Of a DNA stretch of 64,000 nucleotides, positions 1 to 64,000 are shown one piece after another. The notes under the pieces are model-generated. The model worked only from the letters and a program-made list of their open reading frames with translations, had not been told where the DNA came from and ran no database searches. The translations under genes and the position numbers were made by a program. The stretch is from contig WFMF01000148.1 of the NCBI GenBank assembly GCA_011033025.1, forward strand, positions 1-64,000. The letters run 5' to 3'. The stretch is from Beroe forskalii (taxonomy: Eukaryota > Ctenophora > Nuda > Beroida > Beroidae). Position 1 is the stretch's first letter. Every line of letters begins with the position of its first letter.

Positions 1-425
1 TTGGAATCGATTCCCCGTCCCAGAAAACATAGGTTTAGAGTACCCACATGCCATACATTGTGAATCATCGAGAAATGACATTTTGATTAACTTTATTACG
101 CAAAAAGTGGGCGTGGTCAGAAATGGGTCAAGAAAGGTCGATAGCGCTTACATAATGCTTGGAATCGATTCCCCGTCCCAGAAAACATAGCTTTAGAGTA
201 CCCACAAGCCATATATTGTGAATCATTAAGAAATCGCATTTTGGCCTCAAAAATTCCGACGCAAAAATGGGCGTGGTCGAAAATGGGTCAAGAAAGATCG
301 ATAGCGCTTAGATTATGCTTGGAATCGATTCCCCGTCCCAGAAAACATAGGTTTAGAGTACCCACATGACTTATATGAATGTAAACTTGGATTTTTGATT
401 TTTCACCAAAATTTCCCACGGTCAA
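1..425. repeat. Tandem satellite, unit 158-160 bp, about 2.7 copies, cut by window edge
   Basis: Units start at 1, 159 and 319 with the same opening (ttggaatcgattccccgtcc) and share blocks such as gggcgtgg and tcgatagcgctta. The first two units are close to each other. The third keeps the first 50 bp or so and then diverges, keeping only the gggcgtgg block, so the array seems to decay at its right end. It probably continues left of the window. Confidence 0.85.
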
Positions 426-1511
426 AAAAGGGCGTGGCCCTCCTGAAAATTCCTCAAGGGGTAGAACCTTAACACTCTTTGGAGACCTTCATGGGACCCA
501 TTAGAACACATTCCAACACTAAAACCTTTGTAAATAATTTTTGCACAGATGTCCCCATTTTTAGCAAATAATGACCTTATAACACAGTTAACAGTAGTCA
601 ACAGTAGTAGTGTTATAGCAAGCACTTGTATAAAGCTGATTATAATCTGCTCATGTGCAAAATCTGCTCATACCATTGGCCCCAATAGTCACCTCCTAGC
701 GTTCCTTTCTCTTGATATTTTCTTGGTCAATATTTGCAGTGATCAATCATAGCTGTGACTGCTATGTGTGCTTATCAGTTAAAAGCTGAAAGCTTTTTTT
801 ACAACACTACTTTATAAAATCAAATTTGAGGAAGGTGCTGCCAGGTGAGCCTGACCTCCATAATATGGAGTTTTCTGAAGATGAGAAATAATATGATCAT
901 TTACAATGTTGTATATCAAAACTGGCAGTAAAGCTTGTGATGTAAAGTAGTTCTGATTATTGCAATTTTGGTGTTTCACTATTGGGTCCCCCTCAGTCAA
1001 TGCTATAAGCAATCAAGTTGGACAATCAATAATGATGATTAAATAATCTATGGCAAACACCTGACCTGGTATGTTTGACTTAACATGTTATGATGTTATT
1101 ATATGTGGAGACATCACTATTGAAATCATTAGTCTTCTTTTCTTATCAATATGTACATCTGGGAACTATGGAAACTATGAAAGGATGGCCATATTGATGA
1201 CCCCAAGAATATCTATGGTGTGTCATATCTATGCTGTTTGATAATTTGATGGTGGCATGTTGAACTCCTGTGTTCATGTCTTTTTCATGTTCAGGCTGCA
1301 GCATAATCATGTTCGGCTCACAGCTGGCTGTTAATGACTGGCAGTGAGCCATGCACATTGCACAGTTAAATCATGCACAAAAAGCCATGCATGTTGGAGT
1401 TCCACACGCTACACTAAGAATTTATGTAAGATAAGTACACAATATTAAATTCATCCTGTAGGTAGGTACTCATTTATTTATGAGGAATTATTTAAATTTT
1501 CAATAGCAGTT
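426..1511. other. Intergenic stretch, no gene seen
   Basis: AT-rich sequence with only short, unrelated open frames. It lies upstream of the phosphatase start and may hold its promoter and 5' UTR, but I see no convincing TATA box or other core element. Confidence 0.5.
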
Positions 1512-4500
1512 ATGGCATATTATGTTGTGCTGATTAGCACTTTACTTCTTGACTATGCATTTGGTATTTCTCTGATGGATGGTAGAAACTATGATTGGGA
1601 GATTTACAAGACTACTGAGCATACTCCTTTCCATAAACGGGACAAAAATAATATGTTGATCGATGTTAGAGAGAATACAGTCCATTTTACAGGAACAAAG
1701 TATTCAACTAAAAAGTCATCTGTCAAGTAAGTGATTATCTACCTCATTAATGAGGACTAGATGCATAGTTTTAATTGATACAATAGGTAGTTAGTGCACT
1801 AGAAAGTATTGTCAGTTGCTTCAGTGTGGTTAAACTCAAGAGTCTCATGGTTTCAATTGATTTGAGTAAATTCTGATATTCTTCTTAAGTTGCCAACTTA
1901 TTTGATCAATAACCCCTTGTTTCACTAAATGAGGTCGCAACTAAGAGGAATATCAGAATTTACTCAGATCAATTGAAATTACTGATAGAAGCAAAATAAA
2001 ACATGAAAATGTTTTGCTCACTTTTGCTCTTTAAGAAATATTTATTGTGCAGGGTATATGCAGATACAAGTAAAATCACTAATGGTGACCTTGTGAAGAT
2101 AACCTGGGAAAACCCCAATCCTAATGACTTCGATATGATTGCAATTTATACTCCACCTTCTAGAGAAGTTCAGGTATGTCCACAAAATTTTTCCCTTTTG
2201 AATACCATGCCTAACTCATTGCCACTGAAAGTCTCACGTGATAAGAATTGAGATCCACCTAATTGTAAGAAATGGGTATATGATTCAATTAATATGATCT
2301 AATTATTGTTTACCACATGACATCCTAGTTCTAACTGAAAGAAAAACGTGTTATCTTAACCTTTTTTGGTATTATTGCACCCTTTCCTCATTTTACATCA
2401 TTGTCGTGCTGTGTTCCCTTTACTCCATGTTACTCCATGCTCACACTGTCTTATTTGCCATTTATTTCAAAGTCAAAGAGAAGTGGACAAAATGGTCTGG
2501 TTCTTTTCCTGTTTGTCAATCCATTTTAATTGACCTACTCAAACTTTAGGATTACCTTGACTACAGATATGTGTCTGAAACCACAAATGAGAGTGGTGAC
2601 AAATCTAATGGCTATTTCACAGAAGCATTATATAATATGAGAGCGGACTATGAGCTCAGATATCTTTCAATTGGTAAGTATTCCAAGTTTTCTAGTTGTA
2701 GACTCAATAAACCCCATTGGTGAAATTTAGTTGTAATGATATTCATGATTCATAATAACTCGTGAACAAGCAGTTTTTTTTACAAATTGCTTGTAATTTA
2801 TACTTTTTGAAATACATTATATCCTTCCGTATATTTCCTTACATTTCAGATGAAAAACAAACAGCAACAGTGAGAGCAACTTTTCGCATTTCATTTCCTG
2901 ACAATGAACCCATGCATGGTCACATAGCTGTTACAGAAAAGCCTGGGGAAATGCGTGTCATGTGGGGGAGTGCTAGATCTGATAAACCTCGAGTGAAGGT
3001 AGGTATTTGTAGAAAGGGGTGGAAATCTTAAATTTTTCTGTATATAATGAGTAATAATGACAACACGAATAAATGTGTGAATAGGATACTGTAATATTTT
3101 CTTACTTAATTCTACTATTACAAATGAAAACATTAATTTCACACAAATGAAAACATTAATTTCACACAAATGAAAACATTTATTTTAAGAAATTATCTAA
3201 TTTCAAATTTTTTCAAAATTTTCAAACGTTATTGATAACTGTCAGCCCTTTATAATCATAGTCATACAATTTGCCGATCAGCATTGTCCAAAGCTTGAGG
3301 TACATACTCACTTCAGTTTTCGACCTCTCCCGATATGTCGCATGCAAGGTCAGTGGCTGCCACGACCACCACCTACACTGCAGATGATTTGTGTGGGGCT
3401 CGGGCCAATGTCACAAGTCCCATCATGTACCAGGATCCTGGATTCTTCCACACAGCTACCTTAAAGGTACAGAACTCCATCAAAATGTTTAACTGTATTT
3501 CATGTAAATCCAGGAAACTTCTATCTTCCTATCTGTCTATTCTTCGCCTGGGCAGAATAGAATGGGCTTTTGACGTCAATTAGGTATATATTTCGAAGTC
3601 TAATGTTTTTTCCCAGTATTTTCGTTAAATTTAGTTAAGACCCAACCATTCACCTGTTTGTACCCTTGAAGTTATTAATAAAATATCAAATTCCCCCAAT
3701 TTCCATCCCAGCCAGTACATGAGCACCTCATCAGGACCTGAAGCCTGGAGTGCGGTATTACTACAGCTACGGCACTGACAAGCAGAGCAGTGCTGTTGCT
3801 TCCTTTGTGGGTGCCCCCTGGCCGGACTCCAACGTCACAGAGACTGTGCTGGCGGGTTATGGCGACATGGGCGCCTACTACCCGCCTTATAACGGGGATA
3901 GTGTCGGCGCTGAGCCGGTTACCAGGGGTCTGGAGGCCGACTTGAGGGACGGTAAGGTGGACTTCGTCCTTCACTTCGGAGACCTCAGTTACGCAAGGGG
4001 AAGGGGGTGAGTAAATACAGAAGAAAATGATATAGCGTAGCAGTATAACAGTGCAAGAGTGTAGCAACTTACAATACTGTATCATATTATTGCTAACTGT
4101 ATTATGTTATTACCAATTGGAGGGAAAAACTTAGAATTTACAAATTTAAACATTTCCAATTCGTTGGTTACTTGGTTTCATAGTTTCACCCCGGGTGTCT
4201 CACTGTCTCAGGTACATCTGGGACCAGTTCATGACGCAGATGACATGGCTATCAGAGCGAGTTCCCTACATGGTGGGGGTGGGTAACCACGAGTACGACC
4301 ACGTGAGTGGTGGGGCCAAGGACCCCAGCGGGGCCGAGGGCCAGGGCTTCCACCCGCTGTGGGGTAACTACGGAGAGGACGGGGGAGGGGAGTGCGGTGT
4401 TCCTACTGCTCACAGGTCAGAACTCAGAGAGACTTCGTGATGGGAAGTCATTATCATTGTTTAAAAGTTTAAAGTGGTGAAATTGATGATGTGAGTGGGT

Positions 4501-7500
4501 GTTCTTCGTAATACTTAGCTCTTGGAAAATGGTTCAAAACGATGAAATGCTAATTTCGCTTTTTTCTCACAAATGAAGAACCTTCTCTTTACTTCTTTAC
4601 TTGATGCATCTTCAGATACGTAGCCCCTGGTAACGGAAACAAGGTGTTCTGGTACAGTTTCGACTACGGTTTAGTGCACGTGGTCATGTACAGCAGTGAG
4701 CATGATTTCACATACGGCAGCAGACAGGTACGAGGGAGATCATCCAATATCCATTTAAACTTATCAACACTACTATTTACAATCAAATTTGAGACCTGAA
4801 GATGTCGTAGAACGACGAAATTGATTGTCATTAAAGATTAAAGAACCACATCGTTTAATTGCTGTTGATTTAATTACTGAAAATCAATGAATTACTGTTG
4901 ATTTAATTACTAGAATTTCGATTTCTGGTGAAATATACCTTGCAAAACTTATTAATTGCAAAATGCAAATCGCAAAGCTTAGTTTTGAAATTTGATCTAT
5001 ACTGTTTGGATTCCCAGTTTCGGTGGATAGAACAAGACCTGAAGTCAGTTGACAGAACAAAAACACCCTGGATTATTGCCACTTCTCACAGACCCATGTA
5101 TACAAGCCAGGTGAAATGATAGCCACGATTTATGTGGCTGAGTCTCCTGGAGCGGAATTTCTTTTCACATGGTCATGATCTGAAATCTTGTTATCTGATT
5201 TCTCACGTTTAGATGTAACCTATCATGAAACGGTTCACTCCTTCAGTCGGTGATGAGTGATCACATTGTGGGGAGACACATGAGACTTAACTTGGAAGAG
5301 CTGTTTTACAGATACAAAGTTAACCTCCATCTGTCCGGTCACTACCACAGGTGCAGTACCTAAACACAGGTAGAAGCAGGTAGGTACATTATTACAGGTA
5401 CAAGCAGGTACAAGGTCCTAGTGATTTTCAATCAAATTACACGGCTGGGACGATCGCAGCCATGCAATTTTGTGGTGTTAACAGATGCATCTATGCTTGC
5501 AATGCAAATGAATAAATGATAGAGTAACAAGAAATGCGCCTGCCGGCTTATTTCTTGTGCCCGTGGTTCCCGTATGCAGGCGCTTAATTTCCTGTTCCCT
5601 GGAGCTGTCATTTGATCGAAAATTGTCGTACGATGTATGACCCGCTGACGCCAGCGCGCGGCGCTGATTCTCGAGAGGGTCTGTCAACGCCAGACAAATC
5701 GAAAATCGTTGTCCGACTTTACTGACATGATGAGTTGACGATAAAGCATAAAAGTGACCATCCAAATCATGATACAATCGCACTTCTTCTATCAATTAGT
5801 GTCACATCGCAATACTAACATCATTGAATCAATTTTATAAATCTTCGTTGTTATGCGGGCGCTATATATTATCCTCTCCTTAAAGTTTGAATTGACGCGC
5901 GCAGATAAAAATATCACGTGGGCGATTTCGTTCCACGTGCCAAATGTTCGCGCGCGCGTTCCCGCCATTTCGTAGAACTCTGACGATTCGTTTAGTCGCG
6001 CGCCGTTCAGAGTTTCAGAACTACTATCACCTTTTTCCTTACGTGTTACGTTTTCTTATGTGTTGTGTTGCAGATATCAAACCGTTGCAATGTTCGTTAT
6101 CGTTGAATCCCGCCTTAATTGTTTTTTAAGATTGAGATACTGATCAAGATGAAAGATTCAGATATATCATTATTATCAACAATGGACCGCGACAAACTCT
6201 CGTGTCTTTCTTTCCTCTGGTCAATTCTTTAGATCATTCATAACTGATTGCACTAATACTGCCCATTGTAAATTGCCCGCTACTTAAAGAAAGCCAAATG
6301 AGTATGTGATTGAAACCCAATCAATTATTTGATTGATTCCGTGAAAATTGATAAAGTTTTGATTTCATGATTAAAGAATTGTTAAATTTTTGAGAGAGAA
6401 TTAATTTCAACATCAGAATGAACAGAGCAGAGCATTGAACTGAAATATTTACAACGCTGTTAGCTAGCTGCAACCCACAATGCAAAGGATGCACTACACC
6501 AAGCTACTCTGACGCGAGTGATATTATAAAGGAGCAGTTGGATGCTTGAAAGTGTACCACCAACCACCACCAACGACATACGGTCGCGCGCAGCACCACC
6601 ACCTATTTCAGATTTAACAGTACGCGTAAAGGTAGTATACACACAACCCCCACAAAACACGATCTCTGCTAACCTTTTCTCAATGCCTTTTTGTAAAACA
6701 AAAACGCGATACGGAACAGGAAAAAATTGAGTAAAAATCTATCCATCCCCTTTTGAGTTACTAAAATTGGCACTTGGAACAGTGAAAGGGTGGAATGTAT
6801 CACCACCACTCCCTCACTGCACTAGAAGCAGTCAAAGGGTGTATGACTACCACTCCCTCACTGCCCTGGAACCAGTGAAAGGGTGTATGACTACCACTCC
6901 CTCACTGCACTGAAACCAGTGAAAGGGTGTATGACTACCACTCCCTCACTGCACTGAAACCAGTGAAAGGGTGGAATGTATGACTACCACTCCCTCACTG
7001 CACTGAAACCAGTGAAAGGGTGTATGACTACCACTCCCTCACTGCACTGAAACCAGTGAAAGGGTGTATGACTACCACTCCCTCACTGCCCTGGAACCAG
7101 TGAAAGGGTGTATGACTACCACTCCCTCACTGCACTGAAACCAGTGAAAGGGTGTATGACTACCACTCCCTCACTGCACTGAAACCAGTGAAAGGGTGTA
7201 TGACTACCACTCCCTCACTGCACTGAAACCAGTGAAAGGGTGTATGACTACCACTCCCCTCACTGCACTGAAACCAGAAAAGGGTGTATGACTACCACTC
7301 CCTCACTGCCCTGGAACCAGTGAAAGGTGTATGACTACCACTCCCTCACTGCACTGAAACCAGTGAAAGGGTGTATGACTACCACTCCCTCACTGCACTG
7401 TAACCAGTGAAAGGGTGTATGACTACCACTCCCTCACTGCACTAGAACCAGTGAAAGGGTGTATGACTACCACTCCCTCACTGGAACCAGTGAAAGGGTG

Positions 7501-8343
7501 TATGACTATCACTCCCTCACTGGAACCAGTGAAAGGGTGTATGACTATCACTCCCTCAGCTACGAAAGCACCTGCTCGGTGCTGGGAGGTGACTGTGTGG
7601 CACCGGGGCGTGGCACGGTGTACGTGGTCGTGGGAACAGCCGGCAAGTTCCTAGACCCTCAGAAGTACTGGGACTACCCATGGTATGTTGCACTACTCTA
7701 GAAGATAAGTAGTATTACTTGAAATTACTTACTAGTATTACTCAAAGTAAAAGTGAATTTGGGTAGACTCGAGTTACTATTCTTAGAGAGTTAGAGCCTA
7801 CGAGGTGGCGCTTTCTGCAAGGGATCGTTACTTATAGCCTGTGAATGTTTCCGGATCAATATTCTAATCTAAATACAGGTCGAAGTACCAACTGGCAGAC
7901 AAATACGGGTACCAGAGGATTAGAGCCAACAGAACACACATGCACGTGGAGTTTGTCGTGGTAGGTTGCTGTCTGTTTTCTAAATCTCTAGTATGTTCAC
8001 ATCAGTGTCCAATAATTTATATGATTTTCTGGGTTCCTGCTACTGTAAGAAGCAAAAAAAACTTGATTCAGACTTGAGAATTATAATTTATCTGAACTTA
8101 CAAACTTTAAACCTCACTGATCACTCCTTAGTAATTGGGGGAGGAGTCACGCTATTTTAGGCTACCACGTTATATTGAAAAAGGCCAAAAGGCAAAATGG
8201 CCCAGAAACCATGACCTGAAATAGAATTCAAATTTAAATTATTCAAGTACTGTTGCTTCATGGTTTTTTTGCTCCAGGTTCCAGAAATGGAGGTAGAAGA
8301 TGTGATAGAAATCCCACTGTGGCAGGATAACGAGACCTTCTAG
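1512..8343 (+). CDS. Purple acid phosphatase (secreted metallophosphoesterase), 13 exons
   Basis: Predicted exons: 1512-1726, 2053-2173, 2550-2673, 2850-2998, 3317-3466, 3735-4006, 4212-4415, 4616-4727, 5018-5110, 5247-5350, 7560-7682, 7879-7960, 8278-8343. All joins are GT-AG and phase-consistent, giving 604 aa. Residues 1-18 look like a signal peptide. An N-terminal Fn3-like domain (about 70-280, with the LKPG-x-RYYY motif) precedes the phosphoesterase domain. The seven ligands of the di-metal site are visible: D297 (GDMG), D336 and Y339 (GDLSY), N369 (GNHE), H473 (SHRPMY), H512 and H514 (GHYH). Family members hydrolyse phosphomonoesters with a binuclear Fe-containing centre, usually outside the cell or in lysosome-like compartments. 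At about 600 aa it resembles the long plant-type class rather than short mammalian ACP5. ATG 1512 was chosen because it precedes the signal-like segment. Small exons 3, 5 and 13 are the least certain. Confidence 0.9.
1851..1978. repeat. Inverted repeat (foldback) in intron 1 of the phosphatase gene
   Basis: Left arm 1851-1893 and right arm 1937-1978 are reverse complements over about 42 bp, with three mismatches and one indel, around a loop of about 43 bp. It could be a small MITE-like insertion or simply a foldback. No target-site duplication was recognised. Confidence 0.8.
3117..3178. repeat. Short tandem repeat, about 23-bp unit
   Basis: The string acaaatgaaaacatt recurs three times in a row inside intron 4 of the phosphatase gene. 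Confidence 0.8.
4441..4490 (+). repeat. Degenerate copy of the CRE/GATA composite element
   Basis: The intron between exons 7 and 8 holds gtcattatcattgtttaaaa followed by a stretch ending in gtggtgaaattgatg. This matches the composite element found ten times at 51.7-63.6 kb, apart from the damaged CRE half (AAGTCA instead of ACGTCA) and an extra 8 bp or so. It suggests that the element is dispersed rather than confined to one locus. Confidence 0.4.
5641..5700. repeat. Dispersed repeat fragment, copy 1 (partner at 36704-36763)
   Basis: About 60 bp of GC-rich sequence (ctgacg, gattctc, a variable GGTCTGT/GGATCTGT block, cagacaaa) recurs with substitutions downstream of the adhesion GPCR in the same orientation. 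Confidence 0.5.
6390..6730. repeat. Dispersed repeat family, copy 1
   Basis: Lies in the large intron 10 of the phosphatase gene. It shares with 15235-15545 and 44112-44190 the ordered blocks tttcagattta, agtacg, an acacaacccc-like stretch, atctctgctaacctt and ctcaatgccttttt. Upstream, aacagagca and gcgcgcagat blocks also match copy 2, so the full unit may start near 5880. No ORF; a non-autonomous element (SINE or MITE relic) is likely. Confidence 0.6.
6781..7559. repeat. Minisatellite, 44-bp unit, about 17-18 copies
   Basis: The unit contains gggtgtatgactaccactcc followed by ctcactgcactgaaaccag and gaaa. Copies are almost identical; a few read ccctggaacc, and the last two lack about 5 bp. 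The array ends exactly at the 3' splice site of phosphatase exon 11 (exon starts at 7560): the acceptor ctccctcag is a one-base variant of the repeat's own ctccctcac. Confidence 0.95.
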
Positions 8344-9385
8344 CTGTCCGATCTTTTACCAACTGTTTAGTGGTGTTTATTGGATCATTGAGGGGATTTG
8401 GTAGGAATGTGGTGCCTGGATAGGAGAATAGCATCGAGCAGCTACGTGATCCGGCTGTTTGGCTTTTCACTCTCAACATTACCATATCAGCGGATCAGCT
8501 GTGCACATGGAATGCACCACTTATCAATAATGATCTACGTCCGTGTGTATTCGAGAAATGGGTGATTGTACGATGAAATGTTGCTGTAATGACTAATGAG
8601 GTTATGGTGACTGTCTTGGCTATTATTTCTGGATCAATTTGTACCATAATTAAAAGTTATATGACACGCTTTTGATCTTTTTGTTTGTTCATTTTCAAAT
8701 TTTCGACGTGACCCTTTTGGCACTCTCAATAAGTAAAGGGGGTTTCTGTTGATTCTATAAGTTTTAAAGTGACCCTCAACGTGACCCTCATCCCGGTGCA
8801 TGTCAGTTTCCACTTATCACTGAATCTGAGGTTCTTTCTTTCTTTGTTAGTTTTCTCATCTCCTTCTTGGCACTAAAAACTACCTAAATGGCTCGGCTAT
8901 GGAATAAGGCCTATTAGTTTACCCAATGCACTTCATATAGCAATACAGTACTAATGCTATGTGCTTAGTGCCATGCCAATGCCATGTGCTGATTGAACTT
9001 ACCATGGGGCACTGTGCTAGTATACTACATGCCGCCAATAGTGTGTATATAAAAAGGAAGATAATGAATTATTGAGATAAAACTTTATAACTTTTTGCCG
9101 TATTGATCATTACTAAATATACTGTTAGTTATGAATATTTATATGATTTCTATCTTTTTTAAATTTTCATTGATTTACAGATTCTACTGCTTTTTGTTTA
9201 TTAATCATTTTCAAACTTCAAAGCTATTTTTCTACTGTTCTGTACAAAAGTCAAACTTATACAACTACCTAAATCATCACTGCAATCGACAGATAGCTAG
9301 ATGATCCTTTTTTACTTTTATCAATTGTTACATTGTTATTATTTTTCATACTGTACAAGTGTATACTTATAAAGCTTTAGATTGT

Positions 9386-9391
9386 AATAAA
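9386..9391 (+). terminator. Candidate polyadenylation signal of the phosphatase gene
   Basis: AATAAA in AT-rich sequence downstream of the TAG at 8341-8343. Position alone supports it. Confidence 0.35.
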
Positions 9392-11264
9392 ACTAACTCC
9401 GTGTATCATTCGCTTCGTGATGTTTAACTTAATTCCTTTTTGGATTTAGTGTGCCCATCGCAAAAACAATTTAATTTGTTTGAAATTTGCATTTCTATTT
9501 GTGTTCGTATTAAATTAATTCTGTTACTAAAGTTTATTTTTCAGAACTGATGGAAATGAAACACAGAAGATGTGTGATTGCAACATCGAAACGTTGTGAG
9601 ACCTCCGTAGAACGCAGTTTTTGATTTTGTCGCAAAAAGTGTGTCGCAAAAGGTGGAAAGGAAAATACGTTGCGCCCGCAAATAGAGGTAACCCGGCAAT
9701 TCTTGTTACTGTATTGAAGTACAGAACTCTCTGTATTTCTGATGAAAAGTTGCTTGAAATTTGACTCCTGCATCACCTGACTGCAGATATCTACTGAGCG
9801 CATGTAACATTTAATAAGACATCACAAGGGCGATGCAGTAAACAATTCCGTTGAGTAATGGCTTATCTGACTCGTATTTAATGTACTGATAAACGCCTCG
9901 TGCTAACGCCAGTATGTCTCAGGGGCAGTGGAAGTTCACTGATCACATGTACTATGGAAGTATAGAATTGAATTCTATACATGCTCCGATCTATACAAAG
10001 TCAGTTGGCATTCTTAAAGAGTCAATATTGGATTATACTCTTGAACTCCCTAATTTTCATCTCATCATCTACCCCTTCCAATTCGCTGTCTACACTTTAC
10101 TGACTATACGTAATAAGCTATAATATCTCGGTCAACACTTTTTACTTAGATACTAGTTACTAAACCTATCAATAGAATATTATCCTCTGATCTGCCTCCC
10201 ATCACTCAATTATCATTTGTACCTTCTTTCAGTTGGGGCCTGGTGGGATTCCAGTGAAGATGTGAAAGCTCATGGAACAGCTGCTCATGGTGAGCTATAC
10301 ACTCATCTTTCTATCGTAGTCAAGGTATGTTTGCTTGAATTGAATATGTTGGGGGTGGCTTAGGGAAATTTCAGAGTCAATATCCTTTTGTGCTTTATTG
10401 CGAATAAAGGGAATCTTTTTTAATAGTATCATTTGGGTCTCTGACCTTCGCACCCTTTTCTAATAGTAAGTTGTTTTTGTGTGTGATCTTCGCTAATGTG
10501 GCAGTTAGCTTATTTCTGACCTAAAAGATGGGGAAAACAGGATTCAAAGCCAACTTTAGGTTCAATATAGGCCAACTGCAAATTTTAGCGAGCGTGCTTT
10601 GCAAGACCATTCCTCGTTAACTTCTCTTCTCTTGTCGACATCGTTAAAAATTTTATTTTTGGACGCCATTCTTGCTGCAAGGCCTCCCATGGGCAATGTT
10701 GAACCTACTTATTTTTCAATTTTTAAGGAATACAATTTTTAGCTGATACGAATTGTAGTACACAGTATAAGCATATTCAATACCACATGAATCTAAACTG
10801 AACTGGTGTGAAGAAAAGGGCCTTTTTTGTTTGAATTATTTCAGTATATCAGAAATAGGACGACAAGTGAAAACAGCTGATATTTTTCAAAAAACTCAAA
10901 AAGGATTTGATAGTACTTGAAAGTGGCAATTAAGCGTTTACCTCACAACCTTATATATTATGAGGAAAGGAGGAAGCACATTTTCAATGCAGCAAAGCAG
11001 CAACTGTGGCAATGTCTTTTCATGTTTTATACCTTTATAACAAACGTTGCAATCTAGTGACTTGGCAGCAGTTGCTGCATAAAAACTGTCACGTTATTGT
11101 ACACATCATGGGTTTTGAGGCAGAAAAAATGCTTTATCCGCTGCTACAACAAACACAGCCAAACAATAAACATGCTTACTGCTTAGTGTGGATATTTCAG
11201 GCATAATTAGTGAAAATTCATTTGAATATTAAAAGAATTTGACCAATTCAAAATTACTGTTTTT

Positions 11265-11270
11265 TTTATT
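11265..11270 (-). terminator. Candidate polyadenylation signal of LDLa GPCR 1
   Basis: AATAAA on the minus strand about 145 bp downstream of the stop at 11416. Confidence 0.45.
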
Positions 11271-11415
11271 TTTCAATATTATCTTAATTCTTTTAATTGT
11301 CCCAAATGGCTCAGTTCTCCCAGTTTTCCCTAACGCTAGTCCCAAACTAAAAGATTTAATGGAGACAGAGACAATTGGTACTGTGGCACTCCCTCAATAG
11401 GTCAATAATCCATAT

Positions 11416-14400
11416 CTATTTGAGTTCCTCGTTGATTGCTAAACTCGCCTTTTCTGGTTCCATATCAGCCATTTCCATTTCATGTGGCTTCTTTTCTTTC
11501 CTTCTTCTTACCATAACTGCACGCATCACATTGCCTTTAACTTTCATCCAGATCATCTTAGTTGTTTTCTTGATAGAATCTTCTAGAATCAGAAGAGGGT
11601 TAATCAGAGAGTTGCAAGGGAGGATTATGATGCTGAAGACCGAGTGCCAACTAGAAGCATCTAGGACCTCTAGATAATGTAGTATTGTGATGATCATGAA
11701 GGGAATCCAAGATAGGACATCAGTTGTTATCATAACAGATACTTTCCACTGGATCTTTTTGTTCCGAGCCATAATTGCTTTGTTTTGCGCCCCAGCAACT
11801 ATTGAGCTTTGTCTTGCAGCTACATTTACAATGATGTAACAAATAGCTATAATCACGACACAGATGAAATACAGGAATAAAACTGGCCCTGTGAACCATT
11901 TTTGTGGATTATTATCCCTGAGAAAATAGTTGAAGAGACAGAAACCATTGCTGCCATAGAACCCTATTGCACTACCCACAACTTCACCATTTTTGAACAT
12001 ATCTTTAACAAGCTGATTAGTGATTTTCCAAGCTGGTTTTACTTTGAGAAGCCGCCCATAATAGGCTGTTATTATTTTATGATGTCGCAACTTATCTACA
12101 TCCCCAACAAAAAGATTATTTTCATACGCCAGGCTCCTCACAAAGATTTCGTCCATGTTTGGCCACAGTGGCACAGTTGCTAGAATGATAGAGGCAACAA
12201 AGCATAATGTTATTTCTATTCCTAGGTGAATTTTAGATTCCTTTGATAGCTCCTCAGAAGGCCTTGCCATTGAATTTGTTCCTTTGGCTCTAATGATGCT
12301 CAGGATGGTCATGGAAAAGAGAGAAATCTGTGATCCAGTAGTGGAAAGAACACCTAGGAAATTGCAAGTTTTACTGGTGGTCCACTTGAATTGAGTCACA
12401 CAGGTGCTGTGATTCAAGTATCCATCTGCTAGTGCAACGAGAAATAGAAATGCTCCTTGAAGTAAATCACCAAAGGAGATCACAACCATCAAGCAGCTGT
12501 TTATGATGGCAACTTCAGTCCTCAGGCGTTTTAAACTCTTTGTTTTTTTGAATATAACCAAGCCATTGAGGATAACAGAGGCTGATCCGGCTGCATATGA
12601 GTAAATGTACAAAGATAAGTCATTAAAGATTTCAACTTGACTATCACACTCTGAATTGCACTCGTCACTAAAGTCCAAACAGTCAAATTTTCCATTGCAT
12701 TTCCTTGACAGAGGAATTACTTCTCCTGACTCACACTTGAAGCTGTTGTTGCAGTCTTCCTCGTCAGATTTATCCCCACAATCATGTACCAAATCACACA
12801 CCTTACTATACTCGACACAGTCGTTGTTACTACAGGTGAAGTAGTCCTGGTGAAAAATCCCATATCTTCTAAGAACAACAGTCAACGATCCATGCTGGTT
12901 TATTGTTAAGACACGGTCCTGGAATGGATAGTTAGTGCAGGAACTTGGTGTTCCATCTTGAATTTTACATTTCGCCGAGTTCTTACAGAGTCCTGCGCAA
13001 CTCAGATATAAAAACAGTTTACCAAAGACATCTCGGCAATCTAAACTAGCTGCATAATTCCTGTTTAATACTATTGAACTAGAATGCTCTGAAACACCTA
13101 TGGCAGCAGCTTTCAAAGATAATTGGACAGTTTCACAGGGCCCTATCATTCTTTCTAAAGTTCCTAGACCAGGTAAGCAGAAGAATAAATTTCTTTGAGA
13201 ATTTCCAATTATCTGGACTTCATTTTGAGTCTGATAATTCTGTCGAGATTGTGAGCATGCAATAGCATCACAATTTGAAAAATCTTTACAGACATCATTC
13301 ATTGCCATATTCCTAGCTGATCTTGGACACTTCAGTAAAGTGATGTCGTCACAAGAGGCACTGCTGCCAAAGACAAGCTCATCCTTCACACCGGTCCCAC
13401 ATCTCCTGCTCCACAAGCCGGCATCTTCATCTCTACCATCCTTGCAGTCCTTGACCCCGTCCAGGACCCAGGAGCTAGGAAAGGGCTGAGGTGACATATC
13501 ATACGACAACCTCCGTACACACTCCACCGTCTTGTCCGGGAAATGGCAGTAGAACTCACCCTCATCTGCCGCACCGGGGCAGTCATCTTTTCCATCACAC
13601 AGCAGGTGTCTGTGGATAACGCACGTCATACTGACGCTCACACAAACATCATCAAATGCGTCATCACACAGACTGTGGCCCTTACAGATCACATAGTTTG
13701 ACAGAGTGGTGGGGTAGCCGTGAATGTCACAAACAAGGGGACTTATGGTAGAGTTTGTGCAATTCATTTGGTCCTCGTAACCAAAGCACACAAGTTTGTT
13801 TATTGAGTAGCTCGGTACAGAACATTTGTTCCTGAAATTGAGTCCTCTCAATTTGTCTTTCCCGATAAAGGGTGTAAACCCCAAACATCTTTCCTTTGTC
13901 TGGCATCCCCTCTCGTCTTGCCCAGCCAAGCAGTCCATCTTATTATCACATATATGTCTTGCTGATAGGTACTGGATGAACCTGCCATTGAATCGGGTGC
14001 GACACAGAATTCCCACCAAGTTTAGGGAGCACCTGGCCTCGTCGTAGCAGTTGTCACAGTCACAGTGCTCATCACAAACATGGCTAATGGCAACATACTC
14101 TGCTTTCACTGTGCTAGACTCATCCGGGATGCACTTAAACTTGTCAATCTGATCATCACAGCCCCTTTCATCGACAGGAATATCTCTGATAGTGTTTGAA
14201 CATTGAACTATACCATCACATCTGTAGTTACTGAGGAACTGGCTTTTAACTATGCTTCTGATGGTGCTCGGAAAGGAAAACCTCCCTACTTTGGTGGGCA
14301 AGGCACATAAAATCTCCCCACACACGCCCACACCAGACTTATCATGGTCTTGTGTTTGCACGGAAGGGCAGAGAAAATGGCCGCATGATTGGTAGAAACT

Positions 14401-14696
14401 TGGATCATTTTCACAGAGTCTGGTAAAACCCTGGCTAGTACACCTTTCCTCAATGACCTTGTGTCCTTGTAAACTGTGTCAGAAAAGGGGCACTTGAAGT
14501 GCATCTTACCGTCCGCGCGGCATTGCTCCTTCAGAAAACCTCTTACCACAACGTATTGACAGTCGGTGACGCTCTCAAAGATGGGTCCAGTGGTGGCAAA
14601 TACTTTGTAGATTGATACAGAATCAAGGTAAACAGAAATGTCTTGCGTGTAGCAAAGAGATAGGAAACTCAGCAGTATCGGTAGCAATGTATCCAT
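11416..14696 (-). CDS. LDLa-repeat rhodopsin-type GPCR 1 (relaxin-receptor/GRL101-like, no LRRs)
   Basis: A signal peptide opens at 14696 (MDTLLPILLSFLSLCYTQ). After about 62 codons the frame must shift: a 44-nt intron (14466-14509, GTAAGA...ACAAG) gives a 1078-aa protein. Another short intron using the GTAAGA donor at 14546, or a 1-nt indel, would also work. The main exon has no stops from about 14465 to 11416. The ectodomain has roughly seven or eight Cys-rich LDL-receptor class A modules, some complete (CDGKDDCPGAADEG, CDLVHDCGDKSDEEDC) and some worn. A seven-helix domain follows at about residues 677-1022: the TM3 Cys (KTCNFLG), a long second extracellular loop with its partner Cys (GFCLFN), TM6 WIPF and TM7 NSLINPLL. 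No leucine-rich repeats are seen, unlike RXFP1/2 or GRL101. It is probably a peptide or lipoprotein-type receptor; the ligand is unknown. Confidence 0.85.
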
Positions 14697-15234
14697 AATA
14701 TCTCATGTTTTATACCTACATTGGGTAGAGAGCTACCTGTGCAGTAATAGGGTGTGAACATAGATTGTAAACTTATGGTGAACTCATGGTAAACTTAAAT
14801 GGTAAACTTGAGGTAAAGTGGTGTTAAACTTAAAGTTAACACATGGTAAACGGCGGGAAAGCGAAAAATTTTCTTTAGAATGTATTTAGAATGGATTAAG
14901 GAAGACCAGATCAGGCAAAAGTGTAAAAAGGGCTACCAAATAAGTGGTGGTCTGGATTTCAGAGCTTATGTTGGGTGTTTTTAGTCAGCGTAAATCAGTG
15001 TAAAAAGTGTGACCTCGTTTCGGTTGCGATGGCGCCATATATTTCCGTTTCCTACAAGCATGAATTAACGTGCGCAGATGGTACTCTGATAGCATATGGG
15101 TGAATTTTCATGCTCAAAGAAGACCAAAGTTTTCAACCTGATTGTAACCCTATTATTAAAAAAATTGGGTTAAGAACTGTCGATACAGATATTTATTCAT
15201 TCCTAACCATTTGAAGACTCGACATGAAATTAAA

Positions 15235-15545
15235 ATGATCGAGCTTTTGAAAAATAATGAACTTCGACATTAGGATAAACAGAGCATTTAACAGGAATAC
15301 TGGAATACCTGTACCTAGCTGCAGTGCCCACTGCACACGATGGAAAATGATCGAAAATTTGATGACATTCAATACAAGCTACTAACGTAAACGATGGACG
15401 AACGAACAAATTTGCTCGCATGCAGCATCATCTCGTATTTCAGATTTAACAGTACGGATTAAGGTTCCATGCACACAACCCCAATTCATTACAACCATAA
15501 CAGCTAACCATTACTCAAAGGTGATTGAAGGGCCTAGCGATTAGT
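15235..15545. repeat. Dispersed repeat family, copy 2
   Basis: Same ordered blocks as 6390-6730: aacagagca, tttcagatttaacagtacg, aaggt, cacacaacccc, cagctaacc. Same orientation as copies 1 and 3. A further shared stretch near 15060 (gaattaacgtgcgcagat) suggests the unit starts upstream. Confidence 0.55.
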
Positions 15546-15726
15546 CCTTCAACAAACTAACATAAAACGAGCGAATTGAAAATTCAAATGAGTCGTCTCT
15601 CTTTAAAATATGTGATATATTCACATTATTTCACAATGTTTGTGAGTTAGTTTGATGTTATTTGATTATTCTGTTTAGGGAAACAACTTAAATTTGTACG
15701 ATAACTGCACCCGTACTGATCACGTG

Positions 15727-15790
15727 ACATGGTCAGTAATCACGTGACACGCACGTATCAAGTGACATATCATGTGGCATGACGCATGGT
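15727..15790. promoter_or_regulatory. E-box cluster (tcacgtgac repeats)
   Basis: Two exact atcacgtgaca sites lie about 21 bp apart, followed by related caagtgacat and catgtggcat blocks. CACGTG is bound by bHLH-ZIP factors (USF/MITF/TFEB/Myc class). It lies about 1 kb upstream of GPCR 1 and may belong to its promoter. Confidence 0.4.
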
Positions 15791-16131
15791 ATTATTATGG
15801 TCGGCTCTTGCGAATAGAAAGGAAGTAACTGACAATGTTACAACTTACAGTAGCAGTTAACTCATTACCGTGGATGCACTGATACCAAAATGGAAATGAA
15901 AATTAGCTAGTCAGAAATTATGATCATTTAATTCTCAGAATTTTTTCTACAAACTAAAGTACAGAAGTATCGTAATTTGATCAGTCCATGTCAATTAAGT
16001 TAGTAAAATACAAGTTCATGCTACGGTTTGAAAACTTAGTTAAATTAGTGAAGGGCAAAATAACTCATTCTACGGTTTTAGAAACATTAGCCACTTATGA
16101 ACAAGGAAGGAATAAATCTTATTACTAATAA

Positions 16132-16907
16132 TTTAAATCAATGAATTTTATGTTTATCATTTTTTCTTCAAATTTCCGACCACCCGCGCTGGCGAATAGT
16201 TTGAAATTATGTCCATCAATTAGCCATGTGTATGGCTCATGAATAGGAAGAAATTTTCAAATTGGTTCTGTCAAAATTTATTGCAGCTTTCACATGGCTA
16301 GGTACCTATAAAACACATAACAAAGGTTGCACCAAATGAACTGTCATAGAGCGTTTGATTTCTTTAAGCTTGAATTTGCTAGTGGTGGGTGTAATATGTT
16401 TCTATGATGTTTTCTTGATAATGGCAGTACAGGAATGTGGCAACTGGCAAGCAGAATCTTCCAACGCAGAATGACAATCTCTGTCTACGCTGCAGTGACA
16501 TTATTTCAATTGGGAAACCTTTCCCAATTTTTCGATTCTGTAATCCAGAAATTCGAGGAAAGTTCTTAGAATTTCAGTTGGTCTCAGTTTTTTACTAATA
16601 ATTTAAATCAATGAATTTTATGTTTATCATTTTTTCTTCAAATTTAAGGTCATGCAAGTTAATTCCGTTTTGGAAATTATGTCCATCAATTAAGCTATGT
16701 ATGGCTCATGAATAGGAAGAAATTTTCAAATTGGTTCTGTAATGTTATTCTATTGTAATCTATAAAACACTGTACAAAGTTGCAGCGAATAGACCATGTC
16801 ATGTCTTGGGGGTTTAAAGTAAATTTATATATTTGCCCTTATATATAGTAATATGTTAATATGATGTTTTCTAGATAACGGCAGTACAGTGTGGCAACTG
16901 GCAAGCA
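16132..16907. repeat. Direct duplication, about 320 bp, offset 460 bp
   Basis: 16132-16453 and 16592-16907 share long identical runs: a common start (ttactaataatttaaatcaa), tatggctcatgaataggaag in the middle, and gtggcaactggcaagca at the end. Between them lies about 140 bp of unrelated sequence. Non-coding. Confidence 0.85.
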
Positions 16908-17737
16908 TAAAAGCAACGCAGACAATTTTTCGTACGTTTACGTAAAACGCGCAATCTCAGGTTCGATTATTCTCGCGCGACTTGCCAGCCAAAATAAATA
17001 AATATAAATAAATAAATTAAAGAAATAATTATTTTGAACCCTTCTGAACTGCTATAGTTATTGTAATTTTGTCTGGGAATTCCACATTAAATACACTATT
17101 AGCCAACTGCCAAAGTTGTTAAATCACAAACCACCAATGAATTAATTTGGGAAATTATTTTTGGGATCGAAATTTTGGGAGTACGAAAATATGGGAATTT
17201 TTCGAAAAATCCCCAAATTTCGTACCTTATAAATATGTCTCGTAAGTTTAACTGATGATATGAATTGATAAAGTTAATCAAATCCAGTATTAACGATAAC
17301 CTACTGGGATGAGTGGAAGTGTGGAAACTTGTCGGAACCTTGTCGGACCTAAGTCGGAAACCTTTCATACATGAGCAACAATAATAGAAAAAAAGGAATA
17401 ATCCGGAAAGTAATAATCTAATATCATGCTTAAATCTTGCTCATAACATGCTCCTAGATTTATGAAAGTTTCATACTGGAATGAATAAAAACCGATTCAA
17501 TGATGTTTATAATAATTTAAGGCCTAAAAACCAATAAGTGCTCTGGGCAAACAAAGGGTCACCAGTTGGGCAAGGGTGATTATTAGGCGCAAAATGAACC
17601 GAACCGTTACACGGTTTTTCGGCTCCCTAGCCCAAGAAACCTACACCCCCGGGAGCCATGGATACAGACAGTGAGCACACTGCGCTGCATCAATCCCGGA
17701 TTACTGAAACCAAACTAAATAAAAAATCACATAACAT

Positions 17738-17822
17738 ATGCTGTGGGCTGTGTCATGTAGATGGTGTGGGTCTGTGTCATGCAGATGATGTAGGACTGTG
17801 TCATGTAGATTTTGTGGGAATA
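17738..17822. repeat. Small minisatellite, about 27-bp unit, three copies
   Basis: The core ctgtgtcatgtagat recurs three times, with a one-base variant (catgcagat) in the middle copy. Confidence 0.8.
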
Positions 17823-18889
17823 TTTCGGGCAATATGCTTTTCTTTTTGCACAGTGACTGCACGCACATAATTGCATTGAACTTTTTGAACTCTCCACGTT
17901 GAATATGACTGGCAAAACAAGTTTGAAGCTCATACATATATCTCCAAAAATGAGGCCAAAACTGCCATCTTTGGCCAAAATAAGAAAATAGAAGAATAGA
18001 CCAGCCCCCACTTCACAGTTCGCAAGGCCATAACTCAGCCATGTTTCATCCGAGTTCCATCAATAGTTGAAGCAAAAGCTAGACTGTAACTCATTTGTCT
18101 CGACTTTCGATTTTTGGATGCGAGTTTTGAACCAAGGCCTCACACGGGCCAATGAACTCAAAACCACCCTCGAAATTTAGGTACGTGTTCTGGCGTTGCT
18201 ACTCATATTCCAAATCATGATTATAATATTACCTTTACTGAACCACCAACAGCTAACCCCCACCCCCGCAACAAGTTGTATCAATCATATGAAATTATGC
18301 AATTTCAGTTATATTCTGATCAACAATCCCGTCCTTTCTGAAATTGCATTGTTTGATTTATTGATTTACCTCCTCATTAAGTACCACACAAATCAAAAAA
18401 AAGATTAATAACCGGTTTCATATCGAAGTGGTGACTGTACGCCGCAATTTACATTTTATACGGTCGAGGAGAAGCCGAGACTATCTAAGTAGGATAATGG
18501 ACGAGGCGCACCGAGTTATCAGTTCATGAGACATTAATGAAGCTATGAGGTCAAAGCTGAGAACATGGAACTGATTATACCAACCGCATTATACCCCAAC
18601 CAGATTATAACCCAGCTGGATTGGACCCCAACCAGAGATAGGGAGACCCAACTTCGTTCCAACCAAAAACTGTATTCTCTATTTCCTTCCACTTGGACGG
18701 GTCTCATTAACAGGTTTCTGTGCTCCTTTGTAGAATCAAATTTTGCAATAAGATTTCGTAATGACCAAAGAATTATTAGAATTATATTGACAGTCTTATC
18801 TTAAGAAATTGCTTAAAATCTTACATATAGCAATGTCACTGTCGGACCAAACAAAAAATTTAAAAGTATCTACAGAGGAAAATGAAAAG

Positions 18890-18895
18890 TTTATT
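18890..18895 (-). terminator. Candidate polyadenylation signal of LDLa GPCR 2
   Basis: TTTATT on the plus strand, i.e. AATAAA on the minus strand, about 335 bp past the GPCR 2 stop at 19229. Confidence 0.4.
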
Positions 18896-19228
18896 AAAAA
18901 AAACCCTTCATGAAAACCCATTTATGCTTATATGGAAGAAAAGCTACAAAATATTTATGAAAAGTAGAGGAGGATCTAAAATCGCGTAAGGTTAAAAGAC
19001 TAGAATGTCCATGCTAATATATGCGACTAATGCTGGTGCTTTTTAAGGTGTTGAGAAAAGTAACTGATGCCGAGATCCAGGGAATTCTGCAGTCAGAGAT
19101 CCGGTCGAATAAATCCCATAATATAACTAACACGGTCGCTTGGGAAGGTATACTCTCAGTTTCTTGTTTTTCAGTTCTACTCGAGGGAATCTATTGGCTA
19201 CAGCCCAAATTTCTTATTCCAAAAGTTT

Positions 19229-21985
19229 TTACTTGAAGTCAATCCCAATCAAGATGTTACTCAAATCTATGGTATCATCGGATGTTCGTTCTGCTTCACT
19301 TCTTTTCACGTCCGCTTGTCCTGTGCTTTCTGACAAGTTCACTTCTGACTGACGTGGGGATGGTCGTTGTGAAATCATCTTCTGAGTGTTTGACAAGTTG
19401 CTCTTCTTCCGTGCGAAGGCCATCTTGGGGCTGTGGAACAGCGGATTCAGAAGACTGTTGACTGGGATTAGAATTATAGCAGCTATTTCGTAGAAATCTT
19501 GAGGCACATTCTTTTCGCAGTACGACAGTATAGTCGCAATGATGATCGGTATCCAGGCTAGTAACTGTGAGCATATGATGAGAGCCACTTTCTTTGACAT
19601 CTTGATGTTCTTCCTCTCCTTGGTGGCTTGCTGAGTCTTGTCTGCAGATGGAACAGGAGACCGGAACCGAATGACTGCTATCCAGATGTAGGAAACAGAG
19701 AAGAGTAAGATGGTGATGCCTAGGAGGGTGACGTAGAGGAGTTTGAAGAGCTTAATCCCGCCCCCAGAGTCCTCTGAAAACAGGTTCTGGATACAAAGCG
19801 GCGATTGGTTGAAAAACCCGAACTTCCCTCGTGGTTCAAACATCCCTGGATTTGATGTAACGTTGGAGAGGAGAGCCAGTCTTTCCGACCAGGAAAATGT
19901 AGCGGGATCCAATTCCACGCCATAGTACTCCATGATCAGACCATCTATAAGTTCCCGTGTTCCTTTGGTGACGATGGGGTTTCCTTCAAATGACACTGCC
20001 GTGACGAAGGTATCTTCAAAGACCTGGATGGGGAGGAGCGTGACTACACTAGACAGTACCACCAGGAAGTTAGCTACTGCTAGACAAGCAACACACTTTC
20101 TGGGAGGGAAGTACACCAGCAGGTGCTCACAGGTATAACACCGGTACACCCCCATCATCAGAGCTGTCACCAGAGACCCGTGACTGGACAGTGTGAAGAG
20201 CACCCCCGTCACATTACACATGTGGGAGGACCGCCACGCGGCGTCGTGCAGGCAGTACGAGCCGTAGAACTGGAAGTTCTTGGAGGTGATTATAATCAGG
20301 ACGTAGAGTCCCATGAAGGAGTCGTAGATGCACAGTTGGACGCACAGCACGCTGTTTAGTTTCGATGCAAATCTTTGTTTTTCGTAGTAAAGCTTTGCTC
20401 CGTGCCCATACAAGCCTCTGAAGTTCAGTATGATGATGAAGACACAGAGGATGACCATGTAGTAGCTAATGTACTTGTTACTGATCATCAACTTGTCGTC
20501 AGCGAGGTTATTCCTAGCACATTCCTGACATTCGTCAGACAGGTCGTTGCAGTCTGGGACAGAGTCACAAACCTTGGAGAGGGGAATGGACTTCATGGCA
20601 TCGTCACAGTAGAACCTGTTAGCACACGAGAACTCCTCCGCTCTGTTGGGACAGTCATGGAAGCCATCACACACATCAACCTCTGTGGAAAGGGCTATGG
20701 AACTGTCCACAGCACAGGTGTAGTTAACTTCCACCTTGTTTGTTGTTCCATCTATTGAGAGGCTGTCCCAGTCTACCCTTTCACAGTGGTTTTCCAGCTG
20801 TTCACAATCCTTCTTACACAGATACGAGTAGTCCTCGGCTACCATGATCTTTGAGAACATCAAGTGGTAGTCCAGATGGAGTCTGCCGCACACTGAAAGA
20901 GGCCTGGAAGCGTGGTCTCACTCCCCCTGGTCCTCGACTGCAGATCGTTGGTAAGCGCGCACCTCTCCGCCCTCCTCTGACCCTGCTTACAGAACGCATT
21001 GTTCCTCTCAACCTCACAGTTCAAGTAGCTGTCACAGACACACTCGTCACTGGCGTCCAGACAGTCTGTCTGTCCGTCGCACACCTGCCCCAGACTCACG
21101 CAGCCATTGCCGTCACTGCAGAAGAAGACGGGACTGTCAGGGCACCCACACTCGTCAGTGACACACGCCGACACTCCGTCACACTGCATCTCCTTGGCGA
21201 TCAGACACGTTTCGCTTGTCACCTGGTTTCGAGGCAGAAACTCACATCGCACAAAGTCGTTGGGGTCATTGCTACGGGACAGCATGAAATGGTTTTCCAT
21301 GTCACCCTTGTGATGAGAGAGTTTAGCTGTGGCACAAGTTACGTTCACACTGGAAATGCCGATGATCTCGTTATCGTGTAATTTTATTTCTTTGTGATTC
21401 TTTTGTACTACTTTTGGCTTTAACTTTCCTCCCAATTTTCTTCTTGGTACGGCTCCCATTTGTTAGGCAATCTTTCCTGTATTCTATGGATTGTAAGATA
21501 GGATCATCTTTGTATTCTTCCGTGATGAACTTGGGGAACATCAAGAGGTTCATATTCATCTCACCAAAACTGGGCCCACTTTTATCTTTTGCTCCAGGAG
21601 GTATTTGTTCGACTCCGTCAATTCGACCTTCCTCCTCTGGACTATCCTCTTCTTTTCTCGACAAGCCTTGCTCTGATTGATTTTCAGTATTCATGCGACG
21701 ATTGAATTGTGAGTCTTTCAAATAACTTTTATCCTTGGACATTGTATTAGCAGCGTCATTTTTGTGCTTCCCGCCATGACCTTTTCCTTTCGTGATATTT
21801 GATTTCCATTTGTTCCTATTATGCTTAGCATGACTCATCGACACCAGCACTACTGTAAGAAAACATATTACTCCTAATAAAGTCATCCCAAGGGACAGAA
21901 GCAAACTTTGTAGCGAATTGTATTGTGATTGTGGTTTGACTGTTGCTCGGGCCCCGTTATAAACGAACGCCATTAACAAGATCAA
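19229..21985 (-). CDS. LDLa-repeat rhodopsin-type GPCR 2
   Basis: Predicted exons on the minus strand: 21985-21412, 21326-20991, 20892-19229, joined by introns of 85 nt (GTAGTA...CCACAG) and 98 nt (GTAAGC...TTTCAG), all in phase, 857 aa. The last two exons are secure. They hold LDLa modules (CDGQTDCLDASDEC, CDGFHDCPNRAEEFSC, CDSVPDCNDLSDEC) and then seven helices with TM3 Cys (HMCNVTG), a long ECL2 with Cys (PLCIQNLF), TM6 AWIPIII and TM7 NSLLNPLF. The tail is Ser-rich and could be phosphorylated. It is clearly related to GPCR 1 at 11416-14696: same domain order, long ECL2, similar TM6-TM7. Exon 1 is doubtful: it encodes a hydrophobic segment (about residues 28-49) followed by a Lys-rich stretch, an odd start for an extracellular LDLa domain. 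It may be a separate small membrane-protein gene, with translation of the receptor starting at ATG 21459. Confidence 0.8.
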
Positions 21986-23516
21986 TATTATCTATGCTGA
22001 AGCATGCCATGAAAGCAATGTTTATCTATGAAATAGTTAACAGTTGAAAACATTTATATTCAATCAGGACCTAATTGAATTTAAATAGATTTCTGAAATA
22101 TGCTTCATGATTTCAAGATGGAGTTAAGTTAAGTAAACAGACAGGAAATTGAAAATCCAATGACTGTTGCGTAATTCATTACATGCCTTCATGTTAGGGA
22201 TCTACCAGGACTCGTAATTCAAATTTAGAAATTTGACGTGGGCATCAAGTCAATTGTAATTTATTTATTCAAGGTTGAGCGCGTACAAAGTCCTGGATCT
22301 GAAAATTTATGGTCAATTTTATTCTTATTCAAAGATAAGCTGAAGCATGGTGGTGGGGCATGTAATCATAGATCCGTATGTCACTTTTACCTGTCACTGG
22401 AATAAATAAGTAAATGCAGGTCTCGTGCCACTCCAATGCAGATCCACTATCTTTCAAAGTTCAGACATGAAACCTCTATGGGAATTCATGGGTTGAAAAA
22501 TGCACTTTTTAGCCAAAAAACCTTGAAAAGTGGTCATTTCAAAATTCTGGAGTCACACGTGTCTCACTTAGGTCTTACAGGATGAGAATGGCCTATAAAG
22601 ATTCAGCCAACTTATAATTATGTTCCTCTAATTTTAGCTTATTCGATGCCTTGGGATATAAAATGTCTCAAAAACGCAACGATTTATAGTACCCATGTAC
22701 AGAATAGAGTGAATTTGGACTTAAGACCAGATTCTCAGATTAACCACCTTTACTCAGAAATGACAATTCCATGGACTATAGCCACGAATGGCGAAAGGCT
22801 GTTTAGGCCAAAACCGTGAATTTGCTCCGTCATAAACGCAAAACAAGAATTTCGTCCGTTTTAGCTGTATTTGAGGTCGCTTTATTACCCACTTCCACTG
22901 TCCCTGCAAAATGTTGCTAATGCTATCTCTCTTTCTTCCATGAAAAGTATGCAAGCAATTTTGTACTTGTAAGAATTTTGTCAGATATTTTACGATGATA
23001 TCAAATAAAGCAATTAGTTTCATCTAAAGTTTATTCCTTTTACGCACTACGTTTCGCAATTGATTCTTGGAAACAGGGAATTAAACAATTATTGGTCATA
23101 TTACAGCTGCAATGTCCGACCTGATATAAATTTAATAATTTAATTAAACGAAAAAATGAAAATGGATAGAATAATTTATAAAAGTGAATACTAACACATA
23201 CCATTAAGAAATACCACCCGAAAAGAAAAAAATCACACCCAAAATTAAAAAAAAACAAAATGAAGATGAAACTAAACTCAAGTTGACAACCACATCCAAA
23301 GTGAAAAAAAACAGCTAGAATCTAAGAAAAAACGCCCAGTTAAAAAGGTAACCCTCTATGAAAACGCTTACAGTGAAATGAAAATGCACCCAATGGAAGA
23401 ACACGCACTGCAATTTATGCAAAAAGAATTGGAGGTTAGAAAACATTAGCCCACTAAAAATACCTCGATACATGCTAACGAAATGTAGTTCATACCCTTA
23501 AACCATTTAAATCTGA
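21986..23516. other. Intergenic DNA, nothing recognised
   Basis: AT-rich. It includes an A-rich stretch near 23.24 kb. It separates GPCR 2 from the 3' end of the retrotransposon. No poly-A tail or microsatellite tail that would mark the 3' end of the element was identified with confidence. Confidence 0.45.
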
Positions 23517-26500
23517 TCATGTAATGTGTAACCCACTATCGGTTTGTGTGTTAGCGTTTTTGGTTGTTTGACAACGCTCCGGAAATCTTCTGTCATGCGA
23601 CTTTTTGAGGAATGCTGAGATGTCTCTTATGTTGGGAGCACTGGCGAAAAGGTCCTTCAGGTTATTGCTGAGGGCAGTCTTTGTGGTGTCCTTAAGGTTG
23701 AGTCTGAAGAAGAGGTATGCTGGACAGGATCGGAGGATATGTATCTCATCTTCAACTATCGGGTGGAAGAACGGGAGCTCTGACAGGTTTGTGAGTGCTT
23801 CGTCGACACTGCAACAGTTAGGGCAGACTCTGTTGAGTATAGATTCCCTCTTAGCCCCATAGCGACCCGTCTCGATGTTGTAGCTGTGCGAGCTTGACCT
23901 GAACTGAGCTAGGTGTTTGCTCTCCCAATACCCTAAGGGAAGTTGCAGGTATAATTCAGTTTCGAAGGAGTCTTTGACACTGTTGTAGAAGAGAAGCTTC
24001 CTGTTCTGTGTCCGTTCAGTGTTCCACCTATCAACGAACCAGTTTTTGAGACCTTGACGGATTTGGCTTGGATATTGATAGCTCTTGTTGTGGAGACTTT
24101 CGAGATGACTTTTGAGCTGAGTGAGATTTGCCAACCAATCCAGTTCTGAGATCTGCTGTTCTTTGTACGCATGTCTGACCAAGGCCTCGCTGTCATTGAG
24201 ATCCAATGTGGAGAGCCTCTGCTGGTATACCCACAGTTGCTTCGAGAGAGTGATGATGAGGGGATGTCTTCCTGTGTCACCCCACACTGCTGCATTGGAA
24301 GTATACTTATTAACGCCGAGGGTCCATTTTAGGAAAGTGAGGTGTAACTTTTCCAAAGGGTCACCAGCGATTTTGGGAAGAACTGGTGATACTGTGTGCA
24401 GGGTGTCGCTCACTTGGGAGTAGAGGCATTTCAGAATTTCTTTGAAAGAGTTAGTGGTGGGCAGCCAGATTTGGGAGGCGTAGGATGCGACTGGATTAAT
24501 AAGGGCGTCAAAGAGCCTGAAGAGGATTGATTTTCTGAGACCCCTGATGTCGATGAGCTTTTTTAGTGCAAAATAGCTTCGTAGCCCTTTTTGTCTTAAT
24601 TTCTCTTGGGCGAGTCGAAGAGATCCATTCAGGCTGAAGGAGACACCAAGGTAGCAGTATTCTCTGGCTGAAGGTATTTCTGTATTGCCAAAGATGAAAG
24701 AATAGCTTTCTTTAAGTTGTTTCCCGCCTTGATTGAAAACCATTACCGCTGTTTTGGAGGTGTTGACAGATAGACCCCAGTCAGCACAGTAGCAGTGAAG
24801 GACGTCGAGCATGCTTTGAAGACTGTTGTGGTCTAGTGCTAAGAGTACCAAGTCATCGGCCCAGAGTAAATGAGTTATAGTATTCAAGTTCAGCTCTGGC
24901 ACTTTTATACCTGGGTGCAGGTTAAGGTCAATGGAAAGCTGGTGGATGAAGCACTTGAAAAGTTCTGGGGACATGGGGTGTCCTTGTTCAGTACCACACA
25001 GCAAATCGATTTTGTCGGACAGCTTGTTAAGGAGCTTGATTTTCGCAGTGGATCCTTTGTACATCTCCTCCAAGCATCTGAAGAACTTCCCTTGAACGCC
25101 AAACATCCAGAGCTTGTGAAGTAGGGCCTCTCGACACACTGAATCGAAAGCTTTGGCATAGTCAACGAAGCATGAGTAGAGTCGTCCCTTGTGTTTTTTG
25201 ACATACTTGTTAATGATGGTAGTTAAGACAAGTATGTGATCGGATGTCTGTGCATTTTTACAGAAACCGAGCTGATTGGGTGTGTCTGGGCAGGATTCAC
25301 GTCTGAAGGCCAAGAGTCTCTGCAGCAGTATTCCTGAGAACAGTTTGCCTAGGTTACTTGCTACGGCAATAGCCCTGTAATTATTAGGGTCGTATATGTC
25401 CCCTTTTTTATGCAATGGGGTTACTAGGGATGTTGACCAAGGATAAACCCCCAGCTGAAGGCACTTGTTGAACAAGAACAACAAAAGCTGTCGCATGCTA
25501 TGGCAAGAGGCTTTGAGGAATTCGTTTGGGATGAGATCCTCAGCCACTGCTTTGCCGGGTTTGCTGCTAGTAATAAGATCATTAAGCTCCTGCATCGTAA
25601 TATCAGAGTCAAGAATCTCTGCAAGATCTTCTTTAATGTTTTTAATCGGTCTGTCGTTGTTCAGATGCTCTATCTTGGAACTGGGAAGGATTTTATTGCT
25701 GTACAATTTTTTGAAGAAACTACAAAATCCAATGAAGTCAAAAGCATCGAGTTTGCTTTCTTTAGCTGTGTTCCTTTTTAGTTTCTTGAACTTGTTCCAG
25801 TTTATGCCATCGTTTGCCTCAATTTCTGCACTAAGTTCTAGGATGAAGCTCTCTTTTTTTCCTTTCACAAGAGTTCGATACCCCTTTCTGCATTTGTAGT
25901 AGCAATTTCTAGTTTCTTCGTTAGTAGGTGATGCCCCATATGCTCTAGCGAGGCGTCTTAGCTCCTGTTTAGCCTGAATGCAGTCGGAATCAAACCAGGG
26001 GTTTTTACCCTTTGCTCGAGTATGATTATTAACACTGTGGTGGTTGGGTCTGTTTTGTGTGGTACGTTTTCTTGGCAGGACTTCATCTGCCATATCATGG
26101 TACAATTGGACCACTTGGGCATTGAGATCAAGCACTTCCTTCTTGTTGATGCAAGGGCTTTCAGTTAGCTCTGCTATCCTGCCAACTACCGATTGCTTGC
26201 ACTGTTGTTCAGAGAAGCTGTGAAGCATTTGGTCATTTTCTGAATTCCATTTGTACCTATGTGGAGCATCTTCAAGACCTTTCATTAACATTTCTGAGGA
26301 AAGAAAGTTGCTTTGGACATTAAGCTTACATATGCACGGTTTGTGGTCAGAAAAATGTGTGAGATTGAGGACTTTGAACGAGTTAATGAGGTTCTTCAGA
26401 TTTTTGCTGATGGCCACGTAGTCAACGACACTTTTGCCATTGTAGTTGGCACAAGTGTATTCCCCAAAGATGTCTCCGATAGTGCAGCCATTGAGAAGGG

Positions 26501-27164
26501 TCAGATTGGTTGAAGCCAGGAAATCGAGGAAGTCTTTGCCCCTTTTGTTGAGGACATGATCTTTACTGGTCCTATTCTGGGTTATGGGGTGACTGAGCTC
26601 CCTAGTGTCGTTCACTGGCCCCATTTCCTCAGCTTCAGTGTCGCCCGGAACGTGGTTTTCGCTGTTTGTGCGTGCATTAAAATCACCGGTTAGATATACT
26701 TCATCCATATCTTTGCTATCTACCATGACGTCCATCAGACCTTCCAGCGTGGTTTTGAAGTCCTCTTTAGTGCTGTTCTTTAGCCTTGTCTTGTAGGACC
26801 CGTGATCTGGTGAGTCATATACGTTGATTATACTTATTTTCCTGGTGTCACGTCCATCAAAGAGTCTAAGTGTGATTGCCTGGATGTCGGGGGACTTGAT
26901 CTTTATTTCTTTCACCTTAGCTTCGAGAGATCTGTGAATACCAATACAAAGTCCACCTGAACGAGAGCCCTTTCTGAGACTGTTGAAGCATTTGTAATCT
27001 GGGAGTGAGATGTTTCCTTTCGTTTCCTGCAGGCAGAATATTTTGCACTTTTTCAGGATGTCTGAGAAGTCCTTATCCTCTGTCTTGGGGCCCTCAGTAC
27101 TGTCCATGGAGTCATTAATATTCCAATTCAGTATGCCAAACGAGCTGTAATCTTTTTCACTCAT
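23517..27164 (-). CDS. Retrotransposon ORF2: APE endonuclease and reverse transcriptase, 1215 aa
   Basis: One unbroken frame. The N-terminal 270 residues or so form an APE-like endonuclease: LNWNIND, CLQETKG, GDFNART, VVDYVAISK and SDHKPC match its metal and catalytic blocks. RT motifs follow: HKKGD...NYRAIAV (motif 1/2 region), FVDYAKAFDSV (A, catalytic Asp), GTEQGHPMSPELF (B), LLWADDLVLL (C) and YLGVSF (E). Motif C reads WADD where most non-LTR elements have YADD or FADD; both aspartates are present. Near the C-terminus CPNC and HILRSCP form a C-x2-C...H-x4-C cluster typical of this clade. Function: nick target DNA and copy element RNA into it. The start ATG at 27164 overlaps the end of ORF1 by 8 nt (ATGAGTGA), which suggests coupled re-initiation. 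Confidence 0.93.
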   Translation of the reverse strand: MSEKDYSSFGILNWNINDSMDSTEGPKTEDKDFSDILKKCKIFCLQETKGNISLPDYKCFNSLRKGSRSGGLCIGIHRSLEAKVKEIKIKSPDIQAITLRLFDGRDTRKISIINVYDSPDHGSYKTRLKNSTKEDFKTTLEGLMDVMVDSKDMDEVYLTGDFNARTNSENHVPGDTEAEEMGPVNDTRELSHPITQNRTSKDHVLNKRGKDFLDFLASTNLTLLNGCTIGDIFGEYTCANYNGKSVVDYVAISKNLKNLINSFKVLNLTHFSDHKPCICKLNVQSNFLSSEMLMKGLEDAPHRYKWNSENDQMLHSFSEQQCKQSVVGRIAELTESPCINKKEVLDLNAQVVQLYHDMADEVLPRKRTTQNRPNHHSVNNHTRAKGKNPWFDSDCIQAKQELRRLARAYGASPTNEETRNCYYKCRKGYRTLVKGKKESFILELSAEIEANDGINWNKFKKLKRNTAKESKLDAFDFIGFCSFFKKLYSNKILPSSKIEHLNNDRPIKNIKEDLAEILDSDITMQELNDLITSSKPGKAVAEDLIPNEFLKASCHSMRQLLLFLFNKCLQLGVYPWSTSLVTPLHKKGDIYDPNNYRAIAVASNLGKLFSGILLQRLLAFRRESCPDTPNQLGFCKNAQTSDHILVLTTIINKYVKKHKGRLYSCFVDYAKAFDSVCREALLHKLWMFGVQGKFFRCLEEMYKGSTAKIKLLNKLSDKIDLLCGTEQGHPMSPELFKCFIHQLSIDLNLHPGIKVPELNLNTITHLLWADDLVLLALDHNSLQSMLDVLHCYCADWGLSVNTSKTAVMVFNQGGKQLKESYSFIFGNTEIPSAREYCYLGVSFSLNGSLRLAQEKLRQKGLRSYFALKKLIDIRGLRKSILFRLFDALINPVASYASQIWLPTTNSFKEILKCLYSQVSDTLHTVSPVLPKIAGDPLEKLHLTFLKWTLGVNKYTSNAAVWGDTGRHPLIITLSKQLWVYQQRLSTLDLNDSEALVRHAYKEQQISELDWLANLTQLKSHLESLHNKSYQYPSQIRQGLKNWFVDRWNTERTQNRKLLFYNSVKDSFETELYLQLPLGYWESKHLAQFRSSSHSYNIETGRYGAKRESILNRVCPNCCSVDEALTNLSELPFFHPIVEDEIHILRSCPAYLFFRLNLKDTTKTALSNNLKDLFASAPNIRDISAFLKKSHDRRFPERCQTTKNANTQTDSGLHIT

Positions 27165-30100
27165 TAGGGACTTGATTCCTGGTGGAGTGTAGCCTTCGAC
27201 GTGCCCGCTGCGCTGATAATGGGGGGAGTTTGAGGGTGCGCCTGAGAGAGTCTCTCATTATAAGCCAGAATTTAGCCAGCCCCCTTTCATTCAGGTCTAC
27301 CTTCCTGCCGTGGTCCCCTGTGCTGAAATGCAGGTAATTGCTGAGGGCATTGCTGCTTGATGAAAAAATTCTATCAGTGAAGCTGGAGTTTTTCCTTATT
27401 TCTGAGATAAAATAAGAAATACTCTTATTGACTGCTTCTATGGCTACTCGAGAAGAGTCCTTCATTGGTATCAGTAATGAGTAGCATATCTTTATATTAG
27501 TGTCGGCAAGGAGTTTCCACATGATCTGCTTGGCATATCCTGCTATTGTTTCTGCGTCTCGTTTGTCCCACACATCCCCTTGGCCTAGGTGTATAAAGAC
27601 AGCCTCCGGATTGTGTCTCGTAACAGTAGTCATAAGGTTGCCACTCTTCAGGAGTTCAGAAAGTGATCTTACCTCAAGCTGATTCACGTCAAACCACTTT
27701 GAGAATTTGTCTTTCTCGAAGAAGCGGAGCCAGGGGTCATGGATCAGGAGACATTTGTGTCTTTGGTACTGCTGACCGTTGCCTGCCACTTGCTGATCAA
27801 AGCTTCGCATTTGGGGCTCGATTACTTCCGGTGTGCTAGTCTGCTCTTGTGTCATAACTGATGTGGGAGAGTGGGATGCCCTGGCATTCGGATTTGTTGA
27901 GGACCATGTAGTCAGCCCATTTTCATGGTCATCATGTTGAAGGACCCCCTCAATTGGCTCCACTTGTGTAGCGACACTGGTCATTGTGAATTTAGTTTTT
28001 GCCTTCGGCTTTTTTCCACGACCTTTCTCGTTTTTGCTGGCAGGATTGGGGAATGGGGTGGGCTCCTTTGGGCGGGAGCCTGCAGCCTCCTGCAGTGCGA
28101 AAGAATGGATTTTGGTACTTGAAGGTGGGCATCCGCTAGTGAGGAGATCTGTTTTGTCCTCTATTTGTAGAATCTGTGCTTCCTCAAGGTATTCTGAACT
28201 TTCTACGTAGGGAATGGTGATTGAATCTCTGACAGGGATGCGGTTTTCATGAATAATCTCCAGTTCCTGCAATGGGCTAGGTGTGGTCACACTTGATATG
28301 CTGCTAAGAGGGTAGGGCTTTGATGGGTCAGGCATCATGTTATGATAGTCATGATCAAACAGGAACGCACCTCTTGACCTTGCCTCTTGGGCTTTTCTGG
28401 ACTTCTTCAACTCGTCAAATACATGCTTCATTGCTGACTCATGGTTACGTTTTTTTCCGTCAGACTCACTCTGAATGTTTGGCTGGGACCTGTGGGGAAT
28501 TTGGTTCACCCTGTTCACTGCAGCTCTTAATTCTACAATATCTGTAGTGAAGCTAGACTGAATTAACTTGATGTTTTCAATATTCAGCCTTAAATTCTTG
28601 AAATTTTCCTCGGTCTCTGCAGCCTTTTCTTTTTGCATGCCATTCAAGGATGTAACTTTTTCTCTAGTCCATTTTTCACTTTTATCCTTTTTTTCAAATC
28701 TTTCTACTAATTCATCAATGCATGTTTGCTGATGATTAATAGTTTGAAACAAAGTGCGTACATTAGTCTCAATACTTTTCAAGGCTTTTTCAGGTAATAG
28801 TGTAGTGCTCTCTTTCTTTTCATCAACTTGACTCGCCAGCTTTTCAATGATGAAGTCCTGGTTATCGATTCTTTCCTGGAGTTTCAGTATAGTGCTCTCC
28901 AACGTCTTGATAGCAGTTCCAAACTTGAATTCACATGAGTCGCTACTTTGCTCAAGGGCCGGTTTCTTTTCGGATGTTTTTTCTCTGGAATTTTCTTTAA
29001 GACCCTTTTTTGGGGGCTTTTTTCTTTTGTCGGGCAGAGACTTACCCGTTTTGGGGGGTGTGCTAGGAGGTTGGTAGGAGCTCTCGCTGTCTGAGCTCGA
29101 TTCTGGGCATGAGCTCTCAGACTCAGAAGTGTCAGAGCTATCAAATTGTGGTGGTATATCATTATTGAGGAGTACTTCTTTGAGTAACTTTCGTTTGCTT
29201 GCAACTGTGGTGGAGGGATCAAATGGAACCTTTTTGTGGGACAACTCTTCATCGAGTGCCCCTCCAAGAATTTTGTTCAGGAAGGAATTAACGAATGGTT
29301 GAGGGGGAAAGATTGAACCCTCATTAACTTCTTGTAGGTAGTGGAGAAGGAGTGCTCTGTTTTTCTGAACTGTACCAATGGGTATCAGTTTGCATTTCCT
29401 CAACCAGTCTTTGATAGTTTCGCCGCCATTGGTGTTCACGATTTCAACACAGCGTGTTGCTGTTATGAAGCGGTCTTTAGCCACAACTTTTGCTGTAACC
29501 TGAACATCTTGCTGGCGTTGTGACTTGTTGATGTCGCCCTTATCTGCTTCAACAGTGTCGTCCTCTCCTCCCTCAACAGCGTCCTCCTCTGCCTCTTTAG
29601 CGTCCTCATCTGTCTCTTCAGCGTCCTCCTCTGTCTCCACAGCGTCCATCTCCGCCTCTTCAGCGTCCTCCTCCGCCTCCACAGCGTCCTCCTCCGCCTC
29701 TTCAGCGTCCTCCTCCGCCTCTTCAGCGTCCTCCTCCGCCTCTTCAGCGTCCTCCTCCGCCTTTTCAGCGTCCTCCTCCGCCTCTTCAGCGTCCTCCTCT
29801 GCCTCTTTAGCGTCCATCTCCGCCTCTTCAGCGTCCTCCTCCGTCTCTACAGCGTCCTCCTCCGCCTCTTCAGCGTCCTCCTCCGCCTCTTCAGCGTCCT
29901 CCTCCGCCTCTTCAGCGTCCTCCTCCGCCTCTTCAGCGTCCTCCTCCGCTTCCACAGCGTCCTCCTCCGCCTCTTCAGCGTCCTCCACCGCCTCTTCAGC
30001 GTCCTCCGCCGCCTCTTCAGCTTCCTCCTCCGACTCTTCAGCGTCCTCCTCTCCCTCTTTAGCGTCCTCCTCCGCCTCTTCAGCGTCCTCCTCCGCCTCT

Positions 30101-30290
30101 TCAGCGTCCTCCTCCGCCTCTTCAGTGTCCTCCTCCGTCTCCACAGCGTCCTCCTCTGCCTCTTCAGCGTCCTCCTCCGCTTCCACAGCGTCCTCCTCCG
30201 TCTCTTCAGCGTCCTCCACCGCCTCTTCAGCGTCCTCCTCCGCCTCTTCAGCGTCTTCCTCCGCCTCTTCAGCGTCCTCCGTCTTCCTCC
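27157..30290 (-). CDS. Retrotransposon ORF1, C-terminal part: coiled coil and degenerate SGNH-esterase domain
   Basis: Open from the acidic repeat tract to the TGA at 27157. After the (EEAEEDA)n tract comes a globular region of about 120 aa, a Ser-rich acidic linker with PPKKG/KKK basic stretches, then a long predicted coiled coil (TLESTILKLQERIDNQD onward, with heptads). The last 200 residues fit an SGNH-hydrolase fold: block I LLIHDPW (GDS expected), block III HLGQGD (GxND expected), final block KVDLNERG (D-x-x-H-LN-G expected). The catalytic Ser and His therefore appear replaced by Pro and Asp, so it is probably not an active esterase. CR1 ORF1 esterases are thought to help nucleic-acid or lipid binding. 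The upstream end of this frame reads the repeat tract as Arg-rich nonsense, so the true N-terminus lies in the frame at 30269-32344. Confidence 0.75.
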
Positions 30291-30590
30291 GCCTCTTCAG
30301 CGTCCTCCACCGCCTCTTCAGCGTCCTCCTCCGCCTCTTCAGCTTCTTCCTCCGCCTCTTCAGCGTCCTCTTCTCCCTCTTTAGCGTCCTCCTCCGCCTC
30401 TTCAGCGTCCTCCTCCGCTTCTTCAGCGTCCTCCTCCGTCTCCACAGCGTCCTCCTCCGCCTCTTCAGCGTCCTCCTTCGTCTCCACAGCGTCCTCCTCT
30501 GCCTCTTTAGCGTCCTCATCCGCCTCTTCAGCGTCCTCCTCCGCCTCTTCAGCGTCCTCCTCCGCCTCTTCAGCGTCCTCGCCGGCGTGT
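29560..30590 (-). repeat. 21-bp coding minisatellite, about 49 units, encoding acidic heptads
   Basis: Plus-strand unit gcgtcctcctccgcctcttc (plus a), i.e. E-E-A-E-E-D-A on the minus strand. Every unit is seven codons, so it grows without breaking frame. Variants (GTC, CCA, TTT changes) give V, T, K or D substitutions. At about 30270-30300 one unit is irregular (cctccgtcttcctcc) and the open frame changes there, splitting ORF1. On the plus strand the tract reads as Ser/Ala repeats, which is an artefact. Confidence 0.95.
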
Positions 30591-32344
30591 GATGGCGTTT
30601 TTTCTTGGAATGGTATGATGAGTATGTGGAGATCCTGGTCGTCGTGTTTCAGGGTCTGCTCATTGGCTAATTGAACTTTCATGCTCTGACATGTCTCTGG
30701 AAGCAGTGTAAGCAGGCCGAAGTTTCCAAGTCTGACGTCAAAGGATTCTGTAAGATCGAAGTCGCGTTTATGGGGTAGTATATCTATTGATCTCTCCTGT
30801 CCCAGGTGGAAGATGAGGAGGGGCAGCCCTGGGTTATTGGGTGTAAATGTCCGTTTTTGAGACCTGTCGGGCATTGTGATGATGCGAAGAGCATTAAAAC
30901 TAGCACAGGTATCGGTTTTTAGTGAGGTGTGCTTGTTCAGGATGTACAATAGAGCCTGAAGTGTGCTGCGTGGACAATGCAATGATATCTGTGACAGGTC
31001 GTCCAATGGCTCGAATAGGGGATCCCACACAATCTCCATCGTGTGGTTAATTGGGCTGAGAGGCTTTGGGCTTATCAGAACGTCCCTAGAGATAACCTTG
31101 TCTATAGCAGACATAATCAGGGCTTCGGTTAGTCCAATACTAGACAGATCGTTGCTGTATTTTTCGAGTAGCTCCTTGTCCAGCCTCATGAGGAGCCCTT
31201 TTCCTAAGCTACAGTCGAACACCCCTTCCTCGTTGATCATGGTGCAACTGCACATGTCCTCTACTATCTCCTCTTCGCGTGCAGGGAGACATTCAGAGGC
31301 ATATCTCTTGCGTATGAACGGTGTCTCGTGGGGTGCCTGGATTTTTTCCTTCAGTCTCTGCCGGAGAGCGTCTGCAGGGGGCACTTGGTAGGGTTTCAAT
31401 GCAGTACATTCTGAGTTGGATCTGATCCTAGAACACCTGCCCCTGCGTGATGAGGGCGTGAATCCTAGTACAGATCGGTTGTTTCTGGACGTTGATCTGG
31501 GCCGAGGGGGTGTGTAGAAAGGTTGGTTTTCATAGACATCCTCCTTCTGAACAATGAGGGGGTTAGGGGTGACAATGGTGGCATTGAAGCTGTTGATAGT
31601 CAGATCATTCTCATCATCGCAGACAAAGGAAAAGGAAATATCTGTGTGGGGTGTCGTGGGTTGGTTTGGGGGACCTCTCCGCTGTGAGTGGGATGAGCCA
31701 AAAAAGGTTACATTTTTCGCCACACCCCAAACCATGGAGATTCCTCGCAGAATTGACATGTCACCGAAGCTGGGTACATGGGGTGTTTCGGTGCTGCCAG
31801 GAACAATATCCATTCTCGTCGAGTTTTTGCATGTGTGATCAACCTTCATGTTCGATGCGGGGGTATCACCTAAGTCATCATTGCTGGTAGACGGTGAGTC
31901 AACCAGGGTCTCATCAACTGATTCTATTGAACTCGCCTCACACTGGGATTTTAACTTCCGTGGTCTCCTTTCATCGTTGCCATCGCCGTCACCCTCATCT
32001 TTGGAGGAGTTGGTGATATGCAGTGGTCTTCTAGCACCGATACTACTGTTCCGACCGTAGTTGACAGACTGCTGTTGCTCCCTCTGACCGGCAGTTGACT
32101 GCTGCTGGCGCTGCTGCTCACCACTCGATGTATCTGAGGGGGAGTCAAGTGAGGGGATGCTAGGATCATATACAGTGAATAATTTGCTAGGATCCTCGCA
32201 GCTATACAAAATGTACTCATGTATAACCTTGGCAGTAAGTACTGTAAGAAGGGTGACATGTAAACCGGAACTCCATACATTGAAATTCGTCTTAAGTGCC
32301 TGGGGGCGTGGCTTGGAGGCAGACGTTGGACCAAGCCGCTCCAA
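30269..32344 (-). CDS. Retrotransposon ORF1, N-terminal part with degenerate AlkB-like fold
   Basis: Open frame of 691 codons. It starts with a low-complexity Ser/Gln-rich region (QQRQQQ), then about 300 residues without known match, then a segment (about residues 470-590) that lines up with the order of AlkB-like 2-oxoglutarate/Fe(II) oxygenase motifs: SFNAL (FNSLL), LLIFHLGQERSIDI (SLG-x-R-x-F), LGNFGLLTLLPETCQ (HGSLLVM-x-x-TQ), DLHILIIPF (RINLTFR). The iron ligands HxD and the late His are not there, so if the fold assignment holds the domain is inactive. The frame then enters the acidic 21-bp repeat and ends at 30269, a few units before the downstream frame takes over. The two are most simply one ORF1 broken by an indel in the repeat, real or from assembly. 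Confidence 0.6.
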   Translation of the reverse strand: MERLGPTSASKPRPQALKTNFNVWSSGLHVTLLTVLTAKVIHEYILYSCEDPSKLFTVYDPSIPSLDSPSDTSSGEQQRQQQSTAGQREQQQSVNYGRNSSIGARRPLHITNSSKDEGDGDGNDERRPRKLKSQCEASSIESVDETLVDSPSTSNDDLGDTPASNMKVDHTCKNSTRMDIVPGSTETPHVPSFGDMSILRGISMVWGVAKNVTFFGSSHSQRRGPPNQPTTPHTDISFSFVCDDENDLTINSFNATIVTPNPLIVQKEDVYENQPFYTPPRPRSTSRNNRSVLGFTPSSRRGRCSRIRSNSECTALKPYQVPPADALRQRLKEKIQAPHETPFIRKRYASECLPAREEEIVEDMCSCTMINEEGVFDCSLGKGLLMRLDKELLEKYSNDLSSIGLTEALIMSAIDKVISRDVLISPKPLSPINHTMEIVWDPLFEPLDDLSQISLHCPRSTLQALLYILNKHTSLKTDTCASFNALRIITMPDRSQKRTFTPNNPGLPLLIFHLGQERSIDILPHKRDFDLTESFDVRLGNFGLLTLLPETCQSMKVQLANEQTLKHDDQDLHILIIPFQEKTPSHAGEDAEEAEEDAEEAEEDAEEADEDAKEAEEDAVETKEDAEEAEEDAVETEEDAEEAEEDAEEAEEDAKEGEEDAEEAEEEAEEAEEDAEEAVEDAEEAEEDGGR

Positions 32345-32435
32345 AAGGCGCCCGCAGGCAGAAGTAGTGGGAGAAGGGGGTTTTGGGTGCCCGAATTTTT
32401 GGCAAATTGAAAAACTGACAGGGGTCTAGTAAGAA

Positions 32436-32550
32436 GCGGTGTTTTTTGGGCGGTGTAGTGGGGCACGGACCGTTTTAAAGCTCTGATGGAGGAGCATCGG
32501 GGGTCGGGAGGTCCAGGGTTCGAGTCTCCGCGGGGTCGGTCTGTTGCAGG
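32436..32550 (+). repeat. tRNA-derived SINE head
   Basis: Plus-strand sequence with an A-box-like gtagtggggcac, a stem-like gctctgatggaggagc, and a B box agggttcgagtctccg, in tRNA order and spacing. The antisense reads as the RGDSNPGPPDP-type peptide that often appears in spurious gene models over SINEs. It lies on the strand opposite the retrotransposon and at a point where the ORF1 frame changes, so it may have inserted into ORF1. Confidence 0.5.
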
Positions 32551-32559
32551 AGCTGAGCT

Positions 32560-33480
32560 GAGTATTCCTACTCTGTTGTCCATGTGTTCTTGAGCCCTGG
32601 GGATTTGATTGAGTAGTGTTGTATACGGGCTGATAATCTCCCTTTGCAGGTGATTCGCACCCGAGGCAAGTGTTGTAGAGTTGCAGGTGAGGTCTTTCTC
32701 ACCCTCACGGGAGTCCAGGGTTTCACACTGATTCAAAGCGTGATTTATAAGTTGGGAAAGGGTTTTCCGCTTCAACCTGGGGGTGTGGTCCAAGCTACAT
32801 AATTTTGCAAGAGTTGTCGTCATCATAAATAAGTCTTGTACTCTTGCAAGCCATTCAATGCGCTGTATTACATGGGTTAGACATAGGATGGAGAATGCGT
32901 AACCCAAATATGGAATAATGCGCGTCGTGCATGGGGAACAGCGGGTACTGGTACCGTGTGTGTAGAGAGTCAAAAAGGTGTACCAGTGTTTATTCAAGTA
33001 ATTGATTAATTTGGTATCAAAGTCTTGGTAGCTTTGCTCATTGAAGTTGCATTTGCCTCGGGTTAGTAAATGATCTGTAAATGTTACCGTTTCTCCAAGA
33101 TTGTAATTGTATGCCGTGCGTGATCGGAGTTCCTTCGTTGCTTCGTCAGTTCCGTCGATTCCGTGGTCTCCGTAGTCTCCGTCGTGTTCCGAACTTTCCA
33201 CGGGTGTCTTGTCGTCATCTCTCGTTCCCAAGGGCGTGGTCCTGTGGAGCACAGGAAAAGCAGATCCATTTCCAACATACGAAGGTAAGAAAGGAGCAAC
33301 ATCACACCTCCGGGAGGGCATATAAATGAGATTAGACTTAACTTGAGGGGAGAGGGAAAAGTGTTGTGCGTCTGGCGGTCTTCCTCTCCAGTTCAGTTGG
33401 TTGAAGCTCGTCATGGGGTTTGTCGGGATTGAAAAGTCAATCAAGATTCGAGAGCGAGCAAAAGTGTAACAAAAGAACCG
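32560..33480 (-). pseudogene. Probable 5' part of retrotransposon ORF1, cut off by the SINE-like insert
   Basis: The minus-strand frame 31951-33549 is open but composite. Its right two thirds (32560-33480) has protein-like composition with helical segments (RIIPYLGYAFSILCLTHVIQ). The left third reads through the SINE head and then the wrong frame of ORF1. The simplest picture is that this is upstream ORF1 sequence once continuous with the frame at 30269-32344. No domain recognised. The first codons overlap the adhesion GPCR exon on the other strand and are not real. Confidence 0.4.
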
Positions 33481-33532
33481 CGCGCATCCGACGTAATTCA
33501 TTGATCGTCTCTCATTCTCCTCCCATCTCCAG

Positions 33533-36500
33533 GTCATGGCAGGATTCACGCACTACTTCTTCCTCTCCGCCTTCCTCTGGATGACCATGGAGGCAGTCGG
33601 ACTCTACAGGGCTGTGGTTCTGGTCTTCACCAGGGGCTCCAACACCAAGTTCCTGCTGTCAGCACTTATCATCGCATGGGGTGAAGTGGGAGTTAGGGGT
33701 TGTTTTGTATTAGTTGGTTGCATATTATTGTGACAATTGGACTGTTTCAAATCTAATCAATTGTGAAATTTGGACTGACAAGAACACTATTTTCGAAGTT
33801 TTTAAGATTGAACTAACTTCTGCAATTAATGTTTGATATCTTCAGGATTTCCTGGGGTGGTTGTGGTTATTCTACTTTCACTCAACACTGCAGTGTACCG
33901 GGCGAACATGGACCTTGAATTGTTAGTGATTTACTTAATACTTATTTTAACACGCCATAATTGTTTTTTAATTGGTCTCGTTCTTAATCCCCCTCGTTTC
34001 CCTCTGCTAGCCTTCCCCTCACCCGTAACCCTTCAATCCCTCCCCAGCTGCTGGCTGACTCGTAGTTGGATGTTCGGCTCCTTCTTCGCTCCTCTTCTCA
34101 TCATGCTCCTCTTCAACTGCACTGTTTTCATCAGAGTCCTGTGGACCATCATCCGCAACAGGAACAACAAGTGCAAGTAAGTCCCCTTGCTTCATCATAT
34201 TTCACTTTGAATTGAGCTGACGATTTGATGGTCCGGCCCCTCAATATCTGACTATAAAAGGATGAAAGGATACGTTTATTTGAGTAGCATATAAAGCCAA
34301 TTACGCGAGTAGCTATGTGAATTGTACGTTTTGTTCGTCTAGCCTTCTATGCATATGTATTCGAGCAATTTTTACCATTATCTAGCAGTTTGGTGTTTCA
34401 AGGCACTCCAGATTTTTGCCCAATTATAGCGTAAAACTGATCAAAATAATTGAAAATCATTTGCAAAGCATCAAACTGCACAAGCATCCTGAAAATTGAG
34501 GAGCAATCATAACATGGTCATTGGTCAATGACCAGTTGTCAGAAAAAGCCGTTAATTCGCTGCCAAAGCACTACAAAGCACTATAACCCATTTCACAGCG
34601 GCGTTACTCTGGCTCCGTCATTCAGAGTAAAGCCATCTGAAAGGAAGAAAAAGTAAGTTGTAAAACGCTGCTGGAAGGGAGAAGGGTGTAACGCATGAAT
34701 TTACAATCTTTTTGAGGTTTTATGATGAAAAAACAGCTTTTTTCATGCTAAAAGACCTGAAATGCGTGCTTCATTTGGGTTGAAAAGGAGAGTTTGGATG
34801 GGGAGCGATGCATGAAATCTGAAACGCTTAACTTCTATACATTTTTAAATATTATAGCTTTGTAGATGTTTCTCAAACCATCATTGAATGCCAAGTAAAG
34901 GGTGGTGAGGTTAACTTAAACCGACATTGACTGCCTTATTACACAGATCATCTTGTCAAGCTGAAGACGATAATCTCACGATTTTTGAAAACTTCCGAAG
35001 AAAACATTTCTCTACTTCTAAAGTACTATATCAAGAGATTGATCTATTTTATGATTATGCAAGCCATGACTTTCGACTCGGTGGCTTCTATGATACATCC
35101 CAAATTTTCACATTTGATTTCATTCAAAAATTCAATAACCACTATGCTGCAACGCTGAGGATTCAAGCTAAGCATCGATTCGTACTTCTTTCGCATTCTC
35201 TCCTCTTTGCTGAAAAGTGAAAGCACTCTAGTAGTTTCCTATATCAGAGCTACACTCCATTTACAATCCAAATTCCCCTAAGGTTGCAGCACAAGCCTGG
35301 TCAGAACCTGACAGAGTTACGAGTAGTGTTCTCAATAATGACACTCCTGGGTGAGCTAACATTTAAAATAATCGCTTTTCCGGTTCAAGAGTGGACAAGG
35401 AGGGCAAAAATGAAGATTTTGTTTTTTGAACGCTCATTAATCTTAATGGTTATTGTAACTTGTAACTTTCAGGTTTAACGTGGATCTTTGGAATCATCCA
35501 AGCGACGACGCCCCACCTTGCAGTCCAGTATTTCTTCACCATCACAAACACACTTCAGGTATAATTTTCTGAATCGTTTAATGAGTCCTAAAAAGGAAAT
35601 ATTTCCTCCTATCTCCTAGTTTTTTTTGTCTCCCTGTATTCTTCTTTTGTCCATTCCTGTATCTCTTCCTCACCACCCCTCCTTTATCAGGGCATGGCAG
35701 TGTTCATGTTCTACTGCCTCTTCAACCCCTTGTATCCCCCTCATTACCACCCTCCCTCCCCCCTCCTCACTATTTCCCTCCCCAGGGCATGGCGGTGTTC
35801 ATGTTCTACTGCCTCTTCAACCCCAACATCCGCACGGCCATGTGGCGTGTTGTCCACGGCCTCTCCCTCAACAGTGACCAGTCCAACACCAGCAACTCCA
35901 ACAACCGGGGCAAGGGCAACGATAAGAAGCAACGCATCAGCATCCGTCAGCTGGCAACCATGCGGAAGATCAGCCTCGTCAAAGCTCATGTGAGTGTAAT
36001 GAGGCAGTTATATTAATTTTGTTGAACGGTGAAAAACTTTAGATAATATTCTTTTAGTTCTTTTTGAAATGCTGTCCATGCTTCCATGCGATAGCGTTTA
36101 TAAATTCCATAGTCACATCTAGTTGTGTTGTAAGAATAAGTTTTTTATCTTCATATTTGTTTGTTAAGAAGTTCTATAAGTTTTACTAACATTGCGTCAG
36201 ACCATGATCGATTCCTCAGATTGACGGCAACCCCTTCGCTTTCTCCTTTCCCTCTAACAACACAAGTGACGGCAGAGTTCGGAAACTAGACCGTAAGGAC
36301 TGGAAGAAGCTGAAGAAACACGACATCCAGCACACCTTTAACAAGTGTCTCTCAGACTCGGGCACGGGGCAGGTCATGATAATAGACCGGTGTGCGCTCA
36401 ACCAGCGACCCACCCAATCGACTCTAGCAGGAGAGAGAAACTCCACCGCTGACTCAGGAGCTGGGATGAGGTTCTCCAGGGTTTCAACCCCGGGGTCCTT

Positions 36501-36630
36501 GCCCCGGGTACCTTCAGCTAACTCTCTGTCAGACTTAGGGGCGCCGCCCAGTGAGTGCAGGGAGGCGATGCTGTACGGAGATCAAAGCTTACTCTCGGAA
36601 TCCGAGCAGTGTCAGAGTTACTGTAATTGA
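33533..36630 (+). CDS. Adhesion-type GPCR, 3' part only (TM3-TM7 and cytoplasmic tail)
   Basis: Exons 33533-33680, 33846-33921, 34048-34176, 35283-35350, 35473-35558, 35786-35989, 36220-36630; all GT-AG and in phase, 373 codons. Features typical of family B2: TM3 HYFFLSAFLWMTMEAVGLYR, TM4 GFPGVVVVILLS, TM5 CWLTRSWMFGSFFAPLL, TM6 LLGLTWIFGI, TM7 TNTLQGMAVFMFYCLFNPNIR. The tail of about 190 aa is Ser/Asn-rich with basic stretches. The first exon begins with a good acceptor (ctcccatctccag) and needs an upstream exon with TM1-TM2, GPS/GAIN and ectodomain. None of these is present back to 22 kb, where the retrotransposon sits. Either a very long intron carries the neighbouring genes, or the gene was truncated by rearrangement or misassembly. 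Not to be read as a complete receptor. Confidence 0.85.
35691..35731 (+). repeat. Duplicated start of adhesion GPCR exon 6
   Basis: Forty-one bases, nearly identical to the first 41 bases of the exon at 35786 (GMAVFMFYCLFNP), preceded by its own pyrimidine-rich acceptor (ctcctttatcag) 95 bp upstream. The copy stops where a GTATCC donor-like site follows. It could be a dead duplication or a decoy/alternative acceptor. Confidence 0.8.
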
Positions 36631-36703
36631 CGGGAGATGGCGCTGTATGCAGGTTTATAATGCAGTCAAAAGATTAAGAAGGTTTTTGTCAGACGCTGTC
36701 TGA

Positions 36704-36763
36704 CCTGCTGACGGAAGTCTGCGCGTCGATTCTCACGAGGATCTGTTGACGACAGACAAAGAA
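36704..36763. repeat. Dispersed repeat fragment, copy 2 (partner at 5641-5700)
   Basis: The order ctgctgacg, gcgcg, cgattctc, gaggatctgt, gacagacaaa matches 5641-5700 with substitutions and a few indels, same orientation. Immediately downstream of the adhesion GPCR stop. Confidence 0.5.
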
Positions 36764-37380
36764 GGTTTGGTCTGTATCAGTCTTTGACTCTATGGTATGG
36801 CCGGTCATAGTGATTAGGTATCATGTGAATCTAGGCAAGATAAGAAGATAAAATAACTTCTGAAATGGGCATTAATTGTGTCCATCATAACTTCAAAAAG
36901 CGATGTTTCTGAGTCACGAACTTCTCTGCTGTTCAAAAGTTCGAAGCAGTATTGAATCTAGGAATTTCGTTCAATCTATAGCATTAAATAACTGTACCTA
37001 ATTGAAAGTCGGACGTGCATGGGCCAAGGTTGAAGTCGAAGAATAGGACTATCAACGCATGGGCAATCATCCCATTCGTTCCTATGACGATTCTCGAATT
37101 TAACCTTGCATTTCCGTGTTCAATTTCAATGAGCTAAGAGAACCCAGTGTCATGTCAGTGGGTTATAGTGCTTGAAATCAAAGATTCTATTTTATTTTTT
37201 GTAAACTGAGTTGAAATGTATAGTGAAAGTGAAATTATCGCTTATTAATTACAATTAGCACGTATTTTTGGGTCCCGGTGAATGTGGAATGATCAATTCA
37301 GAATTTCTCATGCCTATGCCCAATTACGAGAATGTAAAATCCATTCCATGAGGATTTCAAGAATTCTTTTCAAAAGCATT

Positions 37381-37440
37381 ACTCCGCAAGCGTTTTGAGT
37401 TTCTCTGATTTTTGCCCGTTACTCAAAATGCTTGCGGAGT
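37381..37440. repeat. Hairpin, 20-bp arms, 20-nt loop
   Basis: Arms 37381-37400 (actccgcaagcgttttgagt) and 37421-37440 are reverse complements with a single difference that would be a G-U pair in RNA. The loop is ttctctgatttttgcccgtt. Confidence 0.9.
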
Positions 37441-37479
37441 AAAATTATCTGAATCCAAGAATATCATGGGACAGATGCG

Positions 37480-37860
37480 CGGCGTAACCGCGAACGATAT
37501 TGGATATGTTCCTTGCGCGCGCGGCAAAACGACTTATGACCCGCTTTGTCCTTACTCCATGTCACGGAGCCTTATTTTTCGCGCGCAAGCGCGCCTCTTC
37601 AGCGCGAACAAACAGGGACACGTAACATGTGGTAATGTTGCCTGGCCCCCTCGCGCGCGCGCGCTCCGACTCGCAGAGTCGGGGCAGACAACGTATGGCA
37701 TGGCAAGTTAGGATAGGGTCAGAATTTGTTTGTCAGGCGTCGCGTTGATCCCCTAACCAGGGGGTTTCGTGGATACGCTTGCTGCGCCGCGCACTGTGTG
37801 CGCGAAACCAGGGCCCTGGTTAGGGCAAGTCGCGTTGCCTGCCCCCTCGCACGCGCGAAA
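37480..37860. other. CpG-rich patch with nested inverted repeat
   Basis: Runs of alternating gcgcgc, unlike the AT-rich flanks. CCCTAACCAGGG (37751-37762) pairs with CCCTGGTTAGGG (37814-37825), and inside it gggtttcg pairs with cgaaacc. The block gttgcctg(g)ccccctcgc occurs twice (about 37638 and 37836). It might be a promoter or CpG island for the PHPT1-like gene about 0.5 kb downstream, or a repeat relic. Confidence 0.5.
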
Positions 37861-38386
37861 AATTAAAATAATGGGTTTGACGACGTCAGACAAATGGTTC
37901 TCATGTGATATTTGATTCAAAAAGGAAAAACACAAATTTAAGAAAAGAAAAAATTGAATTGCAGTACTGCCAACTGCTGGTTGATTGATTAATCCAGGTT
38001 TTTGCTGATTCATTTCATGTAAAAATTTCATGATACTAAAATTTATTCTTCAAAGATTTTGCTCAAATTTGTAGTGGGTCCTAAACTTTCAATACCAATT
38101 CTTTGCAATACTCCGTGCAAATCTGATACTCAGCACTCATATTATTCACATCTATTGCATTGATTTATTAGATTAAATTGGAGAGCATTTTAGTTCTTGA
38201 TTAACATGCCTTTGATTCAGAATTTTCCATATCTATTTTGTACCTTGAGCTCAAATAATTGGGTTCTGACTTATTTGTAGCATCTTATTGGACTATTTAC
38301 TTGTGTGAAACCAATTTTTGATAGAGCCCATTTGTTTTACTGCTGTTGATTAGTTCCAGTTCCACTAACTGAGGTGCATGGATTAG

Positions 38387-38755
38387 ATGATGACAGACAT
38401 GGACGACAAACCTTCTCTCAGTGAGATTGTTGACATTGACTGTTCAGGAACATTCAAATATGTGTTGATAGAATTGTTCCTCAAAGATGAGACATCAAGA
38501 CTACTTGTCCGTGGCTATTCATGGGGTGCTTACCACGATGATATTTATCAGGAAACATTGAAACAGGCTCTCAAAGAAGGGCTTGACACTGAGTGTCTTG
38601 GTGGTGGGAGAATAACTCATGATGCCACCAAGAAAGACATATTTGTTTATGGTTATTCAATGGGATTTGGTAGAGCAGATCATGCTAAAGTATGTGAGCT
38701 TATAAAAGTTAAATATCCATCCTATAATGTTCATTGGTCTGATGAAGGTTACTAG
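38387..38755 (+). CDS. PHPT1: 14 kDa phosphohistidine phosphatase, intronless, 122 aa
   Basis: Single open frame, full family length (human PHPT1 is 125 aa). Diagnostic blocks in order: VDID-x-x-G-x-FKYVLI, VRGY-x-W-x-x-YH-x-DIY, ECLGGGRI, VYGYSM-x-x-G-x-ADHA, KYP-x-Y-x-V-x-W-x-x-x-GY. H50 in AYHDDIY corresponds to the catalytic His53 of the human enzyme; R75 and the GGG loop are kept. The enzyme removes phosphate from phosphohistidine in cytosolic proteins. ATG 38387 is followed by a second Met; either could start. Vertebrate PHPT1 genes have introns, so this copy may be a retrocopy or may have lost them; no poly-A remnant or flanking repeats were seen. The frame is intact, so it is probably functional. 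Confidence 0.95.
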   Translation: MMTDMDDKPSLSEIVDIDCSGTFKYVLIELFLKDETSRLLVRGYSWGAYHDDIYQETLKQALKEGLDTECLGGGRITHDATKKDIFVYGYSMGFGRADHAKVCELIKVKYPSYNVHWSDEGY

Positions 38756-39651
38756 ACAAACTTGGCATTAACTACATGAATACAAGTTATTCCTAGCATA
38801 TCAGTGGTAACAAAGATCAAAGAACCCCTTTATTGTTATGCACAGGAACCAGTAACATAGCAAGAATGTGCCAAATTGATTATTTTCCCCAAGATCTTTT
38901 TATTGCTGAATCTTTATAACTTTCACCACAATTTTATAATACAGACTTTTTTCAATCGAATGCACTTTGATTTCCTCAAATCAGTGATCAGGTATGCTCA
39001 TTTTTGTATATATTTGAATAGTTCTATTTATTTTAACTTTCAAAATGTGTTTTCTTGCCAATTATGTCGTTTTCATGCTGCAAAACTTGATGTTCTAACT
39101 ACTGTATCTCTGGCCTCTATAAGTTGCAGTTGCAATGGATCATATTCAACTGAAGATCTTCTGTTTCAAAATTTGAAGTTTTCCACCCTTCTTTATTTCA
39201 GCTATATGCCTGTTTGCCTTTTGAAAACTTTCATAAGTAATGAGACTGCAATACAATACTCTCTTTTTCTTTGTAGAACAAATACAGTCATCTTTGTAGT
39301 CTCATTTAGTCTTTGTTTGACATAAACTTGTTCTAGAATGAGCCCCAATACAGGATCCATAGTTTGTGCATGTTTAGGGCAAAATGAACACTTAAACCTT
39401 ACCACATCAAAAAATTTTATATCCATCTATGGTTCGAGTACCTAAATTATGCCCTGAGTCCTGACTATTCATTTTCTTAGGAACAAATCCTAATAGTGCA
39501 AATTTGTATATAATTCTAAAGCACAATATTTTCTTACTTTTCAGTGCTAATTATGTTAATTAACCTTAATATCGGATAATATTTCAAGTCAAACTTTGTT
39601 TCACTGTGAATTGTATAATCTGCTACTCAAAACCCGTCATCAGTAGTGTGC
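38756..39651. other. 3' UTR of the PHPT1-like gene and intergenic DNA
   Basis: AT-rich with no supported exon. Open frames here (for example 38876-39325) have no recognisable domain and biased hydrophobic composition of the kind AT-rich DNA gives by chance. Confidence 0.5.
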
Positions 39652-42600
39652 ATGTCCTTTGCTGGGTTCCAGATAGCATCCATTGAGAAAGAGTACAACC
39701 GACAGCAGGAGCAAAGGATGGCTCAGACTACAGAAAGGGTGACCCCACCCAGCAAGGTCATGATCAAGGTAATGTTCATCATCAGGGTCATCTTTCAGTG
39801 AGTGTATTGTATTTGAAACTGCTCCTATGCAGTCACGTTCTGTGGCTAGCCCAAGAACCATCGTTGTTCAAACGCCCTCGCAAGGCTCATTAATTTTCAT
39901 CGCAGCTCTCAAAGTGAGAAGGTAATAATTCGTCATTTCAGGAAGCGAACACTCAACTAATGATGATGTTTGAGCGGATATCCACTCTGGAATCCCAGCT
40001 AGCATCGAAGACAGCAGCCCTTAACGAGGCCAACTCCCATTGTTCTGGTTCGGGGGAAGCAGTGAAGACGCTGGAGAAACGCATCAGAGAGGTAACTTTC
40101 TTCTTTGTGTTTCCACTTAGTGTTTCCTCTTAGTGTTTCCTCTTAGAGTTACTTCAAAGTGTGGGGATTATGAATGTCGGTGGTGTTAACCGTTTTAGCT
40201 TTAAGGATAAGGGATCCTTAGATTCATCGTTGCTTGGTAAATATAACATGAACCTTTAGACATGCTACAACGCTGTGAATTAAAATCGAATGTAATTCTG
40301 TGATAGTGCCTTTGTTTGTGTCCTTGCGGGAAGATTCCTCAAGATTGTTGTTTAAATGTAGACTAAGTAACTAGCGTTACTTCTATGGAATTTCCGAATC
40401 CCACGATCTTCCACATTTCCTATCAGTTAGAAGAACAGAGTGTGGAGAAAGAGAAAGTGCACAACGCCCAACTGGTTTCCTACCAGCAGCAGTGTCAGAA
40501 CCAGCTAAATGTGATGAAGGAGCAGTGTAAATTACAGGTCAGTTTATGAAACTTACTGTTCATTATGTGTAGCTGTGTTCATGGCTATAATACAGCTACT
40601 TTTTGGAAATGTAATCGCTGAAGTATTAAACCCAAAATACACTTTGAAAGTATCAGATTTTGAGAGGAATGTAAAAGGAGCATGTGTAACTCTTTAACGC
40701 GGCTGTCACAGTGTTTGGAAAGCTACTGTAAACCTAATATAGTAAAAAGCTGAATGTTTTAATTTTTGTTTTATGTTTTCAACAGGTGTGCACCTTTCAC
40801 AGTGCACAGTGTTTTGTGCGCATTGAATGGGTGCAGTGCCTATTATTCAAAAAGTTGTATAACTATACTACGGTCTTTACAATACAGTATACAGTGTATT
40901 ACAGCCACATTCAACGAAACAAAGCTTTTTAAGTTGACGCCCTTATAGTCTTGCTTAATAAGAAAGGCATTGAAGTATTGTAATTGGACACTGTCCTGGA
41001 AGTATATGAGGTATACCCTGTCCCATTTTTGCGTTGTAATTTCCAACAACCATACAATTCATATCTTTCTACAATACTGAGAACTGTCTACCATAACTTC
41101 ATACCTAAAGGATCTTAACGTAATTCATCTTTGAATCCTTATTCCATAAACAGACATTTGATAAACTTGCTCTTTGAAATGCATTGTCATATTGTGGATG
41201 ACATCAATGTAACCATTCGCGTGCACTGAACTAACTCTCAGCTAGCGTACGTGTTTTTTGTATTGAGAAATACTGAAAACCACTAATAAGTGACCGTTAG
41301 AAAAAGTGGTTAATTCCCCAAATTTACTATGATAATCTACTTTCACCGTGTACAAACTGAGCTGTATAAGAAGCTGGCTCATACTTTAATTCTCGAAAAT
41401 CAACTGTATTTTCTTTACCTTGTCATTCAAATTAATTAATAATTAATTGCAGTCCAATTCCTTAATTACGCGCATTTTGAAGGCTACTTCATGTGAGGCG
41501 CGGTAGGTTTTGGTTCTTGTATAATGCGCTGAAAACCGATTAGCGCGCGTTCCAGTGACATGGCACATAAAGTGCGGTGCCTAGAATTTGTTATTTTAGT
41601 TTCAATGCAACAATCTACTACAAAACTCAATGCTTCATTGATAACAATCTAAAATGAGGGCAAGTATAAAGTAAAGGCAACCACTTTCATGAAAAAGTTT
41701 GGTCTTGAAGTCGCGAATAAATATTTGAAATCGTGACGCTCACCGCTAGGGACTGAAATGAATTATAAATGGCTGTTTGAACTTTGACACACACAATCTG
41801 GCACCTGCAATATGTTGGCAATAATCTCTATTCAAGTGAAAGTATGTCAATAAAGTAAATTTAGCTTAATAAAACCCATCTAATGCCGTTCATGTCTGTT
41901 GTTTTGGCGTCAGTCCAACTTTCTGCCCTGTTGACTCACAGTACCAATTAATTTTCTGTTTGGTGCCCACTTCTCATTCAGACTACCTATATCTGTATAG
42001 TCTGCCTATATCTATTGGCTGTAGATTCCTAACGTGATCAATTCATTGTCAACAGGCAAATTTATGCACTTAGCCCGAAAAAGTTACTTAAGAACTAAAG
42101 ACGAAGTGTTTTTGGTATTTAACTCCGTTCCAGTTTGAAAATTCGGAGAAGGAATTCAAAAAATTCCCACATAGCCCGTTTTAGCGAAGCAATTGTGGAG
42201 CTGCAAAATAACTTAGCTGCAAAACTATAATTTCAGTGGCGTTAAGTACAATTAACGGCCAATAAATTGACTCTTGTCGTGTGAACTCCGGATGTAATGC
42301 CCCAAATCTGCAGCTAAATTTACCTGTTTTTAGATTTACAACTATACTCCTGTCTACTTTAAATTTAGCTTATAATATTTTAAATTTAGTCTACACTATA
42401 ACACATTCTTAGGTTATGTTAGAATTTGAATTTAGGTTTTCGTGATGTGTTTGTTTTAACCTGGTCACGTAAAAACAGAAAGTTTGAGATCACTGTGTTC
42501 TTGGAAATACGAATCTTCTGTTTGTTGTGTCTAAATGTGAAAACTGACTTTATGTCTGGCATCTTTCTGGCTTGTACAAGACTTATGTAATTGAATTGTT

Positions 42601-45600
42601 CCTTAGCCTTAGGTCTTAGCCTTAGGTCTTGTATCGAAACTAATTTGTCACTAAGACAGTTCAATTTGTCCTGTTAAGTCGTTTTGTTGGTTTTTTCAAC
42701 TAACTTTATCGCTCGTTATGAGTAGTCTATCAGTCAATTTACTAATTCAAGAGAGAAACAGAATATTGCTAACATTAGACAGGGTTTCATCACGTGTCCT
42801 TATTATAACACTAGTCAGTTGACTTTTTCCCTAAACTATCAGATGGCAGAGTTGAACCAGCACCTTGAGTCCTACAAAAGGGATACCAAAGCTAAGCTAG
42901 CTAAATATAAACAAGCAGAGCAGACCTGGTCTCAGGACAAAGCTTCTTATGAAGAGTCCGTTTCTCAGTCTGAGAGACTGGTTCGTTTGGCATGCGTCCA
43001 ACAATCAAAAGCCTTGATTTTATAATCCGAGTATGATACATGAATTCCAACGGGGATTTAAGATTAAATTTATTCACCCAGTTTACACGCAATCCCAACG
43101 ATTTCATGTTTTTCTCAAGAAAAATGGGGATTTTTTCAAGAAAAAAGCAGTGAATGTCATGCATCAGCATGAATATTGCCTGGGTCCCAAGACCCTGAAA
43201 AAGTCATGATCCCTGTTAAGCCTCTTTTATCTTCTACCGAAAATCTAGGTATTTGTTGTATCAAATCTGGAAAAAAGTTATCAAACTCGTCATTGCATGT
43301 GTGTCATGTTATCCCAGTATGTTGCTAACCCCAAACTCAGATGAGTGAGATGAACCAGTACATAGAAACTTACAAAAAGGAGAGCGAGGCCCAGCTAGCC
43401 CAGTATAAACAGGCTGAAGAGACCTGGGCCGTGGACAAGGCTTCCTATCAGGACTCTGTTTCTCGTCTAGAGAAACTGGTGGGTTTGCTTGCCAACCCTG
43501 CGTGATTACCACTGATATCTCTGTGATTTGCAGTGTGTGATTTACACTATTCTCTCTGTGTGATTTTCAACCAAAAAACCGTGTGACTTAAATGTATAAT
43601 TGTTCTCTGATTTACCCCGTTTTTGTTTAAACAAGAATTGCGATCGTGTTCTCCCCCGTCCCCTTTGCCGTTCGTAGTCAATTAAGCCCTCTCAGGGAAT
43701 TCATTGATGTCTTCCTTGTTTCCAGACACCCTTGTTTGGAATTTGCCTCATTTTGAAGTTTCCACTTTCCAAACCTCACTTCAAGACCAGCAAGCTTTCT
43801 TAAGCTCTTTCTCGTCCTTCATTTTTAGCCCTCTTGAGAGGTGCCCATTCAGCACTCTGATTGTTATTTTTTGTTCCAACAAGCAAATATGCAATGATTG
43901 CTTGCATCGCGCGGCGCGCGCGCAAATCGCAGTAGATGATGAAAAGATTTGGTTTGTGGCGGGTGATCCAGTAACTGTCTTCGCGCGTGACGTAAAGTAC
44001 ATTTGATTGTGGTACATGTCCCACTTTAACAACCGTCCTAACTTTTGGCAATTGGTTTAATTGGCATATTACCACCAAACGAGTAACATCGACCAATTAT
44101 GGTTCAGAATATGTTTCAGATTTAGAAGTACGCAATCCCAATTCATCACGATCTCTGCTAAACCTTCCTCAATGCCTTTTTAATCGAAAAGACGATTGTG
44201 AGAGAAAATAGAAAGGAAGAAACCTCTCAATGTTCGTCTTGTTGTAATGAGTCTTTGATTTGCAGGAGTTTTTTTTATTTCAAATCGATATCACTTTATT
44301 GTAGAACTTCTAAAAAAAGCTCCAATAGTATCCTTTCTTTCACCCCTTTGTGCTTTGTACAGATCTAAAGCTTTACAGATTCTATGACCTAATATGTTCG
44401 CACTGAATCATCTCACACTAGAATCTCTAAATTCTAAACTGTATCGTCTGGTATTCGTTACTGAAGGTCAGTTATGCGCTATACTCCAGCACTTCAAAAT
44501 ATGCGGGGTTAAGTCACCAACTTATTTCTCTAGACTATGATAATGATATCAGTCTCACTCTCTGACAGGCAACACGTTCACTCTTATGTGTACTTCCACT
44601 GCCATCTTGATTTTTAGGGTAACTCTAGACTCAATTTTCACAGACTCACTCTACTTTAATACCCTCACAGTCCCTTTTTCAACTCTACTTTAACTGACTC
44701 TGCCTTGCCAGGTGTACTCGTTGGGAGATGAGTTAGAGACCCTGAGGAAGACTAACTTCAGTCTACATGGTCAGATAGCTGCGTTTGAGGAGGAACACTG
44801 TAGACTCAGAGAGGAAATGGCCAGCAAGGTGAGTAGGGAATGAAATGCTGATTTTGCTTTGCTCTGATGAGCGGGTCTTGTGGTGCTGTCGTGCTTCAAA
44901 CTATGGGCTATGTTGATACTGCATGCTGATTCACTGTTTTGTCCTTTTTCATCGCAATTTCAGCTATTGGTTGATTTATGTTCTAACAACTCCTCTATTT
45001 CCAGGATAAGAAGTTGTCCGTTCTCCTCTCCACTGAAACCTCCCTCCTGACCCTCATTGGACTTATCAACGACATCAAATCCTCTGTCTGTACCTCCTCT
45101 CCAGATGACGCACCCACTGCCCCTACTGGGGATGCTACTGAAGAAGTTGTCACAATCAAAGTCCCCATTCATGCCGAGGACAGTGTCCCAGTTCCTGAGA
45201 TAGTCCCAGAATCAGTGGCAACAGAAACAGCAACTCCAGAGGTGCCTCAGGAGGAAGTTACTGAGGTGCCTCAGGAGGAAGTTACTGAGGATGTAGAAGT
45301 GGAGACTACAGAGGAAGCTAAGGAAGGCAGTGAGCAGTCTTCAGCAGGAGTGCAAGTTTCAGAAGATGCTCCTTCTGATGAACATCCTGTGGAGGAGTCC
45401 ACCCCTCCCGCTGAGTCTGAAATCCTTCCAGAAGCAGAGGCTGAATCTCCCCCAGAACCATCAACTGAGGAAGTAGCCGAGTGTACTTCAGAAGTCCCAG
45501 AGCCAGTAGCCGAATCTTCAGAGCTAGAACCAGTGGCTGAGTCTTCCCCAGAGAAAGCAGAAGCTACAGTTTCAGAGGAACCAGTCTGTGATGTGGCACC

Positions 45601-46945
45601 TGAGGAGCCAAAGGAAGAAGCACCAGCAACTGTGACAGAAACTGAAGAACCTGCCACCTCTGACGCCCCACAGGAAAATGTCCCAGCTGTTATCGAACTA
45701 CCAGAGTACAGTGAGTCAGAGCCTCCTACTGAAACCCCTGCGGAAGTGACACCAGATGCTACTGCTTCTGACACCAAAGCTGAAGTGACACCAGAAGCTG
45801 CTGACACCACATCAGAGGAAGCTGCTGACTCCACTCTGATCCAGCAATTCGACATGTTGAGCGATGAGAGTCTGAGTCCTCAGGAAGCAGCCGTGGCAGG
45901 CTCCATGTCTGGGAGTTCCTACGTCAACGTAGCCTCGTGTTGTGAGGAGGTGGAGAGTTACCAGGACATTTCCTCAGTTCAATCCTCCTCCTCCCCAAAC
46001 CAGTCTCCCGTGACAACACCCACTCAGGAGGAAGAGGAGGAGGGCGTTGTCATGGTGACAACACCCACTCAAGAGGAGGGTGTCATGGTGACAACACCTT
46101 CTAAGGAGAGTGTTGTCATGGTGAGTGATGCTCCAGAAGCTGAAGCAGCTGTTGAGGCTGTTGAAAGTGCAGCTACTCCCCAAAGTGAAGAAGCAGCAAT
46201 CCCGCAAGAAGACAACACTGCAGCTCCAGTGGAAGCATCAGAGGTGCTCACTGCGACTGAGGAAGTGTCTCAAGTCCTCCAGGAGATCACCAAGGAAGTG
46301 GAATCTGCTCCTGAGCCAAGCGGTGCTGAGGAGGCGGCAGAGTGCTGTTGTCAGGAATCAGAGGAAACAACTGAAACTGCTCCAGAAACTGCTGAAACTA
46401 CACCAGAAACTACCGAAACCACAGACCCTACTCCTAAAATACCTGAAGCTAGACCAGAAACTGCTGAACCTGCACCCTCTGGAGCTGTAGCGAGTGACAG
46501 CCCTGCTGAAGTAGGACAGGAAGCCTGTCTGGTCGATGAGACAGAGCAGATCACCCCTGAGACCGAGCAGATCACCCCTGAGTGCTGCACTGCAGAACAG
46601 ATCCAGCCCTCTACTAAAGAGAACGGAGCCGGGGTAGATGCTTGTGTAGTGGAGAAGATCCAGCCTCAGTCTGAGGAGGCTGTGTCCTCAGAGGAGGCTT
46701 CAGAAGCAGTTGCACATCCCGACCAAACCCTGGATACTCCTGATCAGACCAGCCCTGATCCAGCCCCTGAAACCCCTGCTCAGACCCCTGAAACCACTCC
46801 TGCTGCCCTCCCCCTGAGGACGGGGTACAAGTTTAACAACCCCTCAGTGGTTCCTGGCTCCATCATCAGGATAGCCGAGCGACCCAGCGCCACCCTCCAG
46901 TCCTGTCTCTACGACGGAGCCATGGTCGGAAGCGCCGACATTTGA
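39652..46945 (+). CDS. Coiled-coil protein with long Glu/Pro/Thr-rich C-terminal region, 7 exons
   Basis: Exons 39652-39768, 39942-40091, 40427-40537, 42843-42980, 43341-43478, 44712-44828, 45005-46945; every exon is a whole number of codons with phase 0 borders, 903 aa. Residues 40-257 are a near-continuous coiled coil (for example FERISTLESQLASKTAALNE). Exons 4 and 5 encode homologous 46-residue segments. The last exon begins with a helix (KLSVLLSTETSLLTLIGLI), then about 570 residues of E/P/T/A/S-rich disordered sequence with short repeats (EVPQEEVTE, VMVTTPTQEE, TEQITPE), and ends in a conserved-looking basic/hydrophobic piece (LPLRTGYKFNNPSVVPGSII). I do not recognise the family; a structural or scaffold role is possible but unproven. 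ATG 39652 is in frame with exon 1 and also overlaps a possible acceptor (AG at 39671-39672), so an upstream exon cannot be excluded. Exon 4 uses a weak donor (GTTCGT). Confidence 0.75.
42843..43478 (+). repeat. Tandemly duplicated coding exons (2 x 138 bp)
   Basis: 42843-42980 and 43341-43478 are both 138 bp, phase 0-0, and encode related coiled-coil segments: MAELNQHLESYKR versus MSEMNQYIETYKK, AKYKQAEQTW versus AQYKQAEETW, DKASYEESVS versus DKASYQDSVS. Introns between and around them are unrelated. Exon lengths allow inclusion of both, or either, without frame change. Confidence 0.9.
44112..44190. repeat. Dispersed repeat family, copy 3
   Basis: Blocks tttcagattta, agtacgcaa, cccaattcat, cacgatctctgct, aaaccttcctcaatgccttt match copies at 6390-6730 and 15235-15545 in the same order and orientation. 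It lies in intron 5 of the coiled-coil gene. A CpG-rich stretch upstream (43908-43995) may belong to the same unit. Confidence 0.6.
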
Positions 46946-47023
46946 AACACGCCGACTTACGCCGACATTTGGACGCCGACTTAGGCCGACATTTGGACGC
47001 CGACTTAGGCCGACATTTGAGTG
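46936..47023 (+). repeat. Minisatellite (about 24 bp) running over the stop codon of the coiled-coil gene
   Basis: Unit gccgacatttggacgccgac plus ttag, about three copies plus a partial. The first copy reads gccgacatttgaaac, which supplies the TGA stop at 46943-46945; later copies read tttgga and would be sense. Confidence 0.85.
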
Positions 47024-48237
47024 TCTCTTTTGAAACAAAAGGAATTGATAACGCTCGAAAAAGTTAATTATTTATGCATGAGAAATTAAAGTTAAACTTA
47101 TTAAAGTAGATTCAGTAGTAAAAGTTAAGCGACTCAAATAATGCGGATCAAGTTTTGTTTTTTCATAAAATTGTTATTGTATAGCTGAACAGTGATCATG
47201 TATGATGATGGCTGTTTTTTGCCAATGGACTGTGGTGAGACAAGTTTTTTCGGATGTTTAATTTAAATTGTAAAATAGGGTTTTTAATTCAATTATCATC
47301 CCTGGTTGTGTGGAATTTCTGGAGAAAGGTTGAATTTTTGTGTTGTGCCTGAGATATGAAAATTTTGTAATCGCGCTTTTAATCGTGGACTAAATCCAAA
47401 TACATGTGTGTCTGTTTTGTTAATGTGAATGTTGCAGTGTCAGTGTTGTGAAGATGATAAATGAACATGATAAACAAAACAGTTGTCGATTTTCTTATCA
47501 AGATTATCCCTTTCCTAATATCAGTAGAATTAAAAGTATACTTGAGCAATTCTGAAAATGTGCCATGAAAAGATTCATTAATCCTTCAATAGTCCCTAAC
47601 ATTGGCCCTTTCTGAAAAATGTTACTTTTTAGTTTTAGGCATAGTTTTAGATCCTAACCAGTAACCATTCGAGTGTTATAAGAAGTCATGTGATTCGCAG
47701 ATTTTTAATGTCGACTTTAAGGCACTGATTCGCATGAGAGAGTTGAATTACTGAAGACTTTCTGAGATTATTGTTTTTCTGTTCTAAAAATATCACTTTT
47801 TTGTTGTAAAACGATTGTTTCCTTGTGTTACCAGTTAAACGGATTCTTTAACTCGGTCCTGAAAATTGACAACAATTTTGTCCTGCTAAGTGCAGGACCT
47901 TTGAGTTTGATAGACTCACTCTCAGCTAACAGGGTAACAGGCGCCCTGTGCGATTGATTGGATTGTATCTTGCACCGATTCCTTGCAACTGACTGTGCAT
48001 CTATTTGCAGCGTTTTACTAGTGGATTCCCTTCAGATCATGCCATCAATTCAATCTTTCAATGAAAGTCACAGGAAATTGATCAACGAAAGCAACGTGAT
48101 AATTTAATTTTAATAAAGCATCTGCCTATATTATCCGGCGTCTGATCCGCCAGCTTTGGAATATGTGGATTATTCATCAAGGGTGGTTTTACAGCCCGGG
48201 CCAGCTTGAGGGCTCTCTACTCCTACAGCGCGCACGG
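47024..48237 (+). other. Likely 3' UTR of the coiled-coil gene
   Basis: No ORF. AT-rich sequence ending at a candidate polyadenylation signal, AATAAA at 48112-48117, about 1.17 kb after the stop and just before the CpG-rich promoter-like patch. Confidence 0.5.
48112..48117 (+). terminator. Candidate polyadenylation signal of the coiled-coil gene
   Basis: AATAAA in tttaataaagca, last such signal before the GC-rich block that begins near 48.19 kb. Confidence 0.45.
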
Positions 48238-48450
48238 CACGTGGGCGCCTCATCTGACAGCTAACTGGAGCAAAACCAGGTCACGTGCCATCTTTAGCCC
48301 CTCGCACGTGACCGCGTTTCTGCGCTCTGATTGGCTGGTCTAGGTGAGCGCGCGCGTCACATTCTGGTCACGTGGGCGGTTTAATGAAGTGAGCGCGGGA
48401 GTGTTGGAGTAAGGAGCCCTGGGGGGCCTTCGCACACTTCTCTCGGCAAG
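48190..48450. promoter_or_regulatory. CpG-rich promoter-like patch with four CACGTG boxes and a CCAAT box
   Basis: CACGTG at 48238-48243, 48282-48287, 48305-48310 and 48369-48374; inverted CCAAT (GATTGG) at 48329-48334; many CpGs in otherwise AT-rich DNA. Three of the four E-boxes have gtCACGTG or CACGTGac flanks, which suit USF/TFE-type factors. No ORF follows on the plus strand, so it would drive a gene with a non-coding first exon, a non-coding RNA, or act as an enhancer. Confidence 0.6.
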
Positions 48451-51400
48451 TCTTGCGTTTGGTGTGTTGAGAGCGATGTACATTGGGATCTAGTTACTTG
48501 TACAACTTGTATAGTAGATGGGTGTATCGGCATTGATTATCCATCGATAATATGTATTCTCACGCCTTCTGCTTTTATCGTTTACCTATGTCACACTCGT
48601 TGTCGGCTGTGTTAGATGAATTATGCTGGTTTGATTTCATCGTTTTACCATTTTATAGTGTGAAGATGACGTAACAGTCAGCAGCCTTTTCTTCAATTTT
48701 TGGTTTTACTCTTTCACTTTTGACTGTCACTGCCTTTATTACTTAAGTTACTTTGTCACTTTAGTTTTTACAGTTCTCGCTTTGTGCTTATACTGTGTTT
48801 CAGCATCTGCCATCTTTTGACTTGTAATTTCATGGCTCGGTCAATTTGAGCTCTGCTTTCAACCATTATAGGCCATAGGGTTTGAGCTACATGGATTTCA
48901 AGCGTAGGAGTAGCTGAGAAAGCAACTTGATCATTACCTTCGTCTTTTTAACACATGATTCTTTCCCATTTCATTTGTTTTTTGGTCACCCCGAACATTT
49001 TAAAACTCTCACAAGCATAATTTGCTTATCAGGTCGATTTAGTTGCATTCCAATTTTACATTCCATTCTACTTACGATTCTAAATGATTGAGCTCTCCCG
49101 CCTCTGAAAATCAGACACCAATTTGCCTTCTTGTCTGAAACTCTGATGGCTTCGTCAATGATTTGACCATTCCAATTCTAATACTCTAATAGCCGTTCTA
49201 ATAAAGTAATGATATGCTTTAGATTCGACACAATTCATAATTTCATCTGTTTAAAATCATGAAAAATAAATACTCGACATTCCGCTTGGGATTGCGGATC
49301 ATTTCAATCTAAATGATTGCAGTGTGCCGGTGTTCATTTCTTCAAATTCAATTCTATTTGATTTCTGCTCAATTTGATTTCTCACTTCCTGCCGTTTGTT
49401 CCACGATTTCATTTCATAGAGTAAAAAACTCCTTTAGAACTTCTGATTTAAGCTTCCCTAGTTTAATAGCTCTTTTATACGTTCTCGTTTTGAAGTTATA
49501 ACTTCGAAGCATTCCTTTGGCGCTTTTAACCTAATTTCACTGTTCTGGAAAACCGGTTTACGAATATTCGGAAGCCTTTTACTATTTTACTGAGCTCAAA
49601 AACACTTCTAAAAGCTAAAAGGTTTCCCAACTATTGAGCTCCCTTGCGCTCTCTTGAATTTACCACCATTTACTACCTGCACTTAAACCAACTTTCATAC
49701 AGTGTAACTTTAATTTAAGTAAGTACCCACTGCTATAGTGATTGAGAAATCAAATTAATCACACTCTGCAGTTACCCCCCTCTCTTCCACAGTTCACATA
49801 CTTACACTCACTCAACTCCTAACAACTTTTAGGTAGTCAGAGCTTTGATTGTATCTGGCTTCAGGCACACTTTCACTCTCTGCTTTACCCAGCCTCACTC
49901 CATTTTAGCCTCCCACTTTCTCACTCTCCCTTTGAAAACCTTGAATCGTACGTGTCAGCTCGTGCTTGGGTCGTGCCAGTTCTTCGTTTTTCAACTTTTC
50001 AAGGAAAACGGGAGAGCGTGAAACACATTGATTCCTTTCACTGTTCAACTAAGCTTCGTGATTCTGTACAGCTGTAGTCTACAGTCAACTATAAATAGCC
50101 TTATGTAATGGGCAAGTGTCAGAGTAAAGAGTTAGGTGTCTTCAGAGTAAAAAGTTAGGTGTCTAGATCAGGCCTTCAAATCTGACAGTTTAAAACGTAG
50201 AGTATTATACCTGCTCAAATCTATATATTGGGCACTTGATTGATTGTAATTTTCACGGTCTCAGTACACGGCTCGTGCGAGCTCATTAACTTTTGATTGG
50301 ATTTTTATTAACAAATGTAAGTGTTAAATTAGTTCTTATTAACGAATGCACGCGTTTAATTAGCTTGAAATTGGAATTGTGTCACTTTTGATCCGTGCTA
50401 ATAGAATTGGCTCGATTCAAGATAGGAAACTGCTAATTTTCTAATAAGTAGACCGTCAACCCTTCTCCTCAAATGATCACTGTCTGTTAGACTTAGCCAT
50501 AAACTGTTAAGCCATACACAGATACACTGAAATCGGCGGCGTATTCGCTTACCCATATAAGTAACCCGAACCCCGAAATCATCATGAGATTTACCAATCA
50601 GCACGCAAGTATACGGTCGATTTGCCCGATAACCGATGATGGTTCAAATTCAATGTCAGACGCCGTCAATAATATTGTATTATTGTAATATTATTATCAT
50701 AGGTAAGAAGAAGCGGCTTGGTATTTTGTCAAATCTTCACAAATCCTCAATCCACTTGCGAAATATTGGCGTTTCAACGTCATCAGCTTCCAACATTGCG
50801 CTATGATAATGACCACAACTTGACTGCCTATTTCTCTCTTGGGCGCATTAAACTCAGCATTAAGCAATACCTGTGCCGTGTAAGGCAGAAATGCAGCATC
50901 TGTCAGTGTACCATATGATCGTTGACACAAAACTAAAGCTTGCCGCAGTGATGAAAACAAGGCATACACACACTTGTCACTTAGAATGCCACGACGTCTG
51001 AGAACCTAGTGAGCTTTGCGTGTTCGAGCGTTGGAGATGTTCATCCCATTCCACAAAAATGTGTTCTTTTGACTCATTCTGTAACTAGTGGTTCTGTGCA
51101 TGATTTTCCGTTTTCCCAACTGCATTGGTGCTAAGATCATCATCAATGTTCCTGTCTGAGGGAAAACTTTCTTGGAAACTTTCCAAAGTGATTGAAACCG
51201 ATTTTGATAGAATATCCGTCCTAAAATTCCCCGAACGTGCTTTTTTCCGTCAACTGTTCAATTAGTCCATCCTGCTGTGAGCAATAAAATCACGAACCGT
51301 CGTCTTACACTAACAAACCGGATTCAGCAGCCTTAGGAAAGTGTAAAACACGTTTTGATTCACTCGATCTGTGAAAACTCTAAAGTTCGACTCAGACACA

Positions 51401-51680
51401 GGTACGCCTTGCGTTTTGTCGTTTAGATCGTGTTCAAATGATAGGCGGTTAAGAGCGACGTCAATTATTAGATTTAAAGTGAAGAGTTGACACAATTAAA
51501 CAGCGCACTTTTCTCACTTTTCAAGTGCAACCTCTTAGAGCTGCTTTTAGACGTTTTGCAGTTTATTGTATGGATTTAATCCAGCCCTTGCTAAACCATC
51601 GCGTGCCCTGCAGAAAAGATGACTTACAAATAATCCCTCTCGAATGTTTTATTTTTAGTTCGCACTATATTAGTTAGTAG
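48451..51680. other. Non-coding stretch, nothing recognised
   Basis: About 3.2 kb with only short frames. It may be a 5' UTR or first intron belonging to the CpG-rich promoter-like patch at 48.2-48.45 kb, but no convincing exon was found. A small AT palindrome lies near 50670-50697. Confidence 0.4.
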
Positions 51681-51684
51681 ACTA

Positions 51685-51725
51685 TGACGTCATTATATCA
51701 CTTTTAACATTGTGAATTGGTGAAG
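51685..51725 (+). promoter_or_regulatory. CRE/GATA composite element, copy 1
   Basis: TGACGTCATTATATCA: the CRE octamer is perfect (51685-51692) and the GATA half carries two extra bases. The extension (ttttaacattgtgaattgg) matches the other copies. Confidence 0.65.
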
Positions 51726-53500
51726 TTGAGTGGCCTTATATTATTCGTCCTGCGTTGGATGGAAATCTCTTGAACGACTGTTATACTTTTACTACTACTA
51801 TGTTTACTACTTTACTACTTTATAAGATCCGGATTTCGGTCGTAGTAACGCGTGTTAAAAGGGTAAAGGCGTGTTTTATACTCGTGCCGAATGTTAGTTA
51901 GTGAACAGTAACACTCGGCACGCCCTAAGCTAGTTAATTTATAACACATGTTTAGTGTGCGATTGTAAAGTTTTATTAGTTTATTGTCATTGTTTAATTT
52001 TGGGATATATCTTTTTGTGATATATGGCACCAATCAGGGACACACGCCTATGTTTGACTACTTAGACAGGGTTGTGTAATAAGGCCATACCCTGCATCTT
52101 TTCTGTTCAGCAACGTTTTGTGATGGGAAATTAACTACCACTGGCTAGGTCGATTGAAGTTTGAACTAACCTCGGTCCGACTCTCTTTAGACCCTGAACT
52201 TAGCTGGTAATACTCAGTAATAGGTACGAGAGCCGATTACCGAATGCCTCTTGGAATACTTGCGCTCATGAGTCTGATGAGACTATCTAGCTATTTCACT
52301 GTCATGATCCCATGGTTATTATTTACACTTCACACCGATACAAATAATAACCACAGAAACAGTAATAAGAGTAATACCCTGACAGTGATGAGGTCTCCTG
52401 ACACAATTTCATGTGTCCACGTGGACATAACAAGGTCACAAGGCACGGGTTATGTACTTAGAATATTGGCAGATCTGGTGTGTGACACTCAGCGTGCGAA
52501 TTTAATAATTTTTTTGAATTTAAAATTAGTTCATCTCTCAATCTGTGTTATTAGCAAAAACTTTGTTTTTACTGCGCTTAATCTCATGGAACTCTGTCAA
52601 CTAAATACTAATTATAGACTCAAGTATATCCTTTTTGGCAATTGGCACGCATATATTTTCCACTAAACCCATGTAATAACAACATTACGATGTTAATATA
52701 AGAAGACGAGTGTTGTTGGGACGTGTGTGTAACAGTACCCGATGAGGTTTGAGAGAGAGCGGGTATTTGATTTAATAGCCCTGAGGGCCCCTGTCGTGGA
52801 GCTGTCTGGCATGCACAGGTGGGGAATAGGCGGTGTTACGTCAATAAAACACCATGTTAAGCTATGATAATGACGTCATACTCTCAACTGTCTAATGTTC
52901 GCAACATCTGCAGCTGTCCCATTAAATTATTATTACACTCACTACTACCTCTGCTGTGTGTCCTTCTCAGTGCTCGTGTTGATACTCTCGACGTTATTTG
53001 TTGATGAATCTTTCCGGTGTTGAGTTATTTCGTCGTGTGGGTCGTTGAGATTTCCGGTGTGCGCCGACGGGGGTTGACGCTGGGTCAGGTTTCAGTATTC
53101 TTCAGCCGGTGGTTCGCGTGTTTTCCTGTTTTCTTAATTTCTTTGGGCACTGTGTTTTTTTCTTTTGTTAGGTTTGGGTGGGTTTTTACAGATTTCTCTT
53201 GATCATGTTTGTCGCTGCAATTCAATTGCATCTTGGAAATCCGCACTCCGAACTTGAGTTGTTTCCATCATCCATGAACTTGGTTGAGATCGGACAGTGA
53301 ACTTAGTGACATTCCCCAGCTTGAAGTTTACAATATTCTGATCTACCTACTTATCGTTGGTCTGAGTTTGATTATCTAGGGTAAATTATTGGGAATTATA
53401 AGTCGCGTCGTGGAAACAAGTGTGAATTGTCCCAAATAATCACACTCTAAATGTGTCTAGAAAAGAGTGGTTTAAACAATCTGAAAATCGTAATCTCCGT
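51726..53500. other. Non-coding stretch between element copies 1 and the first CCAAT array
   Basis: Holds composite copy 2, otherwise no recognised gene. Open frames such as 52244-52666 lack any recognisable domain. Confidence 0.4.
52838..52878 (-). promoter_or_regulatory. CRE/GATA composite element, copy 2 (reverse)
   Basis: Plus strand reads atgataatgacgtca; on the minus strand TGACGTCATTATCA followed by tagcttaacatggtg. CRE 52871-52878. Its downstream flank (ctctcaactgtct) resembles that of the copy at 56830-56871. Confidence 0.75.
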
Positions 53501-53503
53501 CCT

Positions 53504-53725
53504 GATTGGTCGTCGTTTTCCTAAACGTCTTCCGATTGGCTGTTTGAATCTAAACGCCGTCTGATTGGTTTTCATTTGTTCTTTACACAACCTGGCTTCT
53601 AATTCAGATATTACTGTGACTCGCAACATGTTTCAGCCAATGAAATCCCTGTAAAACACATCACGTGACATGTTTCAGTCAATGAAATCCCCGAAAAATG
53701 TTCACGTGACTTAATGCTGCACGTG
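53504..53725. promoter_or_regulatory. CCAAT array and CCAAT/E-box tandem repeat
   Basis: Inverted CCAAT (GATTGG) at 53504, 53534 and 53563, spaced 30 and 29 bp within an imperfect 30-bp repeat. Then two tandem units of about 41 bp, each with tttcag-C/T-caatgaaatcc and tcacgtgac (CACGTG at 53662-53667 and 53703-53708), and a third CACGTG at 53720-53725. Confidence 0.65.
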
Positions 53726-54224
53726 TGTGCGCGCACCCCAATTAGTAGAAACACTGTCTAAGTGCTATAATCTGCTAATGTGCGGAAGTGAAGTGGGATG
53801 TCTCATGTTAGGAGGCTTCTTAAGTCTGTCTACCACTCCTTTATACCCTGATCCTACCTCCTTTCTTCCACCAATTTACTTCCAAATCTCTCCTACTTCA
53901 CTCCCCCTTTTCCTTCCAATTTCCTCTCCTTTCCAGCATCCTGCGTCTGTACCACTCTCTGATCCTGTCCTCCCAAAGTAGCCTATCTTCTCTCCCCTTT
54001 CAACCATATTACCCAATACCCTTCCAAATCTACTCTCCTTCATACTATTCAGACTCTTTTCCCTTCTTTTCGCTTCTTTTCCCAATTTCCCCCTCTCTTC
54101 CCTGATCCTGATTTCCCAACTCCCTGCCATTTTAGGAGGGTAATCTGTAATTAGTCCGACACTTTGCCTCAACACACACGCCAATCTAATCCGAGTCCCG
54201 CCCAAAATATTAGGCGGTTTCAGA

Positions 54225-54265
54225 TGATGTCATTATCAGGGTTTTAAAATGGTGAAATGCTGACA
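54225..54265 (+). promoter_or_regulatory. CRE/GATA composite element, copy 3 (CRE with one change)
   Basis: TGATGTCATTATCAGGG, one mismatch in the CRE octamer, then ttttaaaatggtgaaatgct. Confidence 0.7.
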
Positions 54266-54507
54266 TTTGGTGGTCTATTATGAGTGCGCGCGTCGCGTAT
54301 ATTTAATTTGTTAATACAAACGCCAATTATTAACGCAATGATTCGCGCCACTAATAATTATACCTGCGATTCTGCCTACGATCAAAGGTCTCTCTCCTCC
54401 TTCTTCTCCTTCTCTCATTAATAATTAATGATTCCCAGCTCACGAGATAGGAGAGAGTGTTATACACAGACACTAATTGTTAATAAACACTCATCTCTCA
54501 CTAACAT

Positions 54508-54662
54508 CACGTGACATGTTAGTTTTAATGAAGGAGCAGTGCGCCAAGTCTCGCTTCGGCACGAGTGCTATATTTGAGTGGTGGTGGTGGAGGAGAGAGT
54601 TGGCCAATCAGAGAAGAGTACTGAGAATCCGACCAATGGGAGAAGAGTATTTTGATCACGTG
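54508..54662. promoter_or_regulatory. E-box and paired CCAAT boxes
   Basis: CACGTG at 54508-54513 and 54657-54662 in the same tcacgtgac context; CCAAT at 54604 and 54633, 29 bp apart within an imperfect repeat (gagaagagtact / gagaagagtatt). Confidence 0.6.
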
Positions 54663-55508
54663 ACGCATCACAAGAGCTGGGACCTGTTTGCACCCTACCA
54701 CCTTGGGTTGACATGAGATTAACACAGTGTGGTTTTTGTGACATGGTGGGGAGATTATAACACACTGTGTGGTTTTTATGTGGTGGTTTTGTGGGTGTTG
54801 TGATAAGGAGTTCCTTTGTGTGGGGTTCCGGCTTGCTTCAGACTAGTTCCATGTGGTTTTGGAGTGAGGGGGCCTATTTCTGCACCCCTTTATCATGTTG
54901 GCTGTCTGTTGTCCTTCCTGAGCACTCAGTTTCTCTCACTCATGTTCCTTCTGCGTACTTAAGACTGAGATTGTTTCTCACCCTTTAAACTTTTTAAGTT
55001 TAATCGGTTCGAACCCCAACATACGCTCCTTCAGGCGTCGTAAAAATAATTGGTTGCTGTTTTGCATGCTTATTTCTTAGATTTTGTGCCAAAAACGCTG
55101 CACACCATGATACTGGACGGATTATATCTGTGTATTGAGATTATTGACCGCACTGTTGATAATTAATTAATTAATTAACGTCTGTTTTTAGTGCCACGCC
55201 TTGACAGGGTGATACTAGTGTTGGGGAATAATATCAGTATTATGTTTTTTAACATATGTTAAAATTTCTAATGTGGAAATTGTTAATTTGCTCGTCGCGT
55301 GTATGTATAAACCTAATGTTTTTTCAATGTTTTTGCAATAATAATACAAATTACAAAAAAGGGTGTAATTTTCCTTTTTTCCCTTGATTACTTTTGCCTT
55401 TCTACTTGTCCACGTCTCTCATGAAGTTTTCTCTCGTTGCATATTCTTTTTCTGACTCTTCATCTGTGCATCACACTGACTACACTGACTATATGATAGC
55501 TGTATTAT

Positions 55509-55531
55509 TATCATACTATGATAGTATGATA
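55509..55531. repeat. Near-perfect 23-bp palindrome
   Basis: tatcatactatgatagtatg plus ata: reads the same on both strands except at the centre. Surrounded by further atgatagct repeats. Confidence 0.8.
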
Positions 55532-55649
55532 GCTTCACACTGAATATATGATGATAGCTGTGCTCTCGTCTCTGACAGTATGAATCTTGGCGACAGAGAT
55601 CCTGATATCCCATCTGAAATGACCTCTATAAACACACTATACGCAGGAA

Positions 55650-55685
55650 CCAATCACAAAGCAAGTGTAAACAATCCCATCCAAT
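55650..55685. promoter_or_regulatory. CCAAT pair, 31 bp apart
   Basis: CCAATCA at 55650 and CCAATCAGA at 55681, both NF-Y type. Confidence 0.45.
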
Positions 55686-55952
55686 CAGAATGGAGTATTC
55701 ACTGTGTTATAAACGTTATGTAATTTGTAGTTTTATGCAGGCAATAGGTGACTGAAAAGTGCACTTGGTATGAAAAACAAGTGCACGCTTCAATCTGACG
55801 TTATTTTCATACCATCTTATGTTAGATTTCCTCCTTTTAACCGCCTATTTTCCGCACACTTCAGCACATAAACAAGTTTAATATATATAATCCAGTGCGT
55901 GCTTATATGAGTTGACATCACTTTCTTCTTCCAGCACGCGCAGTAATATCCA

Positions 55953-56023
55953 CCAATCACTGCCCTGCATCCGGAGGATGCTGCTCGCTGATTGGTTGTG
56001 TGATGCCCGCCTGTGGGTATAAA
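55953..56023 (+). promoter_or_regulatory. Promoter-like CCAAT/TATA arrangement
   Basis: CCAAT at 55953-55957, inverted CCAAT (ATTGG) at 55991-55995 and TATAAA at 56018-56023, with CpGs between. A start site would be near 56050. No ORF or recognisable RNA follows. Confidence 0.5.
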
Positions 56024-56829
56024 GTAAGATTAGTACAGTGGTCTGGCTTCTGTAATTGTGTCAGGAATTAAAAGCATGAGGTATTTTTAGTTCGCCAGAA
56101 CGTCGCTTTCTTCCAAGAACTACAGTACTAGGACCGTGTAAAGAACCGTATACTGGAGTACAGGAGGTTTGTTAGTGGAGTGCTTTCCTCTCTTTTCCGT
56201 TTTACTTTCCGTTCCGTTTTACATTCCGTGAATCCTTGTCCGTAGAGTGGTGTCAAACGGTAGTGGCGTCAAGGCTAAAGTGTCAACGTATTACCTATAC
56301 CGGTATAAGCGTACAGTAGTGTAAAATTTAGTGATGTCAAAGTATATTGGTGTCAACATTTGTACTTTTTAGTGGTTGTCAAACTCACAAATCATACTTT
56401 TGTAAACGTAGCTTCTGAGTTCTGTAGAAGAGTTCCTTCTCTCAAAATGCCTCTTCTCGGCACGTGTGCACTACACGATGAAGTGATTACATAATCTGAC
56501 TGAGTGACTTGCCAACTGTCACCGGGAATTTGAGCGATTTGAAGTATTCCTGTTTTCAGACCTTTGATATGCACTTGTACTATTTTCATTCAAATACCGA
56601 TCATGCATCTTCAAGCTTCTTCCAACGTCTTCAAGCCCCTTGACTGCATCCCATTCAACGTCTTCCTCGATTATTTATCTCAACCGAAAAAATCTGTGAA
56701 AAATTTTCAATAGACAAGGAATTTGATGTCAACAGGTCGCGGATCTCTCTTGTCAGGCTATGCAGAATAATATGGCGTGGCTTCATAACACCGCAGGAAT
56801 TTTAATAAAACATCGGAAATAGGCCATGT

Positions 56830-56871
56830 GATTTCATCAAATCACTACGTTAAGCTATGATAATGACGTCA
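56830..56871 (-). promoter_or_regulatory. CRE/GATA composite element, copy 4 (reverse)
   Basis: Plus strand acgttaagctatgataatga followed by cgtca; CRE 56864-56871. Shares ctct-aactgtct downstream with the copy at 52838-52878. Confidence 0.75.
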
Positions 56872-57300
56872 CTCTAAACTGTCTGTTCGTATGTTCATCA
56901 CTTAATAAAACACCGGCTCATGCTAAAGGAATGTTTACGTTTTAGGTGGCATCCGCATAACTACGCCGGGTGCAGAGTATTCGACAGAGTTCGGGGTTTT
57001 CGCGAACTTTGCGCCGCGTTTGATGAATTTATCGTTGCACTTAAATTTACCTGCATTTTGATTTTCATCGCACTTAATTTTAAATTTTCCCACATTTTGA
57101 TCGTCCCGCATTCGAATTTTCTCAACCCGCACGACCATTGGATGATTTGGATAGCATTCCCGCGCGCGCGTCTCTCACCTCTCCTCCCTCTGCAATGTCT
57201 CACACATTGTCATCCTATAATAGCTGTATATAGTTAATAATAATAATAATTAACACATCGTACACTTGTGATGTTTATGAAGGAGCACACCTCCTCCCTA

Positions 57301-57306
57301 TATAAA
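57301..57306 (+). promoter_or_regulatory. TATA box candidate
   Basis: TATAAA within cctatataaactcc, preceded by atgaaggagcacacctcc; no ORF follows. Confidence 0.35.
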
Positions 57307-57459
57307 CTCCTCTCATTGCGAGGTAATAACAAACACATCAACAGCTCCCCCGTTAAACTGCAGCTCTTCCCATGAGTTGATGAGAAGAGAGGGAGGCGGG
57401 CCCCCGCCCCCCGGACGCCTGCTCGTGTATAGGATGTAGGAGAGGAGTAGGGGACTTAG

Positions 57460-57512
57460 TGACGTCATTATCAGGGTTTAACATGGTGTGTTGTGAGGGT
57501 TGCCATGGTTAC
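57460..57512 (+). promoter_or_regulatory. CRE/GATA composite element, copy 5, with RFX-like site
   Basis: TGACGTCATTATCAGGG then tttaacatggtgtgttg. An imperfect RFX X-box (gttgccatggttac, 57499-57512) follows 31 bp after the CRE. A TATA box (57301-57306) lies about 160 bp upstream. Confidence 0.75.
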
Positions 57513-57519
57513 TAGAGGA

Positions 57520-60360
57520 GGTAGAGGTGTACTCGCTGACGAGGGTTTAACAGAGAGCCATCAACAGAGGGTGTTAAACCGGTTACAGGACCCAACCCAA
57601 CTACCTGGTATATATCCCACCCTCCTGTACTAATCACCTCTTTACGCGTACACAGAATATAGGTGTTTATTGTCATTGTTGTTTTTTCATTGACTGGATC
57701 ATCAAACATGGTTTTAAATCCATTGATTATTATCTCATCCTTAAGTCAAAATGTTCTAGTACTAATCAGCTCTTTACGCACTGTGTACACCCGAGCCATA
57801 GTGATAGAGGTGTTTATTGATTATTGTTTTTTCATGACTTCATCATATTGATTGGGTGATCAAACAGGTTTTAAATCTTTAAAACTTTTTTGATTATCTC
57901 ATCCAATCTTCTCTGAGTTTGGATCTCAGCCAATCAAAACTTTAAGAAATTGAGAATTTTGAAAGCTCTTCCCGAACAAAGCTTCAGCTAACTTCCAGCA
58001 GCTTGAAAGGTGTTCCAGTTTTACAAGCTTCATTCCTTCCTTCATTTCTATTTATTTCGATGGATTGAAGTAAAGATATCGCAATGTCCTCTCTCCTCAA
58101 TCCCCCCTCCCTCTACACTTCCCTTTCTGTTCTTTGTTGTAAGGGATTGGAGGAAAGATATCAATGTTCCCTCTATTCCCCTCCCTCTATACTTCTCCCT
58201 CCTCCTCTTGTCACCCCTAGTGAAGGTCTGCACGGCACACAGAGTAATTATTCCTTATAAGGACATGTGCCCCTCCACCACACTACATGAATACAAGGGG
58301 ACCACCACTCAAAGCCACGATCACAGTACAGTGCTCTATTGTGTGACCGCATGCCTCTCTCTCGTCACTTACCCTCTAACTCACTCTCCTCTAAACTCAC
58401 TCTCTTTCACCCATTCAAGCAACTTGTCTCCACCTCACGCACTGTTACTTTTAACGCACGTTGGCAGATATCGGGTGGTTTCTGTTGTGATTTTATATTT
58501 ATTGAATCGTGCGCTGTGAGCACTTCCATTTGTTGAAAAGTGCAGTGGACTTGTTTCTATTTGTCTTTGTCCTTCTGTCATTGAAGTCTGTCGGTGTCCG
58601 TAAGTCTTTATATGTTGCTGTGTCTCTATGTGAGTTTTACGTTGTCTGTGTGTTTGTTTGTAATCTGTATGTCCGTTTGTTTGTCTGTGTGTCCGTGTGT
58701 CTGTCTGTTTGTTTGCCCGTCTCTGCCCATACTGGTAAGCGGTGGTACGGCGCAGCACTTATACGATGCCCGTCCGGAGACTAGATGGTCGGACACTCCA
58801 TAACCGGCTTCAGTGCTCACCATTATATTACTACTTTACCAGTTACTTGTAATTCTTTTGTTGTCGCGAGGTTTTACATTGTGTACTTTCATTCATGTTG
58901 TGAGTCTTTTGTGTCCAGAATTCGGAATTTCCTGTTTTCATAGTTCTGTGATTTAATAACCTCGGTATCTTCCTTGATCTCAGTTTTCAGAGGCTGTTTG
59001 TTTTAAGCCGTGCTACCCTATATTCCGTTTTTTTCGGAAACTTTTCTTATTTGTCTTGAAACTTTGGAATATAAGTATCCATTATCCAATAATACACGAG
59101 GTTTTGCCTTAATATGTCAAATTTAGAGTTTAAAAATAACAAGTTTTTAATTTAGATTTAAAGTCGCAAGTGACAAAATTATAGCCGGTACGTATGTGTT
59201 GACGGAAATTCTTCCTATTTTAAAGTTTAAACATGAATTACTTTCGCTTGGTCACGCATGAAACGGCGCAGGTTTTCCTGTATTTGGACACTTAATTATC
59301 TTAGAATTAACATTGCCGTCGAGGGAATTTCCGGCCCTCCGAAGATGCCGTAATTCTTATTTTCTTAAGGGCTACCATTGGAAGATTAAAACTCTGTTCT
59401 CTGTTGTTCGGCTGTTTTAAAGAATGCCCTTCACCAGATCAAGTGAGCAACCTTGCAACCTTAATCTTTCATTTCACAAATGGAAATTTTCCAGCATTAG
59501 AATTATCTAGCCGATTTGAAATTCTTAACTCGACTGATCCCCTCAAAGACAACTCAAATTCTAATGCCGAACACTCTGCAGCTTCTTTGCGGTCTGCGGC
59601 AATATACCTCACTGTTTTCTGACAGAGTTCGGCATTACTGAAACATAGAACCCAAAGTAAAGACCATACGACACCAGACACCCACATTCCACCCTTAGGT
59701 ATTCTATCACTCCTACTTAATTCTACCCACATTCCACCATTCCACTGCACCACGACACTGCAGAATTCTGTGGATTCCTGTAGGAATTATTCTCTGTCAC
59801 CATTCCATCCACATTCTTCTACTGAAATTACCTGCTCTAATCTAGCGCTTTCAGGGCTACCTAGCCGACTGCTGTATCTTAAAGCAGCTCAATTTGAGTG
59901 ACAATCTTAAAGTTTTTCTGTTGTCAAGATCAAGAATACTAGAATAGAAGAGATTTGATAAGTATCCCCTCGGGGTAAAAGTCAAATTCCCAATTACTTA
60001 AATTAGTTGAGTAGTTGGCTCCCTGACACAGCCTGGCTCTGCCTCTCTATTGCGATTCTCTGGATCTCAGATGCCTCTCTATTGTGATTCACTAGATCTG
60101 TTTATTCTTCAGTAGGTATATATTTCAGTATACCTATTTCAGACCGGCTTAGTGTACTTGACACCTGTCACCCTTGTAATTCTCCGGCTTTAAAATCACT
60201 AAACGTAGGGTAAATGACGGCACAAGATCCCCCCATCACCATACAATTCCCATCAACCCCATGTACTCTCAGAATGTACAGAAGACCCCTGGTGCAGTGT
60301 ACACGAAATGTACAATTCGGTATTCCCCCTCGCTCTGCAAGGGAGCGATGATTGGGGTCT
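57520..60360. other. Non-coding stretch
   Basis: No gene recognised. Includes a T/G-rich low-complexity tract at about 58555-58725 (tgtgtctgtctgtttg-type words) and pyrimidine-rich runs near 58.1 and 58.4 kb. Open frames through these tracts are compositional. Confidence 0.4.
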
Positions 60361-60462
60361 GGTTGCTAAGAATAAACCTCAGAGCTCACCCTCCTCACTA
60401 AAATACCCCAGTGATCATGACGTCATTACCACAGTTCAGAGTGTTGAGTTGTTGCCATGACG
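60361..60462 (+). promoter_or_regulatory. CRE/GATA composite element, copy 6, flanked by RFX half-sites
   Basis: CRE TGACGTCA at 60418-60425 followed by ttaccacag (GATA half has one change). GGTTGCTAAG at 60361 and GTTGCCATGA at 60451 are X-box half-site matches on either side. The extension reads ttcagagtgttgagttg. Confidence 0.6.
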
Positions 60463-60629
60463 CCGCCTAACGCCTGCAGAGTGTGTTGCGCGGGTGTTTT
60501 ACATAAGACTCTCTCTGTTGCCATGGTGATGACAGCTCCGCTCGTGCATTCTCTGTAGGACTTCCTCCAGTCTATAGCATTACTAGCAGCCATATTATAC
60601 GGGTTGTATTGGGTAGTATAGGCGCTAAC

Positions 60630-60670
60630 ACCTCACCAATTGAGCGTGTTAAGCTGTGATAATGACGTCA
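60630..60670 (-). promoter_or_regulatory. CRE/GATA composite element, copy 7 (reverse)
   Basis: Plus strand gtgttaagctgtgataatga followed by cgtca; CRE 60663-60670. The reverse extension ends in caattggtg. Confidence 0.75.
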
Positions 60671-61409
60671 TCAGCACGCGTCTATTCCCTGCTCACGACA
60701 CATAACCCATAGACTTCAGACCTTTCCAAGAGTACGAGCCCTCCGGCATGTTTTGTACGCTGTTAATCCTTTCAAATTACATTGCGTTTCTCGGACTTGT
60801 GTATATGCCGTGTAGGGGTTTTGCAGTGCGCTATAGCGTATGTTGGTACGCCTGCAGGACTTGATTTCTTATAGTTACGAATATTACACTGACCCGTGTG
60901 CTAGACCAAGCCTCAAAAATCATCAACGCCCCCCCCCCTCCCATCCCCTCAAACCAAAATGTCGCCTTCTCAAACACACGTATAAACACACGTATAAACA
61001 CACACATACAAAGATACAGGTTCAAATGTTCCACGTTCCATATACCCCCGTTGTCGCCCCCTCAGTCCCTTCATATATTAACAGTAACCAGTTGAAATGT
61101 TCCCATTTCCGTCGGGTGATGACGTGCCACCTCTCCCCCCTGTATATTGAGTGTGATAAGTATATTGTTTAAACATTGACGAGTGTGATAAGTTTAAATA
61201 TCGTGTGATAGGTTTAAACTAACAATATACTGACACGGGTATCGTATTATTGAGCTCATCATCATCTCCTGAAGATTGGTTATTATCGGGGGTAGTGTTG
61301 AAGGGCCATGTTTAACATTAGATGATGTACACTTTGTAACAGAATCTGCACGTGCCACTGGTTACGGGCACGTGTTTATAACAAGGGGCACAGAATCCTA
61401 TATTCTTGT

Positions 61410-61515
61410 AATAGGGTACACTGGGTTGCTATTTGTTATTTTGGGTTGCTAAGATACATGCTCCTTGATTTCTAGGTTACGTCGGGTTGCTTGGTTACAC
61501 TTGGTTGCTTGGGTT
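61410..61515. repeat. Clustered ggttgct words (RFX half-site-like)
   Basis: gggttgcta, gggttgctaag, gggttgcttggttacac and tggttgcttgggttacac lie within about 100 bp. The last two are an imperfect 17-18 bp tandem repeat. GTTGCTAAG resembles half of an RFX X-box. Confidence 0.5.
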
Positions 61516-61960
61516 ACACAATTCAGTGTGATTTGAAGCAACACCACGCTAAAACGTGCTGATTCTCATGATTCTTTGTGACCTTTGTTTTCAATGTTCC
61601 CTCTGTGCAAACGCAGTGAATTAATTTGTGAAGCAGTGAATCAAGCCATATGCAAATTCCTGCTTTGTTTGAGCCATTACCTTTTCTATCATTAGTTTTG
61701 TTGTCCTGAATCGATAATGAGCTTTAATCAATGATAGGCTTCAAATCACCAGTTCTACCCTTTCACCCCATTGCTGATAGGTTTTCTGGGAATCCTCCTG
61801 GTTCTACTCCAACAATAGCTATTTCTGTGCAGCATATATATTAGCATATCAAACACGGGTGTTTTGTACCCCTTTGTTTCCTGGTGTTTCACAACCAGGC
61901 ACCACTTTTAAAGATACAGTATACACCACCCTCACCCACACATCACGCGTCGGGGTGAGA

Positions 61961-62015
61961 TGACGTCATTATCATAGCTCAAAGTTGCGTCTTATTGGCA
62001 TTGCCAATATATAAA
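61961..62015 (+). promoter_or_regulatory. CRE/GATA copy 8 within a CCAAT/TATA promoter
   Basis: TGACGTCATTATCATAGC at 61961, then inverted CCAAT (ATTGG 61994-61998), CCAAT (62004-62008) and TATAAA (62010-62015), all within 55 bp. This is the most complete RNA polymerase II core-promoter arrangement in the window; transcription would start near 62040 on the plus strand. No ORF follows. Confidence 0.6.
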
Positions 62016-62188
62016 CTCGAATAGGATCCGCCCCCAAAGACAATACATATCTCAGTGAAATAGGGCTCACGGCTCATGGCACGTTTACCGATTGTTTGAG
62101 TGTCTCTAATTGGGCTCAGGGCACGTTTTACCCAAATAATGGCACACACAGAGAACAGCTCTCATCATCACTGGCGCCAGTGTCTGAT

Positions 62189-62250
62189 TATCTGATCTGA
62201 TTGGTGGATCAGAGTGACGTCATAATCAGGCTGCAGAATGGTTAATTGAG
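62189..62250 (+). promoter_or_regulatory. CRE/GATA composite element, copy 9, next to a CCAAT box
   Basis: TGACGTCATAATCAGG (CRE 62215-62222; GATA half with one change), then ctgcagaatggttaattgag. An inverted CCAAT (ctgattgg) sits about 15 bp upstream of the CRE. Confidence 0.65.
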
Positions 62251-63217
62251 TGCGTTGTATCGCCTACTTCTCCAATGCGCTCGGCTAATTGATGGCGCGT
62301 GTATCGTAAGCTCGTGGCACGGACCTGTATCTTGTACACTGAGTTAGGAACATACCAATTATGTAGTGTTCATGAATGGGTTCCAGTCTGTTATCGATGA
62401 ATGTCTAACTCTGATTAGGAATGCCAAATGATCAGTTGATCACGTACACCAGATATCCATGATGGGGTACGCTGCTCAGTTGAATACCCAGCAGGATCCC
62501 CGTCTTGGGATGTCTAAATCTGGCAATTCATGCCAAGTGATTAGCGATCACGTACCAGTTTATCCTCTTATCATTGTATGTTGTTATGTTGTATGAGCAT
62601 GTGGACTCGTGCATTGCCGCACTGTAAAGTGCGCATAATTTTCTGAATCTTGTCTTCTTTACTTCGCAGTTGATTTGTGTTCTACGTCTACATTTTTCAT
62701 GAAACTTTCAACGTCCATTTTACGAACCACTTCTAAGATGTTGCATCTCCACCAGTATCAATTATTACAGTCGGCACAAATTTCTTCCGAATTTGTCCTT
62801 TGAAACGTAGCAGACAGGGCAGAAAGCCTTAGAACGTCTGGGGAACGCGTTTTGATTCTCATTTCATAGTTTCTGAAAACATTTTAGTGATGCCCGTTTT
62901 CTACGTTAATTTGTTTCATATGATTCTGGTTTATTATTTAGTTATTTGTTGACAGGTGACTACTTTGTATTGAGTGGCTTTGGGCGAATGTAACGCCGTA
63001 CGGAGATCATTGCATCATACATACTTTGTCTTTTGGTTAAGTCTGCGCACTTAAAACGGTAGTTTTTAAGCCGACCAATATCACGAATATCAAAGCCAAA
63101 TGAAGCTGACTGCAGCGACATTTCCTGTTTACGTATGTACGTTTAAGTTCTTTGTAATCTGTTTTGAAAGGCTGAACCATCCACCTTGGTTAAGTTTAAC
63201 CGCCCAGTCCTCCCCAA

Positions 63218-63370
63218 AGTAACTCTCCATGAGTTCCCCATATTTACTATCCAAGGTCCTCCGTGAGTCCCTTGAACAGTTCCAGGACTCCCCATGTTCC
63301 CTCTCTGAACTCTCCTGCAGCACTGCAGTCTGATGAGCCACACATTGCCTCCATAGTAACTCTCCATGAG
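63218..63370. repeat. Imperfect repeat, agtaactctccatgag twice
   Basis: 63218-63233 and 63355-63370 are identical, about 137 bp apart, in generally repetitive ctcc/gagtccc sequence. Confidence 0.5.
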
Positions 63371-63558
63371 TCCCCTTCTCTACTACCTGAAGTCCCCTGA
63401 ACCACTCCATTCCATCCTTGATTCACTCCGTGAACCACTCCAGACCTTGTTGTAACTGCTTGTTTATGCTCCGCACTACATAACAAGCTCCCTCATATTC
63501 CTCATATTTGTCGTGGGAAGAGTGAGCAGGCTGCTCACAAAAACTAGGCTGGAGAGAA

Positions 63559-63600
63559 TGACGTCATTATCAGGGCTTAGAATGGAGAATTGATGAAGTC
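63559..63600 (+). promoter_or_regulatory. CRE/GATA composite element, copy 10
   Basis: TGACGTCATTATCAGGGC at 63559, then ttagaatggagaattgatg. Perfect CRE and GATA halves. Confidence 0.75.
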
Positions 63601-63787
63601 AGACCGTGTTCTTTTCAAGCGCGACATGTAGTTCCGCTGTCCTTTACACACTGAGTTCGTAATCATTGTGGATTTTCTGTTTTCTAGGAAGGAGGTGAAT
63701 TTGACGAATCCTAGAACTGCAGCTAGGGGCATATCATGGTCATGAGTTGAATAATTTATCATAAATTTCCAGCTTACTAGATCCCTC

Positions 63788-63898
63788 ACCACTCAGATCC
63801 CTCTCCCTCCCTAACCACTCAGATCTCCCTCCTCAAACCACTCACCAACTCAGATCTCTCTCCTGAAACCACTCAGATCTCTCTCCTGAAACCACTCG
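63788..63898. repeat. Minisatellite, about 23-bp unit, five imperfect copies
   Basis: Unit accactcagatctctctcct plus gaa, decaying toward the left end. Confidence 0.85.
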
Positions 63899-64000
63899 GT
63901 AGTTTAATAAAACTTCCTGACACGGGCAGGTTCCACTCATTGAGAGGAGGTAGGTTTTATAACCCGGTAATGAATTTAATGAATGTAATGAATATCTGAT

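Follow-up and report, generated by a model that had tools for sequence, protein, structure and literature searches.

The systems closest to the repeat of this report include: (i) MITEs of the Brassicaceae, which carry E2F sites (Henaff et al. 2014, as described in PMC12595863), (ii) Mutator elements of placozoans, whose terminal inverted repeats (TIRs) contain a loop-anchor motif (PMC12221973), and (iii) the loop anchors of the ctenophore Mnemiopsis leidyi, for which two ctenophore-specific C2H2 proteins, CTEP1 and CTEP2, are at issue (PMC12221973). As outlined in the latter source, M. leidyi has 4,261 loops, with a two-CpG motif in over 75% of the loop anchors, and more than 90% of the looping promoters contain insertions of DNA transposons; the association of ctenophore chromatin loops with DNA transposons is not shown there to be causal (PMC12221973).

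The ctenophore Beroe forskalii carries a composite-site repeat, a new addition to the MITEs that bear a binding-type motif. Like the Brassicaceae elements, as these are described in PMC12595863, it is a short TIR element that multiplies a short motif genome-wide; it differs in its ctenophore host, in bearing a composite CRE-like 14-mer (a putative site) within a 41-bp unit, and in that this unit outlasts the arms. With the placozoan Mutator elements and the CTEP anchors, the Beroe repeat shares a DNA-transposon-borne motif in a small non-bilaterian genome, and with the CTEP motif the presence of two CpGs. While the placozoan motif resides within the TIR, the part retained in Beroe lies between the TIRs, and while the CTEP motif is described as GC-rich, the Beroe unit, which is known from sequence alone, is not (systems as outlined in PMC12221973).

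Well-kept copies of the element are approximately 101 bp in length, lie between TA dinucleotides and end in terminal inverted repeats of approximately 25 bp (WACGCCGCGCRCGAGAAATAGGCGG), which are found in well-kept copies only. The arms are GC-rich and enclose an internal unit of approximately 41 bp (RTGACGTCATTATCAkrGyTYAAaaTGGTGARTTGATGACG), which has two CpGs and, by consensus count, about 35% G+C. The arm 14-mer CCGCCTATTTCTCG occurs exactly 850 times in the genome (control, 0), and the first 100 of these 850 places include 13 inverted arm pairs, 12 spaced at 65 nt and one at 68. When 12 arm pairs were read out, the core and the ends were visible in a consensus with TA flanks. Among 28 copies with a single exact arm, the flanking T and A are retained in 21 and 26 copies on the left and in 21 and 22 on the right. 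These counts fit TA flanks, but the ends are palindromic (YTA...TAR), so that a TA duplication is inseparable from a TIR that reaches further out. No empty site was seen. Stowaway is a Tc1/mariner-type MITE with the terminal sequence CTCCCTCC. The Beroe element resembles it in being short, with TIRs and with TA at both ends, but its ends read WACGCCGCG, beginning with WACGCC rather than CTCCCTCC, and no transposase is linked to it. A search for an autonomous partner with PF01359 gave no matches, controls included, while PF13358 (DDE_3) gave five candidate matches, those at C191:184994-185431 and C378:34829-35296 among them; no autonomous partner was found. The element is short, non-coding and of high copy number (about 101 bp, thousands of copies), and the family is MITE-like, non-autonomous and DNA-transposon-like. 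Titles and abstract starts of the open-licence ctenophore papers listed for MITEs or TIRs contain no description of it, the string TGACGTCATTATC has no match in the open-licence literature, and a search of IMG/VR for relatives returned 0 matches.

The window analyzed here is a 64-kb stretch of B. forskalii DNA, of which the last 12.4 kb had been singled out by a first-pass annotation as rich in CRE octamers and in composite CRE-GATA sites. One protein search points to a ctenophore host; a sponge host, considered because another search had its best named hits in insect, bryozoan, frog and sponge and none in a named ctenophore, was rejected on that result. An iterated profile of the unit gives 153 matches in the sampled sequence and 0 in the same sequence reversed. 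The window accounts for 16 of these matches, 15 of them distinct, as 60411r re-reads the copy at 60412. Five copies (4444, 44503r, 48628r, 50769r and 51444) are new relative to the first-pass list, whose positions are given below in brackets.

4444..4492, plus strand: weak decayed copy; profile E 0.0074
44503..44558, minus strand: decayed copy outside the singled-out stretch; profile E 2e-7
48628..48686, minus strand: decayed copy outside the singled-out stretch; profile E 3.4e-7
50745..50850, minus strand: decayed copy, almost full length, in which both arms can be recognised, core TGTGGTCATTATCA; profile 50769-50823, E 6e-8
51444..51503, plus strand: decayed copy, previously unlisted; profile E 3.2e-5
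51678..51729, plus strand: decayed copy (51685), core with 2 mismatches; profile E 7.6e-6
52830..52890, minus strand: exact-core copy (52871r) of family D2, right-arm start CCGCCTA retained; profile E 4.8e-13
54213..54266, plus strand: copy with 1 core mismatch (TGATGTCA), left-arm start TAGGCGG retained; profile E 7.1e-9
56825..56882, minus strand: exact-core copy (56864r); profile E 1.8e-13
57458..57493, plus strand: exact-core copy (57460); profile E 3.2e-8
60412..60466, plus strand: copy with 1 core mismatch (60418), then CCGCCTA; profile E 1.3e-9
60626..60672, minus strand: exact-core copy (60663r); profile E 7.2e-9
61953..62001, plus strand: exact-core copy (61961); profile E 5.6e-8
62204..62263, plus strand: copy with 1 core mismatch (62215); profile E 2.3e-8
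63547..63606, plus strand: exact-core copy (63559), the top score of the window; profile E 7.8e-15

The CREB/ATF octamer TGACGTCA is present as a string, with which the position-by-position consensus agrees, and occurs 11 times in the window against 0.72 expected, a count reached by 0 of 100 shuffles. Nine of the 11 are at or after 51685, in agreement with the nine octamers that had been reported for this stretch. All ten of the reported composite sites are likewise present, but the 14-mer TGACGTCATTATCA is exact in only six (52871r, 56864r, 57460, 60663r, 61961 and 63559), has one mismatch in three (54225, 60418 and 62215) and two mismatches at 51685. The TTATCA said to abut the CRE at these sites is exact in seven of the ten, the six exact 14-mers and 54225, and inexact in the other three; it is the reverse of TGATAA and thus reads WGATAA on one strand, as a string match only. 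The reported likeness of the sequence downstream of the CRE-GATA core is real when the copies are compared. At up to three mismatches the window holds 29 matches to TGACGTCATTATCA against 6.66 expected, several of which are the palindromic octamer re-read on the opposite strand. The longest listed stop-to-stop frame in the 12-kb stretch is 170 aa. An 8-kb query from the window (40 candidates scored) found only short matches besides itself, and no second haplotype or duplicate; most of 43 scored matches fall on 50745..50850, with 78-86% identity over roughly 60-100 bp.

In the 216-Mb genome the exact TGACGTCATTATCA core occurs 7,719 times (reversed control, 3), with 17,705 occurrences at up to one mismatch (control, 92) and 31,278 at up to two (control, 2,076), the last leaving about 29,000 net. 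Exact 14-mer counts fall from the core (7,719) to the middle (1,792) and the arm (850, with two arms per element). The pattern TGAYRTCATTATCA is present 9,025 times, which after subtraction of the 7,719 exact cores leaves 1,306; thus, the CpG of the core decays in a part of the copies. The last 12.4 kb of the window has six exact copies compared to a genome mean of 0.44 (Poisson 7e-6, for a stretch chosen because of its excess), and the cluster extends rightward past the window, with copies at up to two mismatches in all five adjoining 10-kb stretches. Clustering of the copies is general, and the window is one of many local clusters: on contig C1, the 69 sites of the initial 2.04 Mb give a variance/mean of 4.42 in 25-kb bins, compared to a maximum of 1.69 in 2,000 simulations, and other clusters are as dense as that of the window. 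The small dispersed repeat carrying CRE-GATA sites, one of the readings offered by the first-pass annotation, is borne out by the 7,719 exact copies and the TIR element behind them, and spread of the motif unit throughout the genome by a repeat family is well supported. An ordinary repeat had been expected to show thousands of copies, even spread and neutral decay; the thousands of copies are there, while the C1 bins speak against even spread and the core and arms decay unevenly.

This uneven decay is seen in 43 copies picked by the neighbouring middle 14-mer GTGARTTGATGACG, a set chosen by neither core nor arm. At up to two mismatches, 32 of the 43 retain the core compared to seven for the right arm and seven for the left (control mean, 7.9 mismatches); the core is the better kept in 39 copies and the worse in two when set against the right arm, and in 33 and three against the left. 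The 12 exact arm pairs have 3/168 core positions wrong versus 16/228 in the next stretch, and the 28 single-arm copies 26/380 versus 75/531. The middle part occurs in more than one form, two being visible among the copies; some of the divergence in the middle may thus reflect subfamilies and not decay. When 38 non-tandem copies are selected by the middle part, both arms have at least 4/14 mismatches in 27 of them, and these 27 are about 86% identical per position in the core and about 53% in CCGCCTA, an arm identity biased low since the 27 are defined by poor arms. Traces of the known arms persist in them (TAGGCGG, 3.96/7 versus 2.88; CCGCCTA, 4.00 versus 2.42), and no left-right complementarity was seen in the 27 (15.8 versus 16.2), which shows that they do not belong to elements ending in different TIRs. 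Among 136 copies picked by the core, own arms score 17.7 and crossed arms 16.3, as expected if some retain arms. The known arms also lead the flank word enrichment of 133 non-tandem copies, other words being enriched 7.7-fold or less. Older copies with different TIRs, considered as a source of the arm-poor class, are ruled out by the lack of complementarity in the 27 copies together with the lead of the known arms among flank words. The 41-bp unit, and above all its 14-bp core, outlasts the arms. Among the few duplicated pairs listed, whose number is too small for use as a clock, L071/L072 is without a core difference and L082/L083 has one.

The explanation that we consider probable is the dispersal of a composite CRE-like site by a family of MITEs, with many copies of the site still selected for protein binding. 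The architecture, copy number and dispersal of the family are direct observations, while its spread would have been driven by a transposase: transposition may have scattered the 41-bp unit genome-wide in both orientations, host DNA-binding proteins may then have bound many copies (most simply a CREB/ATF-type bZIP on TGACGTCA and a partner on the abutting sequence), and selection may have retained the core and unit as the arms decayed. Selection on the core is suggested by uneven decay within one genome, and protein binding is putative. The copy number is too high for selection to act credibly on every copy, and no more than a part would be constrained. MER121 of mammals is an old repeat family under selection, its constraint shown by cross-species alignment. 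The Beroe family is similar in that many repeat copies seem to be selected in place, here as judged within a single genome. Provided that the core is truly under selection, a mobile element would have furnished an early-branching animal lineage with a single protein-binding site in thousands of copies.

The family may instead be an ordinary MITE with no host role, whose sources needed the core to transpose and whose arm-poor copies are old or rearranged, a reading that we regard as possible but rather unlikely. It accommodates the MITE architecture and the clusters, as well as the two middle forms, which are expected from changing sources, and it fits the modest difference in the well-kept copies, where divergence of the core is lower than that of the adjacent stretch by a factor of only about 2 to 4. 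Neutral decay after insertion, however, should strike core and arms alike, whereas the core is far better kept in the 43 copies picked by neither; the arm-poor copies, moreover, have vestiges of the known arms and lack inverted repeats of another kind, yet keep the core at about 86%. Should the MITE part alone hold, the result is of ordinary use for repeat annotation, and it cautions that clusters of motifs noticed in raw sequence often turn out to be repeats. More doubtful is the proposal that the 41-bp unit is an architectural site (loop anchor or insulator) recognised by a multi-zinc-finger protein particular to the lineage, much as CTEP1/CTEP2 are in Mnemiopsis. The host is a ctenophore, like Mnemiopsis, M. 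leidyi provides the precedent of a two-CpG anchor motif with transposon insertions (as outlined in PMC12221973), and a long, partly degenerate two-CpG unit would suit a zinc-finger array. On the other side, the M. leidyi motif is called GC-rich (PMC12221973) and the unit is about 35% G+C, a comparison made by description, and Mnemiopsis is a distant relative (50% in one protein comparison). The fuller version, in which a two-CpG unit seeded by a MITE in thousands of copies now serves as an architectural or enhancer-tethering site of a lineage-specific protein and is kept by selection past the decay of its ends, is to be viewed with similar doubt; if true, 3D genome wiring would have been laid down by a transposon and then selected.

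The remaining readings are far less credible. That the copies give rise to hairpin or other small RNAs is very unlikely: well-kept copies are inverted repeats that could fold as hairpins, but the conserved part lies between the arms rather than in the pairing arms, and the window copy with both arms (50745-50850) folds no better than its shuffles (z -0.11, no excess stability). The Rfam search of the window gave no match and the tRNA search none, and the earlier suggestion of promoters of unrecognised RNAs finds no support in this Rfam result or in the one folded copy. A regulatory array with fixed CRE-GATA geometry, serving genes near 51-64 kb, would account for the constant spacing of the half-motifs and the local excess; this claim of an array special to the stretch is largely refuted, as the composite occurs 7,719 times exactly, clusters elsewhere and sits inside a repeat, and we give it hardly any credence. 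It is just as improbable that the unit originated as a 31-36-bp minisatellite of which single copies are found as well. Tandem arrays of the unit are found on C1 (1189187-1189405) and C66 (246280-246888), and slippage would be favoured by the likeness between the TGACGTCA-like end of the unit and its start; on the other side, 24 of 157 sampled core matches (up to two mismatches) have a neighbour within 60 nt, and the single copies bear arms or arm traces.

All ten places between 51685 and 63600 at which the first-pass annotation saw a CRE-GATA element are real: the 14-mer core TGACGTCATTATCA, a CRE octamer with an abutting TTATCA, is exact in six of them and has at most two mismatches in the other four, and 9 of the 11 window copies of the octamer TGACGTCA lie at or after 51685. 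The likeness claimed beyond the core also holds, as aligned copies have ~41 bp in common (the unit, RTGACGTCATTATCAkrGyTYAAaaTGGTGARTTGATGACG); outside this unit, likeness is weaker. An iterated profile gave 153 matches in the sequence set searched and none in the reversed control (the same search with the sequence read backwards). The window holds 15 distinct matches, including 5 absent from the original list, and the cluster extends rightward past the window end. While the pattern is real, of the three readings offered for it (a regulatory array of fixed geometry, promoters of unrecognised RNAs and a small dispersed repeat) the last alone was right. A possible very old copy, missed by the profile, is noted at 55796-55809, where TGACGTTATTTTCA and CCGCCTATTTTCC are by eye at about the right distance apart.

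The window is the opening 64 kb of contig C190 in a 216-Mb assembly. Genome-wide counts, which are lower bounds for large families, place the exact core at least 7,719 times in this assembly (3,926 + 3,793 by strand; reversed control, 1 + 2), at least 17,705 times with up to one mismatch (control, 92) and at least 31,278 times with up to two (control, 2,076). The copies are in both orientations across the genome and are grouped in clusters: the 69 sites in the first 2.04 Mb of contig C1, in 25-kb bins, have a variance/mean of 4.42 compared to a simulated maximum of 1.69, with 16 sites in the fullest bin compared to a simulated maximum of 8. On the same contig, a dense cluster (G000:C1:326181-351339) has 17 exact cores in 25 kb on both strands, and a tandem array of the unit (G000:C1:1189187-1189418, L018) has seven exact cores at 36-38 bp spacing. 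A further tandem array (G000:C66:246280-246888) repeats the middle 14-mer, mostly at 31 bp spacing. In two stretches (L002:1406-1615 and L016:763-961; 87.6% identity between both), a core copy lies within another repeat with AAAAATCCCCATATTTTC-like sequence.

Some copies have AAATAGGCGG upstream and CCGCCTATTT downstream; of 142 copies, 19 carry CCGCCTA at the fixed position with at most one mismatch. For the arm 14-mer CCGCCTATTTCTCG, the assembly gives 850 matches and the control none; the first 100 arm places listed include 13 inverted pairs (26 places), 12 at 65 nt and one at 68. The architecture was read from 12 of these 13 pairs (the 13th is in L016) and from 28 single-arm places, and is of a single design: TA, WACGCCGCGCRCGAGAAATAGGCGG, a spacer of ~6, the core, a 31-nt middle, the inverted arm and TA, with ~101 bp between the TAs. 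This anatomy is that of a MITE, and the element, with its terminal inverted repeats, is present in very many copies. Duplication of a TA target is likely rather than proven, as the element ends are palindromic. Two armed copies of contig C161 (L037 and L063) have identical cores and flanks 91.6% identical over 358 columns; thus, they derive from duplication of a larger segment.

The core and unit outlast the arms. Copies were chosen by arm or middle, away from the core, since choice by the core would flatter it. Among copies picked by an exact arm and aligned to the full consensus (a slight favour to all parts), core errors are 3/168 compared to 16/228 in the adjoining GTGAGTTGATGACGTTGAA for the 12 paired-arm copies, and 26/380 compared to 75/531 for the 28 single-arm copies. 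The middle-picked sample comprises 43 of the first 100 listed places of the 14-mer GTGARTTGATGACG (39 newly taken, 4 already known through arms); places on C1, in tandem runs (C16, C66 and C88) or further down the list than C66:397150 are not part of it. At most two mismatches are found in the core of 32/43 of these copies, in the right arm of 7/43 and in the left arm of 7/43; the core is better preserved than the right arm in 39 copies, with the reverse in 2, and better preserved than the left arm in 33, with the reverse in 3. None of the 43 combines a core of four or more mismatches with an arm of at most one.

After 5 of the 43 copies, in tandem or tandem-like runs, were dropped, 27 of the remaining 38 were arm-poor (both arms with four or more mismatches). 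No left-right complementarity was detected in these 27 (mean 15.8 compared to 16.2 in crossed pairs); thus, they do not carry different terminal inverted repeats. They retain traces of TAGGCGG (3.96/7 positions compared to 2.88 at control places) and CCGCCTA (4.00/7 compared to 2.42). Identity per position is ~86% in the core and ~53% in CCGCCTA, the latter biased low because the copies were chosen for poor arms. Exact genome-wide counts point in the same direction (core, at least 7,719; middle, 1,792; arm, 850, although each element has two).

Net of control, the core mismatch classes 0, 1 and 2 hold ~7,700, ~9,900 and ~11,600 copies. As a single Poisson predicts a lower third class relative to the second, the population is probably a mixture of kept and decaying copies. 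The window has a CpG observed/expected ratio of 0.66; for the 20 sampled 10-kb stretches, the ratio is 0.76. CpG-transition forms of the core account for 1,306 further copies, ~13% of the ~9,900 with a single mismatch; thus, the central CpG decays in part, and it is retained in most cores.

A transposase working in trans would have spread the element, with a protein binding at the unit and selection in place maintaining a part of the copies. By string match, TGACGTCA is the classic CREB/ATF site and TTATCA a GATA-type half; one long-footprint protein covering the 41 bp would fit the sequence as well. The main rival, less probable but plausible, is a plain MITE, the core of which would be kept by its sources for transposition; part of the variation of the middle is subfamily structure, as this rival would allow. 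The conserved core sets the family above an ordinary repeat.

In a limited literature search, no description of the element was found by its sequence string or under ctenophore MITEs; the family appears undescribed in the literature searched, while its kind is already known. MITEs that spread transcription-factor sites are reported in plants (PMC12595863). Among non-bilaterian animals, placozoans and ctenophores reportedly have motifs linked to transposons at their chromatin loops (PMC12221973). The ctenophore loop motif, as described there, has two CpGs, as does the unit; by contrast, that motif is called GC-rich and the unit is ~35% G+C (PMC12221973).

Other features of the window are as follows.
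6796-7558: tandem repeat of a 44-bp unit (17.5 copies; 93% matches)
11416-14478, minus strand: frame resembling a seven-helix receptor with LDL-A repeats, by eye
19229-20917, minus strand: frame resembling a seven-helix receptor with LDL-A repeats; PF00057 and PF00001 are present in its relatives
23517-27254, minus strand: 1,245-aa open frame resembling a non-LTR retrotransposon protein, by eye
29577-30580: 21-bp tandem repeat, 47.5 copies, within long open frames on both strands
38387-38755, plus strand: 122-aa frame; relatives carry PF05005 (14-kDa phosphohistidine phosphatase/janus)

The protein of 19229-20917, a single gene, suggests that the host is a ctenophore other than Mnemiopsis; a second search, with the 38387-38755 frame, did not favour ctenophores. 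Among the 23 matches of the first protein, Mnemiopsis leidyi is the top named species with useful coverage (50% identity over 94%). Others of the 23 are up to 76% identical, and Styela follows as the second named animal (25%).
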